From Cerrena zonata (Eukaryota; Basidiomycota; Agaricomycetes; Polyporales; Cerrenaceae), in assembly GCA_038087015.1 (NCBI GenBank), contig JASBNA010000065.1, positions 1 to 64,000 on the forward strand: DNA of 64,000 nt, written 5' to 3'. The stretch's first letter is position 1; each line of letters opens with the position of its first letter. The position numbers and the translations under genes were made by a program. Below are positions 1-64,000 of the stretch, one piece after another. Below the pieces are notes generated by a model that ran no database searches, had not been told where the DNA came from, and was given only the letters and a program-made list of their open reading frames with translations.

Positions 1-61
1 TACAAACCTATATACGTTTAAATGGTGAGGTTATTTTATACAGAAATAATTTAACACTTAC

Positions 62-325
62 TTGCTGTTCAATAAAGAACTTTGATGGCACAACCGTCAG
101 CGTAATTCCTGCCTGTCTGATAGATTGCGCATAATGAAGGAGTACCAGTAAGACAACGGTCTTGCCCATCCCAGGTGCAATCACTAGAAGCAAGTCCGTT
201 CCTAGCACGAGATCTAGTCCATGTTGTAGTTGTAAGTCTCGGACATTAGACAGGGAGCATTTTACACGGATAAGACCTTCAAGATAGGCTGCCTGAGTGA
301 GAGGGCCGACAGTGACAAGAGCCAT
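62..325 (-). CDS. RecQ-like DNA helicase, first exon (gene runs off the left edge)
   Basis: The exon starts with ATG at 325 and reads 88 codons to a good donor (CAA then GTAAGTG at 61-55), so only the 5' exon is in the window. It shows the N-terminal helicase core: a Q-motif-like stretch followed by Walker A (APGMGKT), then a typical strand after motif I (GITLTVVPSKF). Family knowledge: RecQ/DEAD-type ATPases unwind DNA. Many agaricomycetes carry numerous decayed RecQ-like copies, and a second fragment of this type lies at 16198 here. The Walker A reads APGMGKT rather than the usual A/TGSGKT, but the glycines, lysine and threonine are kept. It could be a live gene or another dispersed fragment, since the rest is outside the window. 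Confidence 0.6.
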
Positions 326-367
326 CGAGGAGAGAGGGAGAGATCAATAAGTACACTAACCTGTACG

Positions 368-644
368 GCACAGCGGGGATAAATTCCTGCAGTGCCCGGA
401 TGCAAGAAAATAACACCGTGATAACAAATTAAATGTCTTCATAATGTTTGTTGATCGAACATTGAGAAAACATGTGGCAAACATGCGGGAAATAACCAAC
501 AGGAAGAAAACATGGCAAAAACATGTCTAAAGCATGTAATCTTTTTTGAATGTTATAACGCCAAACATGTTAGAAACATACTAAATGTTAATTTGATGTT
601 ATTTCCTTGCATCCGGGCGCTGCAAGAATCGATCCCCGCTGTGC
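368..644. repeat. 277 bp inverted-repeat (MITE-like) element
   Basis: Both ends carry the same ~40 bp sequence in inverted orientation, beginning GCACAGCGGGGAT; the arms differ at only a few positions. The interior is AT-rich with repeated ACATG-type words and has no ORF. Possible 5 bp flank duplication GTACG / GGACG with one mismatch, so the target site is uncertain. It lies between the helicase exon and the 3' end of the Helitron. The 13 bp tip recurs at 48728-48741. Confidence 0.6.
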
Positions 645-775
645 GGACGTGCTGAGGCTTCAAGTCGCGTTGAGCTCACGTGCTCGTGCCGACGGCAAGA
701 TGATGGCCGAAGGGATGCCGCCCCCATTCTCCCTACAGAGATTGAAGGTCCGCTGGACACCACCTAAGTCCCACG

Positions 776-2556
776 TCAGAGACATAAGCCTAGCTCGATG
801 TCATGCTTTTGGGTAAACAAGTCGTCTGAGAAGTCTCGTAATAACCGAATGGTTTTACGTCCGGAACTCCTGGATAAGGCAACATAAAGGTTAAAGAGAG
901 TCAACGCTCCTGGTGGAGGTGGCTTTTTGATGTCAACGAGGACATAGGGAATTGTCTGGCCTTGGGAACGGTAGTCGGTAAACGCATATGCTGGTGTGAT
1001 CGGAAATTGGCTACGATGAAAGGTTCGTGAAACCTATTTTGCTCGTTGCTCAGCTGTAATCTTGATGTTGTATGTAAGCTTCATTGGCTGTACTGCGATA
1101 GTTCCATCATCAAGCCCATCCAACCTGGAAACCCGTGTTCAATGAAGTTTCACCAAAATATAGAGAGGTAGGTGTTGAAGTCTAATGATTGGTATGTCTC
1201 ATCGAAGGGAGGCTCCTCAGGATTGAAGACTATCTTCACAATCTCCCCTCTCGCACCGTTCGTAATATCAAGATCAGTCTGGATGTTGTTTGTGACCATC
1301 ACCTTCATTCCCCTCGAAAGAGCAATTTCCGAGGGCAAACTTCGGCGCTGTTGAGACCTTTTCCCCACACCCTGACCTTCTCTCAAAGCCATTGCTTGCC
1401 TCTCTGCAAAATTTAGTGACTTTCCCTTGATGGTATCCTGTGCATTGCAGATAAACAGCTGCTCTCCCGAATCCGCACACCACTTTTGACTAGCACTGTC
1501 GTTCCAGTGTCTCCGAACTGCATGTCTCGGTGTTACCAATGCTGCTGAAGCCCACGGTTCGCATCCAAAGTCTGTGGGAGAGGAGTGAACATTTCCAAGA
1601 ACCGAGGATCTTAACATGGTAAGATGCTCATCTGTCACTTGCCCGTAACGAAGAGCAGTCAGAAACTCTTTCCATGTAGGATCCGTGACCCTTATCTGCT
1701 CCTTGAGAATGAAGACCGTCGTAAAATCCTCATATATTCTCCTTCCAATTTGGACCTCTTCGGGCTGATCATAAATGGGATCTAAAGGATAGAAAATGGC
1801 CTGTCGTTTCGCATACCCCACTGGTGGGAATTGATGAAGATCGCCACATAGAATTACGCTCAAGCCACCAAAAGAGTAATCGCCAACATTGGACTCTTGT
1901 AATCCAATGCTTATGTTTCTAGATACGTATGCAAGCAGTTCTTTTGAAATCATTGAATATTCATCAATAATTAAGTATCTCCGGTCCTTCCAAAAGGTCT
2001 GGAGTGCCGCCTTGGATTCATCGCTTAGCTGACTCGGCTTTCGCGCAGTGGAGAGGTGGGCTATGGTATGTATTGTTTTCCCATTGATAAGTGATGCGGC
2101 GATTCCAGTGTATGCTGATTTTACCAGCATATGTGCTACCCCTCTGCTTTTGAAGACATCGGTTATGGTTTGAATAACCTTTGACTTTCCCGTCCCACCT
2201 TCACCGTACAGAATCATCCGAAGAGGAGGCGGAGATGCCTGATGGGTAAGCATGCTATTTACAGTTTGATGTAAATGCCATGCTACAATGTCAAATGCAC
2301 GACGTTGATCGCGCTTGAGCGATGTGGGATCAACTCCTGCTAGCGCAGCTTCTGCTGTTAATTCCAGGGGTTGCAACGAGACCTCTGGTGAGTGGTCTAT
2401 GTCCATCATCATTTCATCGTCATACGTGATCGTAGGGTTATCACTCAGATGATCTGAGTTTTGAGAAGAGGGCCTCAGTTGTGAATTCACCTGTTCCTGA
2501 ACGAGTACGTCCTTTTTCATCTGATCCTTCCAGTGCTCTAGTCGTTGTAGATCCAC
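776..2556 (-). pseudogene. Helitron helicase domain (Pif1-like)
   Basis: From 2556 to 1150 an open frame of 468 codons carries Walker A (YGEGGTGKSKVI) and Walker B (YLIIDEYSMIS) in the Pif1 form, followed by motif III-like GDLHQFPPV. The frame is then lost near 1150 but resumes further down: motif V-like AFTDYRSQGQTI and motif VI-like LYVALSRSSGR lie between about 1010 and 850, ending at a TGA at 776-778. In Helitrons this 5'-3' helicase peels off the strand to be copied during rolling-circle transposition. The frameshift between motifs IV and V makes it non-functional as it stands. Confidence 0.82.
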
Positions 2557-2574
2557 CGCATCTGCAATCCAGGC

Positions 2575-3383
2575 CTACTTCGAAACCCGAGTCGTAACTG
2601 ACCATACTGACTGATCGTTAGGAAAGACCTTCGCCATCTTAGCAGCCTCTATTGCAAGGAGTGTATTTGTTGCCTCTGCTGAGGAGCCAAGAGAAACGTT
2701 TTGGAGGCAGTCACTGACATCATTCTTCTCAGTGTCCTCTGTCTCCAGCATTTCATCCTCCTGTCGAGGGTCTAATAAATAAGGTGGTATATGGTGATGT
2801 TGGTTTGTTTCCCGTGACTTCTGGGCAGCATGCCGGCAGTCATGGTAGTATTGGATATCTGAAAGTATAAATTCTATTTTACTTCTTTGTGGAGGGGTTG
2901 TCGAGTCAAGAAAATGATTGAAGGCATCCTTCCAGGACTGCGATGAATCCTTCAAGTCGGTAATAAGATTTCGCCACGGTTTCAGAAGCACTAGTGCAGA
3001 GGCGAAATATAGGGCTGATCATCCTGTTGTGGGAACCGCTTTCCAATAAAATTAGGTAGGTTTCGATGTCCTTTTGATCGAATAATACGATGCTTGGAAT
3101 TGAATTTTGGATGCTCTTTTAGATAGAATGAACGAGGATTTGGCTTGCGACCAGCAGAACTTGATGAACCAGTATACTGGTCAGATTCCAGGTTGCTTGT
3201 ATTCGTTCCCAGGCTTTCCTTCTCTGATTGTTTCAAGTACTGATCCTGAGAAGTATCGACCTCATAGGTGTCTATCAAGAAGTCTAGGACATTGTAGTCC
3301 TGCAGAAGCTGACCACGGAACTGATAGTCTACGACCTGTGACTTGACGTATAGGTGACCAGATGAGCTTCTATCTAGAGTCAT
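2575..3383 (-). pseudogene. Helitron linker between Rep and helicase
   Basis: Two overlapping minus-strand frames (3383-2991 and 2991-2575) join the Rep domain to the helicase. No separate domain is recognisable; there are charged, Ser-rich stretches such as KSRETNQHHHIP. They are kept because they lie in the right place and orientation inside the Helitron polyprotein. The frame change at about 2991 is another lesion in the element. Confidence 0.5.
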
Positions 3384-3742
3384 CAGCTCGTTGGTATCCT
3401 ATAAAAATACGATTTAGTATCATCAAATGGAAAATGGGATTTCATTGTATTTACTGTTTCCGTTTGTTCATCGGTTTCATGAAGTGGTGGTCGGTATCCA
3501 GTATCAGCCACTGCTCTATATAAATAACCCAAGCATGTAAGTCACAGAAATATCATTGCAAAATATGTATGAGTACTGACATATCAGACTCAGTTGAGAA
3601 CCTCAACAAATGATTTCGACAAAGCATGAGAAAATGATGACCAGAAGACTGGTGAGTATGAGTGAGATCAGATAACATCTCCCCATAAGATAACTGATAA
3701 CCATTGGTGCTGCTAGTTCTTGCTCTCGATTAATAGGATTAA

Positions 3743-4611
3743 TCAAGCGAAAAAGCATGAGTGATCTCGGATGCTGTCAACATAGGCAGGGTTGGCATGA
3801 TCGAGATGATAAGCAAATCCATTTGCGAGAATAGCAGATAGATTATGAGATCTGCTCTGTCCTTTGGCACCATAATTAGTGGAATAGTAGGTAACATTCC
3901 GAGTGTCGTCACCACTAGTGAGTAGTTTGATGTCGTTATTACATCCACCATATACCAAGACGCTTCGATTCCAGCCATTAACATAGCCATGAAGACGTTT
4001 CATACACCATGATCCGTCTTGATGAATGTAGTCTGTCTGAGAGATCTCAAACGGCGTACCACGCTTGCAATACAAATTACCCTGGGAGTCGTATACAAGA
4101 CACCGTCTTGGTCGGCAGGTGTGTATTTGCTCTGTTCTTGCCAATCTCAGCTCCATGACATCTATAATGACTTGATAGGAGTCCTGACATGGGTGCGGGG
4201 GACGAGAGAAAGCAAAATTGGAATCTCGGGGAAGACTCTTGATTGAGTCGGCTGATTCTAGTCCAGGAAGGTAGGCACTGATATTTTGTCGGATATAGGC
4301 AATGACCCTAGTACGAAATTCCTCATTTCTAGAATCCGATCAGGTGAGGGCGTATTTTTCAGCCATATTAGCAAATGTAAATGGAGGGTTCCTCGGCCTT
4401 GACACTCGACCATTCCAAAGTAAGCAGAGATACCTCCCAAGATACCTATACCATTTTTGACCTGATAGCTTGTTACCTTGACTTGAAAAAGAGTTTCGAG
4501 AATGGTTTGAATGATAAAATGGAAAAATTTAGAAGCTGCGTATGGGTCCTTTGCTATATTCTGTGCTCGTTTTGCTGAATCAGGTCCTAGCGCCGCATCA
4601 AAATTATTCAT
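3743..4611 (-). pseudogene. Helitron Rep (HUH endonuclease) domain
   Basis: The open frame 4611-4258 ends in the Rep HUH signature (GRGTLHLHLLIW), whose two histidines bind the catalytic metal. The next open frame, 4156-3743, carries the conserved block NVTYYSTNYGAKGQ, which includes the two-tyrosine catalytic motif used for strand cleavage. A break of about 100 bp separates the two frames. Both hallmark motifs are preserved although the reading frame is not, so the element is clearly a Rep-bearing Helitron and not a captured helicase alone. Confidence 0.8.
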
Positions 4612-4692
4612 ATTAATTTTCGAGCCAGCGAGGACCTGAGCAATTGGATTGTTGAGATCTGATTGTCATCCAACTGTAAGGGGGACCTTTCA

Positions 4693-6649
4693 TCACCGAT
4701 GTTGACCAAATCTGACTTCGCAGGGCATATCGAGATTGATCGGACCCTTGAGCTCTGGTAGCAGTAGCATGAATATGTTCTCGAAGCTTCTATACCAATG
4801 GATTGGTGATAGGCTGTCCACCACTCTCTTGTTCCTGGGCTTCCTCCGTATGAGCCTTTGTGATCTGGGCGATACTGAGAGCATCACGCTCAAAATCTCT
4901 TCTTCGAATCTGGACTCTGGATGCACCTAACACCTGTTGTTTCTGCAAAATTCCAAAGACCACAAATGGAAATGTTTCATGAGTTCAAAATCTTCGATCA
5001 TGATACTGAAGAGTCCATTGAATGTGGTCTTTGAAGTCGACAGGAATAGGTTGGGACGCTTCAAGTCCCTCAGTACCATACGGAAAGAGTACTGGAAAGG
5101 CACGTTCAGAATAGTTCAAGTCATTCGGCTCATCGTTGCCTTCTCTAGGCTCCATAGATTCATCTGACTGCATTTTCGCCGTCGTTTGTGGAAAATCTGA
5201 GACAGGTAATGACTATGTCTTATGGCATAACCACCTTCCTTTCCCTCTTTCCACAAATTTGATAGACCCCATAACATCATCTCATTTGCCGAAAGCTTCG
5301 ACAGATCAGTGTCAATCCACCCAGATACTTGAAGTGGGATGACATCTGGTCCCTCAGAAGAGTTTTCGTCTATTGGAGAACATTTTCGTAAGCTATTCTT
5401 GTATCTTATATGGATCCTGTACGTTAATTATAACACTTACTGTGCGCTTCCAGGTTATTTTCGCCATCAGGAACATATCCGGCACCTTCTTGATCGATGA
5501 TACCAACATCATCAGAATGAAGAAGTCCATCGATTTCCGGAGGTATGTCATCTTCTGGGAGGAGCGACAAGTTCTCAAAGCTGATAGTGACGTTTCCGTA
5601 GTATCGTGAATTGTTGGCTTTCAACCACCCGAGTGCTTGTGTTACCATCCCCCGACAGACCCCAAATAGCTTCCGAAGCTGATGCCTGTCCGCCCCCCCC
5701 CCATGCCAATGTACGTGATTGAAATCACAGATGCAATCATTTCAGGCTTTCGAGGCATCAGCAAACCTTCGACAATATTTTGCACTCCCTGAACATCCAA
5801 AGAATACGTGGTTACGGTGCATCACATAGCACGTTGAAGCATTGAGGTGTCGGGATTTGTGAATGATTTTGGGGAGAGTTTGAATACAAATACTCGGGGA
5901 TATAGGTGAGCGATGAGTAATTGTTCTGGTATGGTCAACTGTGATAGAATCCATGGAATAGGACCTATCCAAAGATTATTTGCAAGAGAGTACTTGGGTG
6001 GGAGTGTGGCGTTGGACCTTGTGCTGAGGTCATGATGGCACGACTTGCAAATAGTCAGCCAAGTAGACCCGTCTTCCCTACACTCTACCGCAGTGGGTTC
6101 CAGCGACATCCTACTGTATAACGTGTGCGAAGGATGTGGGCGTGTAGGAATTAGACGATGTGCATTTGGGAGTTCATCGAGAGCAATGGTGAGGACTTCT
6201 CCCAATGTTACACCATCAATCTCTCTGGCACAGACCGCACATATTTTTGTTTCAAGACTTCTGTTAGATGTCGCCTCACAAAACTGAGCATGACAGTTAT
6301 CAATCTGCTCCTTCGTTGGCAGCTGGAGAAATTTACTCTCATCCGGTGACTCCCATTCCTCTAACCTGTGTGTCGGCCTTTCCATCACTTCTTCTGGCAC
6401 AATCCCTTCTGGTGTTGAACCACACCGTCGACTTCGCTGTCGCTCTAGCTCTCGTTTGTGCTCCTTAAATGCATGATGGGTCTGTTCAAGTGTCTCTAAC
6501 CACTCCGTATTGGACCCAGCCTGTGTTGCGATATGATCGATAATGGCCGCTTTCTTCATCAACGGTCTTGGGATCGGAATCATACCCCTTACTAGGTCCC
6601 GGATTTCTACTATGGTGAGTTGTGCGAGATCGTCTTTGAGTGTATCCAT
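4693..6649 (-). pseudogene. Helitron N-terminal region (Helitron_like_N / zinc-binding)
   Basis: Start codon at 6649. The first 275 codons contain a cysteine pair (CAVCARE) and a second (CKSCHH), the zinc-binding arrangement seen at the start of basidiomycete Helitron proteins, followed by LANNLWIGPIPW and PRVFVFKLSPK, which are highly typical of the family. A stop and frame change follow at about 5822. Similarity then continues in another frame (GLLMPRKPEMIAS near 5740) and further shifted pieces run down to 4693. A run of ten C at 5691-5700 coincides with one lost frame. Confidence 0.7.
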
Positions 6650-6849
6650 TGAATTTGGATTCGGGAAGGATAAGATAAAAATGTGTCGAATTCTGGGAAA
6701 GGGACAGGATCAACTTGATCTTGGAATCGGAATCGGCATGTAGAATCCAACCCCACCAACAAGGCACGCCCATCCACGCCCGGTCCAAGATATTCTAGAC
6801 TTTTTGGCGCGACCAGGTGACCACTTGCATTATGCAATCTAATTTAGTC

Positions 6850-7180
6850 ATAGTTAAAATGTCCGCGAGGGCTCCATGACATGTTCGCTTATACAAACTG
6901 CTTCGCTTGGCCGAAAGTAGCACGTATTTTGATTCTGGCCTTGTTCCTTTCCTTATACCCGAATCTGCTATCGCCCGCGTACTATGTTCCGTCTAAATGG
7001 TAAGACCTAACCTATTGTCCAGAATATATCCGGAGACCCTCCTGTAAAAGACATGTATCTTCTGGACCGTGTCGAGAAAACCATTCTCGACTGGTTTTTT
7101 TGATATAAAGCCACAATATCCTGGCATACGAAAGGCCATACACATACGTACTGCTTGTGTTTCTTCTCTATCCTTCAGCG
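6850..7180. other. Spacer above the Helitron; upstream region of the next gene
   Basis: No ORF or repeat is evident. An AT-rich TGATATAAAG at about 7099 could serve as a TATA-like element for the plus-strand gene starting at 7181. Confidence 0.3.
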
Positions 7181-8440
7181 ATGTCTACTCTTTTATCTCC
7201 TCCCCCTGCAAACGCGACATCTACATCCGTAGTAACCTATAAATACCTAACAAGGGTGAGTCACTGTCAAGCGTATTTATCTTATTATTTGATACCTATT
7301 GTCGAATAATAAACATTACTTCTTTAGCATAGCCGTGACAAACAGATTGCTGCGAGTTCTCATGCAGCACTGCCAGCAGTAGTCATGGAATCTGGTGCTC
7401 GGAATGCTGCTCAGACCTGATCTCAGAACAGCCCCACTTCCGACACTAGAGACGAAACTGACAAGCATAAAGTACGATCATCATTTCCCATAAATTTTCA
7501 TGTAATAACTATTACATAACTATAGCTGAAATCGAAGAAGTCTGCCATTGAAAAAGCAAAAAAGACAACTCAATTATTAGAATCAGACAACATTGTAAGC
7601 TAAGTTATTCGCTTGAGGCTATAAGATTATATCTACTAACCTGATAACCAAGTTGCCCTGCCGTTCTCCGTCTCAAGCGAACATCGGATCACCTCAAACA
7701 AAGGAAAACATAGATTGTTCCTCCTCTTCTGTAAGTATCTAATTTGATTGCTTTATTATGTCGGACTTGCGCCAATCAAACTCTAGACATCGTCCCCAGA
7801 GATTCCTAAGAAGCCCTCTCCCACTCATCATCATCAACTTCTAGCTTCCGCACTCGATAAGCTTGAAGCAGAGAAGATAAGTCTCTCGGGGGGTTGTGTA
7901 TGCATGAACTATATTTGGAATCAAGATGGGCTATGTCGAAGACTGGTATCACAGTCGCTCTTGCAGGCGTATCAAGAGGAATGTGCAAATAGGGACCCAG
8001 ATGATGTGACATCACCCTCTCCTTGTCCGCCCGCACCTGCGATGCTGGCTGTTATTGCCAAGATCTCACCTCAGGATTACTGGCTACAGTCCGATGTAAA
8101 CTGGAAGGGGTTCAGGCCTTCCAAGTTTGAGGATATCAAGCTATCCTGCACTATCCAAGCACCTTCGGATGCTGACTTTCCGGAGCTGGACAGACACTTT
8201 ACCTTGGGTATGGCTAACTTACGGGTCCTTCTCAATCAATGTTACAACCCCAAAATCTCCAAGCACGAGGGAGTCGTTCTTGAAAAGAACAAGGTTGAAT
8301 CTCTTCCAGCTCGCATTCAGCTTCGGTTTAAACTTATGCAGGTGAGTTTCATCACATTCCCAAGTCGCCTCGTTCTCAAAAGGTTATTTTAGAGAATTCA
8401 GGACTTTGATGGGCTTGAAGATTATTGCGAGCGGAGCGAG
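7181..8440 (+). pseudogene. Multi-exon gene of unknown function, with an internal stop
   Basis: Exon 1 is 7181-7255 (ATG to AGG, donor GTGAGTC). Exon 2 starts at about 7328 after TTCTTTAG and reads HSRDKQIAASSHA before a TGA at 7418-7420. Further plausible exons with good splice signals follow (lysine-rich SKKSAIEKAKK near 7530; then about 7787 to 8340). The last is a 180-codon stretch with CPPAPAMLAV and FRPSKFEDIKL, followed by an intron 8341-8401 and DFDGLEDYCERS. No domain is recognised. The low-complexity basic N-terminus and the later compact region suggest a real former protein. The stop in exon 2 argues that it is dead, unless that exon is skipped. Confidence 0.4.
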
Positions 8441-9349
8441 CATACATTGGCTAGGGGTGTAGTTAGGGAACAAACAAGTACAAATTTCACGTTTCATCCT
8501 GGCATCGACTGCCACACCGTGACACACAACGCGTTCCAAGTCACGCACTGTTACCACTTCGTCTTGCATGAGATGTCACATGTCACATGTCACCGTTCAC
8601 AAGTCAGGTTCTGTACCAGTTTCACTTTCGTTGCACCCTATTTTAGTCATGAATGCCCATATTTATATTGGATTGGGATCGTAGATGCAATGTAACCGTA
8701 GATATTGAATGGATATTTTGCGCTTACAGACGGCGAAGCGAGCCAACGGTCCTGACCGAAAATATTACAAATGCGGATGGTACATTTGGTCAGTCAATTC
8801 ATTTCTAAACTAATGTAATCATAGCCTCCGCTTACATGGTTTTTAGAATCTCTTCCGCGAGACGTCAATCCAGAATACTACCCATTGACTTTGGAAAGCT
8901 CTCAAACCATGTTACGAGACCTCCAATATACTCATTGTGAAGGACACGTCAAGACGAGCCTTCCGTGGGAGCTAGAAATGCACAGAAGGGAATCGAAAGA
9001 GAGAGAGGAGGACCAGGAGGAGCGGGAACGCGAGACGAAGGCAGACGATGTTTAGACCGTAAGGGGTGCCAACACTGGCGCTGATTCGACGAGGGTACAG
9101 TAGAGCAGTGCGAGGTATTTACTACGTATCCATGCCAAGAATAGAACCAAATAGAAACAAACATAAGACGAGACGGAAGGATAGGAGAAAATATCTACAG
9201 TGCCCATATGGATGAAAAAGGAAACTATATGATGGTAAGCGAAGCGTTGCATCCGGTACGTAATAAGTCTATCTACAATGTTCCATGAGTGTATCAAAGG
9301 TGAGTGCTACATAGACCGTATTGTGCTAAAGTGACCGTGTAACGACTTA
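8441..9349. other. No confident gene
   Basis: Possible further exons of the preceding gene (8729-8792 after CGCTTACAG), but no reliable frame. 8949-9060 is purine-rich on the plus strand. Confidence 0.3.
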
Positions 9350-9351
9350 AC

Positions 9352-9672
9352 CGTTACAATCATCGCCTCCACCCACTACCTGCCTTCGATATCGACGGTC
9401 GCCAACTCCTTCCTGGAGAATATCAGTCGAAACTTATGGGGGCCACCGTGATTATGATGTTTAGTTTGGTCAAATATATCATCAGTCATAACACAGATCA
9501 GGCGAAGGAGACCTTCTGTGCTTATATCGAACAAATTCATGTCCTTGCATCCAATCCGACTCACTTGCAACACTCGTCAAATAGCAAACGTAGGTTCAAA
9601 TTTTCATTGAAAGACTCGGACAAACCATGCCCAGAAGAGTCTCCACTTGCCAAACGTCGCAAGGTGGACTAA
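9352..9672 (+). pseudogene. Terminal exon of an unknown basidiomycete protein
   Basis: The open frame extends upstream of the first ATG (9436): FDIDGRQLLPGEYQSKL leads directly into MGATVIMMFSLVKYI and closes at the TAA after a basic tail (PLAKRRKVD). That tail resembles a short nuclear localisation signal. The form (aromatic-Asp-x-Asp-Gly, P-x-E-Y, then a hydrophobic helix) matches a short protein type seen repeatedly in agaricomycete genomes, with no known function. No start exon could be found upstream, so this is a fragment or the last exon of the 7.2 kb gene. Confidence 0.4.
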
Positions 9673-10344
9673 TTTTTGACAAAGACATCTGTTTGTAGAA
9701 ATATGTATTTCATAGAATGTAGAAAGCTATTAACATCACCATTCCACCATTCCGTACCCAAAAATCTAATAAAAGTTGAGACATACAATGACTAAAGTAG
9801 TGAGTTCTTCAGGTGTAATCGCCAGTGCAAGAGAGAAAGGTTCTGTATAAGACACTAATTAAAGAGCTGTTCACGATGGATACGAAAACCTACATGTGCA
9901 AATTCATCCTATGCTACTCATGAAGAGCAGACAATGAGGACGGCGATGGGGAGTCGACAAAAGCGAGAAATTTGCTGCTCGAACGAGAGCCAAAAAACGG
10001 CATAGATTGACATTCCATTGTACACCTACAGCTCACAGCCTGAGGTATCATAATCGACGTTTCATGCCAGAGGCCATTGGGCGAGAAAGTGTCCGTTGTG
10101 ACGGGCACTTTCGAGTGAGCGTGTCGAGCTATAACATGTAAAGTGCAGTTTTGCAGCAGGACTTGTCCTGCATCCTGTTCTCTCTAGGGGTTTACGTGGT
10201 GCGACTGGACTTGACGGATGGGATGCAAGACGTGGCGAGGAGAACACGGAGAGAATGTGGGCTCTCGGACGTGATGTATTAGGGCACGCGTGACAAGTGT
10301 GACATTTCTTTATATTTTCTACTACCATTACCGCGAAAAGATAG
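9673..10344. other. Spacer, nothing recognised
   Basis: Short uncorrelated open frames only. 10300-10344 leads into the 128 bp duplicated block. Confidence 0.3.
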
Positions 10345-10472
10345 TTTAAGCCTAGGGTCCCAGAAGGCTTCAAGCTTTGGATCGCCTCTCTTACCTCAGT
10401 GTTGAATCACATTCATTTCTCTGCTCCCAAGCAAGGGATCTAGCTGGCGTAGGCGACGGCATTTTCTCTAGT
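10345..10472. repeat. 128 bp block, copy 1 (identical to 19506-19633)
   Basis: By eye every base from TTTAAGCCTAGGGTCC to TTTTCTCTAGT is the same as at 19506-19633, and the few bases before it also match with one mismatch. It ends just before the presumed start of a plus-strand gene in both places. No inverted ends are seen within it. Confidence 0.85.
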
Positions 10473-10502
10473 CTGCTCAGGTGCTTAATTCTAGGAGTCG
10501 CA

Positions 10503-12903
10503 ATGTCCACAAAGCAACATCTAACACAGGTATTCTGGCACGAACACTGCGTCATCCTGACAAACATCAACAAAAGTGTCGAGTTACTGGAGGGTAGCGG
10601 CTTGGAGGTATCTCAGGATGAGCGATTCCATCTGTCTCTTCTGAACAAGCGTATTTGGGGACGAGACAATTTTTGGTACCTGGCCTTCTTGCCCAAATTC
10701 CCGTCTCTAGCTCGGGATCCGCTCTTCAAACCTCTAGTTACCCCCTTCGATCATTTACCCATCGTGCTTCGGCAGGATGGGTTGTATGTGATGAAACCCT
10801 CCATTTTGGACCAATGGTTGCAACTGGAATTTTACCTCGTCGCAACATATAACCTACTCAAGGAGAAGTTCCTTCCGTTAGCTCCTCTCCAAACGGTATT
10901 ACCTCCCTATCCACAATCCACAAACTTCCACCACACCCATGAGACTGATGAGGCTGCACGTCGAGCCGCACATCGTGCACGTCGTCTGTTTCTCGGCTGG
11001 CTGTGTTTGGTAGCGGCAGCGATTTCCGCTTCCGCAAAACTTGACGAGAGAAGCCCACCCGCTTGGTACCGGATTATCGCACAAGCTGAGCCTCCATTCC
11101 CCCCTTTCTGGTTAGATCAGATAACAAGCAGCCCCATTCTAACCGACTTCTCAGCTACTTGTCCTCGGCGCGGACTAGTTGTCAATATGTGTACGGAATG
11201 GGCATTTCTGGAAATGGAAGATTTATTCAGAGTACCTTATCTTCCTATATGGCTATGTTTCCCTCATGGTGTCGCAATTAGCCACCGTCTGGCAAAGCAA
11301 CTCATGCCCGCCCAGAGTTTTTTATCGATAATGCCAAGCATAAGCAAGCCCACGGTGCTGTAGAAATTGACGTCATACAGTATTCTCCGTTACCCCCTCC
11401 ACCTGGTCCTGTTTTACCATATCGTCGCCGACACGCGTCTTTCCCTGTAACCGCTATGGAGGAAGGCACTGGCGACGGTGTTTCGAGAGACGATGACGGT
11501 ACGGCCTCGCCCTTGGCTGAGGTTATGCATGATCCTCAAGCCCCCTCTGCTGATTTGCCATCTGATGAGCATCTCGATGCACTCACCTATTTTTTCCGTC
11601 GGCGAAAACATTTAAATGATCTGCGTGCAAATGATCATTCACTTCAGGGGACTATTCGTGGACTTAGCTTATCCCATGGGTCAAAAGTGTACAAGTGGGA
11701 GCCGTTGGAATTTTCCCCCTGGTTTGAGCGAACAGAGGTGCCCGAATGCAAACGTTTGGAAGTATGGAGTTCTCACACCCCTGCTCAGCGAGTCTACGAT
11801 GAATTCAAGGATGCGTGGGACTGCGCGCAAGATTTCGCTCCATTGCAGGATGTCAATTGTAATAGGTCAGAGTGCCGGGAGCCATTTCACGACAACTTGG
11901 AAGAAGGCGGCCCGACCATTGAGAGCGTTGGTCCACGACTTCCCGCTCATTTACAAGATCCAACCACTTATCATCAACCTCTGGCGGCTGAGGGAGGCGA
12001 ATGCCTTGCTCTGTCCTTAACTCGATATCAAATGGACGAATTCCTTGATGTCTTGAAGTATCGCTACGGCATCAAAATTCCTGACCGCATCTCACCACCA
12101 GATCCTCGCGTTCAATGTAGCACTTTGTCACAAGGACTGCTGGAGGCTTTGCGAGGCATGGTTCAAGAAGAGATGGCTAGGGAACTGCAATGGAAAGACC
12201 CTCGACTTATGACGATACTTGAGGAATTCTTCTCCTGCATCAAGACGCACAAATCAGTTCCCCTCTATATTTCGGACTGTCACTTGCCCGATGAGGCATT
12301 CGAACGTCTAAACAACCCCTGGAGAATAACGAATGCAACACAATCATCCCTAGGAAGTGGTGTATCGAAATGGATTCTTAAAACCCTCAACTCTCATATG
12401 GAAGGCTGGTATATCAGGGTTAACGGCCGCACTACTGTGCGTGAGGTGTTACGTCGCCGCTTCAAATGTTGATATTTATAGTGTCAGTGAATCGATAGGT
12501 AACAATTTTGCGACGACCGAGTGTCCCTTTGAAGGCGGCTCCCTGTTTGAGACTGTACTTACATCTGAGGTCATAGACACTATCGTAGGAGTTTATAAAG
12601 TGTATACAGGTAAGTCGTTGGATTCTTATTATTATCATCTTTCTTACACGAATTGATAGGGAAGGGAGAGCAAACATCTGATGTATCATGGTGGCCCAAA
12701 GATAACACATGGCAAGTCAGTGGGTTCAACTGCGGGCACTGGACTTTACAGTGCGAGGGGTGGTTTTGTAGGCTTTTAGATGCTATACTCTCTGGTACAG
12801 GGATTCCTCGCAAGACCAGAGACTGGCAGAGTGCTTTACGTCTCCGCTTCTCCACCACGCGGAAATTGATGCAAGGTATGGAGAGCACACTTCACGAGGT
12901 AAG
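10503..12903 (+). pseudogene. Lineage-expanded basidiomycete gene of unknown function, frame-broken
   Basis: The likely start is ATG 10503 (MSTKQHLTQVFWHEH), since the upstream open frame comes from the duplicated block. Coding sequence runs to about 11300 in one frame, continues in another from about 11310 (PEFFIDNAKHKQAHG) to 12470, shifts again near 12465, and ends with an exon 12659-12900 (TSDVSWWPK, GHWTLQCEGWF) bounded by good splice sites (GTAAGTC at 12610; GTAAGCAG at 12901). The middle has FFRRRKHLNDL and a run of conserved-looking Trp and Arg. I recognise this as the form of large agaricomycete families without an assigned domain. Two frame changes in otherwise coding-like sequence indicate a pseudogene, or a gene whose introns I cannot place. 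Confidence 0.5.
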
Positions 12904-13910
12904 CAGGATAATTTAATCGAAAACAAGTATCAACTAAATGCTTCCTCAGGACGAGACATCCCTATGAGGAATGTCATCACCCGTACGGTATACGCGACGG
13001 AGTCGAAGATGAAGATGAGTATCGGTTAAGGTGGAGGAGAGCTTAGCCAGGAGCGGTCAAGACACCAGTGGTAATCCCTGAAGTTAGATCGCGCGTGGTG
13101 GAATTACTCCCATCTAATGATAAATGAAGGAGCTCGGTCCTTGCGCGATAATCCAAGGAGGAGAGTTGACGAGCGCCGTCGAGCTTGCTCTGAAACAATG
13201 CCCAAGCAAATATGCTAGCAGTCCCTAGGATGTCATCTAGATGTAAGTCATTAACAACGGGTAAGGGGACTCTGATATTAGCCTCACGGCGACGTTGCTG
13301 TACGATCCGGTCAAGAACACCCTAGGCTTCTCACCAGGCATGAATATATGCATGAAGGGTCATGAGGTCAGTGTTCGGACATTCGGAGTCGCTAACACCG
13401 CTTATCAGCGTACAATTTCTTACTGAACGTGGGATAGTCAAAACGCGTTTTGTAGTGTCTTGCAATGTTCGCGACCTACTCCTCGCTTCACTCGAAGCCG
13501 GAAATGTCAAAGAGAGGCGATGTTGACTCCTCCGGAGATATTGTACCAGTGGGAGCGGCCAGGAAGGTCGACGGTGAGCGTAGCCGTGCACGGAGCGGGA
13601 TGGACGGGAGAGAAACAATAGTCGCGCCAATTATGGGGATCGATGAGGTGGATCTCGTTGCTCGGGCACTCTTCAATTTGAGGGCTCACAGATTATGGTA
13701 TGATCCGGGTTGCACTATGAGAGTGCTAGAAGCATCTAACACATCTTTACTATTGCTGATTGTAACGCAATACCTGATCATACATTTCCACCTCATTCTT
13801 TATACTTCCACAATAGTACGCTAATTCGCATCCTCCTTCTCTTCCTCTTATAGTCCTGCTCGTCTCATACACCTATTTTCCACACAGGGATAGTAGTGTA
13901 ACAATTGTTA
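12904..13910. other. No confident gene
   Basis: A 119-codon plus-strand frame (13465-13824) and overlapping minus frames exist, but neither codon pattern nor motif supports a gene. The segment separates two convergent units. Confidence 0.3.
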
Positions 13911-15806
13911 TTAGTTAGGCTTTGTTGCATTTCGAGTAGAACGCCGTGCCGTGCTTGGACCGGCTGGCGCTGATTTGCGACCAAGGTTTGACTTCTTCAC
14001 AGCAAAATGCTTTGGTTGATGCATAATGATAGGAAGAGGTGTGGAGGCTATGCGCAGTACCTTGATAGTTCCATTAGTGAAGCATATTAATGAACAACAT
14101 GTCTGTTACCTCGTCATTATCCAAGTCTGGTGAGGTGACACCAGCCAATGGCGGGTAACTTGCAGGAATCGCAGTGTCGGCTGACGGGAGAGCAAAAAGT
14201 CAATATGTTAAGCTCATAAATCTAGTTAGTCTAACATACCTAGCATGTTAGCACTCTGCCCCCGAAGCTTCTTAGCTCCACTTTGGCTCAACAATTCGGT
14301 TGAATCCTAGAGTATCATGCTATAGTATCAGTATGACCAGATAGTGAGGCTTAGTAGGATATTTACCTGCGACTGCCCTTCAACCTCATTCCCCAGACTC
14401 AACTTGAGTTACGACATGAGCCAACTCCGAGGATATTTAGAAGCTGTCTACTCACCGATGAGCGTTGTCGCTTTGTGGGAATTGTTTTTGGCTCCTCTGA
14501 TGTCGAAAGGGGAGTGTGCCGAATAGATGGTATCGGCGATGCGGGAGAAAGCTCTGTACGCTCATATGAAGTTGGTGGATCCACGTGCATCGTCTCCTCA
14601 TCCATCCCAGAAGCAGAAGATGAGGTGTGAGTATTATCACCTTCCTGCGGTGTATCGACACACATGGCGTCATTCGCTAACACAGTATACTCTTTGGTGG
14701 AAGTTTCCTCCACAGGTGCCACAGGTACAACGGAAGTCGCCGAAGCATGCTCTCTCGTATTATCTTCCATAGGTACATCCTTCTGTTTGTCGATGGTAAG
14801 ATACCGTGATTTTGCAATCTTGAGACACAGTCTTGCGAAATCCGTCGCCGTTTTTAGTCTTGCGTCATCACTGGGTCGTTGACAAAGAGAGTCGATCCTG
14901 AGCTTGCACATAGAATCAAGGGTAGTTTTGATGTTTTCAGAAAGAGGAAGAGTGATTTCTTTCCTAACATCAAAGCCCTTCTGTTCGATCTCTTGATATA
15001 ACCCGAAGTATGTGATAACTACTTCTCTCTTCTCCTCGTTAGTGGCTCCTGGCTTGAATAAATTCAAAGCCAGACTGAACATGCCGCCCTCCCCTAGAAT
15101 CTAGTATGAGGTTAGTTATGTGGGTGGTGTGATGCACTGCTTACTGGGCGGATAAGATATCTTGAGCCAAGATTCGACAGAACCACCTATGTACTGGGAC
15201 CAGATGGATGGTTCCAAAAAACCAAAGACATTCCAATATGTCAGGACCATCGCGAGCTTCCACGGAACCCAAGATTCATGCATTATACCTAAAGCCCACA
15301 TGGATTCTGCAGCACGGAGACTTGTCATCACAGCATCATGCAGAATACTGTAGTGATCAAGGACATGGCCCACATGAGATGCGCTCTTGAGTGTTTTTCG
15401 CTCTCGGAAACAATATGACACTTCCGAAAGCCACTCAAGCACAATGGAGATGGATGTGCCTAACCTCTGGGGAACCATTGTGATGATTGTCTCTTGATCT
15501 CTAACGACAGAATACTTGTCCATATCGGCTATGAAATGCGTGCCTTGAGTAGATGCGTTTGTTGAAAGTGGTGGCGTGCTGTAATCAGAGACAGAATAGG
15601 AATGTACTTGGGAGATAAGTTGTAATGTCTTTTCCCTATCGCAGGGAGTGGATATATATTTTGCAGGATCAACCGGTGTCAATGTCATTATCTGAGGGAT
15701 AGCATCCCTAAACCGGGTAGAGTCTAGTCACTGCTATCAATGTATCCTAAGTGATAACCCAAGAATAGCACTTACACTCGTTACTGGACTTTGGTAATGA
15801 GGCCAT
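13911..15806 (-). CDS. Seven-exon gene of unknown function (about 506 aa)
   Basis: The start is ATG at 15806 (MASLPKSSNE). Exons by splice signals and phase: 15806-15776, 15723-15145, 15093-14456, 14402-14367, 14306-14240, 14180-14110 and 14009-13911, the last placed with least certainty. Introns are about 50-100 nt and all phases add up to an open frame ending TAA at 13913-13911. The first half is compact and Trp-rich (MWALGIMHESWVPWKLAM, WNVFGFLEPS), suggesting a folded helical domain. The second half is acidic and Ser/Thr/Pro-rich, and the C-terminus is basic (ARRSTRNATKPN). No known domain is recognised. Splice sites and frame look undamaged, so it is probably expressed. Confidence 0.6.
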
Positions 15807-16197
15807 GACGATGATTGAGTTCAGCGTTGGTACACTTGGGCAACTCTCAGTTAGAAGTAGAAGCTGTTTTCATTCCCTTGCTCGCGAGGGATCCTTTAAT
15901 GCACGATACCCGGTTTCATCCGATTCCGTCAATCTCCGAAACTCGAAGATAAGATCTTAGATAAAACGGTTTCCATTTATTGAGGTTGAGTCGTTTTGAA
16001 GTTGAAATTCTGTTTTTGTTTTGTTTTGAGAACGACTAGAATATAACGCTTGTGGTTAGGCCTATAGATCTGAATTCTCATAGAGAGTCTTTGGCATGCT
16101 GACTCATCGGACACTTTTGTCCATGTAGTTTGAACGACTTGTCGATTCCAAAAGTAGTGCGTGTTGTACTTCCCGTTGTTGTAAACACATCAAAGAT

Positions 16198-16375
16198 GTG
16201 ACTGTAGTGGTCGACAAACAGCAGCTCAGAGCATTTATTGAAGAAAAGTGCAATATCTCCTCTGTCCGAAACTTCCAGCTTGATGGTGCTACTCATATCA
16301 TCGAAGGTCGCGATCTTGTTCTTGTCATAGTGTCAGGCAGTGGAAAGACACTCGTATGTGAGGGTCTTGGGGGGG
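16198..16375 (+). pseudogene. RecQ-like helicase N-terminal fragment
   Basis: The frame reads KCNISSVRNFQLDGA, then LVLVIVSGSGKT (Walker A), which is the same region as the exon at 62-325 (there SNVRDLQLQHG and LLLVIAPGMGKT). Similarity ends soon after the Walker motif and no later helicase motifs follow. It is a dispersed fragment of the RecQ-like family rather than a gene. Confidence 0.6.
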
Positions 16376-17084
16376 ACACTGTCAAGGCAGTACCTAACTC
16401 CTTATGTTGTTACGCCCATAACAGCGGAGCGAGCAAGAATAACAGATGTGTTACTTAACGATTGTAGGCTTATGGAGTCTGACTCAAATATATCTCTGAT
16501 ATCTATAGGGAGCTGTCTTTCGTCGCGCTGGTATCTTGTCGTTTGCGCTAAACGAAGATACTTGACGAGCATACGAGTGAGAACACCGTGATCTCTGTAA
16601 GGAGATTGTTCACGCCTCCAAGTCCCATGTTACTGCCGTCTTCATCACTTTGTGGATGTACAACTCGGCGCATTTCAACAAGACCATTCTCCACGAGACC
16701 AACCGTCGTGCCACTCGTTGGAAGCTTATCGACCGTTACCCTCCATTGACCTTTTTCGACCCTTCCACTGGCAGCACATGACTTCTGGGCGTCTATTCCC
16801 AACGTCCCCAAACTGCTAACTTGAAGTTCGACATTTCCAAACATTCGAACGTTTGAGAGTTACGTTCAGTTCTTTCACCCAACGCTCAATACCAAGGGTG
16901 GAAAATCGAGTTTTATACATGTATAATATTCCAATGTAGTAGTATAAATCTAAATGTGAGTGTACTATACAAAAAACTATGCCAGCCTGGAGCTTGTGAG
17001 GTATCATATTCAGGAGGTTCTCATAGTCACGGTGGAAATGGCGTCGGCCATCATCTGGACTCGAAGGAATCGATCGCCATCATA
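16376..17084. other. Spacer with a weak coding-like stretch
   Basis: On the plus strand about 16611-16780 reads as an open, codon-biased stretch (e.g. HFNKTILHETNRRATRW) without start, splice context or recognised family. It may be a remnant exon. Confidence 0.25.
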
Positions 17085-19042
17085 TTAAATAGTCAAGTCA
17101 GCAGATGCGATAGAATCCATTCTCAGGCCCGGATATAGACGGAAAAGAACGGTACCGTCAGGCAGTTGGGCCGTACGAGCTTCAAGCATTTGGACGAAGA
17201 CTTGATCTTCAATGGGAATATTTGAGGTAGTGTCCCCTCCGTTTTGGCACAACGAGCCGCATGTAGACATCTTGTACTGTTTGTAAGAATCGAATGGCGT
17301 GGAACTGCTCGCCTTCCGAGAATATGCCGGCAGGTTGTGGATAAGGAGGCGGGGAAACATTCTGATTTCCAGGCTTCTCGTTCTTGACTTTGTTGAAACG
17401 TTTGAACGTTACCGGACATCCATTGGAGCAGAACCCACGTTTGTGATTTTGAGGCGACTTGGTTGGACCAGGGTACATGATGACCTTGCACCGCGAGCAG
17501 ATCATCGTCTTCCTCTGAAAGCAAACAATGAGATTATTTCAGGAATATTAATGCAAGCACATACCGCAGATGAAGTGTTTGCAGTAGCCTCCATAACTGC
17601 TTTGCCTAGAGGTACTGCAAAACAGTGACGACGCCAGAACGTTTCATTTCCGGCCGTCTTCGCTTTATCAGACAGGACGTGAGAGAATTAGAGGTTAGAA
17701 AAAGAAAACAGGGTATAGGGTACGTACACGTGAAATCGTTGCTTGCGATTCGCACCATGATTTGATCCTCGATTGTTGTAAGCTTCTCCATGAGTGCCTT
17801 TGGATTTTTCTTATAGACCGATACCTGGCCCTTCGATGCGTTCTGTGCAGTTAGGCGTGCGCTGTACTCCTCCGTTGCTCGAACATAATTCGCCGCGCTC
17901 ATGTTGAAGGTTGCCCAGCCGAATTCTTCTCGCATTTCCATGAAGAGGAAAAACTCATCGTTATTGCTGATCGAAAGCGATTGGGGAGCGATGCCAGTCA
18001 TCCCAGCAAAGAGACGTTGTGATCTAGTAAGTTTCTGTCCATCCATCGGCACTGGTAGAGACTTATTGAAATCTTGTCTGTTGTTGTTCTGGAATAGTGA
18101 TGGTAAGGATGGTAGGGCTTGATCACTAGCAGAAGATCCAGTGGGAATGGGTTCAGAAACTTTTGTCAACAGACAGTGAGTATTTAAATATTTAAATATA
18201 TTCATTGACTTACCGGCCACATTTGAGGGTGACTGACTAGGAATAGACGGGCTACTGTGAGCCTGAGCGAGGTTATACCGCTGGAAGTACCCCAATAACG
18301 ACTTTGAATGCCGGGTGCTATCGGTAGCGATACTGGGTCTACTATCCGTGGAGGCAGAAGTGGAGGCAATAGGCAAAGGCTACGATTATAATGTGAGTAC
18401 TGTCTTCTATCGACGAAGATTGGTCTCATACCTCATTGATTCGTGATCTTTTAGAGACGCGCCCTACCTCAGTGTCTCCCGGGCCAAGCTCGTTTGCATC
18501 GCGTCGATCAGTACCTACGCGATCGTTTGGTAAGTTCAATGAGTCGCTATCGGGTGTTTCAGTAGTCCGTTGTCGTTTGTGTGACAATCTGGCTTGAGCC
18601 GCATTTGGTTGCGGTGCGTTTCTGATCTTTACGTCGGAAGTATTGACGTCTGATTCATTGTCGTCACCAGTCAAGTCCTGATGTACAAATGTGTAAGTTC
18701 AATATTAATTAAATTGTGACTACTAACACTTACGATCGTAGGTTGATCGACATCAGATGGTGCTCGATTGTTTCTTGAAATAGGACCAGGACGCTTGCCG
18801 GAAGGAGCGGGGAACGACGAGCTCGATCCTTCAGGTAAGTTCCCTTCAGGAAGTGTCAATGTTATAGGATCGATACCCATATTGACTAGCATATCATCGT
18901 TAGAAGCCGTCGCATTAAGAGGCATCTTGGGCAGGGCATCTTCAAGTGAATCATCGTCTTTGATAGTTAACATCAGCAAACCTACACCTTCCTTGTTGAC
19001 GAGCTTGTGCTTTTTTGTACTTTTTGTACTTGTCGCAAGCAT
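17085..19042 (-). CDS. Six-exon gene of unknown function with a C-terminal zinc-ribbon-like motif (about 518 aa)
   Basis: ATG at 19042. Exons 19042-18734, 18677-18432, 18379-18214, 18159-17728, 17662-17565 and 17514-17209 join in phase with GT..AG borders. Residues 1-240 are disordered, acidic and Ser/Pro-rich. The third exon onward includes SRRSQRLFAGMTG-like and FLFMEMREEFGWATFNMS, a folded helical region. The last exon begins with MICSRCKVIMYPGP and RGFCSNGC, a CxxC...CxxxC arrangement fit to bind zinc, of a type I associate with repeated agaricomycete proteins of unknown role. A TGA at 17209 ends the frame. About 40 further residues in another frame (IPIEDQVFVQMLEAR, down to 17085) look coding, so the C-terminus has probably been truncated by a frameshift. 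Confidence 0.58.
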
Positions 19043-19085
19043 ATCTCACCTTGCAAGTAGCTATAAGGACAGTACAATTAAATTA

Positions 19086-19465
19086 CAGCTCTTTCGGAAA
19101 ACCTTGTCGCACGCCTTTTTTTTTGAAAGTTGCATTAGGCGCTTCGCTACCAGCGGGTACTCTAAAGGCCCAACTGACGACTTATGGTATATTTAGTGAG
19201 CTAGTGCATTGTTTACTGTACTATATCTGTGCATATATATTCAGTGATATCAGACAGTCTTTTACAGTGCAAATGGAGTCCAACAGAGTGTTCAATTATG
19301 ACTTCAGGCATTTAGTGCTTGTTAAGCGTGGGATATCAAAATCATCATGAGCTACTGCTTTTGGTAACAGGAAGGGCCTGAGCGCCCGGCGCCCAATATT
19401 GATGCGTCCGTCAAAAAAAAAGAAAAAAAAGAAAAGGCGTGCGACAAGGTTTTCCGAAAGAGCTG
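19086..19465. repeat. 380 bp TA-flanked inverted-repeat element
   Basis: A perfect 35 bp inverted repeat (outer bases CAGCTCTTTCGGAAAACC) closes both ends, flanked on each side by TA (19084-19085 and 19466-19467). Poly-T / poly-A tracts sit just inside. No ORF that could be a transposase. This is the structure of a non-autonomous TA-targeting MITE. Confidence 0.7.
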
Positions 19466-19505
19466 TAGTGTAGAAAAGTATATTTTTTCGACCCCAGTAA
19501 GATAT

Positions 19506-19633
19506 TTTAAGCCTAGGGTCCCAGAAGGCTTCAAGCTTTGGATCGCCTCTCTTACCTCAGTGTTGAATCACATTCATTTCTCTGCTCCCAAGCAAGGGAT
19601 CTAGCTGGCGTAGGCGACGGCATTTTCTCTAGT
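19506..19633. repeat. 128 bp block, copy 2 (identical to 10345-10472)
   Basis: See the copy at 10345. Here it begins 38 bp to the right of the 19086-19465 MITE and is followed by a different downstream sequence. Confidence 0.85.
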
Positions 19634-19684
19634 ATCACTAACACCCACTATTGCTTGAACACGTCCTCGAGCGTCTTCACAATT

Positions 19685-19813
19685 ATGGCTACACAGCACA
19701 TGTTCAAGGCCACGGCCTCGACGGCCTACCAAATTCGTTCATCCCTTAAGCCAGGCCGTCGGGCCTCCTCAGGCTTTATATTTGGTCTGGCTCGGCTAGC
19801 TCAACGGCTTTGA
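19685..19813 (+). CDS. Small ORF or first exon, mitochondrial-presequence-like
   Basis: 42 codons from ATG 19685 to TGA 19813. The peptide has no acidic residue and is rich in Arg, Ser, Ala and Thr (SLKPGRRASSGF), which is the composition of a mitochondrial targeting sequence. It follows the duplicated 128 bp block at the same distance as a gene start would. It could be a first exon whose donor I cannot place, or chance. Confidence 0.25.
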   Translation: MATQHMFKATASTAYQIRSSLKPGRRASSGFIFGLARLAQRL

Positions 19814-20113
19814 GCTGGGCCCGCACATCACTATGCAGCAGCAGAAGAGTCAGACGGCCTAGCCTCGGGAGAGTTCGGTGTAAACTTAGGTGGAGGAATA
19901 GCAGGCGTCTCGCGAGCATTCCCCTTCCTGTCTGCAGACGTTGTATCGGGGAGATGGGTGAATGGAAACACATTGAAGGGTGCAGTGGACGTCTGACTGC
20001 CACTGTCGAAATATGGTACATGTGCGGGAACCACAGAAAAGGAGCCCATGATGTCATACCGTATAGTCCATTCATTACGTTAGTACTGTAATGAGAGCCC
20101 ACCAAGCGTGTGC

Positions 20114-20515
20114 AAACATGGCCAAGCACGACCTTGCATATCGTCTCAAAAATGGGATCCAAGTTGGACTTTTTGGCGGGTATTATGGGAGTGCTGGTAT
20201 TTAGTGCGTGAAGCAAATTGGGTGTCTCTAATTGGACCGGGAGATGCTTGCTCTAGATCGAGCAAAAAATACGAACCGAACCTGCTTTTTACGGTCGCTG
20301 GCAAGCTGTCTGTCGTTCCAATGCGCTTCGAGCGGGATTGTGTTTGTGCTATTCTTGCTCGATTTAGAGCAAGCTTCTCCCGGTCCAACTAGCGACACCA
20401 TATTTGCCTCAAGCGCTAAATGCTAGCGTCAGTTGGTAGCTCTCGCGAGGTCCAACCTGGTCCAACTTGGCACCCGTTTTTCTGACGATTTGCAAGGTTA
20501 TGCTTACTTTTGTTT
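20114..20515. repeat. About 400 bp fold-back element with ~150 bp inverted arms
   Basis: The left arm (20114-20268) and the inverse of the right arm (20351-20515) align over about 150 bp: outer CAAGCACGACCTTGCA-type sequence, middle CCAAGTTGGAC, inner TTGGACCGGGAGA and GCTTGCTCTA. Divergence between arms is clear, so the copy is old. One further arm occurs alone at 48866-49030. No coding capacity. Confidence 0.75.
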
Positions 20516-21443
20516 GGTCCTGCTGCACATCAAGTGTCGTATAGCAGATCGAGTAGACAGACAAAAAATACACATCTCTCTCACTCTCTCTCTCTCTCTA
20601 CCCGTCTCTCCTGTTGTTACCTCCAACGCCCAAATCCATATCCCCTCCCATTGATACTTGATATACTCCGAGAAGGGTAGAAAGATCAAAGAGGTCCGCT
20701 CTTACTGCAGTGGGTTCTTCGCACCAGAGTGCTCTACAAACCCACTCGGGTACAAATTTCCTTGGTCGCCCTGCAGTGTCCTCCTCGCTTTCCTCAACAT
20801 GGCTGCTTACCTCGCCGAAGGCAAACAACTTGATATTGATGGAAAGGATCTCATGGAGTATGCTAAGGCATGTGCCCATCGCTCGGTCCTTTAAGCCCTC
20901 AAAGTTTTCCGTAACCCGTCGCCCAATCTGTTGCCCAATCCGCTCCCCACTCCTCCGCTTTTCTCCTCTTCCTCTCTTTCCTCCCTTTTGTTCTCCTTCT
21001 TCTTCCTTTTCACTTCTCCCACTCTTCTCGCATCTCTTATTATAATATTTTACGGGCTCGCATCCCTCTCATCTTATTATATCTCTCTTAATTTTATTGG
21101 GTACATGCTCGCACTCCCCCCCTCCCTGAGGCCTTGCACCTGCCCACCTCCCTCTCCTCTCATTTCACCTTCTTTACGCTCCAATTGCCAATGTTAATGG
21201 ATCACCATGACCATCACAGCAAGTCTGTTCATTGAATGCAACCAACAGCACTGCAGGTTCACTACGACATACCCTCTGGATCCGCTTGAAATCGGACTTA
21301 AACCAGGAGTTTTTCGCTGCATCTCTTGCAGATGTACCACTCCAACGTATACCTATTTCTAGATACTTAGTTTGACAGGTAAGTTGATATCCGTTGCAAG
21401 AACTTTGTACGAGTCTAAATACTCGTCAGAAGATAGCATTAGG
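20516..21443. other. Pyrimidine-rich spacer with small ORFs
   Basis: 20576-20603 is a CT-repeat tract; 20940-21180 is strongly pyrimidine-rich. Two short frames may be exons but cannot be assigned: 20800-20894 (MAAYLAEGKQLDIDG) and 21207-21362 (52 codons with cysteine pairs, FRCISCRC). Confidence 0.3.
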
Positions 21444-23080
21444 ATGGCTCATACATTACAAGAGCCCTACTCAGGGACAAACCCTGTCCCAAGGATTGCT
21501 ACTAAACTCACATCGCTTATAAACCCTGAGAAAGCAACCGAAGCAAAGGCGCAACAAATTCAAGACCAGCGAGGTCCGAGCGAAGAGAATCTGACTAAGA
21601 AGCGAACAAAGCATCTTAGGAAAGGTCATGTTGTGCATGTCGTGGACCCTACTACTGGCGAAGAGGTGGACATCAAGAATGCAGACGCCTCGGACGAGCC
21701 AGACACTCGGTCTACGGGCGAAAACGTCCTTGATATGGATTTTCCTCCTCCAAGTACATTTATTGTGGCTCATACAACCAAACGGAACTAACCTTTTGGC
21801 CATAGATTGGGATGAACACAGGTCTCGAGTCAAACTAGCAATTGACCGCAGTATCCCATTAATCACTTTGTCTTACCTGGTTTGCTTTACCATCGCACAC
21901 TTTATCCACCATCCATACTTCTCGTTTGCATTAGCCACTATACCTTCATCTTTCCTCGCTTATACCCTTCTATTTCGCCTTCGCAACCTCGCTAGAAACA
22001 AGTTCGATGGTCGCGTCTGGCTGAAAGCGGGCTCAGACGTCGATGGGGGTGGTAAAGTTAGTGAAGAGGAACGAATCAAGGAGAGTGTCGAGTGGGCTAA
22101 TGCGGTTCTAAGGGGTGTATAGCCCTTCATGAACCCAGAATTGTGAGTATATGCACATGATTATTCACTCTAGGACTCACAAAATTGGAAGGTTTACGTC
22201 GCTGATTGATATGCTGGAAGACATTATGCCAGCTTCAGTGCCTTCTTTCATCGTAAGTTTCGATTCATACATCACGTCAGATCGTATCAAGTATCCATAC
22301 TCCCGAACTAATGTACAATTGACCTTTAGCACTCAGTTCGTATTGCAGACCTAGGTCTAGGAAAGACCGCAGCCCGAATCACCTCTATCCTGTCTCTACC
22401 CGGTGCCAAAACACGCGAACGTCTGAAGGCGACTCGCGGTCAGGAGGCTAATGCCTTCAACGAGAGATCAGAAGATACATCAGGTCCGAACAAGGATCAA
22501 GAGGAAGAATTGAGTGGTGATCATGTTAATGTGGAGGTCTCTTTTGCTTATCGGGGGCTACCGAGTGGGAAGAGTATTATAAGCAAGGCGATGAATGTTC
22601 AATAAGTAGGTCCTGCACCTGTAAGGTAATATTCCATCGTAGTTCATCATTAAAATAGTTTGCTTGTCGACTTTTTCTTGGGTATACGAGGAGTGCGGGG
22701 TCTCAAAGTTCGTAAGTACTATCCGAGGATTATGATTATGAATTTTGAACAAGTCTAATTTGACCTGCTTGTTTAGCGATATGGGTCGAAGTCACCGGTA
22801 CAGTTGGCACAGCTCGAGCCCGTCTCCAGCTTATCTCTGACCCACCTTTGTGAGTATTGGAATCACCTTGTCTTGCAATACACTAACCATATGTATCATT
22901 GTTTGATAGTGTCGAGACGACTATGGTCAGTTCGATGGACCTACCCCGTATCACCATTTCGGTCGTACCTCTCAACAAAATCCTTCCTAGCGTCATGGAC
23001 ATCCCTTTCGTTTCTGGTTTCATCTCAAGTGCGATTGATACCGCCGTGGCGGAGTATGTTGCACCTAATATCTGACATAG
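21444..23080 (+). pseudogene. Mug190-like SMP-domain lipid-transfer protein, broken
   Basis: ATG 21444 is followed by QEPYSGTNPVPRI, a disordered linker, an intron (about 21756-21807), two hydrophobic segments (IPLITLSYLVCFTIAHF, then FALATIPSSFLAY), and an SMP domain: ESVEWANAVLRGV, MNPELFTSLIDMLED, VSFAYRGLPSGKS, LLVDFFLGIRG, LPRITISVVPLNKI and FVSGFISSAIDTAVAEY. The order fits the fungal Mug190/tricalbin-like family (ER-membrane anchored, SMP lipid-transfer domain followed by C2 domains at membrane contact sites). TAG at 22120-22122 replaces the expected tryptophan codon before PFMNPEL, one donor (near 22606) is degraded, and the C2 domains are missing after 23080. It is a 3'-truncated pseudogene. 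Confidence 0.72.
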
Positions 23081-23104
23081 CCACGCAGCTAAAAAAGATA
23101 TGAA

Positions 23105-23660
23105 ATAGGATTCAAAAAAAAAGCCAAGTCATACTATATCTCTCCTGCGTTCGCTTTCGTCACCTACACTGGCAGGAGCTCTGTTCCCTTCGGGGAGTTC
23201 TATAACATTCCCATGGCTCAGGCTGTCGTTAGGGGTACCAGGGATTCCCTGAGGTCATCAAGACACTGGTGGAGATTAGGTTCTTAAATACGGAGCCTAA
23301 GGAGTGGTTGAAGGGCCGAGTTCACACAAAAGGCTATAGGCGTTGATGATACCATGGAAATGTATGTTGGGTGATCCATATACCCCAATACCAATGCTAA
23401 CTGGCTCTTGATTTAGTGCCTTGCTCGTCAAGATCAAATCTCTTGCCTCTTTTACCAATGACGCCGAGGCATCTCGTAACCTGCAAGGTTTTAGATGGAT
23501 CGGTCTCTTCTCATCCGAGCCCGTCAAGCCTCATGCAGGAAACCTCCTCGACACTCTATGTGCCCGTCTCGAAGGCCTCATGAACAAGGTGAACGTCATC
23601 TCGTCATCTCGTCACGCTCCAGCACACTACGACCAAGAGGGCGGAGAGTGTTCAAAATAG
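23105..23660 (+). pseudogene. Saccharopine reductase (LYS9-type) C-terminal fragment
   Basis: The strand reads in pieces: SPAFAFVTYTGRSSVPFGEF, IPMAQAVVRGT, then in the next frame YQGFPEVIKTLVEI and TEPKEWLK, an intron-like gap (23358-23418), and FRWIGLFSSEPVKPHAGN with LLDTLCARLEGLM. These match the C-terminal third of fungal saccharopine dehydrogenase (glutamate-forming), which makes saccharopine in the alpha-aminoadipate route to lysine. At least one frameshift (about 23240) and loss of the final residues make it non-functional; the catalytic N-terminal NAD-binding part is absent. It directly abuts the Mug190-like fragment. Confidence 0.7.
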
Positions 23661-24708
23661 TCTCTCTTTTGCTCGATCACTTGAGATGCATGTCGTAACG
23701 GCGTAGATGATTCTGAGAAGTTTCTCGGTCCACTATGTATACAATACCTTGTCGGTTGTCACAAAGAATAGGAGGGCGTACGCACAGGTTACCATCGTGC
23801 GTGAAGTACCATAGTGCAGTAGATAACGGCAAGCTCCTGCTCAAACCTCAGGCTCTTGACCAAGACCTCTAGTTGGACTTGTCTGTGAGTAGAACAGAGC
23901 ACTTTTCATTCACTACATCGTCGTAGAAGAACATCACAACCTCATCTTCGGGGCGTGACCTGAGCGATTCATGGATTTTTCGAGAGATGCGGCTAGGGTA
24001 CCTTTCCCCGTTCCAAGTTACTATGAATCCAGAGTCTCCGTAGTCTTAGTCAGCACTAGGAGACAAACGGTAAATAAATCGGACAAGCCAAGAGCCACGC
24101 AGTACTTATACGACTCGATTCGACTAGTACTTGTTCTCGCTATTGCCAATTCTCACTTGCGCTCGGCGCTCGGCGCTGGCAGGTCACCATCATTTCACAG
24201 CCTTGACAGCTACTACATCAAAAACTGTCCATGTCAGCGTGTGGTATCGACACTGTACTTTCTTTCAGCGCACTTGGCCTCCGTCTAGAGAACTAGACCG
24301 CCAATGGGTCAGGAATGAGGCTATATATATATCGCTTTGCAATTGGAAGACATATGTGGACGACTGTATTAGTTTTAACAACTCGAGACCTGCCTGCTTC
24401 ATACAGACGTTACTGCTGCTCAACATTATCGAATTTAAGCGTCCAGTATGCCGCCTATTCTGCACAGGGTCGGCAGCACAATGTATGGGAAAAAAATTTA
24501 ATGACAGCCTGAGACATGTAGAGGTGATGCCAGCTACACCGTTCGACGTCCTTTGAAACCCCTGCCCCTGTCCCTCTCACTATATTCCCGCATATCATTA
24601 TTCCCCCCATCATCTCCCTTCTTTATCAGTATGTAGTGAACCAAACATTTTCTTTGCTGTGGATAAGACTTTCTGACCAAATACTACCAAGAAAAATCTT
24701 GTCCAAGC
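23661..24708. other. No gene recognised
   Basis: Contains a block at 24046-24102 that recurs at 51415-51471 (shared core CAAGCCAAGAGCCACGCAG). The remaining open frames overlap in several phases without family features. Confidence 0.35.
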
Positions 24709-25939
24709 ATGGGAAAAGAGACGTCTCTCAAAAGCTCAAGACATCGTTTTACCTCTGGTGAAGATATGCATCTTATAGGATACCTCGCTCAATATGGTGT
24801 CGATGATACCGAGAGAGGCAGCAGCAAACGATTTAAGCTATTAACGAACAATGTATGTTCCATATTTCCCTACTGGTGCTCTGCATCCACATGCTCAAAA
24901 CCGCTTCCCAATCTAGCCTACATTGTACCCATGGGCAAGTACTCATTCGAGTGAATCATGGAGAAGTCATTACGCAAAAAAGAAGTCACAGTTTGATAAC
25001 GCTATAATGACAAAAATGGGAAAAGAAGGCAGAAGAGTCGAAAAGTCTCCTTCATCAACCTCAACGAAAAACACAGATGACGAAACTGTCAGAATATCAC
25101 AGGGGAACCAGCTCAAAGACCCTGCTGAGGGTACTAGTACTAGTACTACTACCACCGCCAGCACCAGCACCAGCACCACCACTACTACTACTACTATTTC
25201 GGCTTCTTTATCCTCGTCGACATTGTCATTGTCGCTTGGAAAAGAAGATGGTGAGAAACTGTAGCTCACTGGGAGAACATTGCTTGGTCTAAATTCCAAT
25301 TCTTAGATCTCGGAGATGAGATGGACCAGCCGATAACGAAGGAATTGGACGAGTATAACAGACCCTCAGATGGGGTACTCTCTCAACAAACTGCTCAGTC
25401 GCAGGGTTACGACGAGAGTCAGATGATGTTGACACCCATCGTAGAGGTATCAGACACTGATTTAGCGGGAAGGAATGACTCTGATGCTATCCAGAATTGC
25501 GACGAGGAAGGTATGTTTTATAAATACGACCTTTTTACAATTGGGTTATTTAATTCCTGGACCGGCTTCCAACTTTCCTCCAGCTTATGTAGAGCCCATT
25601 TGGTCACCGACTGGCTGGAATGATCCCCACCCCACCCCAGCTGGAAATATACCTCATCCTGGCCAAACATTTGGCGATCATCCATTGAACTTCCGTAGTA
25701 CATGCAGAGTCGTCAATGGCACACTCCGTGGGAGAAAGATCAGTCAGAATGACATCCATAGTGCAATGTCGGAAACGCTGGAAATGCTGGCTACTCATTA
25801 CGGCTTCTCTTCCGCAATTGCACACAAGATGTGGAAAGAAACAGGTACACTTAAGGGAACTGACGAGGCACTGAAGAGGATGAATGAATGTGCGCTGTAT
25901 AAGGGGCCGAAGTGTATTGGAGAGCACTCAGAGAGATAG
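24709..25939 (+). CDS. Rap1-type Myb-domain protein (about 345 aa)
   Basis: Four exons, 24709-24852, 24917-25250, 25307-25510 and 25584-25939, join in phase with consensus splice sites and end in TAG. Residues 10-80 form a Rap1-like Myb domain: RHRFTSGEDMHLIGYLAQY, FKLLTNN, then after intron 1 HSSESWRSHYAKKKSQFD, the position of the recognition helix. A Ser/Thr repeat of short TAC/ACC/AGC units (25134-25200) follows. The C-terminal part has a helical region (AIAHKMWKETGTLKGTDEAL) resembling the C-terminal end of basidiomycete Rap1 relatives. Rap1 proteins bind telomeric or promoter DNA or the shelterin-like complex. No BRCT domain is seen before the Myb domain. The frame is intact. A telomeric role is inference. 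Confidence 0.68.
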
Positions 25940-26304
25940 ATATGATTGCTATGGTGAACAAAACTATCATTCGGTGTACTGGTTTCTTTCTCATTGTACC
26001 GTACTGTTGTCCTCACTATATGTTACCAGTGTGGAAACGGACTCAGAGATGGTTAAGTTTTGTTGTCCGACGGAGGGGAACTGTTGTAATAGACGATATT
26101 AGCCAATGAAATTATTATCAGCTGCGCAAAATAGAACAACCAAGGCAACCAATAGCTACCATATCTCATGTATTCCCATCACTATGTATCAGCAAAGCTA
26201 CATGGACTTGAGATTCCTTTATCAGAAATATTGAACTTAATGAGCTTTTACCAGAACATCTGACACGGAAAGTTGATAAATATCTCTCAGAAGTATGGGA
26301 AGCC
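25940..26304. other. 3' flank of the Myb gene
   Basis: AT-rich, with no repeated structure or gene apart from short open frames. Confidence 0.3.
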
Positions 26305-26306
26305 TA

Positions 26307-27148
26307 TGGTGGTCCATGTGCACATTTATTCCCCGAAAAAATTGAGTGTCCCCGAAAAACATTTGACCCCCTCAGGTTCCCCGAAACAAAAGTTTCGACC
26401 AGCGCCTATGAGGCTCATGGTGAATTGGACCATGTGGTCTATTACATAAGCACAGCAACCTACCATATATGGCTGCTGATCAGATCACAGTTATCTAATC
26501 AAACGAGATAAGCGATGATTGAGGCTCCACTCTGCCATGGCTGAGTGGTTATGGACTCAGATTGTGTTTCCCACGCCTAGTACCCAGGTTCAATCCATGC
26601 TCATGTCGGATTTCTGGCATTTCTGCTCACTGTCTGGTCTCACTGAATCTCAAAGTACTTGAGAAGACTCATTTATCCTTGTATCAGGAGACAGGTAGGA
26701 GGAAGTAGATAATTATATATCAAGCACTAGCATGGTTTGCTCTTCAATACTTAGAACTAACCATTAGAAGTCTATTCACCCTGTTTGATTGCATTAGTAT
26801 TACTACAACATACTATACATCTTGTTCTAACGTTTTAGTCATGTCTATTCATAAGTATAGAGCAGCCAAATCAGTATGTTAAGAGTTGCAGAGCCCTTTC
26901 AATGTGGAATGTCCATATATGGTAATGACAGCCCTCAATTGTCGCTTGTCTTATCTGATTACATAATTAATAAGCTGATAGAGGTCCATATACGGCATTA
27001 TGACAAGAGTTCCATGCTTATGTAATGAGTAATTTATCATGAGTCTCTTAGGCGCTGGTTGAAACTTGTTTCGGGGAATCTGAGGACACTCGAGCTTTTT
27101 TGGGGACACTCAAATTTCTCGGGGAATAAATGTGCACATGGACCACCA
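26307..27148. mobile_element. 842 bp TA-flanked element with ~100 bp terminal inverted repeats
   Basis: Ends read TGGTGGTCCATGTGCACAT inward and the inverse at the other side. The arms stay alignable for about 100 bp, with CCCCGAAA words repeated within them. TA lies on both flanks (26305-26306 and 27149-27150). The interior has no transposase ORF but holds a tRNA-like segment at 26533. Best read as a non-autonomous TA-targeting DNA transposon. Confidence 0.75.
26533..26612 (+). ncRNA. tRNA-like segment with pol III A and B boxes (SINE-like or tRNA relic)
   Basis: TGGCTGAGTGG matches the A-box consensus exactly. GGTTCAATCC, 50 bp further on, matches the B box with one base missing. The spacing and the stretch before the A box are those of a serine-type tRNA. 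The acceptor stem does not pair well and no clean anticodon loop can be drawn, so this is not a functional tRNA. It may be a tRNA-derived SINE head or a captured tRNA. Confidence 0.4.
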
Positions 27149-27328
27149 TACATATACCCATAGTTTAAGCTTATATTGCGACCCGAAACACCCGCGACAA
27201 AACCAGTTTTTTTAAGCCGAGAAATATTCATTGGGCGCCCAAAATGACGTTCAATCTTCCAAATTCAGCCGTCCTACCCCAGCCGTGCTCAAATTTCTTG
27301 AGCTCATTCAAGTTCCGTATTCCCAGCA

Positions 27329-28826
27329 ATGAGTTCTATACAAGCATCTAAATTTAATACTCTCCAAAGTATTCAGATCCTCTCGTCTCTATCCGATGAT
27401 ATATCTTCATACTACACTCCTGAGCCAATCCCTGTTTGGCGACAACGTTCTGCTGACCCGAGACTGAACTCCAGAGTCATCCCCGAACTACTCGATGCTC
27501 TCATTTTCTTCCTTCGTACAAGCCCCAACGATGGCAAACTCTTTGCTATGACGCTAAGCATCAGTAGCTATGAGATGGTTGTTACGCTAGCTGCTAATAC
27601 CACTGCACACGCCGCTTGCTCAGATGCCCCGTCACCTCAAACAGTACTGGAGACCATCTGGAACTATATGGCCAAAATGGCAGCTACGGCAAGAGCTCAC
27701 GACGTGGAAGCAATCGAGGCAGGGCTATACGTACGATTTGCCGCGTATCTCCTTGACAGATACTCTGTAATCCTGCGCCACCGGTACGAAAAGCGGTGTA
27801 ATGAATACGAGAGGTTTCGGAAGGCATATCACGAGCTAGATATGACCTCCCTTCCGATTTCTGCTAGAGCCAAGGACCATCTTGAAAAGGTTCATGGAGT
27901 GTACACCGCTACCAAGACATTCTGTGAAGTACTGGCCAGCACTACGGGTCCAGTAGCAGAGAAGAGTGTCCAAGTGTTCACAGTGACCCTTATAGCTCTG
28001 TCTAAACATTTTGGGAAACCGAACATACTCCAAGAAGAGGAAATTACACTATTCCTCAAGGCAGCAGGTATTCAAGGTATGTCTCTGTGCCATCCATGTT
28101 TGCAACATAGTACTTACATTGATCAAAGATGTCAATTTTGATGTTGTCCATTATGCGAAAAAACTCTGCTCTCCCGTTGTGAATATAACGACGATCATGT
28201 CTATCTCCAGATCTCCCAAATTCAGAGACTATTTTAAACTGGCATTCCGAACCCACGTCATCGCCAATACAACTCCAACTCACATCGTCAACAAGCCAAT
28301 CCTCCCCGAAGGCTGGTATGACGAGGCTACAATCGCTGCCTTCATCCGCGAGGCACACACAACCCAAGGCTATCGAACGACTGGCATAGTTGAAGATGCC
28401 ATCACTGCGCTCGCTAGAGATGCCGCGCAGAATCTTCGTATGGGCGGACCGCGCGATATATCTCAGACCCACCCTGAGTGTTTGCTCATCCAATATCATC
28501 ACAATAACCCCCATATCGTTACACATCCCCACATCGCTGTCTCGAAGCCGTGTTGCTTCCAATGCAGCGTTTTCCTTGATGCATACAATGGGCATGTCGA
28601 GTTCTCTGACCACATGTTATTCTCAATCAAGGTCGGCAAGTGCGATTGTGCCTACCCATCATTCCTTCCGGACTTTGCAGAGGCTGATACTTCTCTTATC
28701 GACCATGCCATGAGATGTTCTATACATCGCATAGTCTGTGCCATCCTTGCTGACCGTATGCTTACAAGGTCCTCCGAGCCAAACCTGAAAGAACGGCTAA
28801 ATTGGTTTGGAGGATATAGTACTTAA
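27329..28826 (+). CDS. OTT_1508-type zinc-dependent deaminase family protein (about 481 aa)
   Basis: Two exons, 27329-28076 and 28129-28826, join in phase across a 52 nt intron (GTATGT..AAAG). Residues 1-250 are helical with no named domain. The C-terminal half carries the deaminase signature: HPECLLIQYHH near residue 364 (zinc-binding His plus catalytic Glu) and SKPCCFQCSVF near residue 390 (the CxxC zinc ligands). This spacing matches the OTT_1508-like deaminase family (Pfam PF14441), common in basidiomycetes and of unknown substrate; toxin-type or nucleic-acid deamination has been suggested for relatives. All zinc and catalytic residues are present and there is no lesion, so it is probably active. 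Confidence 0.72.
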
Positions 28827-29391
28827 TAGGTTAGTGACATGAAAACTCATAATCTAAGGCTGATAATACGAGGAGAATGCTGAGCTCCCCTCTAGCGGTT
28901 GTAAACTAGAAGCAGAGAATGAGTGGCAATGGCTTCAGAAACGTTGTATAGATTGAGTATATTATTATTTTTACTCCATTAGAGCAAGTCCAGGTCCAAG
29001 TCCAACTTGAACTAGAATGTAATGTGCCAGCGTCTAGCCGTTGTTAAAAAGGCTGTGTATGCGCAGAGGTAGGTAGGTAGGTTATGATTCCGGACTAGGT
29101 CCCTAAAAAGAAACGCCGGTTTCCTGTACTACATACATGCAAGGGTCATGTACCATACAGGGCAACTACGAACTCCGGTGCTTCCAATCTCATCACAGCA
29201 AGTACTTATGCTCGTATGACTCGATCCTACACCACAGACGCAGCCACGAAGATCATTGAGGTATTTATATATGAATTCACGGAGGAGTATACATTGGGAC
29301 ACTTTCATAGATGCGGAGAGTATGGTAAGCGAATCGTGCGAGAAGCGGAGTGACTGCTCTGTTTGCTACAATTTCCTGAAGCTTCGTAATG
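28827..29391. other. Spacer
   Basis: Holds a short AGAGCAAGTCCAGGTCCAAG-type stretch (28982) reminiscent of the fold-back arms at 20.1 kb but too short to join to that family. No gene. Confidence 0.3.
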
Positions 29392-31300
29392 CTAGAGACA
29401 ACCGTGCTCCTCCGAAAGGTTGGGGCCAGATAGATAGAACATCATATGGAGAAATTCAATTCTAGTATTTACCAGCTCCCATGATGCATCACACTCAAGT
29501 AACGCGTGCTCCGGGGGTTCCACCTGGGACTGGCAAAAACGACATAGGCGAAGGTGGCGAGGTATAGGCTCACGGTCCCTCTCGTTCCAACAACCTCTTC
29601 CAAGTGCCAGGGTATGATCAGAAAGGAGCGGTTTTGTGAGGGCGAAGCGATGTTTAGGCACGAGTACTCGTAGATAGTGACGGAGAGTGAGGGAGATATG
29701 AATGGGAGCCTTTCCGGGGCAGGGCTCCAGGCGGCCGACAAGTAAATATGTCTTTGGAGAAGCATTTATGAAGTTTTGTACGGTGGCTTCCATAACAACC
29801 AACACTTGCTTCGGTAGAGCCCGAACATCCTCCACTGTGGGGATATGTTCGTAATTGAAACATGACAGGCCCACACAGCCTGTTCATGACATGATGGACG
29901 TCTGAGATCCAGGAGGCCTCTCCGTTGCGTGCGATGAGAAAGCTGTTCCTTATTGCTGCTCCCATGAATGACCGTTGTGAACTTTCCATGAGGTAGGCCA
30001 AAAGCCTTAGTGCAAGTTGGAGACGGCGGTAAGCCAGAGGGTGAATGCCTGTCTCAGAATCATCCGTGATGAGCGAGCTTGGAGATGTAGAATCTGGCGT
30101 AGATAGGTCAATTGAATGGCTTCGAGGTGATACAGTAGAAAATTGTCAACATCCAAGGAGACCAAAAGTGAGGTGGGGGTCGACACGTGCAAGATACAAT
30201 AAAAGACCTTCCAAGATGGGAAGAGGACCTGTGTATCCTTCCGCTGCCAATGCGGCACGAACGACATGGGCAGCTTTATTTTGTTTTGTGGAGTAATGCC
30301 TCTTGAAAATATTGCGATGGGTACAGGTAAAAGTGACGCCGATGAATGTGTATTCAATCGTCCAGAGCATTGGTGTGTCGCCTATATAAAGTATGAGATC
30401 TTCCTTGTGCGATATGCTTCCAAATGCCATGGCAAGCGATTTGATCATGTTGACCGACATGAAACCACATTTTGCACACCAGTCGACAAACACATTAATC
30501 TTCAATTGTAACGCCTTGATAGATGTTGATAAGAGAGCAACGTCGTCAGCCTGGATGATAGCGCACAGCACGGTGCCCTCAAATTCAATGTCTCCTTCGT
30601 GATAAGGGATTGCGAGATCTGACATATAGACGATCCACAGAATGAAGCGGAATCACCAATCAGCAACTTGAATCCTAGGAAGGATTTGAACGACCGTGAT
30701 ACTTCGCTTCCAGTCCTTACGACATAGGACATACTGTACTGTCGCGACCATTTGTTCACTCGATGTGACCAGTGACCACCAGGATTTCGGTTCACAATTC
30801 ACAATGGCCTGTGACATCGTTCCTCGGGGCGCGCCTAAAATTCCACATAAGGAAAATAATGCACTCCAAACAGTGACCATTGATTTAGCTCCCAGTTCAC
30901 AAGCCGTCGTGACCTGTGACACAGGCCAAAATCCGTTCATTTTTAGGGCCTGTGACGCGTGACGTGAACAAATGGTCGCGACAGTACAGTACGGGTCACG
31001 GTGTAAAGCATACGGCGCCAATCAAAAATAGGGCCGGTGGCCCTCCAATCTTTGAGTTTTATCCACAATGCTGCGAGTTCCGTGGAAGGAAAAGCATTAG
31101 ACAAATCCATAAAGGCTACATAGAGAGTGCGTCCTATAGCCCGTGCAGGCCCAGAGCGCGCCCGGCTTGTGTGTACTTTGAATTTGAACACAATCGCAGG
31201 GTTTTGAAATGTGTGACGTTCGCAGCACCCGACAAACGTTGAGTGTAAACATCTGCACACATAGAGTGGAAGCCGTTGCGTGTCCTTGAACCATTCGGGA
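29392..31300 (-). pseudogene. Reverse-transcriptase gene (non-LTR type), broken
   Basis: On the minus strand: LYVAFMDLSNAFPSTEL and TGPIFDWRRMLYTVTR (31140-30990), then after a MITE MSYVVRTGSEVS and GDSAS (30730-30650), ILWIVYMSDLAIP (30640-30600), IIQADDVALLS (the RT active-site DD block, about 30530), and a zinc-binding tail with LRLCRFC and EPPEHALLECDAS (about 29560-29500). This is the order of an RT domain plus C-terminal RT zinc-binding region. Besides the inserted MITE there is a one-base frameshift near 30645 and more downstream. The family resembles a domesticated-looking RT group of agaricomycetes rather than the Tad-like LINE next door. Confidence 0.72.
30734..30989. mobile_element. 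256 bp MITE inserted in the reverse-transcriptase pseudogene
   Basis: Inverted ends CTGTACTGTCGCGACCATTT (about 26 bp), flanked by TA at 30732-30733 and 30990-30991. Removing the element and one TA joins RRMLYTVTR directly to MSYVVRTG in one frame, which proves the insertion. Non-coding. Confidence 0.85.
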
Positions 31301-32603
31301 ACGTCTGACGGAGGAATGGACCTCTAGCCCAGTCCACTTGAGCCGGTCTTATGGAAACTGTTTCGACCTATTTGAGTTACCAGTAGCGTGGGAAACTGTT
31401 AGCGCCCTGTTCAATGCCTTAAGGCCCGGAAGGCAAGAGAAGGCACTGCTGCACTTCACCTTGATCCTCCAGGCCCTCTGTCGGAAGCTCCTCGATACTT
31501 CGAGTAGTTTCCTCAGGGTGGTTTCTAGCTGCAAGAATGTTGTCAAAACATCGCTGTAATGTGGAGGCCAACGTTTAATGGCGCCTATCGCATCAACTTC
31601 GTCGATGTTCTGTTGTCTCTCCACCGCCTTGGAGTCTCCACGACGTACGACGAACAGCCTTTCACTTTCTTGCGTTCTCATCACGAGTGTCTCCCATCAG
31701 CGTGGTTTCTTCGGGGCGTGTAATTCCTCACTAGTCTTGTCGCATCGGTATGCATCATCATGTGTTTTTAGATGCATTCCGACTGAAGTGCCTTTCCACT
31801 CTTATTTGTAGAGGTTTCTTGATAGTCACTGTGTGTATTGTCTGTGGCATTGTTTAAAGACTGATTAGCTGATGTGACTTAGCTCCAACTGATCTTATGG
31901 AGTGTGATTGAGGCAACGGACCAGACTAAAACACATCCCGGCCGTGCCTTCCGTGCGATAGCTAGCTATCTTGCATGGGCGGCGGACTTCTTTGTACCTT
32001 GCAGCCCAGGTAGCCTATCTGCTGGATATATGTCTTGTGTTGGTGGAGAGGTTTCTCGTATCATGCGACACTGGTTGTTAGTGGACGACTCGAGACTACG
32101 GAGTGCGATCGAGGCGATGCACGATATTCTGCTCCCATTTCTGCATCAGGTCGACAACACGCTCCTGGGATTGTTCTTGTGGCCTATCGGGGAAGGCACT
32201 AGTTCACAAATGTTGGAGGACCCGTTTCTGATCGACAGCCGGTCAACATATACACCGTGCGTCTGTTTTACTACATTTTCGTACCTCTAGATCTCTTTAT
32301 TAATCTAGGCTCCTCTCCTTGAGGGCGCTCCGGGCTCTCTACTGCTCATCGTCTACAGACACGATCCAAATCCCGACATCAGATGTTTGCATGTGCAGCG
32401 ATCGACCGTAGTGACACATTGTATGTTCATTATGTGCTTTCATACAGTCTCTCACTGATGCGCTCCGAACAATTCTAGGCTTTGACTTGGGCATCATAGC
32501 GATCGAAGGCGGGCATGTAGGGTGGAGGAGTAAAGTTACTGTCATACTTCTACTTGTGTTCTACTCTTCTTGTCTATGACAAGCCGATTCTCAATTCTCG
32601 ACA
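31301..32603. other. No confident gene
   Basis: A minus frame (31684-31349) may be the decayed N-terminus of the RT gene. A plus frame (31904-32290, 128 codons, with Trp/Leu-rich DNTLLGLFLWPIGE) is open but has no recognisable family or splice context. Confidence 0.3.
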
Positions 32604-32640
32604 TTGTTTTATTTTATTTTATTTATTTAATTCCTATTTA
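32604..32640 (-). repeat. LINE 3' A-rich tail
   Basis: On the minus strand this reads repeated AAATA/AAAATA units, the kind of simple tail that non-LTR elements leave at their 3' end. It follows about 700 bp of 3' non-coding sequence downstream of the ORF2 C-terminus. Confidence 0.6.
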
Positions 32641-33369
32641 TTGTCTTGTGCAGCAGCTAGGGCTATGTAAGACATTGCCGGCGTGGTTGAGTGTATTGTG
32701 ACTACTGTGGGTGTGGGCACAAGGTGAAGGAAAAAAATAAAAGAAGCAAATGTGTGGACCCAGGTACGTGTGTATGGAAAGTTGAGGGTGGGCGGAGCCT
32801 GTCCCAGTGGCGATGAGGGGCAGGGGGGGAAGGGGGGGTGTAGGTTTGTTGCATATGCGCTCTGAGAGTAGATTATGTAGGATTATGATATAAGAGATAA
32901 AGGGGAGAATAAGAAAAGGATTATGGAAGTGGTAAGGTATGTGCTTGGTCCGAGTGGCGTAGTGAGGCATTAGGGTGTTGTAATGAGTGAGTGTGGGGAG
33001 TGAGCGGGCACGGGCATGAGTGTAGAGGGTGCGGTAGGACAGAGTGAAAAGGGAGAGATTAATGTGAAAAATAGTGGATATTGTAAGGGGTTGAGAGCAG
33101 CGGTGTGGTCATGGTAGAGTGATGAAGACGAGAAGAAAATAAAGAGGTCGGTACTACCATGGGGCAGAGGCGCGTGGGGGAAGAGAAGAGAGAGAAACGT
33201 TGAAGGAAAATTTGAAGTAGCCTAGAGAAGCGGTGGGGTGGCGAAAAGTCTAGTCTGGTGGAGGGTAGCTTTAGCAGGTGGGTGGTGGAGTGGGCAGCAT
33301 AGGAGATGGTGAGAGGGCGGACAAATGAGGTGGTGTATGGTGAGGGCAGTGTGAGTCGCAAGTGATGTG

Positions 33370-34029
33370 AGCCGGCTATTCCAGTTTCGAGAAAGTGCCT
33401 TGTAGACGTTTCATTGCCTTTATGAACATAAAAAGAGCGTTGCGATTGTCGGCGTTTCTCAAAGTTTTTGTGGCGAGGATGTGTGAGGTGATAAGAGAGC
33501 GTCCTCGGAATCGGGCTCGTAGTCCTGAACGCAGGTGGCTGTACGACTTGCATCGGATTAGGAAGTGATCTACTGTCTCATTGGCATCGTTACAGGCGAG
33601 GCAGACGGGCGAGGGGGTTTTCTGGATACGGTAAAGGTGGCGATTTAGCGGGATGTGACCGGTGCGAAGCTGAAAGATAAGGCTGGATTTGTGCTTCCTG
33701 TTGGTCTTTGAGAGCTTAACGAATTTGGGAGAGGGAAGGGTGTGATCGTAGCCGGAAATGTGTCTGTATCTCGGCGATTTCTTCCACTCCTTCTTGGCAT
33801 TGATTTTCAGCTTCGTTACGATGTTCTATTTGGTCGATGATGCGCTGATTAGCAAAGGTTTGCCAAGGAAGGGTGGGAGCAGATGCGGGGGGCTGGACTC
33901 TCCTCTCGCTGCCTTTTTGCTTCAGTGTCTGCCGCCTCGTTGCCTTCGATGTCGTTGTGTCCTGGTGACCACTGGTAAATGCCTGTCTTTCCTTATGGCG
34001 GTCTTCACCTGAGCATGGATTTGGTCTAG
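33370..34029 (-). pseudogene. LINE ORF2 C-terminus: end of RNase H plus zinc domain
   Basis: LDQIHAQVKTAIRKDR (34028 downward) is the helix before the last RNase H strand, QWSPGHNDIEGNEAADTEA (about 33970) is the RNase H WxPGHxxxxGNExAD motif in a shifted frame, and LRTGHIPLNRHLYR, then CLACNDANETVDHFLIRC (about 33650-33550) are the standard tail of Tad-like elements. At least two frameshifts lie between them. The missing first part of RNase H is at 41053-41365, on the other side of the inserted transposon. Confidence 0.78.
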
Positions 34030-34425
34030 TACACCGCCAACTCGGTCAGACATCAGCGTCACGTCGGCCGCTTTGGTCCTATACAGGTAAGTGATTGTCT
34101 CAAACTCGGATTAGTCATACCTCAAGCAGTGCTTACCTGATGAGCTCCTGTTGATGTCGGTAGGACCTCCTTATGATCCTTTTCATTTTCTGAGTTGTAG
34201 CATACCCGTGATCTTTAAATTATCTACAATCCTTTCTAATCGTTAGCTCAATCCTCATGTCTTAGGTATGTTAATGAAACATATACTGTTTATATGAGTC
34301 CAACCTCGAAGGGTGGTAATCTGAGGAGGGTGTAAAGTCGTAAAGGCTGGTATGTATTATGACCGTAAATACTACAAGTAAAAGTACTTGAATGTATTGA
34401 CATCTGAGGCATTGTCATCGTGATC

Positions 34426-37400
34426 CTAGCTCCCCCCGCCGGGTCCTGGTACGCCTCCTTTTTCTGCTTGTTTCGCCGCCTTATTTCGAGCACGTGTTGC
34501 TGCAGCTCGTTCTGCAATTTCGCGACGTCTGATAGGACCCGAGACTTGAAGTTGAGCGGCGAATTGCTCATGCGCAGCTTCTCGATCTTCGAAGAGTGCA
34601 ACCGGTTTTGTCAGATGACGGGGAAGAGTGGATCGGAGTAGATGTGCGTTATGTAGAGCATGCATGTTTATGAAGAATTGTTGAAGGGGCTTGTGAACGA
34701 TAACCTCGCGTCTTCGAGTCGTCTCCTGGCGTTCCTGATTGGTATATTTTGTGTGTGTACCACATTGCGCGGAATGACAATCATGTTGAGCATTGAATAT
34801 AAATAAAATATTCTGTAATCATAATTTATTCATGAGTGGACGTCGCTACAGAACAAATTAATATAACCGTTACCTTAGGGTCTATGATTGAAATTGTTTC
34901 AGTGACATCGGAACTCAGTGGACGAGTGAGGAAAGGCATATTTAGTCGTACATCATTCTGATCGGACACAATGAACGTCTCGACGAGAACGATAGCACCC
35001 AGTGAATCACGGCTAGCTTCTGGTACAAGTATCCTTGAAATTCGGCCGGCATGGATAGAGCTTCCATCAACATCCTACATCACCATCATTTCCAAGTCAG
35101 CAAGGTGACAGATCGAAGCTGTCATTGAAGAACTGTACCTGAGGATCACAGAAGAAAACCCACGATCCCTCTTTGCAGATATCTTGGGAGCTCGAAATCA
35201 CAGACCTGCAACGCACCCACTTGTTGGCCACACCTGATAGGGACTTGTATTCGGGAAGTTCAATGGGGAGTCCAGCATCTTGAAGGTGAAAGTGCCATTC
35301 TTGTGCCACAGCAGACGCCTTCGGTACTCTTTTAATAGTTCCTACATCAAGCATCAGTCAACATTGACATCTGTGTGATTGTAAACAGCTGCCGTGAGTA
35401 GACACATACCTGGAACCAGAGGCACCTTTTCCACCCATCCAAGACGGCGTTGAAGCTCTCGGTGAGTGAGTATAAAGCTTCGTACCTCTTCTGATGCCTG
35501 TATATACTCTCCATCTACACTCTTCCACCATCCCCCACTCACTTGATGCTTGAATCTTTCAAGGTTCGCAATTGCTTCTGCAATGTCATGACTTGGTGCT
35601 TGGTGATTAGATAAGATACTACATAGTCGGAAGATAGCATTCCAACACTCAAAAATCTCGGTTGAGAACCCAGGAACTGGTCCATTATTACGCACGTCAC
35701 CAGGTGTGTGTGTGAGAATATGTAGTTTCCCCTTGTCCAAAATTCGCCGTGGATCGATTATTGCCCATGCATCAAGTACATTGTCAATCAATGTTTTCAA
35801 GTCGCTCTGACAGGGAGGTGAGTATTGCGCTATATATTTTTGTGACGCACTTACCAGATATTCATCTACATTTTCAATAGAACCATAATATAGAAGAGCC
35901 CCCAGCTCTCCAGCGGTCCGCCACAGACGTAAATGTGTCTCTGAAGCAAGCTCGCCGTGAAGATGGAAGACGCCTACTTGCTGCAGGGCTCGAAAATGCT
36001 TTCCGACAAGCGCGTTTTTATACCGGACCATGTACGTCCCACGTATAGGATACATGTTCAAGCCATCAACCGCAGATGACTCAAGGCGTGTGGCGAAGAG
36101 CTGTTGTTGCTTGTCGTTCCAGTCGGTATGTGTTTTATGCCACACATATTTCTCTCCGCCAAGTAACCATGTGTGGAGACTTTCCACAGGCGTATCACGA
36201 TGGACGTTATGATCTTGATAATGTAAGTGATGATTTGAAAGTCTTTTCAATACCTTCTAGTACTCACCATCATAACCCAGCAGAATATTGTAGTGGTCCC
36301 CTCGGCGAATTTCAGATCGTAAGGCTGAAGTATATGTGAGTTTTCGTTATCTACGATCAGTCTAGAAAGCAGTGCTTACGTGAATTGACAGGCAATGCAT
36401 TAAATCTTTCTGGCGGTTGTTGATACAGCCATGTTCGAAGTTCCTCAGCAATCTCATTCGATATTGCCGCCTTGACAGATGCACGATTCTCGCCTGTCAG
36501 AGTCTTTTCGTTGAGTCGAGGGTCCCGTGTTTCTGAGTTGGTTAGTCGCACAGCGTTCATCTCTTTTTTTCGCTGAATAATCTTTGCAATCCACCACTGG
36601 GCAATTGTGTCCTTTGTGCCTGTCGCAGTTTGTGAGGCTTTAACCGCGCTCTCTGTGCCTGTGAACGCGAGTTCATATTGGTGTTTAATTTCTTCAACTG
36701 TCTCTTCTACCGTTCGGGGTACTCCAGGCTTTTGGTACTATGTGAGTATTCTCTTCGCAACAATGGTAACATAAGATCACTTACTGCATACAATGATTTA
36801 TAGCCCTCTGTTGTCTCCGTCTGTAAAGCAGTTCCCCCTGCCTTGCATGTCCGGCATTTCAAATCGCCCTGAAGTCCAATCTGTGAAGTAAGTTCCGCCT
36901 GTTGTGGATTATCTCCTGCATCAACACGCGAGATTGCATGAAAAAGAATCTCTTCTTTCAGCAGACAATCATAAGCATTATGCCATTGTTCCATCCCAGT
37001 CTCCTTCTCCAAGACATCCAACTGTTCGAGTGCAGAGGCATGCGGAGACGTTGAGCAAAATCGAACGAAATACTCTTGCTGGAGTTTTTCGCGTGGCAAG
37101 CAAAGGTTCGCGAGGTAAACATTTGTATGCGCATTGTACTGCTTTGACTGATTTCCTGAAACGTCATCAGCCCACGTTAAAATATTCATCGTAAATGTTG
37201 CGCGTCCATTGGCTTTCTTGCGAATGGGATGTACGCCGTCATATAACCATTTCGTTTGTTCTATAGAAGTAAGTATTGATTTTACTCTGTGATATATGAA
37301 TTAAGTCATACCAGAGAATTGGAATTTGTGGCCTTCCCGATGAAGCTCAGGGAACGACTTTTTCAAGTCCTCTGTTCGGATTCGTGTCACGTTCACTTCA

Positions 37401-38883
37401 TCAAGGGAAGCCCTGCCAGTCTGCAATAAGCGTAGGTAAGCATTCATTACGAAGGGCTATGAAATAGACTACTTACAACATTGTCAATGGTGACACTCAG
37501 GATATCGACACACATTGTTTTTCTATCCCCTTCAACAACGCTAATCCACTTGATAGGTACCACAAAACGACCATCGCGAAGCTGGGCTATCTCTTTGATA
37601 TAGAAGTGCCGATATGGTGTCTTCTCAAAATCCGCCCACATTGGTTGTAAGCTATCAATATCTGCATCGTTCAGCCGTTCAGCCTGATAGAACTCAGACA
37701 ATGTGTCTGATATTTCTACATAGGGTTGTATATATGGCCGAACAAGGGGATTGGCCCAATCCTGCCAATAGATAAAGTTAGTGTCATTCTCGCACTCATC
37801 AGTTTAAAAATCACTTACTAAGCGAAATATGTGTGCAGGTCCGTTGGCGTAAAACTTGTTTCCCAATGACGATGTATGCTGCATGCTCTGAAGTCCAACT
37901 TCCTTCGTAAGCCGATCTTGTAACTTTCGTAATGCATTGAATGAGGGAACATCGGGTGTTCCACACTCTCGCATGACCCACATGATGAGTTTCAGATGGT
38001 CGTCGGATAGTCGAAGTCTTGGTAAACTGTCGAGAAGGTCAAGCATGAACATCTACCAGGTTGGATTGAGTAAGTTCTTAGTTTGTTGATTGTTTGATCT
38101 GGACTCACCGTCTTTGAGGTATATGGTGCCCATCGTGATGGCATGTTACTGTTACTGGCAGGAAGACACTCGTCATCATCATCGTCGCCGTCTTCAAACT
38201 CTAAGCAGATGTCAGTACCGCCTTCGTTCTATGTAAGTTTTGATTTACTCACCCAATCCTGCCTCGAGAGATGAAATAATGTTAGGGATACTCATATCAT
38301 CTTCCCTACACTCGTAATAATTCTCTAGATCTGCTGCCGTCTCTATTCTTCCTTCTAGAATGGATCGTTGATAGTGATCCAATGAGTGGAGTTGGTGAAG
38401 AATGTGAGTTCGTTCTTCTTGGGCTTCATTTGATTCGAAACCAGCTGAAAACGTCACTGGCTCCCAGTTCTCATCGCAAACCTGACCGTCCTCATCTATA
38501 TTCATCCGGGAAAGGGGGTCCTCAACATCATCATTCAAGATAATATTATGTGGTTGACTGGGAACAGACGGAAATGAAGGTTGTTGTAGATTTGCTGCAG
38601 ATGACTGAGATACAGGCTGTACAGGTGCAGGTGCGAGTCGGGCACGCTTGTTTTGATATGCTATAAATGCATCTTTATGCTTTGTGGTGTTCAGATGCCT
38701 GTCAATCCCTTTGCGGGAAACGTCCTGCGGATCGTGGCACTGTTCAGTGCATGCTCTACACCGAGCATGGGATTTGTCTCCGGGAATCTCATCAAAGTCT
38801 ATATGGTGATTATCAAACTCATATCTTGACTTAGTATAATTCTGACGTTTCTTACCTTCAGCCAGCAGCCGTTTGGGAGGCAT
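34426..38883 (-). CDS. Large putative transposase of the two-gene transposon (13 exons, about 1,262 aa)
   Basis: ATG 38883, TAG 34428-34426. Exons: 38883-38253, 38200-38109, 38052-37819, 37761-37477, 37420-37312, 37260-36785, 36737-36380, 36324-36268, 36213-35855, 35806-35410, 35341-35139, 35074-34874, 34812-34426. All phases fit and there is no stop. A further 57 nt in exon 1 (38853-38797) has donor, branch-like TACTAAG and AG and may also be spliced, keeping frame. N-terminus: BED-like finger (RCRACTEQC, then HLNTTKHKD). Middle: RLRLSDDHLKLIMWVMRECG, LTWADDVSGN, YFVRFCSTSPHASALEQL, CRTC. Then HRDTPVESLHTWLLGG, GGWWKS. C-terminus: FNAQHDC, MHALHNAHLLR, basic coiled tail. I recognise the layout from abundant agaricomycete proteins without a named domain; catalytic acidic residues are not assigned. 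Confidence 0.75.
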
Positions 38884-39063
38884 TATTGTTATTTTTTACC
38901 ATTCGATCTATCAAATCAAGCACTGCAGCATGGACGTCGGCGCGCCAACCCAAAGAAAGCGTGGTAATAATATTTCAACCCTTTATCCTGCAGGCTGCCA
39001 CGTCCCCAGTTGTTCTCTTCATTCGTTCTCTTTCTTATATTCTCTCTGATTCTGATATTTGTT
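38884..39063. promoter_or_regulatory. Bidirectional promoter region of the transposon genes
   Basis: 180 bp between two start codons facing away from each other must hold both promoters. An AT-rich core (GGTAATAATATTTCAAC near 38961) lies mid-way, and the plus-gene side is pyrimidine-rich up to its ATG, a usual basidiomycete transcription-start feature. No palindromic operator seen. Confidence 0.5.
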
Positions 39064-40475
39064 ATGGCTTTGTCTCTTGGAGAGTTTCTCCGGAGTGCAG
39101 GAGGCTCTGATTCTTCACAACCCTCGATTTCCACAACCTCATCTCGTGATGGTTCTCCTCAATTACCGGGCACGGCGGGTCCTTCAAGCTCCTCGCCTTC
39201 TCCAGGACAGCCGGAGACAAACCCAATCTCCCGCAGAAGGCAACGCGAAACAGATGACACCGATGACCTCCTCATGGTAGCTCCCCGCTTTGCAAAACGT
39301 CTCCACCTTACTCAGAAGGGCGAAAAACAGCTGGAGTTCTTTTGTAAAGTAATGGTTTTCTATTTTAAACTGTCTTATTTTGAACCTAACTTTTCCGAAG
39401 CTCTCTCCTGAGCAGCGGCAGGCATATGCGTTTGCACATGCTCTGCATCTCGAGGAGAAAATCAGCAAGATCCAACCAGTTGATGCGTTGTATACTCCGG
39501 AACCGAAATTACTTGTAAGTTCTATGTCTACTTCATCCGTGCTATTTCTAACAATATTATAAAGCACAAGATCGTCATTTATGCTCACCAGATCCTTCTC
39601 TGCCCTGCAATCTCAGGTTATCGTGCCGAGGCAACGAGGATGTTAATAGTAAGCTTCATTATAAAATTACCTCAGTGATTACAATTTGACTCTACCTTCT
39701 ATCAGGCGGTCATAGAAAGACATCCTGGTTGGGGATATACCAGCGAAATCAAGGAGGACAATCAAAAAGCGAAAATTGTCCTCACCGTGGTTCAGAACAC
39801 CCTCACACATGCTTGTTCCTCTATCAAAGGAGTCGTATGTACCATTCACTTTATATTATATTGGCTTACTGATATTGAAACATTTGTTACATTCAGCTGG
39901 GCAGGTCATTTGGCGATCCCGACCCAAATGAGCCGGAAAATGATCGACTGAGAGTTGGCTGCGCCGACATTGTTCAGCTCACGAGGGATTCTATCCGTAC
40001 ACTTGACACCAACCGTCTTGTCGTCAATAAGACTCGTGCTAACCTCGCGATGTGTACTCGTTTTGCCTTTTTGGTACGTCACGCACCTCGGAAGATTATG
40101 AGGCACTCTCTTACCATTACAATCCCATCTGTTATACAGCGACAAGAGTATCGCAAACCTGAAAACGAAAAAGATTTCTGGAAAGGAGTTGATAATGAGC
40201 TTGCTGCTCTTCGTAATAAATACAAGGCCGATCCCGAATCTCTCAACAAGTAAGTCAATATTTCTTGTTCGGTTTCAACATCAACTAATGTATCATTCTT
40301 TAGGTATTTCACAGATGTGTTGACAAAGGACGTGAAGATCTATGGCGATTCTCCCGACAGCGGGGAAGTCGTGGCAACAGAGAAGCATGATCAACAGCGT
40401 GAAGTCGAGGCGTTTGCGGAGAGAACTGAGAGTCAACTGACAAACCTCGGAAACGAGGATGGTGAAGATGACTGA
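39064..40475 (+). CDS. Second transposon protein, unknown function (7 exons, about 356 aa)
   Basis: Exons 39064-39348, 39401-39514, 39565-39648, 39706-39834, 39897-40073, 40140-40249, 40304-40475 join in phase with consensus borders and 50-66 nt introns and end in TGA. Residues 1-80 are Ser/Pro-rich with basic RRRQRE. The rest is predicted helical (QRQAYAFAHALHLEEKISKI, LRVGCADIVQLTRDSIRTL) with an acidic C-terminus. I recognise no domain. It lies inside the transposon, divergent from the large gene, and is undamaged, so it is probably needed for or helps mobility (partner protein, regulator or DNA-binding accessory); that role is inference. An ATG at 39010 in the same frame would add a hydrophobic N-terminus but lies too close to the other gene's upstream region to prefer. 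Confidence 0.72.
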
Positions 40476-41052
40476 CACACTGGTGTACTTCTACCTCCCC
40501 ACTCCAAGTCCCTCCTTTGTTTACTTACTCTCCCATTTAATTACTCGTACTTGTTAATGACACAGTAGCTATATTTGCAATTTCCGAATAATCATTACTA
40601 CCAGCCATTGTGCTACAAACGACATCTCCAAGTTGTGATTGAATGCTCAAATCAGGGAAATCGTTAACATGAACAGCATCTCTGCAAGATACTTATGAGA
40701 GGTGCATGCATGCGAGTATTGTGATCTCAACATTCAGGGTAGCAAAACATCATTCACCAATATTAATGAGAGCTCCGTCACTTGTCATAAATTGCCTCAA
40801 TGTATGATCCACGCTACATGTCTATGGCTACTGACATATATATCTACATCAATTTGCCTTCGCGTAGCTGTAGGGGAGGTCAGAGTGAGAGGAGCGAATC
40901 GGGTCAGCGGTATCTCAGAGATGCTGACCCCCAACCTATTGGCGCTTTCGAAGCTGGGAGACCTCCGCCGGAGCTATTTCTGAGGTCCGCGCGCTTCAAA
41001 ACGGTACTCTATCAAAGAGCCTTTAAACAGCTCTGTCCGGATTGGCGGTGTA

Positions 41053-41365
41053 GGTACTGTCCCGGGTGTGACTTCGTGTTGCGTAGCGCTCTGAGTGCTG
41101 CTTGGTTATCGAGAAAGAGGGAGATACGGTTGAGTTTGGGGATGCTCTTTGCCAAGTGAAGCCCGAGTGCAATTCCTACTACTTCCGCTTCATAGACTGT
41201 GTGCTCGTTGTCTGGCCCTAGGTGGTAACGAAGGGTTTTGAAGACTTCGTAGCCCTTGCCTAAACAAAGTTTGCGCCTTTCTACAACTGCCGTTGCGCCT
41301 ACTCCTCCGTCTACCAGGGAGCCGTCTGAGAAAAAACGGTATTCATCTCTGCACCGGTTTGCCAT
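41053..41365 (-). pseudogene. LINE RNase H domain, first part
   Basis: EYRFFSDGSLVDGGVGATAV (first catalytic Asp), TVYEAEVVGIALGLHLA (catalytic Glu) and LFLDNQAALRALRN (second Asp) are in order, followed by SHPGQYL, where the 7 kb transposon begins. With the part at 33370-34029 this makes one RNase H domain. Key residues are kept. Confidence 0.78.
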
Positions 41366-41438
41366 TTCCGTGGCTTTCTCCTTGCTGCGAGGTTTTGAAT
41401 GGGGGTTTCCAGACTGGTGTGAGGTTGCTTCTAGTTAC

Positions 41439-43205
41439 TTATATTTTTTCTATGTTTCTGGGAATGTCGTATACGTGGAAAATGTGGTGGAGGGGTGATG
41501 GGTGCCGTCTAACTATGCCGCGTGCTGCTCTTTGGATGTGTGGATAGAGGGGGTGGGAATGGGGTCTCGTCGCAAGTCGGACTGCCGAGGTGGCGATTAC
41601 TTTCTCTACTAGTATGTGGAATGGGAAGAGGTTATCATGTGCGTTCATAACATCTGTAGCCGTGGTTCTCATTGCTCCAACGATTTGTGATGTTACCTGG
41701 CGTTGGACCCTTGCTAGTTTCTTGACTATCGCTGGGAAGCGGATCTTGTAGTTGTGATCTTTTGTGCGTGAAACTATTGGGTGACAAAGGAAATCAGCTG
41801 CATATAACATACGCGGGATAGCAACTGAGAGGTAGAGTCGGCGAGCGCATATAGGGGGCATGCCAGTGGTCATATTTGAGAGACGTCGGAATTGATTTGC
41901 CCAATGTAAACCCTTGGCGAGAGCGAATTTTCCGTGTTCATGGAAGCGTAGCTCGTGGTCGATTTTGAGTCCGAGGAATTTGTTCTTGGGTTTTGGGGTA
42001 ATCTGGGCACCGCCTACCGTTGCGACTGGTCTGGGGAGTGGTCTGCTGCGCTTGATGCCGTCGGCATTTCCCTTTTCCGAGTGAAGTCTTGGATAGCTGA
42101 TTTGGAGACTTCGAAGATGCTGTTCCGCTTTCTTGCCTCTTGAAGGATCCCACCTGGTCTTGTCATGACGTCGTTGAGGTGTTGGTGACATTTTTCGAAA
42201 GTGTCTCCTACTAGGATACTCGTGTCATATACAAACAGAGTTGCGAACTCTTTTTTAGCTGGGATTAAAGTGCTGGGAATGAAAGCGTTTGAGAAACTAT
42301 GGAGGACGATGGAGGATGGGCATCCTTGGTCTAATCCACTGGTGATGGTGAGAGGTTCTGACTCGAAGTCGTCGAAACGCAGAGTGGTGGTACGACCGGT
42401 TAGTTTCCGTCTGATCCAGTCGGTGAGGGTCTTTGGGATTCCTTTCATTCTCATGTCGTGAATGAGGATTTCCGGTACCACGCTTGGGAAGGCTGACTTG
42501 ATGTCAAGGTATAGTACGGATACTAGTTTTCCTCGTCGCCATACGTCCTTGATACTAGTTATTAAGAGATGGAGGGCGTCAGTGGTTGATCGTCCCGGTC
42601 TGCCTCCTTACTGCTCCGTAGGTAGAAGGCCAAAACGTTCTGTCACGTCGACTGACGTGATTTCTGTGGCGCATGCCGCGCATGCTTTACCTAAGCCCTC
42701 ATGTAGAGATATGGATCTGTACGATTTTGCCGGGCGGTAGTCATCGCGGTTTGGTTTCCGTAGGACTATGGTTAGGAAATGTTTCCAATCTTCTGGGTAC
42801 CATTTCAGGTACTAGAATGTCGGCGACTTCTTGGTAAAGCCAATTAATGATTCCCGCAGGACCAGGTGCCTTTCTAGGTTTCATGCTGTCGATAACTTTG
42901 CGTATGAGCTCGTCTGTGATGGTTGGCATTCGAAGACTGGGTCAGGGTAGTCGTTAGGTAAGTCTGGCATGTTGACAGGTAGGGGAATAAAGAAGGCGCG
43001 TTGGAAGAGTTCGTTCTTGGCTGCATTGTCGGCGATGTTGGCGATGCTCCCTGGTGCATCTTCTTTCATCGTTGGGATCCTCGTCGAGTTTGGATCGCTG
43101 TTAGCTTTGTTTATGTAGAGGTTGTTAGCTTTCCAAACATTTCTTTCGCACGACCATTCTGTCATGTCATCCAACCAATCATACCAGCGCTGATCTTTCG
43201 ACTCC
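41439..43205 (-). pseudogene. LINE reverse transcriptase domain
   Basis: From the right: QRWYDWLDDMTEWSCER (before the RT), VIDSMKPRKAPGPAGI (42880), VPEILIHDMRMKGIPKTLTD and TSGLDQGCPSS (about 42430-42330, the conserved QGCPLSP-type block), FVYDTSILVGD at about 42230 where the active-site Y/F-x-DD should be, then the thumb region KNKFLGLKIDHELRFHEH and the connection to RNase H. The Asp pair is replaced by Tyr-Asp-Thr, so the enzyme is inactive. Frameshifts near 42740, 42480 and 42190 break it further. Confidence 0.72.
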
Positions 43206-43212
43206 TTAATCG

Positions 43213-44183
43213 TGGGGGTGGGCGAAGCCCGCCTCCAGTGCGTCGTGCTTAATAAGCACACAGCCACCATATTTCTGTTATCTTTCAATGCGGAAGGTGG
43301 CAATTCGAAGAAAATGGGAATTGTGTGGAAACAAGGTAATTAAACACAGTGGGTGCTAGGCCGGGATTGTAGTGTGGGTAGTCTATGTAGACATAAACCA
43401 ATGAATATGTCCAAATAGTCATTAGATGATCATAAATCTTCCATCTTGCTTCCTCCTCGGCCTCCCAACATTCATTGGAGGTATTATTTTGTGCTCCCTG
43501 CATAACCCATTGCAGCGATCGCTGCTTTGAATAAGTATATATTCATTTGGAGCTCTGAGACTCTGAATAGGAGCCTGCTCATGACATCTGTGAGTATTGT
43601 TCTCGTTGTATGCGCAGTTTGACTTCTTAGAATCAGTAAACTGACATTCTGTCACTGCTTTATGCTCTTCTATCCATTCCTCTGGCATCTCCGGTGTGTA
43701 ATGTATCCCAAACTGATCGTCAAATAATGAAGCTCTATGAGAAGTTGAATAACATTCAGATATGTACTCATTGAATCCCCCTGTCACATGCCTATAACGG
43801 GCTCATTACACATTTGTGACACCATTTGTCACTCATCTCAAGGCTATACTTGCGGTGCACCTTACTCTCTTCAGACACATTATTACGATAAACTAGAGGA
43901 ACAATAATCATCTATACTCACCATCTAAATTTCTATGGAAGGATTTCTTTTTGTTCTCACTTATAAGCCTACTTACAGGTGCTATCACAGTCATAAGGTT
44001 GAATTTTATTAAATCCTTCCATAGGAAGTTGCACTACACACAAATAAACAACGCTCTCTGCCAAAGTTTTCCCATTATTCCTAGAAAGTATGAGTTTCGT
44101 GCACCGCCGACTTTCTTTTGGAAACAAGTGGGAACGAACAAAGCCAAACACGACGCGCCGGAGGTGGGCTTCGCCCACCCCCA
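43213..44183. mobile_element. 971 bp MITE inserted in the LINE, with 7 bp target duplication
   Basis: Inverted ends TGGGGGTGGGCGAAGCCC extend about 37 bp. Perfect direct duplication TTAATCG lies at 43206-43212 and 44184-44190. Removing the element and one copy joins LTEAI to KESKDQRW in one LINE frame. Inside, 43933-44028 is a second hairpin (arms TATGGAAGGATTT / AAATCCTTCCATA). Small ORFs but no transposase. A 7-8 bp duplication suggests an hAT- or Mutator-like driver, unlike the TA-flanked elements around it. Confidence 0.85.
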
Positions 44184-44190
44184 TTAATCG

Positions 44191-45354
44191 CTTCAGTTAG
44201 CCTTTTCCCTATCTGCTTACTCTGTGGGACTCGTGTGATGGGTTCCACTTGTGTCTCTTCGACAGACGTTGGAGGCGTAAGTGCTCCTTTCGGAGGTTCG
44301 TAAGCTCTTTGGTCCACCATCGATTGCGAATTGGCATGGGCTTCGCCTTGGGTACGTGTTTTTCGACTATCTGTGCTATGTGGTCAGTAACACGCTTGTA
44401 CTCGCGTTTGATTTCTTCCAAAGTTTTGAACTCTTTTGGCGGGCCATTCTCCGTTAACCTTGCCTTAAGGTCGTTACGCAGCTCTAACCAATCTACCTCG
44501 GCATAGTTGTAGCCTGTTATGGGTGGTGAGGGGGCCGAGCGTAAGTCGAGTTCCGTGAGTATCGGACAGTGGTCAGTGCATTGGGGGGGGGGGGGGTGCG
44601 TTCTGGGTATACAGTGCACCATGTGAGCGTGAGTAAGAGTTCCTCGCTTCCAAACACATTGTCTGGTCTGGTCACGCTCTTGGTGTTTGAAGCTTGGAGG
44701 GTGGGGAGGTTGGGAGGTAGAAGCATGGTGAGACCTCGATTTGCTACAGCGCGGGTTAAGAGTTCAGCTTCGTCTAATTTGGCTTTAGTGAAGAGGTGGC
44801 TGTTTCTATCTTCGTCCCAGAGGGGCGAGTGGCGGTTGAAGTCACCTAGCCAGATGACATTGGTTGTCCAGTTATTGTCGTTTCTGGTGTTCTTAAGGCG
44901 ACGAGTGGCTAAGTCGAGTGTTCGGATAGCTTCCGAGTGTTTCTGGTCAAGGTAGATGCTGAAAACTGCTAAGCGAGTGTGAGTTTCTGGGAATGAAATG
45001 AGAATCGCTGTGATGTCGCTAGAGGGTACGTCAAGTTGTTCCCATGTGTTTGACGATAGTCTCTTGCTAACGAGTATGACGGATCTTGCTTTTGTGGTCT
45101 TCAATTTGTAGCCTGGGGTAGACTACATACCAGCACGAGCGGCTTCTTGTATTTGAGACTGAGTCCGAGTCCCAGTAGGGCTCTTGGATTGCGATGATAT
45201 CTGCGAAACTAGGGAATGTGGTATTCAAAAGAGTGTTAGTTGCATTGAGTGAGTTGTTCATGTTCTGCTGCCAAATGCGAAAAGAGTTACGGTCATGATA
45301 TGGTACAGAGGGGTTCGCGTGAGGTGGTTGTTCCTCTCGTTGAGAGTTGCTCAT
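44191..45354 (-). pseudogene. LINE endonuclease domain (EEP family)
   Basis: MSNSQREEQPP starts ORF2 at 45354. The endonuclease pieces follow: RIWQQNMNNSLNATN, ADIIAIQEPYWD (catalytic Glu), then in another frame VIWLGDFNRHSPLWDEDRN (catalytic Asp-x-Asn) and VTRPDNVF, then in a third frame CTDHCPILTELDL (the S/TDH motif). The last frame change sits on a run of 14 G at 44583-44596. This enzyme nicks target DNA for LINE insertion in intact relatives. Confidence 0.75.
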
Positions 45355-47414
45355 GTTGATGCTTGGAAGCGGGATCCTTCCACTAGCCCTTGCACTGCTG
45401 CTTCGGAGTCGTCTGCTTCTGGTTCAATGAGCGCGCCAGGTATCGTTTGACGTTGCTTTAGAAATATCTTGGGTAACGTCAACTGTTCTTCCACGTTGTC
45501 TTCGTCATCTCCTTCGAATGCTGAGTTACGGTTATTCTTCTTCTTGGTTATGGGTGTATGGGCTTTCCGCTGTTGCTGTTTGAGTTGCGGGCGCGGAGCT
45601 ACTGTCCCTAGTCCAGGGATGGGCGTCTTTGATGGGGTTTTCGAAGACGAAGGTCCTACGATGATGTCGATTTCATCCGAGGATGAAGGGAGTTCTAGGC
45701 GGGGTTTGGGAGGAAGCATGTTGGGAATATGATGGAAGTGTAGCCGGAGGGGGAAGATTGTCGTCATGGAAAGCGAAATCGAAGTCAAGAGTGTACCCGG
45801 GCTCCTTTGGAAGAGAGGTGGCGGGGGGAGAGGCTTGTCTTAAGGCTGAGATCTGCTCGCATGTGCTTGGGTGGGCAGGCGAGCATTGGATGGCTTGTCG
45901 TTGTATCTGACGTGAGTGACGGGATCTTCCGTCACGAAATAGACATACTCGCTGTCGGGGGCACTATCATTGAGCTTGGCGTTGTGTTCTAAAAACACGG
46001 GACAGTTTCTGTCAGTAGCTGGGTGACCAGGTTGGTCGTAGTTAGCGCAATGGAGGTGGGACTCGGCATGTGGACACTCCTTTGTGCCGTGGCGTTCTGC
46101 ACATCGTGCACAAACTTGGTGTGGGGAGGGGCAAGTCTTCGCAATGTGATTCATGCCGAGTTTCTGGCACTTGATGCACCGTTTGACTTCTTGCAGCAGC
46201 TTCTCGATTTGGATTTTCTTTCCTTCAACTATCCTCAGAGCATGCAATCAATCGCTACCGAAGCAGACTTATCACCCACAGCGATTACCAACACCAGATG
46301 TACAAAACCAACTGAGTACCGCTATCCTGAACAGAAACACGCTCACATGATTAGTTCTTTCACAGAACCTGAGTATGCTAACCACGCCATCAGCCTCGGT
46401 ATGATAGTTAGCGTCGGAAGTGGTGGGGACAAACTTTGCGATTGTTGGGAAAGTGTTTCCTCTTGCTCTGCCTTGACCCGGGAAGCGTCGTGTCCACTCT
46501 TTGAGGATTTCGGGTTGTTTCAGCCATTTGGCAGCTTCGACCGTCTGGAACTCGAATAGGAGTCCATTGTCGCGTGTGGAGCGGACGCTTGTGAATTTCA
46601 CTGATTCGGGGCCTGTGCTTCTCATGTCTTCTCTGATGTAACTGATGGCTGAGTTTGCTTGTTCGACTAGTTCTTTCTCCGACTTGTTCGCATTCTCGTT
46701 CGTGTTTTGGTCGACGTAGATCTGTCTCTGTCTAAGAAGAGTTCTAGCAATCAGTGTGGAAGCTGCGCTGGCAGCTTGAGCATAGGTCTGAATGCTCGGA
46801 TTGAACGTGAGGTGTGGATCGTCTACGCGAGGGTGAGTCCCTATGTTTACGTCGATCTCATGGGTAGGGTGTGGGGGAGGTACACGCTATAGCTCTTTCA
46901 TCGCGGTTTTCAGTTCATGTGTTGCAGCCTTGAGCTGCTTCATATGTTCTGTGACCTTCGTCTATAGCTTGTTATCGATCCTTTCGTCAATGAGGTCTGC
47001 GACGTTTGTGCTCAAGTATTCCAAGATGGAGTCGGCTTCTTGGTTTATAACGGTTTCTTCGAGTATAACTACTACTGACCTTAGGTTGTTGGCGAGTACG
47101 ACCGTAACATTTTGTTAACTAGTGATGTGTATCAGGGCGTCGCAGAGATGACGGGCTGTGATTGGGTTCGCCCCATATGGGATTAGCTGCTTAGATTCGA
47201 GGAGGCGTACGGCGGAATCGTATTCAGCATTCGTATTGTTCGTTAAAGTTGCGTTGTCTGCGGTATTAGCTTCATTAGTAATCGGAGTATTGTTACCTCT
47301 AGTGTTACGAGCTGTTCTTGTTGCTGGGTCCGGCGTCTGTTGACGTGGCGGGATTGATGCTGAGGATGCCCTTTGGGCGATGTTCTTCCTAGCCTTTATG
47401 GCTGGAGTGCTCAT
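45351..47414 (-). pseudogene. LINE ORF1 (CCHC zinc-knuckle RNA-binding protein)
   Basis: ATG 47414 (MSTPAIKARKN). After a Thr/Asn-rich N-terminus and a broken middle (frame changes between about 47115 and 46250), the zinc knuckles read KRCIKCQKLGMNHIAKTC, CARCAERHGTKEC and HCANYDQPGHPATDRNC. The C-terminal 145 codons follow. Its TGA stop (45353-45351) overlaps the ATG of ORF2 (45354-45352) as ATGA, the arrangement used for termination-coupled re-initiation in several LINEs. Confidence 0.7.
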
Positions 47415-47479
47415 TCTCAATGAGATAAAAGGTTTGAAAAAAAATAAAGTGCTCTTCTAAGCTTGGACCACGTCCGAAT

Positions 47480-48240
47480 AGATTAAAGTAAGAGTCCTAT
47501 TGCCAGTTCCAGTGGTTGAATACCGTGGGAAGAAGGGCAGGTGGTGATGGTCGAAAGCAAAGAAGCCCTCGACATTGTTATGATCCAACCTGTTATACTT
47601 ACTGTTATTGAAATGGTTTTGAAGGGCTTATATACACATTCAACACCTATGGTGATAACAAAAGGCCGTTTCTGAGCAAGGAGATTTATCCAATTCCGAA
47701 TAAAGTTAACCTCATTCATGTACTCATTGGTTTGAAAATAATTGATCAAGTGAAATATGCATGTAGGTCCATCGGCATAAAATCTGTCCCCCGATGACAA
47801 TGTATGCTTGAAGTGCGACTTCCTTGGTAAGCATATCTTGTAACTTTCACAATGCGTTGAATGAGGGAACATTGGGTGTCCCACACTCTCGCATGACCCA
47901 GATGACGAGCTTCAGGTGGTCATCAGATAATCGAAGGCTTGGTGAACTGTCGAGAAAGTCAAGCATGGGTATCTACTAGGTTAGATTAGAGCGACTTCCT
48001 AGCTTGTTGATTGTTTGATCTGAACTTACTGTCTTTGAGGTATATGGTGCCCATTGTGATGGCGTATTACCATTACTGACAGGAAGACACTCGTCTTCCT
48101 CGTTCTCGCCATCTTCGAACTCTGAGGAGAAGTCAGTACTGTCGTTGTTCCATGTAAGTTTTCATTCATTCATTCAACCTTGCCTCGAGGCATGAAATAA
48201 TGCTAGCCATACTCATAATCATCTTCCCTGCGTCCCAGTT
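47480..48240 (-). pseudogene. Decayed copy of the 34.4-38.9 kb transposase (exons 1-4 region)
   Basis: The nucleotide sequence follows 37.5-38.25 kb in the same strand and order with many point changes. Examples: GAATGAGGGAACATTGGGTG (47861) against GAATGAGGGAACATCGGGTG (37943); GGTATATGGTGCCCAT (48038 against 38119); and GGAAGACACTCGTC (48081 against 38161). No long open frame remains. It ends beside the 5' end of the LINE. Confidence 0.8.
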
Positions 48241-48599
48241 CTCAATATCATCATTAAAGTGAATATTCTGTTTTTCAGTGTTATCATTGACGAGGCCCGT
48301 AACCGGTCAGATGGAAAAGTGGGGCAAAAAGGTCGAAAGGGTCAGTCAAGCCTCAGGCGCCGAGAGTGTGTTAGTAGTGACGGTGCTGGGTGAGTCCGTC
48401 CAGTTGAGCGTAGACGCACACGTGAAGCTTTCGTGCTCCTTCTTGACACCGATGACATTCTGCTCGAGTTCTCTCCGTCCGCCTTCAAAATCATTTTACA
48501 ATTGTCTAACTAGTTTATTCACTTTCCCCCCTGAATTATTTGTATGCATAAAGTCATCACCCATCGTACTATTTACATTACAGTCTCAATGATACTGAA
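48241..48599. other. No gene recognised
   Basis: A 104-codon plus frame (48278-48592) has no start context or family. Confidence 0.25.
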
Positions 48600-48745
48600 A
48601 CAGTGCTGCCGAATGCAAATGTGTGAGCATCTGTAAGGACGATTGGAAACGCGTTTTTAAAAACATTATGAAAAACATCCAAACTGTTATTTCGACGTTT
48701 ATTCCCTGGGATCACTGATCCCAGAGATGAATCCCCGCTGTGCAA
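48600..48745. repeat. Probable diverged relative of the 368-644 MITE
   Basis: The right end reads ATCCCCGCTGTGC, identical to the tip of the 0.4 kb element. Inside it is a GGGATCACTGATCCC palindrome at the position of the inner stem. The left end (CAGTGCTGCCGAATGCAA) is only loosely related. Confidence 0.4.
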
Positions 48746-48865
48746 ATAAGACTCTAAATATTGCCTCTGTGTTCAGTATTTTATTTCTTATGAATATTGA
48801 TACAGGAACTTGAAGCAGCTAGTTTACCCAAAATGAATGGATTGAATGCCTGTTTTCCTAATTGA

Positions 48866-49030
48866 ATTCTTGCTCGATTTAGAGCAAGCATCTCCCGGTC
48901 CAACTAGCGACACCATATTTGCCACAAGCGCTAGATACTAGCGCCAGATAAACCATCATAAGTCCAACTTGGCACCCGTTTTCCTGACGATTTGCAAGGT
49001 TGTGCTTGGTATTGTTTATACATGCTTGGT
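48866..49030. repeat. Single arm of the 20.1 kb fold-back family
   Basis: ATTCTTGCTCGATTTAGAGC through CCAACTTGGCACCCGTTTT and GACGATTTGCAAGGTT matches the right arm at 20351-20515 closely; no partner arm is nearby. Confidence 0.75.
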
Positions 49031-49611
49031 GGGCGCTCCTACTCCTTTGTGTCCTTATTTGGATCAGTTTTAAGAAATCGTCAAATAGACATTCGTGCAA
49101 TGCTTAAAATAAATCTATGCGTCGGTAAAGAAACTGACACCCGCAATGAAGCAGACTCGGGCCTGGAACCGCCTGAACTAGATATTAGACATGAGATGAA
49201 GGGAGTGGGGATACCCATGAAAAGACAGCTTCATCTCAGACCTGGGGGTTCTTGGCGGTGCTCTGGTGGGCTTTCGGAATCTGAGCGGTTGTGGGTTTCG
49301 ACAGCGTGGTACCCTGTTGTACTGACCATACTGATTGCACCTACATCTCCATCGGCACTCTCCTCCGATTCGTGTTGTCAATGTAATGTATCCCCGCCTA
49401 GGTCTGAGCCTGACTCCATCTTCCCAAATTCACCCATCTTGTCTTTCCCATCTCCGAACCCAACTCCCGTCCATCCTGTATCATCTGTATAGTCGCTATC
49501 CACCCCACTCGATCCCAACTCCTGTCTTCACTTGTACTCTGAATACCTCACCGCCCTTAACGTATCCTCTGAAGAACCATACAAGTTACTTCTCAAACTC
49601 CTTCTTGCCAG

Positions 49612-50660
49612 TCAATAAGCAACATCTTGGATGAGTTGATCATCCGTCTTGAGATCTTCACTGTCTTTCGGTCCACCACCGAGAGCATGTTCACATCGGT
49701 ATCGTCTTCTGGGATATGCCCATCTTGCTGTGAATAGCACAAAACAGAGGGCGAAGAATCTGAGGAGACCGATGAGGGCTGCAATTCCGACAATAATTTT
49801 CTTTCCGCTCAAAGCGTCCATAGTGGATTTACCACCTTGTGCACCACCGTTTGCACTATTACCTGTTCCGAGGGGCTGTTTCAACACCCTAATGGTGTTG
49901 AACTCATCCAATGCAACTGTCGGGTCCGTCAAGCTCAACAACCCCAGTCGTGGTCTGATGAGAGAACTGATCGAACCACCGGATGAAGTAGATGCGGTGG
50001 CGTTGGGGAAGGTACCATTAGAATCAGGTTGGTCGTACGCCATGACGGTATACGTAGATCGCATGAAGGGAACACTGAGGATGATGTCTGCAATGGATTC
50101 GATGGCGGAGCCAGCTGGGTAAGCTTGGATGATGCCTATACAGGCTGTCGTTAGGTCTAGTGGGTGCAGAGGGATTTCGGGACGGTTGTCGAGGGTGATG
50201 GTCATGTTGATAGGTGTTGTACAATCGACGTAGTCTGTGAAACAATGTTAGAGCCATTTTTTTCTGGGAGATGAGAGAGTACCTACATTGTCCATCACTC
50301 CCTGGCCCAATTCCTAGTGCACCGTAGATTCCGTTCGCAATATCTGGAGTCACAAGGATGATTGGCATCCCCGAATCAACCACAGCAGTCGGTTGACCAA
50401 TCGGTCCCCCACTCGCACTTGCACTCGTCAACCATACCGGTTTCGCCTCTCTGTTCACATACACCGTCAACGCACTAATCTCTGCCTTCCAATAAAAATC
50501 TCCACTCTGTTCATTCTGAAGGGCTGCATACTTGATTTGAGATGGGTCGCTGATGATACCCAACGGATGACAACTAATTCCGAGTAGGGAGGGGATTTTG
50601 TTCAAGCCGGGACATTTGAGAGCGAGTGAGAAGAAACGGCTGGAAGATGTGATTGGTGTG
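49612..50660 (-). pseudogene. Pepsin-type aspartic protease, C-terminal half with membrane anchor
   Basis: Exon 50660-50287 (acceptor near 50661) and exon 50234-49612 join in phase across a 52 nt intron. The first carries TAVVDSGMPIILVTPDIANG, the second catalytic Asp motif (DSG) of family A1 proteases; the second has the C-terminal lobe (CTTPINMTITLDN, MRSTYTVMAYDQPDSNG), a Ser/Gly-rich stalk and a transmembrane segment (IIVGIAALIGLLRFFALCFV) with a basic cytoplasmic end. Basidiomycete relatives are secreted or plasma-membrane-anchored proteases of about 500 residues. I find no N-terminal lobe or first DTG motif upstream to 51.3 kb, so this copy is probably a 5'-truncated pseudogene. Confidence 0.7.
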
Positions 50661-51519
50661 ATACTGAAGAGTTGTCAAGCTTTCGTGAATCGCCTGACTG
50701 ACTGAGTTGCTGGGAATGACAAGGCTCCATGATGTCAAGTTGGTAGGTCGGCATGATAGTCACAGTCTGAAAGGTGAATGCAAGTCTACGTCCTCAGTAG
50801 TATTCATAGCACATATGGACATTGACGTGGGACGTCCATTGATGGCTTCGGACTTCATAAAGGGGGATCGACCCCATCCACTCGATTGACTGATATCGGA
50901 TATGTAACTGAGTATCAAGATAGTCCATAAATCGGACTATCAGTTTATTAGTACATACGCTGTAACAACGGACTGAGTATATATGTAGTAGATCAATGAC
51001 ACGAAAAATAAGGACTGACATCCACAAAGACACCTCGATCTTCTAGAGTACATGGGTCGATAAGTTCTGCATTGAGCATGAGAGCTCCTACCCTGCCGCA
51101 AGTCTCCTCATCAATTCCAAGTCATACGTTGGCTTTCATCGTCATCACTATCTTCCCCATTGGCAAGCCAGTGCCCGAGTCCCCGGTTGTAGTAATGACT
51201 TTCTGGATCGCTACAAGAGTCATCTTCTCACGAACTTGATCGGAAATATTGTATGAACTGAATGTTGGAGTAATTGAATCATTGGAGGTTTAGATATGCG
51301 TGAAAGAGCTATCCTCACTTAGTACGACCTGAATGTTAACATTAAGCGTTCGGTATGAACACGCTAAGAACGTTGGTGCCTATCTCACAATGTTCACACG
51401 CAAATGTGGAGTCCTTAGTCAGTACTGGGTGGTAGACAGCAAATGAATCGGGCAAGCCAAGAGCCACGCAGGGGCATATTGTCGAGTATTGTAAGAACAT
51501 TGAAAGATAATATTCAAAA
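50661..51519. other. Spacer
   Basis: No gene. A block at 51415-51471 is shared with 24046-24102. Confidence 0.35.
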
Positions 51520-51520
51520 T

Positions 51521-54500
51521 ACTTTAAGATAGACCTCTGGCCATCCACATCACGTGCGCGCTTCCTGTCACGCTTACATCAGTTTGAGTGAGAGGTGTAT
51601 AGCGGAAAGACTACTCCTCTTTCCTCACCAAACATTCGAAAATTTTAAAACCATCAAGTTAGAGAGAATTAATTTTGTGAATTTTTGATGGTTTCCGATT
51701 CTTTCTAAAGTTTGTCGGTCTGAATCCTTAGTCTTTGCATGTTGTGGATGTAGGCTTCAATGCTGTGTCGATCAAAATATTGCTAATTATCAAATATATT
51801 AAATCTCTATGCATCTGCGACATGAATAAGTAATGCAGACTGTCTTCTTTACTAAAGGTAATGCCCCGTCCTAAACGTAGGGCACAAGTTGCCATAGAAA
51901 ACTTGGGAGGGCATGCACGGAAAAAAGTTCGTGCTGTAGTAGGTGCGCTGCATCTGTCAACGGTGTGTACGCACCATAAACACAGGTCAAGAATGCACTC
52001 ATGATATATTTCATTAGCCCTCAGAGGAAGCTACTGAGTCTGAGAACTTCCCAAGAACACCGCGAAGTATTCGGAAACACATTCAGCGTGTTTTCGGACA
52101 AATAGCACAGCCAACATGGCCGGGAGATGATGTTGTCCTATCAGAAGAACACGAAGACTCGCATCTTGATGAACTCCCCTCTTTCGGACAGGCTCTTTCC
52201 CAAGCTGGAATCATGATGCCTCCGGTCACATTGTCACCATCTGCCAGTGATCCAACAGAATGTGTCGCACGGAGTGACGGTTGTGGGAGCGATGGAAGGG
52301 ACGATGTGGCTTTCGAAGTCATGGCAGCTGAGGGGGACGAAGATGCTGGAGGAGGTGGAGTGGATGGAGAGGACTATGGTGAGGATGATGAAGAGGAAGA
52401 CGAGGACGAGGATGAGGATGGTGAGGGAGCCATGGTGGTGCTGGAAAATAATGTTACTGAGCCGAATAATTCAAATATTCGCCATTCCGATTCGTTCTCC
52501 AGCAAGTTTGATGCCGCGCCTGAGATCGACGTTGCAAAGGCTGCGCTCAAGGATCTTGATCGGATTTTGCAGCCAACACGGAAGAGTGGGGCTCGACAAC
52601 GACATACACCATTTGTGGGCGGGGATGTTTTGCAGCGCCGTTTGATGGAGATGTCCCTATTTCTTTATCACTACACATCTCCTAGGACAGAGTACTACGG
52701 AAAATCGATTAGCTCATCTCTAAAAGCTAGTTCAGACTGGCGGAAGGGTGTCACTCACGGAAAATCACTTCGAAATTGGACTCGTGCATTTATTGCAGAC
52801 CGGCATTGTCTACCACACCCACCTAGTACCGCACGATGGAGCAAGTCACCTATGAACAGCCCAGAACTGAAGGATGACATCGAAGCTCATCTCATCAGTG
52901 TGGGTAAATATGTTCGTGCTATGGATATTGTGGAGTTTATGCGGAATCCGAGCATCCAGCAGAAGTACGGACTGACCAAAACTATCGGCCTGTCAACTGC
53001 TCAGAGATGGATGTCTGTATTTGATTACCGACGGGGAAAGTCACCTACTGGGCAGTTTGTGGATGGACATGAGCGGGCGGATATTGTGGGTTATCGTCAA
53101 ATCGGTTTCTTGCCCCGGATGGCAACAAACAATGCACGCCTGCGAAAATGGCATGAAAAAACATGGGAAGAGGTACCGGAGCCGGAGCCTCAGCCACATA
53201 ATCGAAAGGTGGTTTATTGGTACCACGATGAATCCACATTCTACGCAAATGATCGTCGCAAGGTGCGCTGGGTACGAAATGGAGAAAAAGCGCGGCCTCA
53301 ACCGAAAGGTGAAGGCCCATCACTGATGGTCGCGGATTTTGTCTCGGCTGATTATGGCTGGCTACGATCTCCTGATGGTGAAGAATCCGCTCGAGTTTAT
53401 TTCCAGGCTGGAGCAAGAAAGGATGGATATTTTACGTACGATGATGTGTTGGAGCAGACAACCCGGGCAATGGAGATTGTGTCGAAGTACTATCCCGGCG
53501 ATGAGCACATTTTTGTGTTTGATAATGCTCCTTCACACACCAAACGTGCCTCCGATGCACTCTCCGCCCGTCGTATGTCGAAAAAGCCAACGCGCGAAGG
53601 TCAACCTATTTTTGGTGTCGATGTTCCAGTTACCGAAAACGGACAGTGTGTTTATGATCGACAGGGGAATATAGTGAAGGAGCGGGTGCCTATGCGAGAT
53701 GGTCGGTTCAAGGATGGTAGCCCGCAGTCATTCTACTTCCCACCTGGGCATGCACAAGCCGGGATTTTCAAAGGGATGGCAGTGATCTTGGAGGAAAGGG
53801 GTTACCGCAACACAAAAAAATTGAGGGCACAATGCGAGAAATTTAATTGCCCACCTTGGGACCCTACAAAACCATGCTGCTGTCGTCGACTTCTCTATAA
53901 CGAGCCAGACTTTGCAGAGGTGGAAACATTACTCGAGGCACATTGCAAAGCTCACGGGTTTGAAGTGATTTACTTACCAAAGTACTACTGCGAATTGAAC
54001 CCGATTGAGCAATGTTGGGGCGCAGCGAAGCGCGAGTATCGCAAATATCCACCCTCCTCACTTGAGGCTGATTTGGAGAAAAACGTTGCGATGGCTTTAG
54101 ACACGGTCAAGACGATACATATCCGGAAGTTAGTCACGGTGTTGGAATGTTCTCATCAGATTAGCCCCACTAACCCCTCTATTGTACAGATTTTGCTCAC
54201 GCTCGCGTCGTTTTATGGATGCCTATCGACATGGTCTCACGGGAAAACAAGCAGCTTGGGCAAGCAAGAAATACCGTGGTCATCGTGTTCTCCCTAATAC
54301 CATTCTAGACGAGCTTTCAAGGGCAGGTATCTCAGCAGATTGACTCTTTCTTCCCCCTATTCTATCCTATAGTGTCTAGCAGTTATAATATTCACTTAAC
54401 ACCCTCTTATTGTAGTACATAGGACCCTAGTATAATTTTCAACGCTTTTCTGTAATTTCTCTCCATTGGCGCCATGGAACTATTCAAAACAAGATCATCA

Positions 54501-54557
54501 CGTGAGTGTCACAGTGTGAAGATAGTGGTTGGTTTTGCCAGAGGTCTATCTTAGAGT
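51521..54557. mobile_element. Tc1/mariner-type DNA transposon, about 3.0 kb
   Basis: Inverted ends about 21 bp: left ACTTTAAGATAGACCTCTGG and right (inverse) ACTCTAAGATAGACCTCTGG. The left end follows AAAT and the right end is followed by TTAA, so the exact TA target site is a base or two uncertain. It encloses one transposase gene with an intact frame. Confidence 0.7.
51861..54343 (+). CDS. Tc1/mariner-superfamily transposase, DDE_3-type (788 aa)
   Basis: Three exons, 51861-51962, 52018-54128 and 54190-54343, join in phase to a TGA; without the last splice the protein would end in an unrelated tail. Residues 1-30 are basic (MPRPKRRAQVAIENLGGHAR), residues about 130-175 highly acidic (DDEEEDEDEDEDG). 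The catalytic domain shows YWYHDESTFYANDRR (D about 438), IFVFDNAPSHTK (D about 536) and CELNPIEQCWGAAKREYRK (E about 698). The spacing from the second Asp to Glu, about 162, is far longer than the classic D34E, typical of the large fungal branch with an insert after the second Asp. The C-terminus RRFMDAYRHGLTGKQAAWA matches that branch. All three catalytic residues are present; it may be active. Confidence 0.8.
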
Positions 54558-55131
54558 TTAACAGATATGTCACGGAGAAGTCACACCAGAGTGACGTCGG
54601 CATCCTTCAAAACTTGACAAGCGATCCATCAACCAGAGTTTGACAGGCTCATGCTGACCTTGGTGGGCCACCGCTTATGGTGGAGTTTTATTTAGGCATG
54701 GAATCCGGGTGGCTGGTGTCACACTTTGCGAGGCAACATCCAAGTTCTACCATTTTCCATTTATTAATCAAAGGATTGCAGAGCTGCAATGAGTTATTGT
54801 TATTTGGGCATGTGAAATTCCTATCTGAGAGGCAGAAGAAGATCGGTCGGCACTGGGCAGGTGAGTGTGTGATTCAGTTGGATCAATGTAACTGCAGTGT
54901 CAAAATCCTACCTTTCCCCTCTGGCACACTCAATTTTACACCGAACCTACTATAAATCTGTACAGTTAATGGAGTAGTTTATCTCTGTCATATACATTTA
55001 CGGCTGATTTGATTCATATGTGGAAACTGTAGAACCCATAGAGTTTGACAATTTGGTGAAGCATCAAATTCCGATGGTGTGATAGTATGTTGTTGCCGTG
55101 CTACACTATAACCCCACCCGAAGCTCCGTCT
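54558..55131. other. Spacer
   Basis: No gene or structured repeat found; the first exons of the following Plavaka gene may be lost here. Confidence 0.3.
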
Positions 55132-55230
55132 CATGCTCTTGTAGCTGAGCGAGGAGCTCCTCAGCTAGAAGTAGAAGCTGGGCTTCATAACGAGGTCAGT
55201 ACTTCAGGTTTACTCGAAAAGAGATAAGTA

Positions 55231-55892
55231 CAGTGTAGGACGGGTCCTTTACACGCCCAAATTTCCTATGTCATTTCCTGGGGCTGGGGGTTACTTCTAC
55301 CAAAATAGGTTTAATATGTATTATGCGAGGTTTGAGAATAAATGGAGGTGCCAAACCTGTGTAACTCACATTTCAGTAGTTTTGCCCGTGTAATAGGTCC
55401 TTTACACGGTCACATCACGCCTTATGGGAGTCAATAATTACTATATTTAGTAATAATATGATCCTTGCTCTCTACAGATTGCCTGTTACAGTGTGAGTTT
55501 CTGTGACTTACTGTGACTCAGATGAGCGTACATTGCTCTTCTCGAACCACCGGTTAGAACATGGGAAAAGGAGACACAGGCTAATCTCACAATAAATTAC
55601 TTACTGTTATTAAGAGTCACTTGGAAAAGTCTGCCATGAGCATCCGAGGACACAACAGCTTGTTTCAATTGGTTCCCGGGGCAAAATGAAATTTCGCTTT
55701 CACATTTTAGACATATGTTTTTCACCTCGGATGGCAACAACTGCACTGAAAACTCTGAAACTGCAGAAGATGAAGAATCTATATGGTTGCTTTACATAGG
55801 CTACAAGCTTGTGGCCAGAAGCCAAATTCTACGGGACTTTTCATTGAGGTGTGTAAAGGAGTAGTGCCGTGTAAAGGACCCGTCCTACACTG
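55231..55892. mobile_element. 662 bp MITE in a Plavaka intron (copy A)
   Basis: Inverted ends CAGTGTAGGACGGGTCCTTT flanked by TA (55229-55230, 55893-55894). It lies between donor GTCAGT (55195) and acceptor GCTCAG (55923), so the exons are untouched. Related in ends and size to 57666-58335. Confidence 0.8.
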
Positions 55893-57665
55893 TACTCACT
55901 ATATATGTGCACAAATTGCTCAGGATTTCCATCGCGAAGATGTCCTAGTAGACAAATTTCCAGCGGGCGAGGATGCTCCTGTGGGTGATGATGCTCCAAT
56001 CGAGGTCATTCTCTGCGGGGACGGCATTGTAAGGCGAGTGTTCCCTCGCTTCTTGGTTTATTCTGCAGATTACCCAGAAAAGTAAGTAACTTCTATTGTT
56101 CTACCTTCGTTTAACACATTGAAAATATTATTCTCAGATGCCTAGTAGCATGTATAAGACAACTAGCCTGTTGTCCCTGTATGCGCTGCTATTGCGAGAA
56201 GTGCAAAATTCCGTCTATCGGTCTTAAGTGCGATATGAGAGGCAGGGTGATGAACATCAGGGTGGACACTCCTGCCCTGCATCGTCTTATCGAAGCTACA
56301 CGAGGCTTGATCTTTGAAAAGGGAATAAGGGTTCGTTCTGCACGTATTAAAAGGATGCTTGACCGAAACTCCTTGCTGCCTATAAGGGTATGTTCCCTCA
56401 TTATTCACATTTGCCCTCCTGTTTGACTTACAGAAATTACAGAGTGCCTTTTCGATCCGTCTCGCAGAACATGGCTTCAACCATTATGCTATATCTCCCC
56501 CTGATTTTATGCACAAGTTTGAATTGGGTGTTCGGAAGGCTATTTTCGTTCATTTGCTGCGCCTGATGGTACATTAGGCGCAGACTCTATTCAAGATTTT
56601 AACCACAGGTATGTCGAACGAAATTGATCGAACATTAGCTATTATTTATGTGCTTTTTGCAAGATTTCGAAAAGTTGCAACATTCGGCTGCGACATTATA
56701 AGGCGTTTTCAGGTTAATGTCTCATCCCAGAGACGCATCTGTGCGAGAGACTATGAAGATCTCTTGCAGGTATGTATTTTCAGTCTCATTCTTCTTATTC
56801 TTTCTCATATATTTCACAGTGCATTATCCCTGTCATCGAAGGAATTTTCCCTAAACGCGATAACAAAATCGTTTTTGACCTCCTCTACACCCTTGCAGAG
56901 TGGCACAGTTATGCCAAGCTCCGTTTACACACCGAGTCCACTGTTGAAGATTTCGAATCGGTCACCAAACGCCTCTGACCTCATTCGCAAATTCAAGAAG
57001 ACCGTCTGCAAGCGATATGTTACCAAAGAACTGCCTCGCGAGATCAATGCTCGCGGTCGTCGTACCGCTCGGTTGGCTGCTCAGGTGAAGGCTCCTCAGG
57101 CGCGTCGTGCTACGAGCGCAAGGGAACGTAATGTCGAGTTTAATACGAGCACTTACAAGATGTATGCCCTACCCGACTATCCGCTTTAGGTGCGTGCCCT
57201 CGGGACGACTGACAATTATACAACTCAAAGGGTATATTTTTACTATTGTAATGTTTCCCTTCGACAAGACTTACAAGGTTAGTTTTGATTTTAGGGCGAG
57301 CACGAACATAAACGTCCGAAAGGCTTTTATGTTCGAACTTCGTAGTGCAAATCGCGAAACACGAACGACTTCAACGGCTCCCTAAACGAATTGGGGATCG
57401 CCCGCGAGGAGTACAACTCATACAAGAGTCCGTTTCGCGAAAACGACAGAAAATCACGCATGCAAGTCGCGGTGCCAACTCGACAACCCTGAAGGTTGCT
57501 TTTACAGAGGCAGAGCCCCTGTCACACCCGGTGATCCAAGACCCTTATCACATATCAAGAGATCAACGGTTACATGTCGATCTCACTGCTCTTGTGACAA
57601 GTAATCGCAAGGATCCCGTATTCAAAGTTTTTTTCGCCTAACTTCACCACACTAAATTGCTGATA

Positions 57666-58335
57666 CAGTCAAGGACGGGTCCTTGACACGCGGAAATTTC
57701 TTTTGTGTATTATTGAGTCCCCTCCCTACAAGTTATACAGATGAGTAGATATATCAATTCTAAACTATATAAATATGTATTATCTCAATCTTTATGACGA
57801 ACTGAATGGTTTTGCACTCATAGGTTGAATAAGTCTGACAGTCGACCTTATCGCTCGTTTCCTAGTCCTCGACACAGCAGGATCAATCCCGCTAATTACT
57901 ATATTTAGTCAATCTAATCTCCATCGCTCTCCTGTCATTGGATGGCGGCTAAATGGTCTTTAGGTGCAGTGGCCACCTTCCTCGCTCAAACATCCGCTTA
58001 AGAGATGGGCAACAGAATGTCCCATTGCAAGTGAGATGAACAATAAATATTGATATAATTATCGTTCAGAAAGGACTACCGGAGCACCCGGTAGTATTCC
58101 GGGCTGGTATTAATGCTTCCCGAAGTATGTCAAAATTCAAGCAGTCCAAATTTTAGACATGTTTTTCAACTTATGCGGGGAGGACTCCTCATGACAGCCT
58201 CAAACATAGGATTATAAAAGTTCAGTATATTATACTTGATTGCCTCGCAAATTTGAGTCCAAAAGACCCGTACCACATGGTTTTTCATCGACTGTGTCAA
58301 GGAGTAGGGTTGTGTCAAGGACCCATCCTTGACTG
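57666..58335. mobile_element. 670 bp MITE in a Plavaka intron (copy B)
   Basis: Inverted ends CAGTCAAGGACGGGTCCTTG flanked by TA (57664-57665, 58336-58337). It lies between the exon ending near 57620 and the acceptor TTCTAG at 58354. Interior words such as ATTACTATATTTAGT and ATTTTAGACATGTTTTTC are shared with copy A, but the two are strongly diverged. Confidence 0.78.
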
Positions 58336-59097
58336 TATTTATTCAATTCTAGGACTTTTACTACAACGTTGAGGGACACATCTTGTCGAGGCTCATGGAC
58401 CGCGAATACGATGGGGCCGAACATGATTTTACTCTGAGCGAGAGAGGCTCTCTTCGAATCCAAAATAATCGCCTATACAGGCACAAGGTGCTACGAACTC
58501 ATTTTACTACATACGACATGCGACGGTCTACCGACTCCATCAATCCCCGAGTCCCCGACCACGTGAATATTATTGCACAAGGAACTGGAAGGAAGTTCTG
58601 GTACGCCCGAATTATTGGCGTATTCCATGTCAACGCCCGGCTCGCATCAGAGGAAGATTTCGAGAGGCTAGACATCCTATGAGTGCGATGGTATGGCGAA
58701 GACACCACATGGGCATGTGGTCCAACCGCTATGCGGCTGCCTCGTATGGGATTTATTCCGCACACAGAGCACGCAGCGTTTGGATTCATTGATCCTAGAG
58801 ATGTCATCCGTGCTGCACACATAATCCCTACCTTTGCTCATGATCGCACCGAGTTCTACTTGCCTGGTTCTCAAGCTGCTCGAGCAGCATGCGAGAATGA
58901 TGAGGACTGGACATACTACAGGTGCTTGCTAGACCACTCCCAAACTTGGTGATATTTTTCTTTTTTGCACTTTGTCTTCAGTATTGTGGGCTATATACAG
59001 TCCCTTTCACCCCCAAATTTTACACATCCTCTGAAGATATTATTTACTACATATCTACAAAAAGAAGTAGGTCAAACGGCGCATTCTACATACTGTA

Positions 59098-59157
59098 CAC
59101 CGCCAACCTGGTCAGACATCAGCGTCACGTCGGCCGCTTTTGTCCTATAGAGGCAAG
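59098..59157. repeat. Lone terminus of the 34.0-41.0 kb transposon family
   Basis: Starts TA-CACCGCCAACCTGGTCAGA and follows the left end of the 7 kb transposon (34032-34091) for about 60 bp with few changes (shared CATCAGCGTCACGTCGGCC). Similarity stops after GTCCTATA. No opposite end is found before 64000. Confidence 0.8.
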
Positions 59158-59379
59158 TAGACATCACGCGAAAACGACTAAGTCCGAAGCGCCTTGCGGG
59201 CGCTAGGACCCTCACGCCAAAATCGCGACCAGCCCGCTCGCAAGCTCGCGCCTTTCCAAACTCCGAAAACCCAAAAAGGAAGGCGGGCCTGGCTTGCGAG
59301 TGGGATGGTTTTACGAGCCTAGGCCAACAACAGCGCTTCTTGAAGCTTGATCTTCACCATCGCAGCGAACCAGTCAACA

Positions 59380-61017
59380 TGACCCTTCGTAAATCTATCT
59401 GTACCTCTCGCCCCGTTTCGCGTACTGCACGCAAGACGATATCAGCGAGTCACGCTTCAGATGAAGTAAGAGAGTAAACCACAGGATTGATATGTTGAAC
59501 TAACCACAGAGACGGGTAGGATGGTTCGGATCACGACTCGGACGAGTCATTGTCCTCAAATGAGCCAGCTGCAATCAATAATGTGCGTGTTACTCGCATT
59601 TATAATGCGCATGAGATTCTCACCTTCACATTATGAGAAAGAATTGCAAAAATCTCTATTTTATCCCAGACCCAAATCTCAGAAGCGATGAGGTCAATAT
59701 GCGGAGGAATGTCTTCTACACAGAGGCACTCGTTCGCTTCACTGAGATGCACTTGATCTATCCTGCCAGAGGTCATTTCGCTATTCTGGACCCTGACGTA
59801 CGTTTAGATGATGGAAAACATATGAAGAGAGTCTTGATCGACAAATGGGTAAGTTATACACTTATGTGGTCATAATGGGGCTGATCGTGTGTGTCACGGT
59901 TTAGCTTCTCCTCGTGATAGAGATGCACCGCAAGTATAGTCATTATTTCGACTTCAAGGTAATACGATGGGAGAATTTCCTTTCCTGGTTGATGAAGGGT
60001 GACGTTGAGCACCCTGAAACGGGTCCGTGTCAAGGAGCTGATATTGTGTTGGGGGCTATTGACTACACCACGGAATATGTGTAAGTTATGTACATTATCT
60101 TCGTACTGAAATAATTATAAATCCGGTTCATTGCAGCACCAATGTCAATGGTATCACAAGACAGAACTATCAACAGTTCGATGAGAAGATGGATACCTTT
60201 TCTAGACTGATTAAGGTCTGGCCGCCTATTCCCTTTTCAAGGAGGGGAGCATTCAAGCTCCGTCGTCTTCAAATTTTGGATGAGATTGCTACCACGATAA
60301 CTCACACTCCTCGCCCAGCCAGCTCACTGTGGGATGGCGAAGGTATTCCATCAGGGAAGGTACTGAAACGCACTCACAGTGCGTATGGTAAACATGTATA
60401 CCTTCCGTCATCTCCACCCCCCTCTGTTGATGAGCTTCGAGGAGCCTGTGATTTGCCAGGCAGGCAATGGATCGTGCAAGACTGGGTTCCCACCTTGCGC
60501 CAATTGGGGGAGTATAAGGTATACTTTATTGAGAAGGAGGTAGTATGGATTTCTGTAGCCCGTTTGGGCGAGGATGGCGGTGAATGGCACACTGTTGATA
60601 GTCATCATCAGATAAGGAGCTTGGAGCACGTGGCGTAAGCTGAATCCGCACTATTCTCCCATCAGAACCTGATATTGGTATGACAGGGCAATGCTACAGG
60701 CAGGTCCCATTGTGGACGATTATCTGTTCTCAATGGATCCCCCTCAATATTCGCCGATGACGAGCGACCTGGTGCTATTTGCGCGAGATACTCTGGAAGG
60801 TCTCATCGCCCGTGACCGTGATCATGATGGATATTCGTTGTTGTCTGAATGGTGTCGTATGGACATTGGTATCTTCGAACAGGGTGGCATGTGCTCCTAC
60901 TTTGTCAATGAAGTTGAGACAAACATAGCACTTGGCTTATTTGGTGAGGGGTGTGGTGCCGCCGTCATGGATCCACTTGCAAGACTATGGTACTCACTTC
61001 TAGGACTTTCTTTGTAA
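59380..61017 (+). pseudogene. Damaged multi-exon gene of unknown function (lineage-expanded family)
   Basis: ATG 59380 (MTLRKSICTSRPVSRTARK). An acidic second exon (HDSDESLSSNEPAA) has one in-frame TAG, and a frame change occurs near 59630. From 59660 the sequence is coherent: FYTEALVRFTEMHLIYPARG, LLLVIEMHRKYSHYF, an exon 60137-60634 with WPPIPFSRRGAFKLRR, SSLWDGEGIPSGKVLKRTH and WIVQDWVPTLRQLGEYKVYF, and after intron 60635-60687 CRMDIGIFEQGGMCSYFVNE. The last parts (lysine in VLKRTHS, R-V-F strand, D-I and YFVNEVE) resemble an ATP-grasp-like layout, but I cannot show it. Similar proteins are numerous in agaricomycetes without assigned function. Confidence 0.45.
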
Positions 61018-62213
61018 ACCATTGTCACTGTTTGTACTACCATCTAGGAGCTCTCACTGTGCTCCAAATCCTCTGTTTTTTGTATAATATAATAGTCCAT
61101 ATATGTTGTTTGTATTTAGAATCAGTCATGGACACTGAGTCTTATTGATATGAGTTGTAATCATTTTTGATTGAGCAAGAGCATGCGATTCTAGGGTATA
61201 CTCATTGTTATTCGAGCTTGTCAGAATTCACGTCGGTTACTATGTTACAGAAATAACAACTGAAGGGAATGAGGTAATGAGTATACAACCACAAGTCTAA
61301 GTCGAACAATCATTGTATTGTGTAACATCCGTAGCGTTACAATATACAGTGTGCCACGTCGGAGATAGAAATGAGAAGATCCAGATTTATCAGTTGACGC
61401 TGAATCAGTATAGTGTATTGGGAGGATCTTGTCCGGGAGAGATAAAATGTAGCACTGAGGGCAGGACATCGAGAGGATGTCACGAAGAATGTTTCAGGAC
61501 CGAGGATACAGAATAGATGCGGCCCAATGTAGACACGTCCTAGAGGTGCTCATAGAGAACATGTTCATATTCGACCTACGTTCTAGACGAGGAGGGTCGC
61601 TAGTTAACAATGATAAGTATTTGGAAATGATATCGAGCAAGAGATACAACCGTGGCATTGGTGAAAAGGAGGGGGGTGGGGTGTGGGTCATGACAGTGCG
61701 CGGAGGGAACCAGTTACGACGAAATGGAAGGTGCTTGAGGATCCGGTGCATTTTTCAACACCATTCCAAGTGGCATGTGTGTATGGAAACTTTCAAGAAG
61801 ACCTGGTGGTAAAGAGAGCAGTTATTTAGAATAAGCGGTATAAATGCGAGATGCACTTGTACGACTCTGACCAACATAACGGTCTGATCTAGCTAAACCC
61901 ATCGTCATGGTCTTGCGATGTTCACCCCCCCCCCCCCCCCCAGTGTGTCTAAAGGAAGGTTAGGCCTGGTACATAGCCCTTCGTGAGTCATTGATGTTCT
62001 GGTCGTTGACGAGGGCGTCGACAAAAAGGCATAGTCAAAGTGCTCCCACTCTGGATTTCTGTGCAGCATTCTGTGCGGGGAAATGAGCTCAATAAATCAC
62101 AGAAGCCTGAGGATTGAGGCAAGTAGACAAAGTCCTTACCGAGATATTTCGTGTTCGAAATTTGAGGTCGCTGGCGCAGCGCGCGGGAATCTATGCTGGT
62201 AAAACTGTACATA
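61018..62213. other. Spacer with homopolymer tract
   Basis: A 17-base C run at 61925-61941. A plus frame 61477-61812 (111 codons, FQDRGYRIDAAQCRHVL) is open but unrecognised and without splice context. No other structure seen. Confidence 0.35.
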
Positions 62214-63307
62214 TGGGTAATATAGTGTCCCAAAATTATGGCCTTCCGCGGTATGTATTTAGCTCGCGCGCGGTAAGTTGGTTGGTGATTCTGCGCTAAG
62301 TTGCAGAACCTCGACACTAACTTGAGGCTGGTTCCACGGTGGGTCAGAGTTCCGTAACTCAACTCTCTATGTCTCATGTCCGACATATTAATTTGGACTT
62401 CTTGAAACTCTATCTTGTTTCACATTGCTTCTAAGAGATTCAGAGCTAATGGGTTGAGCTAGTAAGAGACTACAAATTCGTGTAAGAATAATAAGGGATC
62501 CTCGGGATTGTCATGCCTCTTGTGATATAGTACTGGTATCTTTCCAATATTATAAGGATCATTATAATGTCACCCTTGGATCAGCATGATGTCTTGTAAG
62601 GGAAGCAAACCCTTTGCTTCATCTTTCTAAGACCACCAGAAACATCAGGATTTACTAGAAAAGACTGGGTTGATACAACGTTCGGATAGCCTCCATCAAT
62701 CCATTTGGTGACAGAAATGTCACCAGAATTATTGCCGCGCGCAACGATTGTCTTCAATAGAGCGCGGAAATCTTTTGGGCACTCTGCGGAAAATGCCATG
62801 AATAGCGATCGACTTGTCGCGAAATCACTCTATTCTGGCACTTACCGCGGAAAATAATTTTGGGACACTATATAGCCCATATACTAGCGAGCAAGGGACA
62901 ACATATATAAATATAATAACACTTATAATAACAATACTAGCATCGTATCACTACTAACTAGAGATATTTTATTATTCTTACTGGTACCCAAATTTCTAGT
63001 CTCATAGGTCATCCCATTAGCCCTGGGGCTCATGAACGATGGAACCAAGTCAGAAGAAGAAGCTTAGATACCGATTTGGCTGAGATTGACATATCATGCA
63101 TGAGATGCTCGGAGCCCTCAAATAGGTGTTTGATGAGAAATGTAAAACATGTTGTCGCAGAAACCTGACTCAGCGTACAATCAGCCTCAACTTCGCGTAG
63201 AGTTATCAAGTGGACCACAACTTAGCGCGGAATTCCCAGCTCACTTACCGCGCGCGAGCCAAAAACATACCGCGGAAGACAATAATTTTGGGACACTATA
63301 TTACCCA
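62214..63307. mobile_element. 1.09 kb TA-flanked inverted-repeat element
   Basis: Ends read TGGGTAATATAGTGTCCCAA inward; arms remain alignable for about 100 bp (including CTTCCGCGGTATGT and GCTCGCGCGCGGTAAG). TA lies at 62212-62213 and 63308-63309. The interior holds a second, separate right end at 62830-62879, so another element of the same family was inserted or recombined within it. No transposase. Confidence 0.7.
62690..62879. repeat. Right-half copy 1 of the TGTCCC-end family
   Basis: CACTTACCGCGGAAAATAAT through GGGACACTATATAGCCCA matches 63405-63598 over about 190 bp, including GAGCGCGGAAAT and CGCGAAATCACTC. Confidence 0.7.
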
Positions 63308-63404
63308 TACTAGTACGACGACTTGTATGAACCCTTACCTCATACTTGTGGGGCTGCCAATGCAAGAGAACTCAGAGCTTAACTACTTAGTATGTTGATG
63401 CAAT

Positions 63405-63598
63405 GTTTAGATAATGGCCAATCCGTTCAGTGGAAATGTCGAGAGAAATATTGCTGTGCGCAACAACTGTCTTCAACAGAGCGCGGAAATTTTTGGACAC
63501 TCCGCGTGCGGAAAGTGCCCTGAACACTCAATTTACCGCGAAATCACTCAATTCTGGTACTTACCGCGGAAAATAATTTTGGGACACTATATAGCCCA
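63405..63598. repeat. Right-half copy 2 of the TGTCCC-end family
   Basis: Direct repeat of 62690-62879, ending in the same tip and followed by TA (63599-63600). No matching left end of its own is visible. Confidence 0.7.
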
Positions 63599-63600
63599 TA

Positions 63601-64000
63601 CACTGTCGATAAAGTAAGCTTCTGCCATCCCCAATTGCTACTTTCTACACCTCCCCTTTGTGTCAAAAGCTTAATCGTTGCCTCACTGTATCTCGACCGA
63701 GGTGCTATGAGTGTAACATTAACTTTTTCATGAGAATTTCTCTTTCTCCCTGCTTTTCATTTGCCCTTGCTTTCCCCGCAATTACTCTCCATATTCCTGT
63801 ACTGTGACACGTCGAAACACGAAAACGACGCGTCATTTCGCGTCCTGACACCTCCCCTTTAGTCACATCGTTGTGTGTGCTAATCTATACATAACAGCTA
63901 TCTGAATGGATGGGCATTATTCTACGCGTTCTGGTTTAAATTCTTTCACCTTACGAGACCGACGAACCACTCACAGTCTTCCAAACTTCCGTCGATATCT
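63601..64000. other. No feature recognised
   Basis: Pyrimidine-rich around 63640-63780. No ORF over 70 codons with support. Confidence 0.3.

Follow-up and report, generated by a model that had tools for sequence, protein, structure and literature searches.

The 64,000-nucleotide stretch of DNA from the wood-rotting mushroom Cerrena zonata analysed here (the window) contains a complete DNA transposon of the cut-and-paste type, probably autonomous. It very probably belongs to the CMCT (CACTA-Mirage-Chapaev-Transib/RAG1) clade, and there to a lineage of agaricomycetes that makes TA duplications and is close to, or the sister of, ESTA. The initial annotation, made from the letters of the window, had proposed a complete two-gene transposon inserted in a LINE, and its ends, its further copies, the empty sites and two intact genes all bear this out.

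Ends, target duplication and empty sites

The element and its borders are as follows:

34032..41050, no strand assigned: transposon of 7,019 bp, CACCGCC..GGCGGTG (basis: second copy and empty sites)
34032..34050, plus strand: left terminal inverted repeat (same start in five complete copies)
41032..41050, minus strand: right terminal inverted repeat
34030..34031, no strand assigned: left target-site duplication TA (TA flanks in 5/5 complete copies; single TA in paralogous empty sites)
41051..41052, no strand assigned: right target-site duplication TA

The inverted arms (34030-34050 and 41032-41052) comprise 21 nt including the TA, of which 18 are complementary and the first 11 perfectly so, and the CACCGCC inverted ends described initially recur in other copies. 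Taken alone, this end pairing ranks second among the 22 inverted matches listed for the 7.3-kb region; the ends of the 7,019-bp element are certain because other copies have them.

The second full-length copy, on contig C37, inserted into a target that has an empty paralogue at C41:367949-368189, identical at 235 of 241 positions and with 241/241 bases aligned without a gap. Among five paralogues of the LINE target in the window, four read CTAGTAGG, TA being present once at the insertion site, and in each of them part of the left flank is missing at some distance from the site. The fifth paralogue is 76% identical and aligns gaplessly across the site, but is without TA there. These paralogous empty sites establish TA as the duplication and 7,019 bp as the length of the element. 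Of the two flanks first considered, TA or TAG, the former therefore stands, and TAG as target duplication is ruled out by the empty-site paralogues. The borders themselves were placed correctly, although the criterion thought to fix them, a LINE reading frame restored across the insertion, is insufficient as sole proof, because the correct right join opens a frame of 163 aa whereas a join shifted by one base opens one of 232 aa; we dropped it in this role, and the empty sites decide the border. In the LINE frame around the element, inspection by eye shows an RNase H-like stretch where the insertion occurred.

Copies in the genome

The Cerrena zonata (Polyporales) genome comprises 55.5 Mb in 171 contigs. 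Both the first 101 bp of the element and its last 153 bp match the genome at five places each, the window included. The end pattern TACACCGCCAAYYYK has 16 matches in the 55.5 Mb against one for the reversed control; ten of them make up the end pairs of five complete copies, and the other six are one solo end (window position 59096), two matches at C9 and C144, and three at C2, C15 and C43. Those at C9 and C144 are ends of a 2.7-kb element, whose copies are 100% identical and have the same flank as far as read; for C2, C15 and C43, an exact 7-base scan of 9.9 kb around each gave no convincing partner end.

Whether other copies share these ends had been named initially as the test of the borders, and all five complete copies, the window element and a second full-length one among them, do so, with TA outside both ends in every case and flanks that are otherwise unrelated. 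The second full-length copy (C37:392344-415710) is broken into three pieces by nested insertions, one of about 0.7 kb and the other of about 15.6 kb; the pieces are 99.0-99.9% identical to the window element (99.5% overall). Three shorter copies, two on C11 and one on C41, have a length of 1,519 bp when both TA are counted, apart from one that is enlarged by a nested insert. We regard them as a sister subfamily, because their ends are just 77% (left, 121 bp) and 70-71% (right, about 190-220 bp) like those of the window element. Among themselves they are 99.3-99.6% alike, and this near-identity at unrelated sites points to recent movement in trans, of the sister subfamily, for which no full-length partner was found.

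Two divergent genes

34426..38883, minus strand: large gene, 13 exons, 1,262 aa, predicted RAG1-like DDE transposase (rebuilt splicing; 523 homologous proteins; fold of a homologue)
38883-38253, 38200-38109, 38052-37819, 37761-37477, 37420-37312, 37260-36785, 36737-36380, minus strand: large gene exons 1-7
36324-36268, 36213-35855, 35806-35410, 35341-35139, 35074-34874, 34812-34426, minus strand: large gene exons 8-13
38749..38760, minus strand: N-terminal CxxC (C42, C45), followed by HL..TKH, zinc-finger-like (read from sequence)
38884..39063, no strand assigned: 180-bp gap between the start codons, presumed bidirectional promoter (function inferred)
39064..40475, plus strand: small gene with 7 exons and 356 aa, a conserved, presumably accessory protein (relatives P0122 and P0123)
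39064-39348, 39401-39514, 39565-39648, 39706-39834, 39897-40073, 40140-40249, 40304-40475, plus strand: small gene exons

Both genes were rebuilt independently; no stop was encountered, all 18 introns are GT-AG and measure 47-68 bp, and the exon numbers and protein lengths of the initial annotation were exactly reproduced. The large protein matches 523 database proteins among 7,992 candidates scored, and the best 120 of these 523 belong, by their names, to mushrooms and relatives, nearly all being called 'hypothetical', 'uncharacterized' or 'predicted'. In Pfam neither the large nor the small protein finds a match, single family members of the large protein give scattered noise-level matches alone, and a search of PDB with the family profile brings up no sequence at E <= 10, RAG chains included. 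The cysteines of the N-terminal CxxC are kept in 10/10 alignment rows (of 45) that extend this far. The 650 extra residues of the homologue P0001, considered as a possible small gene, are in our reading an F-box-like gene-model fusion instead.

Probable catalytic core and predicted RAG1-like fold

37166..37168, minus strand: probable first catalytic Asp, D482 (45/45 in alignment A1, 72/74 in A2; end of first core strand in model)
36968..36970, minus strand: probable second catalytic Asp, D548 (42/44 in A1 and 71/73 in A2 of sequences with a residue; end of fourth core strand)
36845..36856, minus strand: C(2)C motif, C586-C589 (C586 in 45/45)
35708..35722, minus strand: H(3)H motif, H896 and H900 (each 44/44 of sequences with a residue in A1; 73/73 and 72/73 in A2)
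35657..35659, minus strand: probable catalytic Glu, E917 (45/45 in A1, 74/74 in A2)

The probable triad D482/D548/E917 was assigned from conservation and the strands of the model. The position of D482 is Asn in two of 74 A2 sequences, that of C589 is Cys in 19, Asp in 25 and Gly in one of 45, and E920 is as invariant as E917. Another invariant residue, E529 (45/45), was rejected as catalytic, since it lies inside the helix after the third core strand, and D548 therefore fits the second Asp better.

The structure model is that of a homologue, identical to the window protein at 512 of 977 aligned residues. Compared with RAG1 by Foldseek, it gives significant E-values at low TM-scores (0.13-0.27 by query), the best 16 rows being gapped alignments with rmsd of 12-27 Å; the VIA comparison gives an rmsd of 4.5-5.7 Å at 9-12% identity, and the match to HzTransib an rmsd of 8.0. 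An RNase-H-type DDE core, which had been suggested for the large protein, is thus supported by the predicted fold of its relative. The family of the large protein is accordingly predicted to combine a core like that of RAG1 with a BAH-like domain at the C-terminus, and both links rest on the predicted fold, because the searches of Pfam, with family members (noise level) and of PDB with the profile gave nothing.

The predicted BAH-like domain

34666..35413, minus strand: domain of BAH-like type at about residues 999-1183 (from the fold predicted for a homologue)

For about these residues, the predicted fold resembles the BAH domains of ZMET2, BAHCC1, DNMT1, TNRC18 and ORC1, and a conserved H-C-C-H set (H1144, C1146, C1151, H1174) is a feature of the domain in the transposon. 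A methyl-lysine aromatic cage is a feature of BAH domains; by eye, it is not evident here. A Pfam search with the C-terminal 265 aa listed no family, BAH included, under HMMER filters that drop most matches above E 0.1. In PMC13297926, BAH domains are named for DNA methyltransferases.

Placement among CMCT transposons

The CMCT clade is defined by the residues D, D and E, the motifs C(2)C and H(3-4)H being placed after the second D and before the E, and most of its lineages have CA..TG ends and 2-5 bp duplications (PMC12730594). In the window element we find D482, D548, C586xxC589, H896xxxH900 and E917 in this order, all but C589 conserved in the family, together with CACC..GGTG ends and TA. 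The lineage ESTA combines TA duplications, RAG1 similarity by HHpred and the C2C and H(3-4)H motifs (Kojima 2025, PMC12730594, December 2025), and by its TA duplication and RAG1 similarity it is the nearest named lineage, compared by description only. The two are alike in the duplication, in RAG1 similarity (here that of the homologue's predicted fold), in the CMCT motifs and in having a basidiomycete host; they seem to differ in that TET-positive ESTA families carry a TET/JBP gene, whereas the window element carries a partner gene without Pfam match and a predicted BAH-like C-terminus. That the element is 'apparently undescribed', as was first stated, is hence not fully upheld, ESTA having both TA duplications and RAG1 similarity. 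A literature search on the family, on BAH domains in transposases and on Cerrena zonata transposons, judged by title and start of abstract, with subscription papers thinly covered and without Repbase, brought up PMC12730594 as the only paper near to the subject.

The element could even be simply an agaricomycete representative of ESTA in its existing definition, without structural novelty, and we give this just short of an even chance: the ESTA traits are all present, the CA..TG ends are those of most CMCT lineages, and TET-less ESTA sequences exist in Data S1 (PMC12730594). On the other hand, the three TET-positive ESTA families appear in the section on rusts and kin, the word BAH is absent from the main text, and no statement that ESTA has the partner gene was found (PMC12730594). 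We retain the wording of a lineage close to or sister of ESTA. With Transib, ProtoRAG and RAG1, the element shares the predicted fold of the catalytic half and the order D-D-C2C-H-H-E; what sets it apart is its C-terminal BAH-like domain. The target duplications of Transib and RAG measure 5 bp, against 2 bp in the window element.

The CACTA affinity assumed initially holds at the level of the clade (CMCT, RAG1-Transib type) and fails for classical EnSpm/CACTA, which the element resembles in its CAC..GTG ends and clade motifs and from which it differs in lacking the 3-bp duplication, a PF02992 match and a visible subterminal array. A subterminal repeat array is a feature of EnSpm/CACTA elements; here, exact 9-mer and 7-mer repeats in the terminal 394 and 575 bp number 6 and 4 against shuffled means of 5.2 and 3.0, counts matched or exceeded in 197 and 179 of 500 shuffles, and are thus no more than in shuffled sequence. 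The duplication is 2 bp (TA), not 3, and none of the 12 matches of Transposase_21 (PF02992) in the genome lies at this locus. In favour of an EnSpm element in the strict sense, the ends are consistent with that group (PMC12730594), and the NLP, C2C and H-LG motifs of the genome's Transposase_21 proteins give collinear profile matches, which are non-significant and merely suggestive; the best score of the profile comparison was 23.0 against 23.2 for the reversed control (10 of the 12 matches taken; eight open frames were kept and two shorter than 200 aa left out). Altogether, we consider a strict CACTA/EnSpm identity highly unlikely.

Still less probable, to the point of being very remote, is a Plavaka element, despite a short, 2-bp duplication, the H(3)H..E arrangement, the abundance of Plavaka in the same genome and short matches to its Plavaka proteins (e.g. 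KLH...H...FG....TE.xE and LH.L..G..K). Plavaka ends are TGT..ACA or CATCA..TGATG, whereas those of the window element are CACC..GGTG, and none of the 147 genome matches listed for the Plavaka profile (PF18759) lies at this locus. The hhalign comparison reached a best score of 21.5 against 17.0 for the reversed control (10 of 147 matches taken, nine used, one dropped), and for the large-protein family it was not significant with either Plavaka or Transposase_21 of the genome, while these two profiles find each other with a probability of 90.9. EnSpm in the strict sense, Plavaka and KDZ were all discarded, as neither protein has a Pfam match.

The small gene

A first database search with the small protein yielded only P0121, which is encoded by the second copy. 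When a remnant at C62 was added to the query, two relatives appeared: P0122 is the gene at C62, and P0123, from Cytidiella melzeri, is 31% identical over 91% of the query (E 2e-24); three database proteins were thus found in total, two of them from Cerrena zonata. The C62 relative is 36% identical, with exons 4-7 readable and exon boundaries that agree with the window gene, the last one being uncertain (the manual reading disagrees with the database protein). Its stop is followed, after 532 bp, by an element end, TACACCGCCAACTCC; in the window element this distance is 575 bp. P0123 and a large-gene relative, P0023, both lie on contigs of 53,390 bp, suggesting that they are possibly linked.

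The small gene might be captured host cargo rather than transposition machinery: it has no known domain, the structure model of P0123 (pLDDT 41, helical nearly throughout) is unusable, few database proteins were found, and no small gene was seen within the 19 kb read around a diverged large-gene relative at C12. We regard cargo as unlikely, given that the gene recurs at C62 beside the same end and with matching exon boundaries, and is also present in another genus.

Proposed mechanism and meaning

In the mechanism that we envisage, the large protein would bind the terminal repeats, through its N-terminal zinc-finger-like motif and the pre-core region, pair them and cut with the DDE triad; it would then insert the element at TA with a 2-bp stagger, the repair of which would leave the TA duplication. 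The BAH-like domain may anchor this complex on nucleosomes or influence which targets are chosen, and the small, divergently transcribed protein might act as an accessory, like the second proteins of several transposon groups.

More tentatively, and with somewhat less than an even chance in our estimate, the family may represent a large branch of RAG1-type transposons that is distinct and found in agaricomycetes; in it, a transposase with an acquired BAH chromatin-reading domain and a dedicated second protein couples target choice or escape from silencing to the state of histones or nucleosomes. In vertebrate RAG, such coupling is provided by the PHD finger of RAG2; if the BAH reading is true, the element would show, in nature, a histone reader and a RAG1-like recombinase united in one protein. 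The element widens the group ancestral to vertebrate RAG1, with which the immune system rearranges antibody genes, by a branch of transposons barely described so far, and since the locus supplies the family with ends, duplication, empty sites and a partner gene, the family can be annotated as a transposon.

Diverged and decayed relatives

Diverged relatives of the large gene at C26 and C1 are 31-45% identical, that at C26 retaining the H(3)H..E block, in another subclade; no convincing terminal repeats were found for the relatives at C12, C26 and C1. The window itself holds two further traces of related copies:

59096..59158, plus strand: solo left end from a related copy (92% across 63 bp)
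47700..48229, plus strand: decayed remnant of another, related copy (81% to the part running from the end of exon 1 to that of exon 3)

Mobile elements accompanying the main transposon

The LINE that hosts the 7,019-bp two-gene transposon is itself interrupted near 43.2-44.2 kb of the window, and RNase H, reverse-transcriptase and zinc-knuckle regions can be seen in it by eye; one fragment of this LINE searched against Pfam gave no match.

Features of the window (window coordinates)
1150-2574 and 5822-6709, both minus strand: PIF1-like helicase and DUF6570 matches
27996-28826, plus strand: open frame, 43 residues of which match an OTT_1508-like deaminase (E 9e-8)
about 33500-47400, minus strand: host LINE, regions recognised by eye
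52018-54297, plus strand: open frame of 759 aa that matches DDE_3

We read the helicase and DUF6570 stretches as Helitron-like, and the DDE_3 open frame is another transposase. Two elements of about 670 bp with inverted ends TACAGTGTAGGACGGGTCC..GGACCCGTCCTACACTGTA (55229-55894 and 57664-58337), whose end stretches are 82-84% alike from one element to the other, constitute another nonautonomous family of the CA..TG type, which possibly duplicates TA.

Insertions and relatives elsewhere in the genome

Two copies of the main element family, one in contig C37 and one in C11, each contain a nested insert of about 710 bp with ends CACTGGATCGTAGCCCAAAT..ATTTGGGCTATGATCCAGTG (locus L011, local positions 2553-3264, and locus L016, respectively); the insert looks like a nonautonomous element with CACTG ends. 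The C37 copy contains a further insertion of 15.6 kb with a 5-bp overlap (L011 4351 to L013 873), which, judging from its size and the duplication, is perhaps an LTR retrotransposon.

Contigs C9 and C144 carry a 2.7-kb element with ends TACACCGCCAGCCC..GGGTTGGCGGTGTA (L019 6768-9469 and L021 3149-5850); the two are 100% identical and share their flank as far as it was read, and the pair probably represents a duplicated segment. Degenerate relatives that carry DDTSGNSSKKWNKHN instead of DDVSGNQSKQYNAHT (L024 2818-7000; L025) form a second subclade of the superfamily to which the main element belongs.
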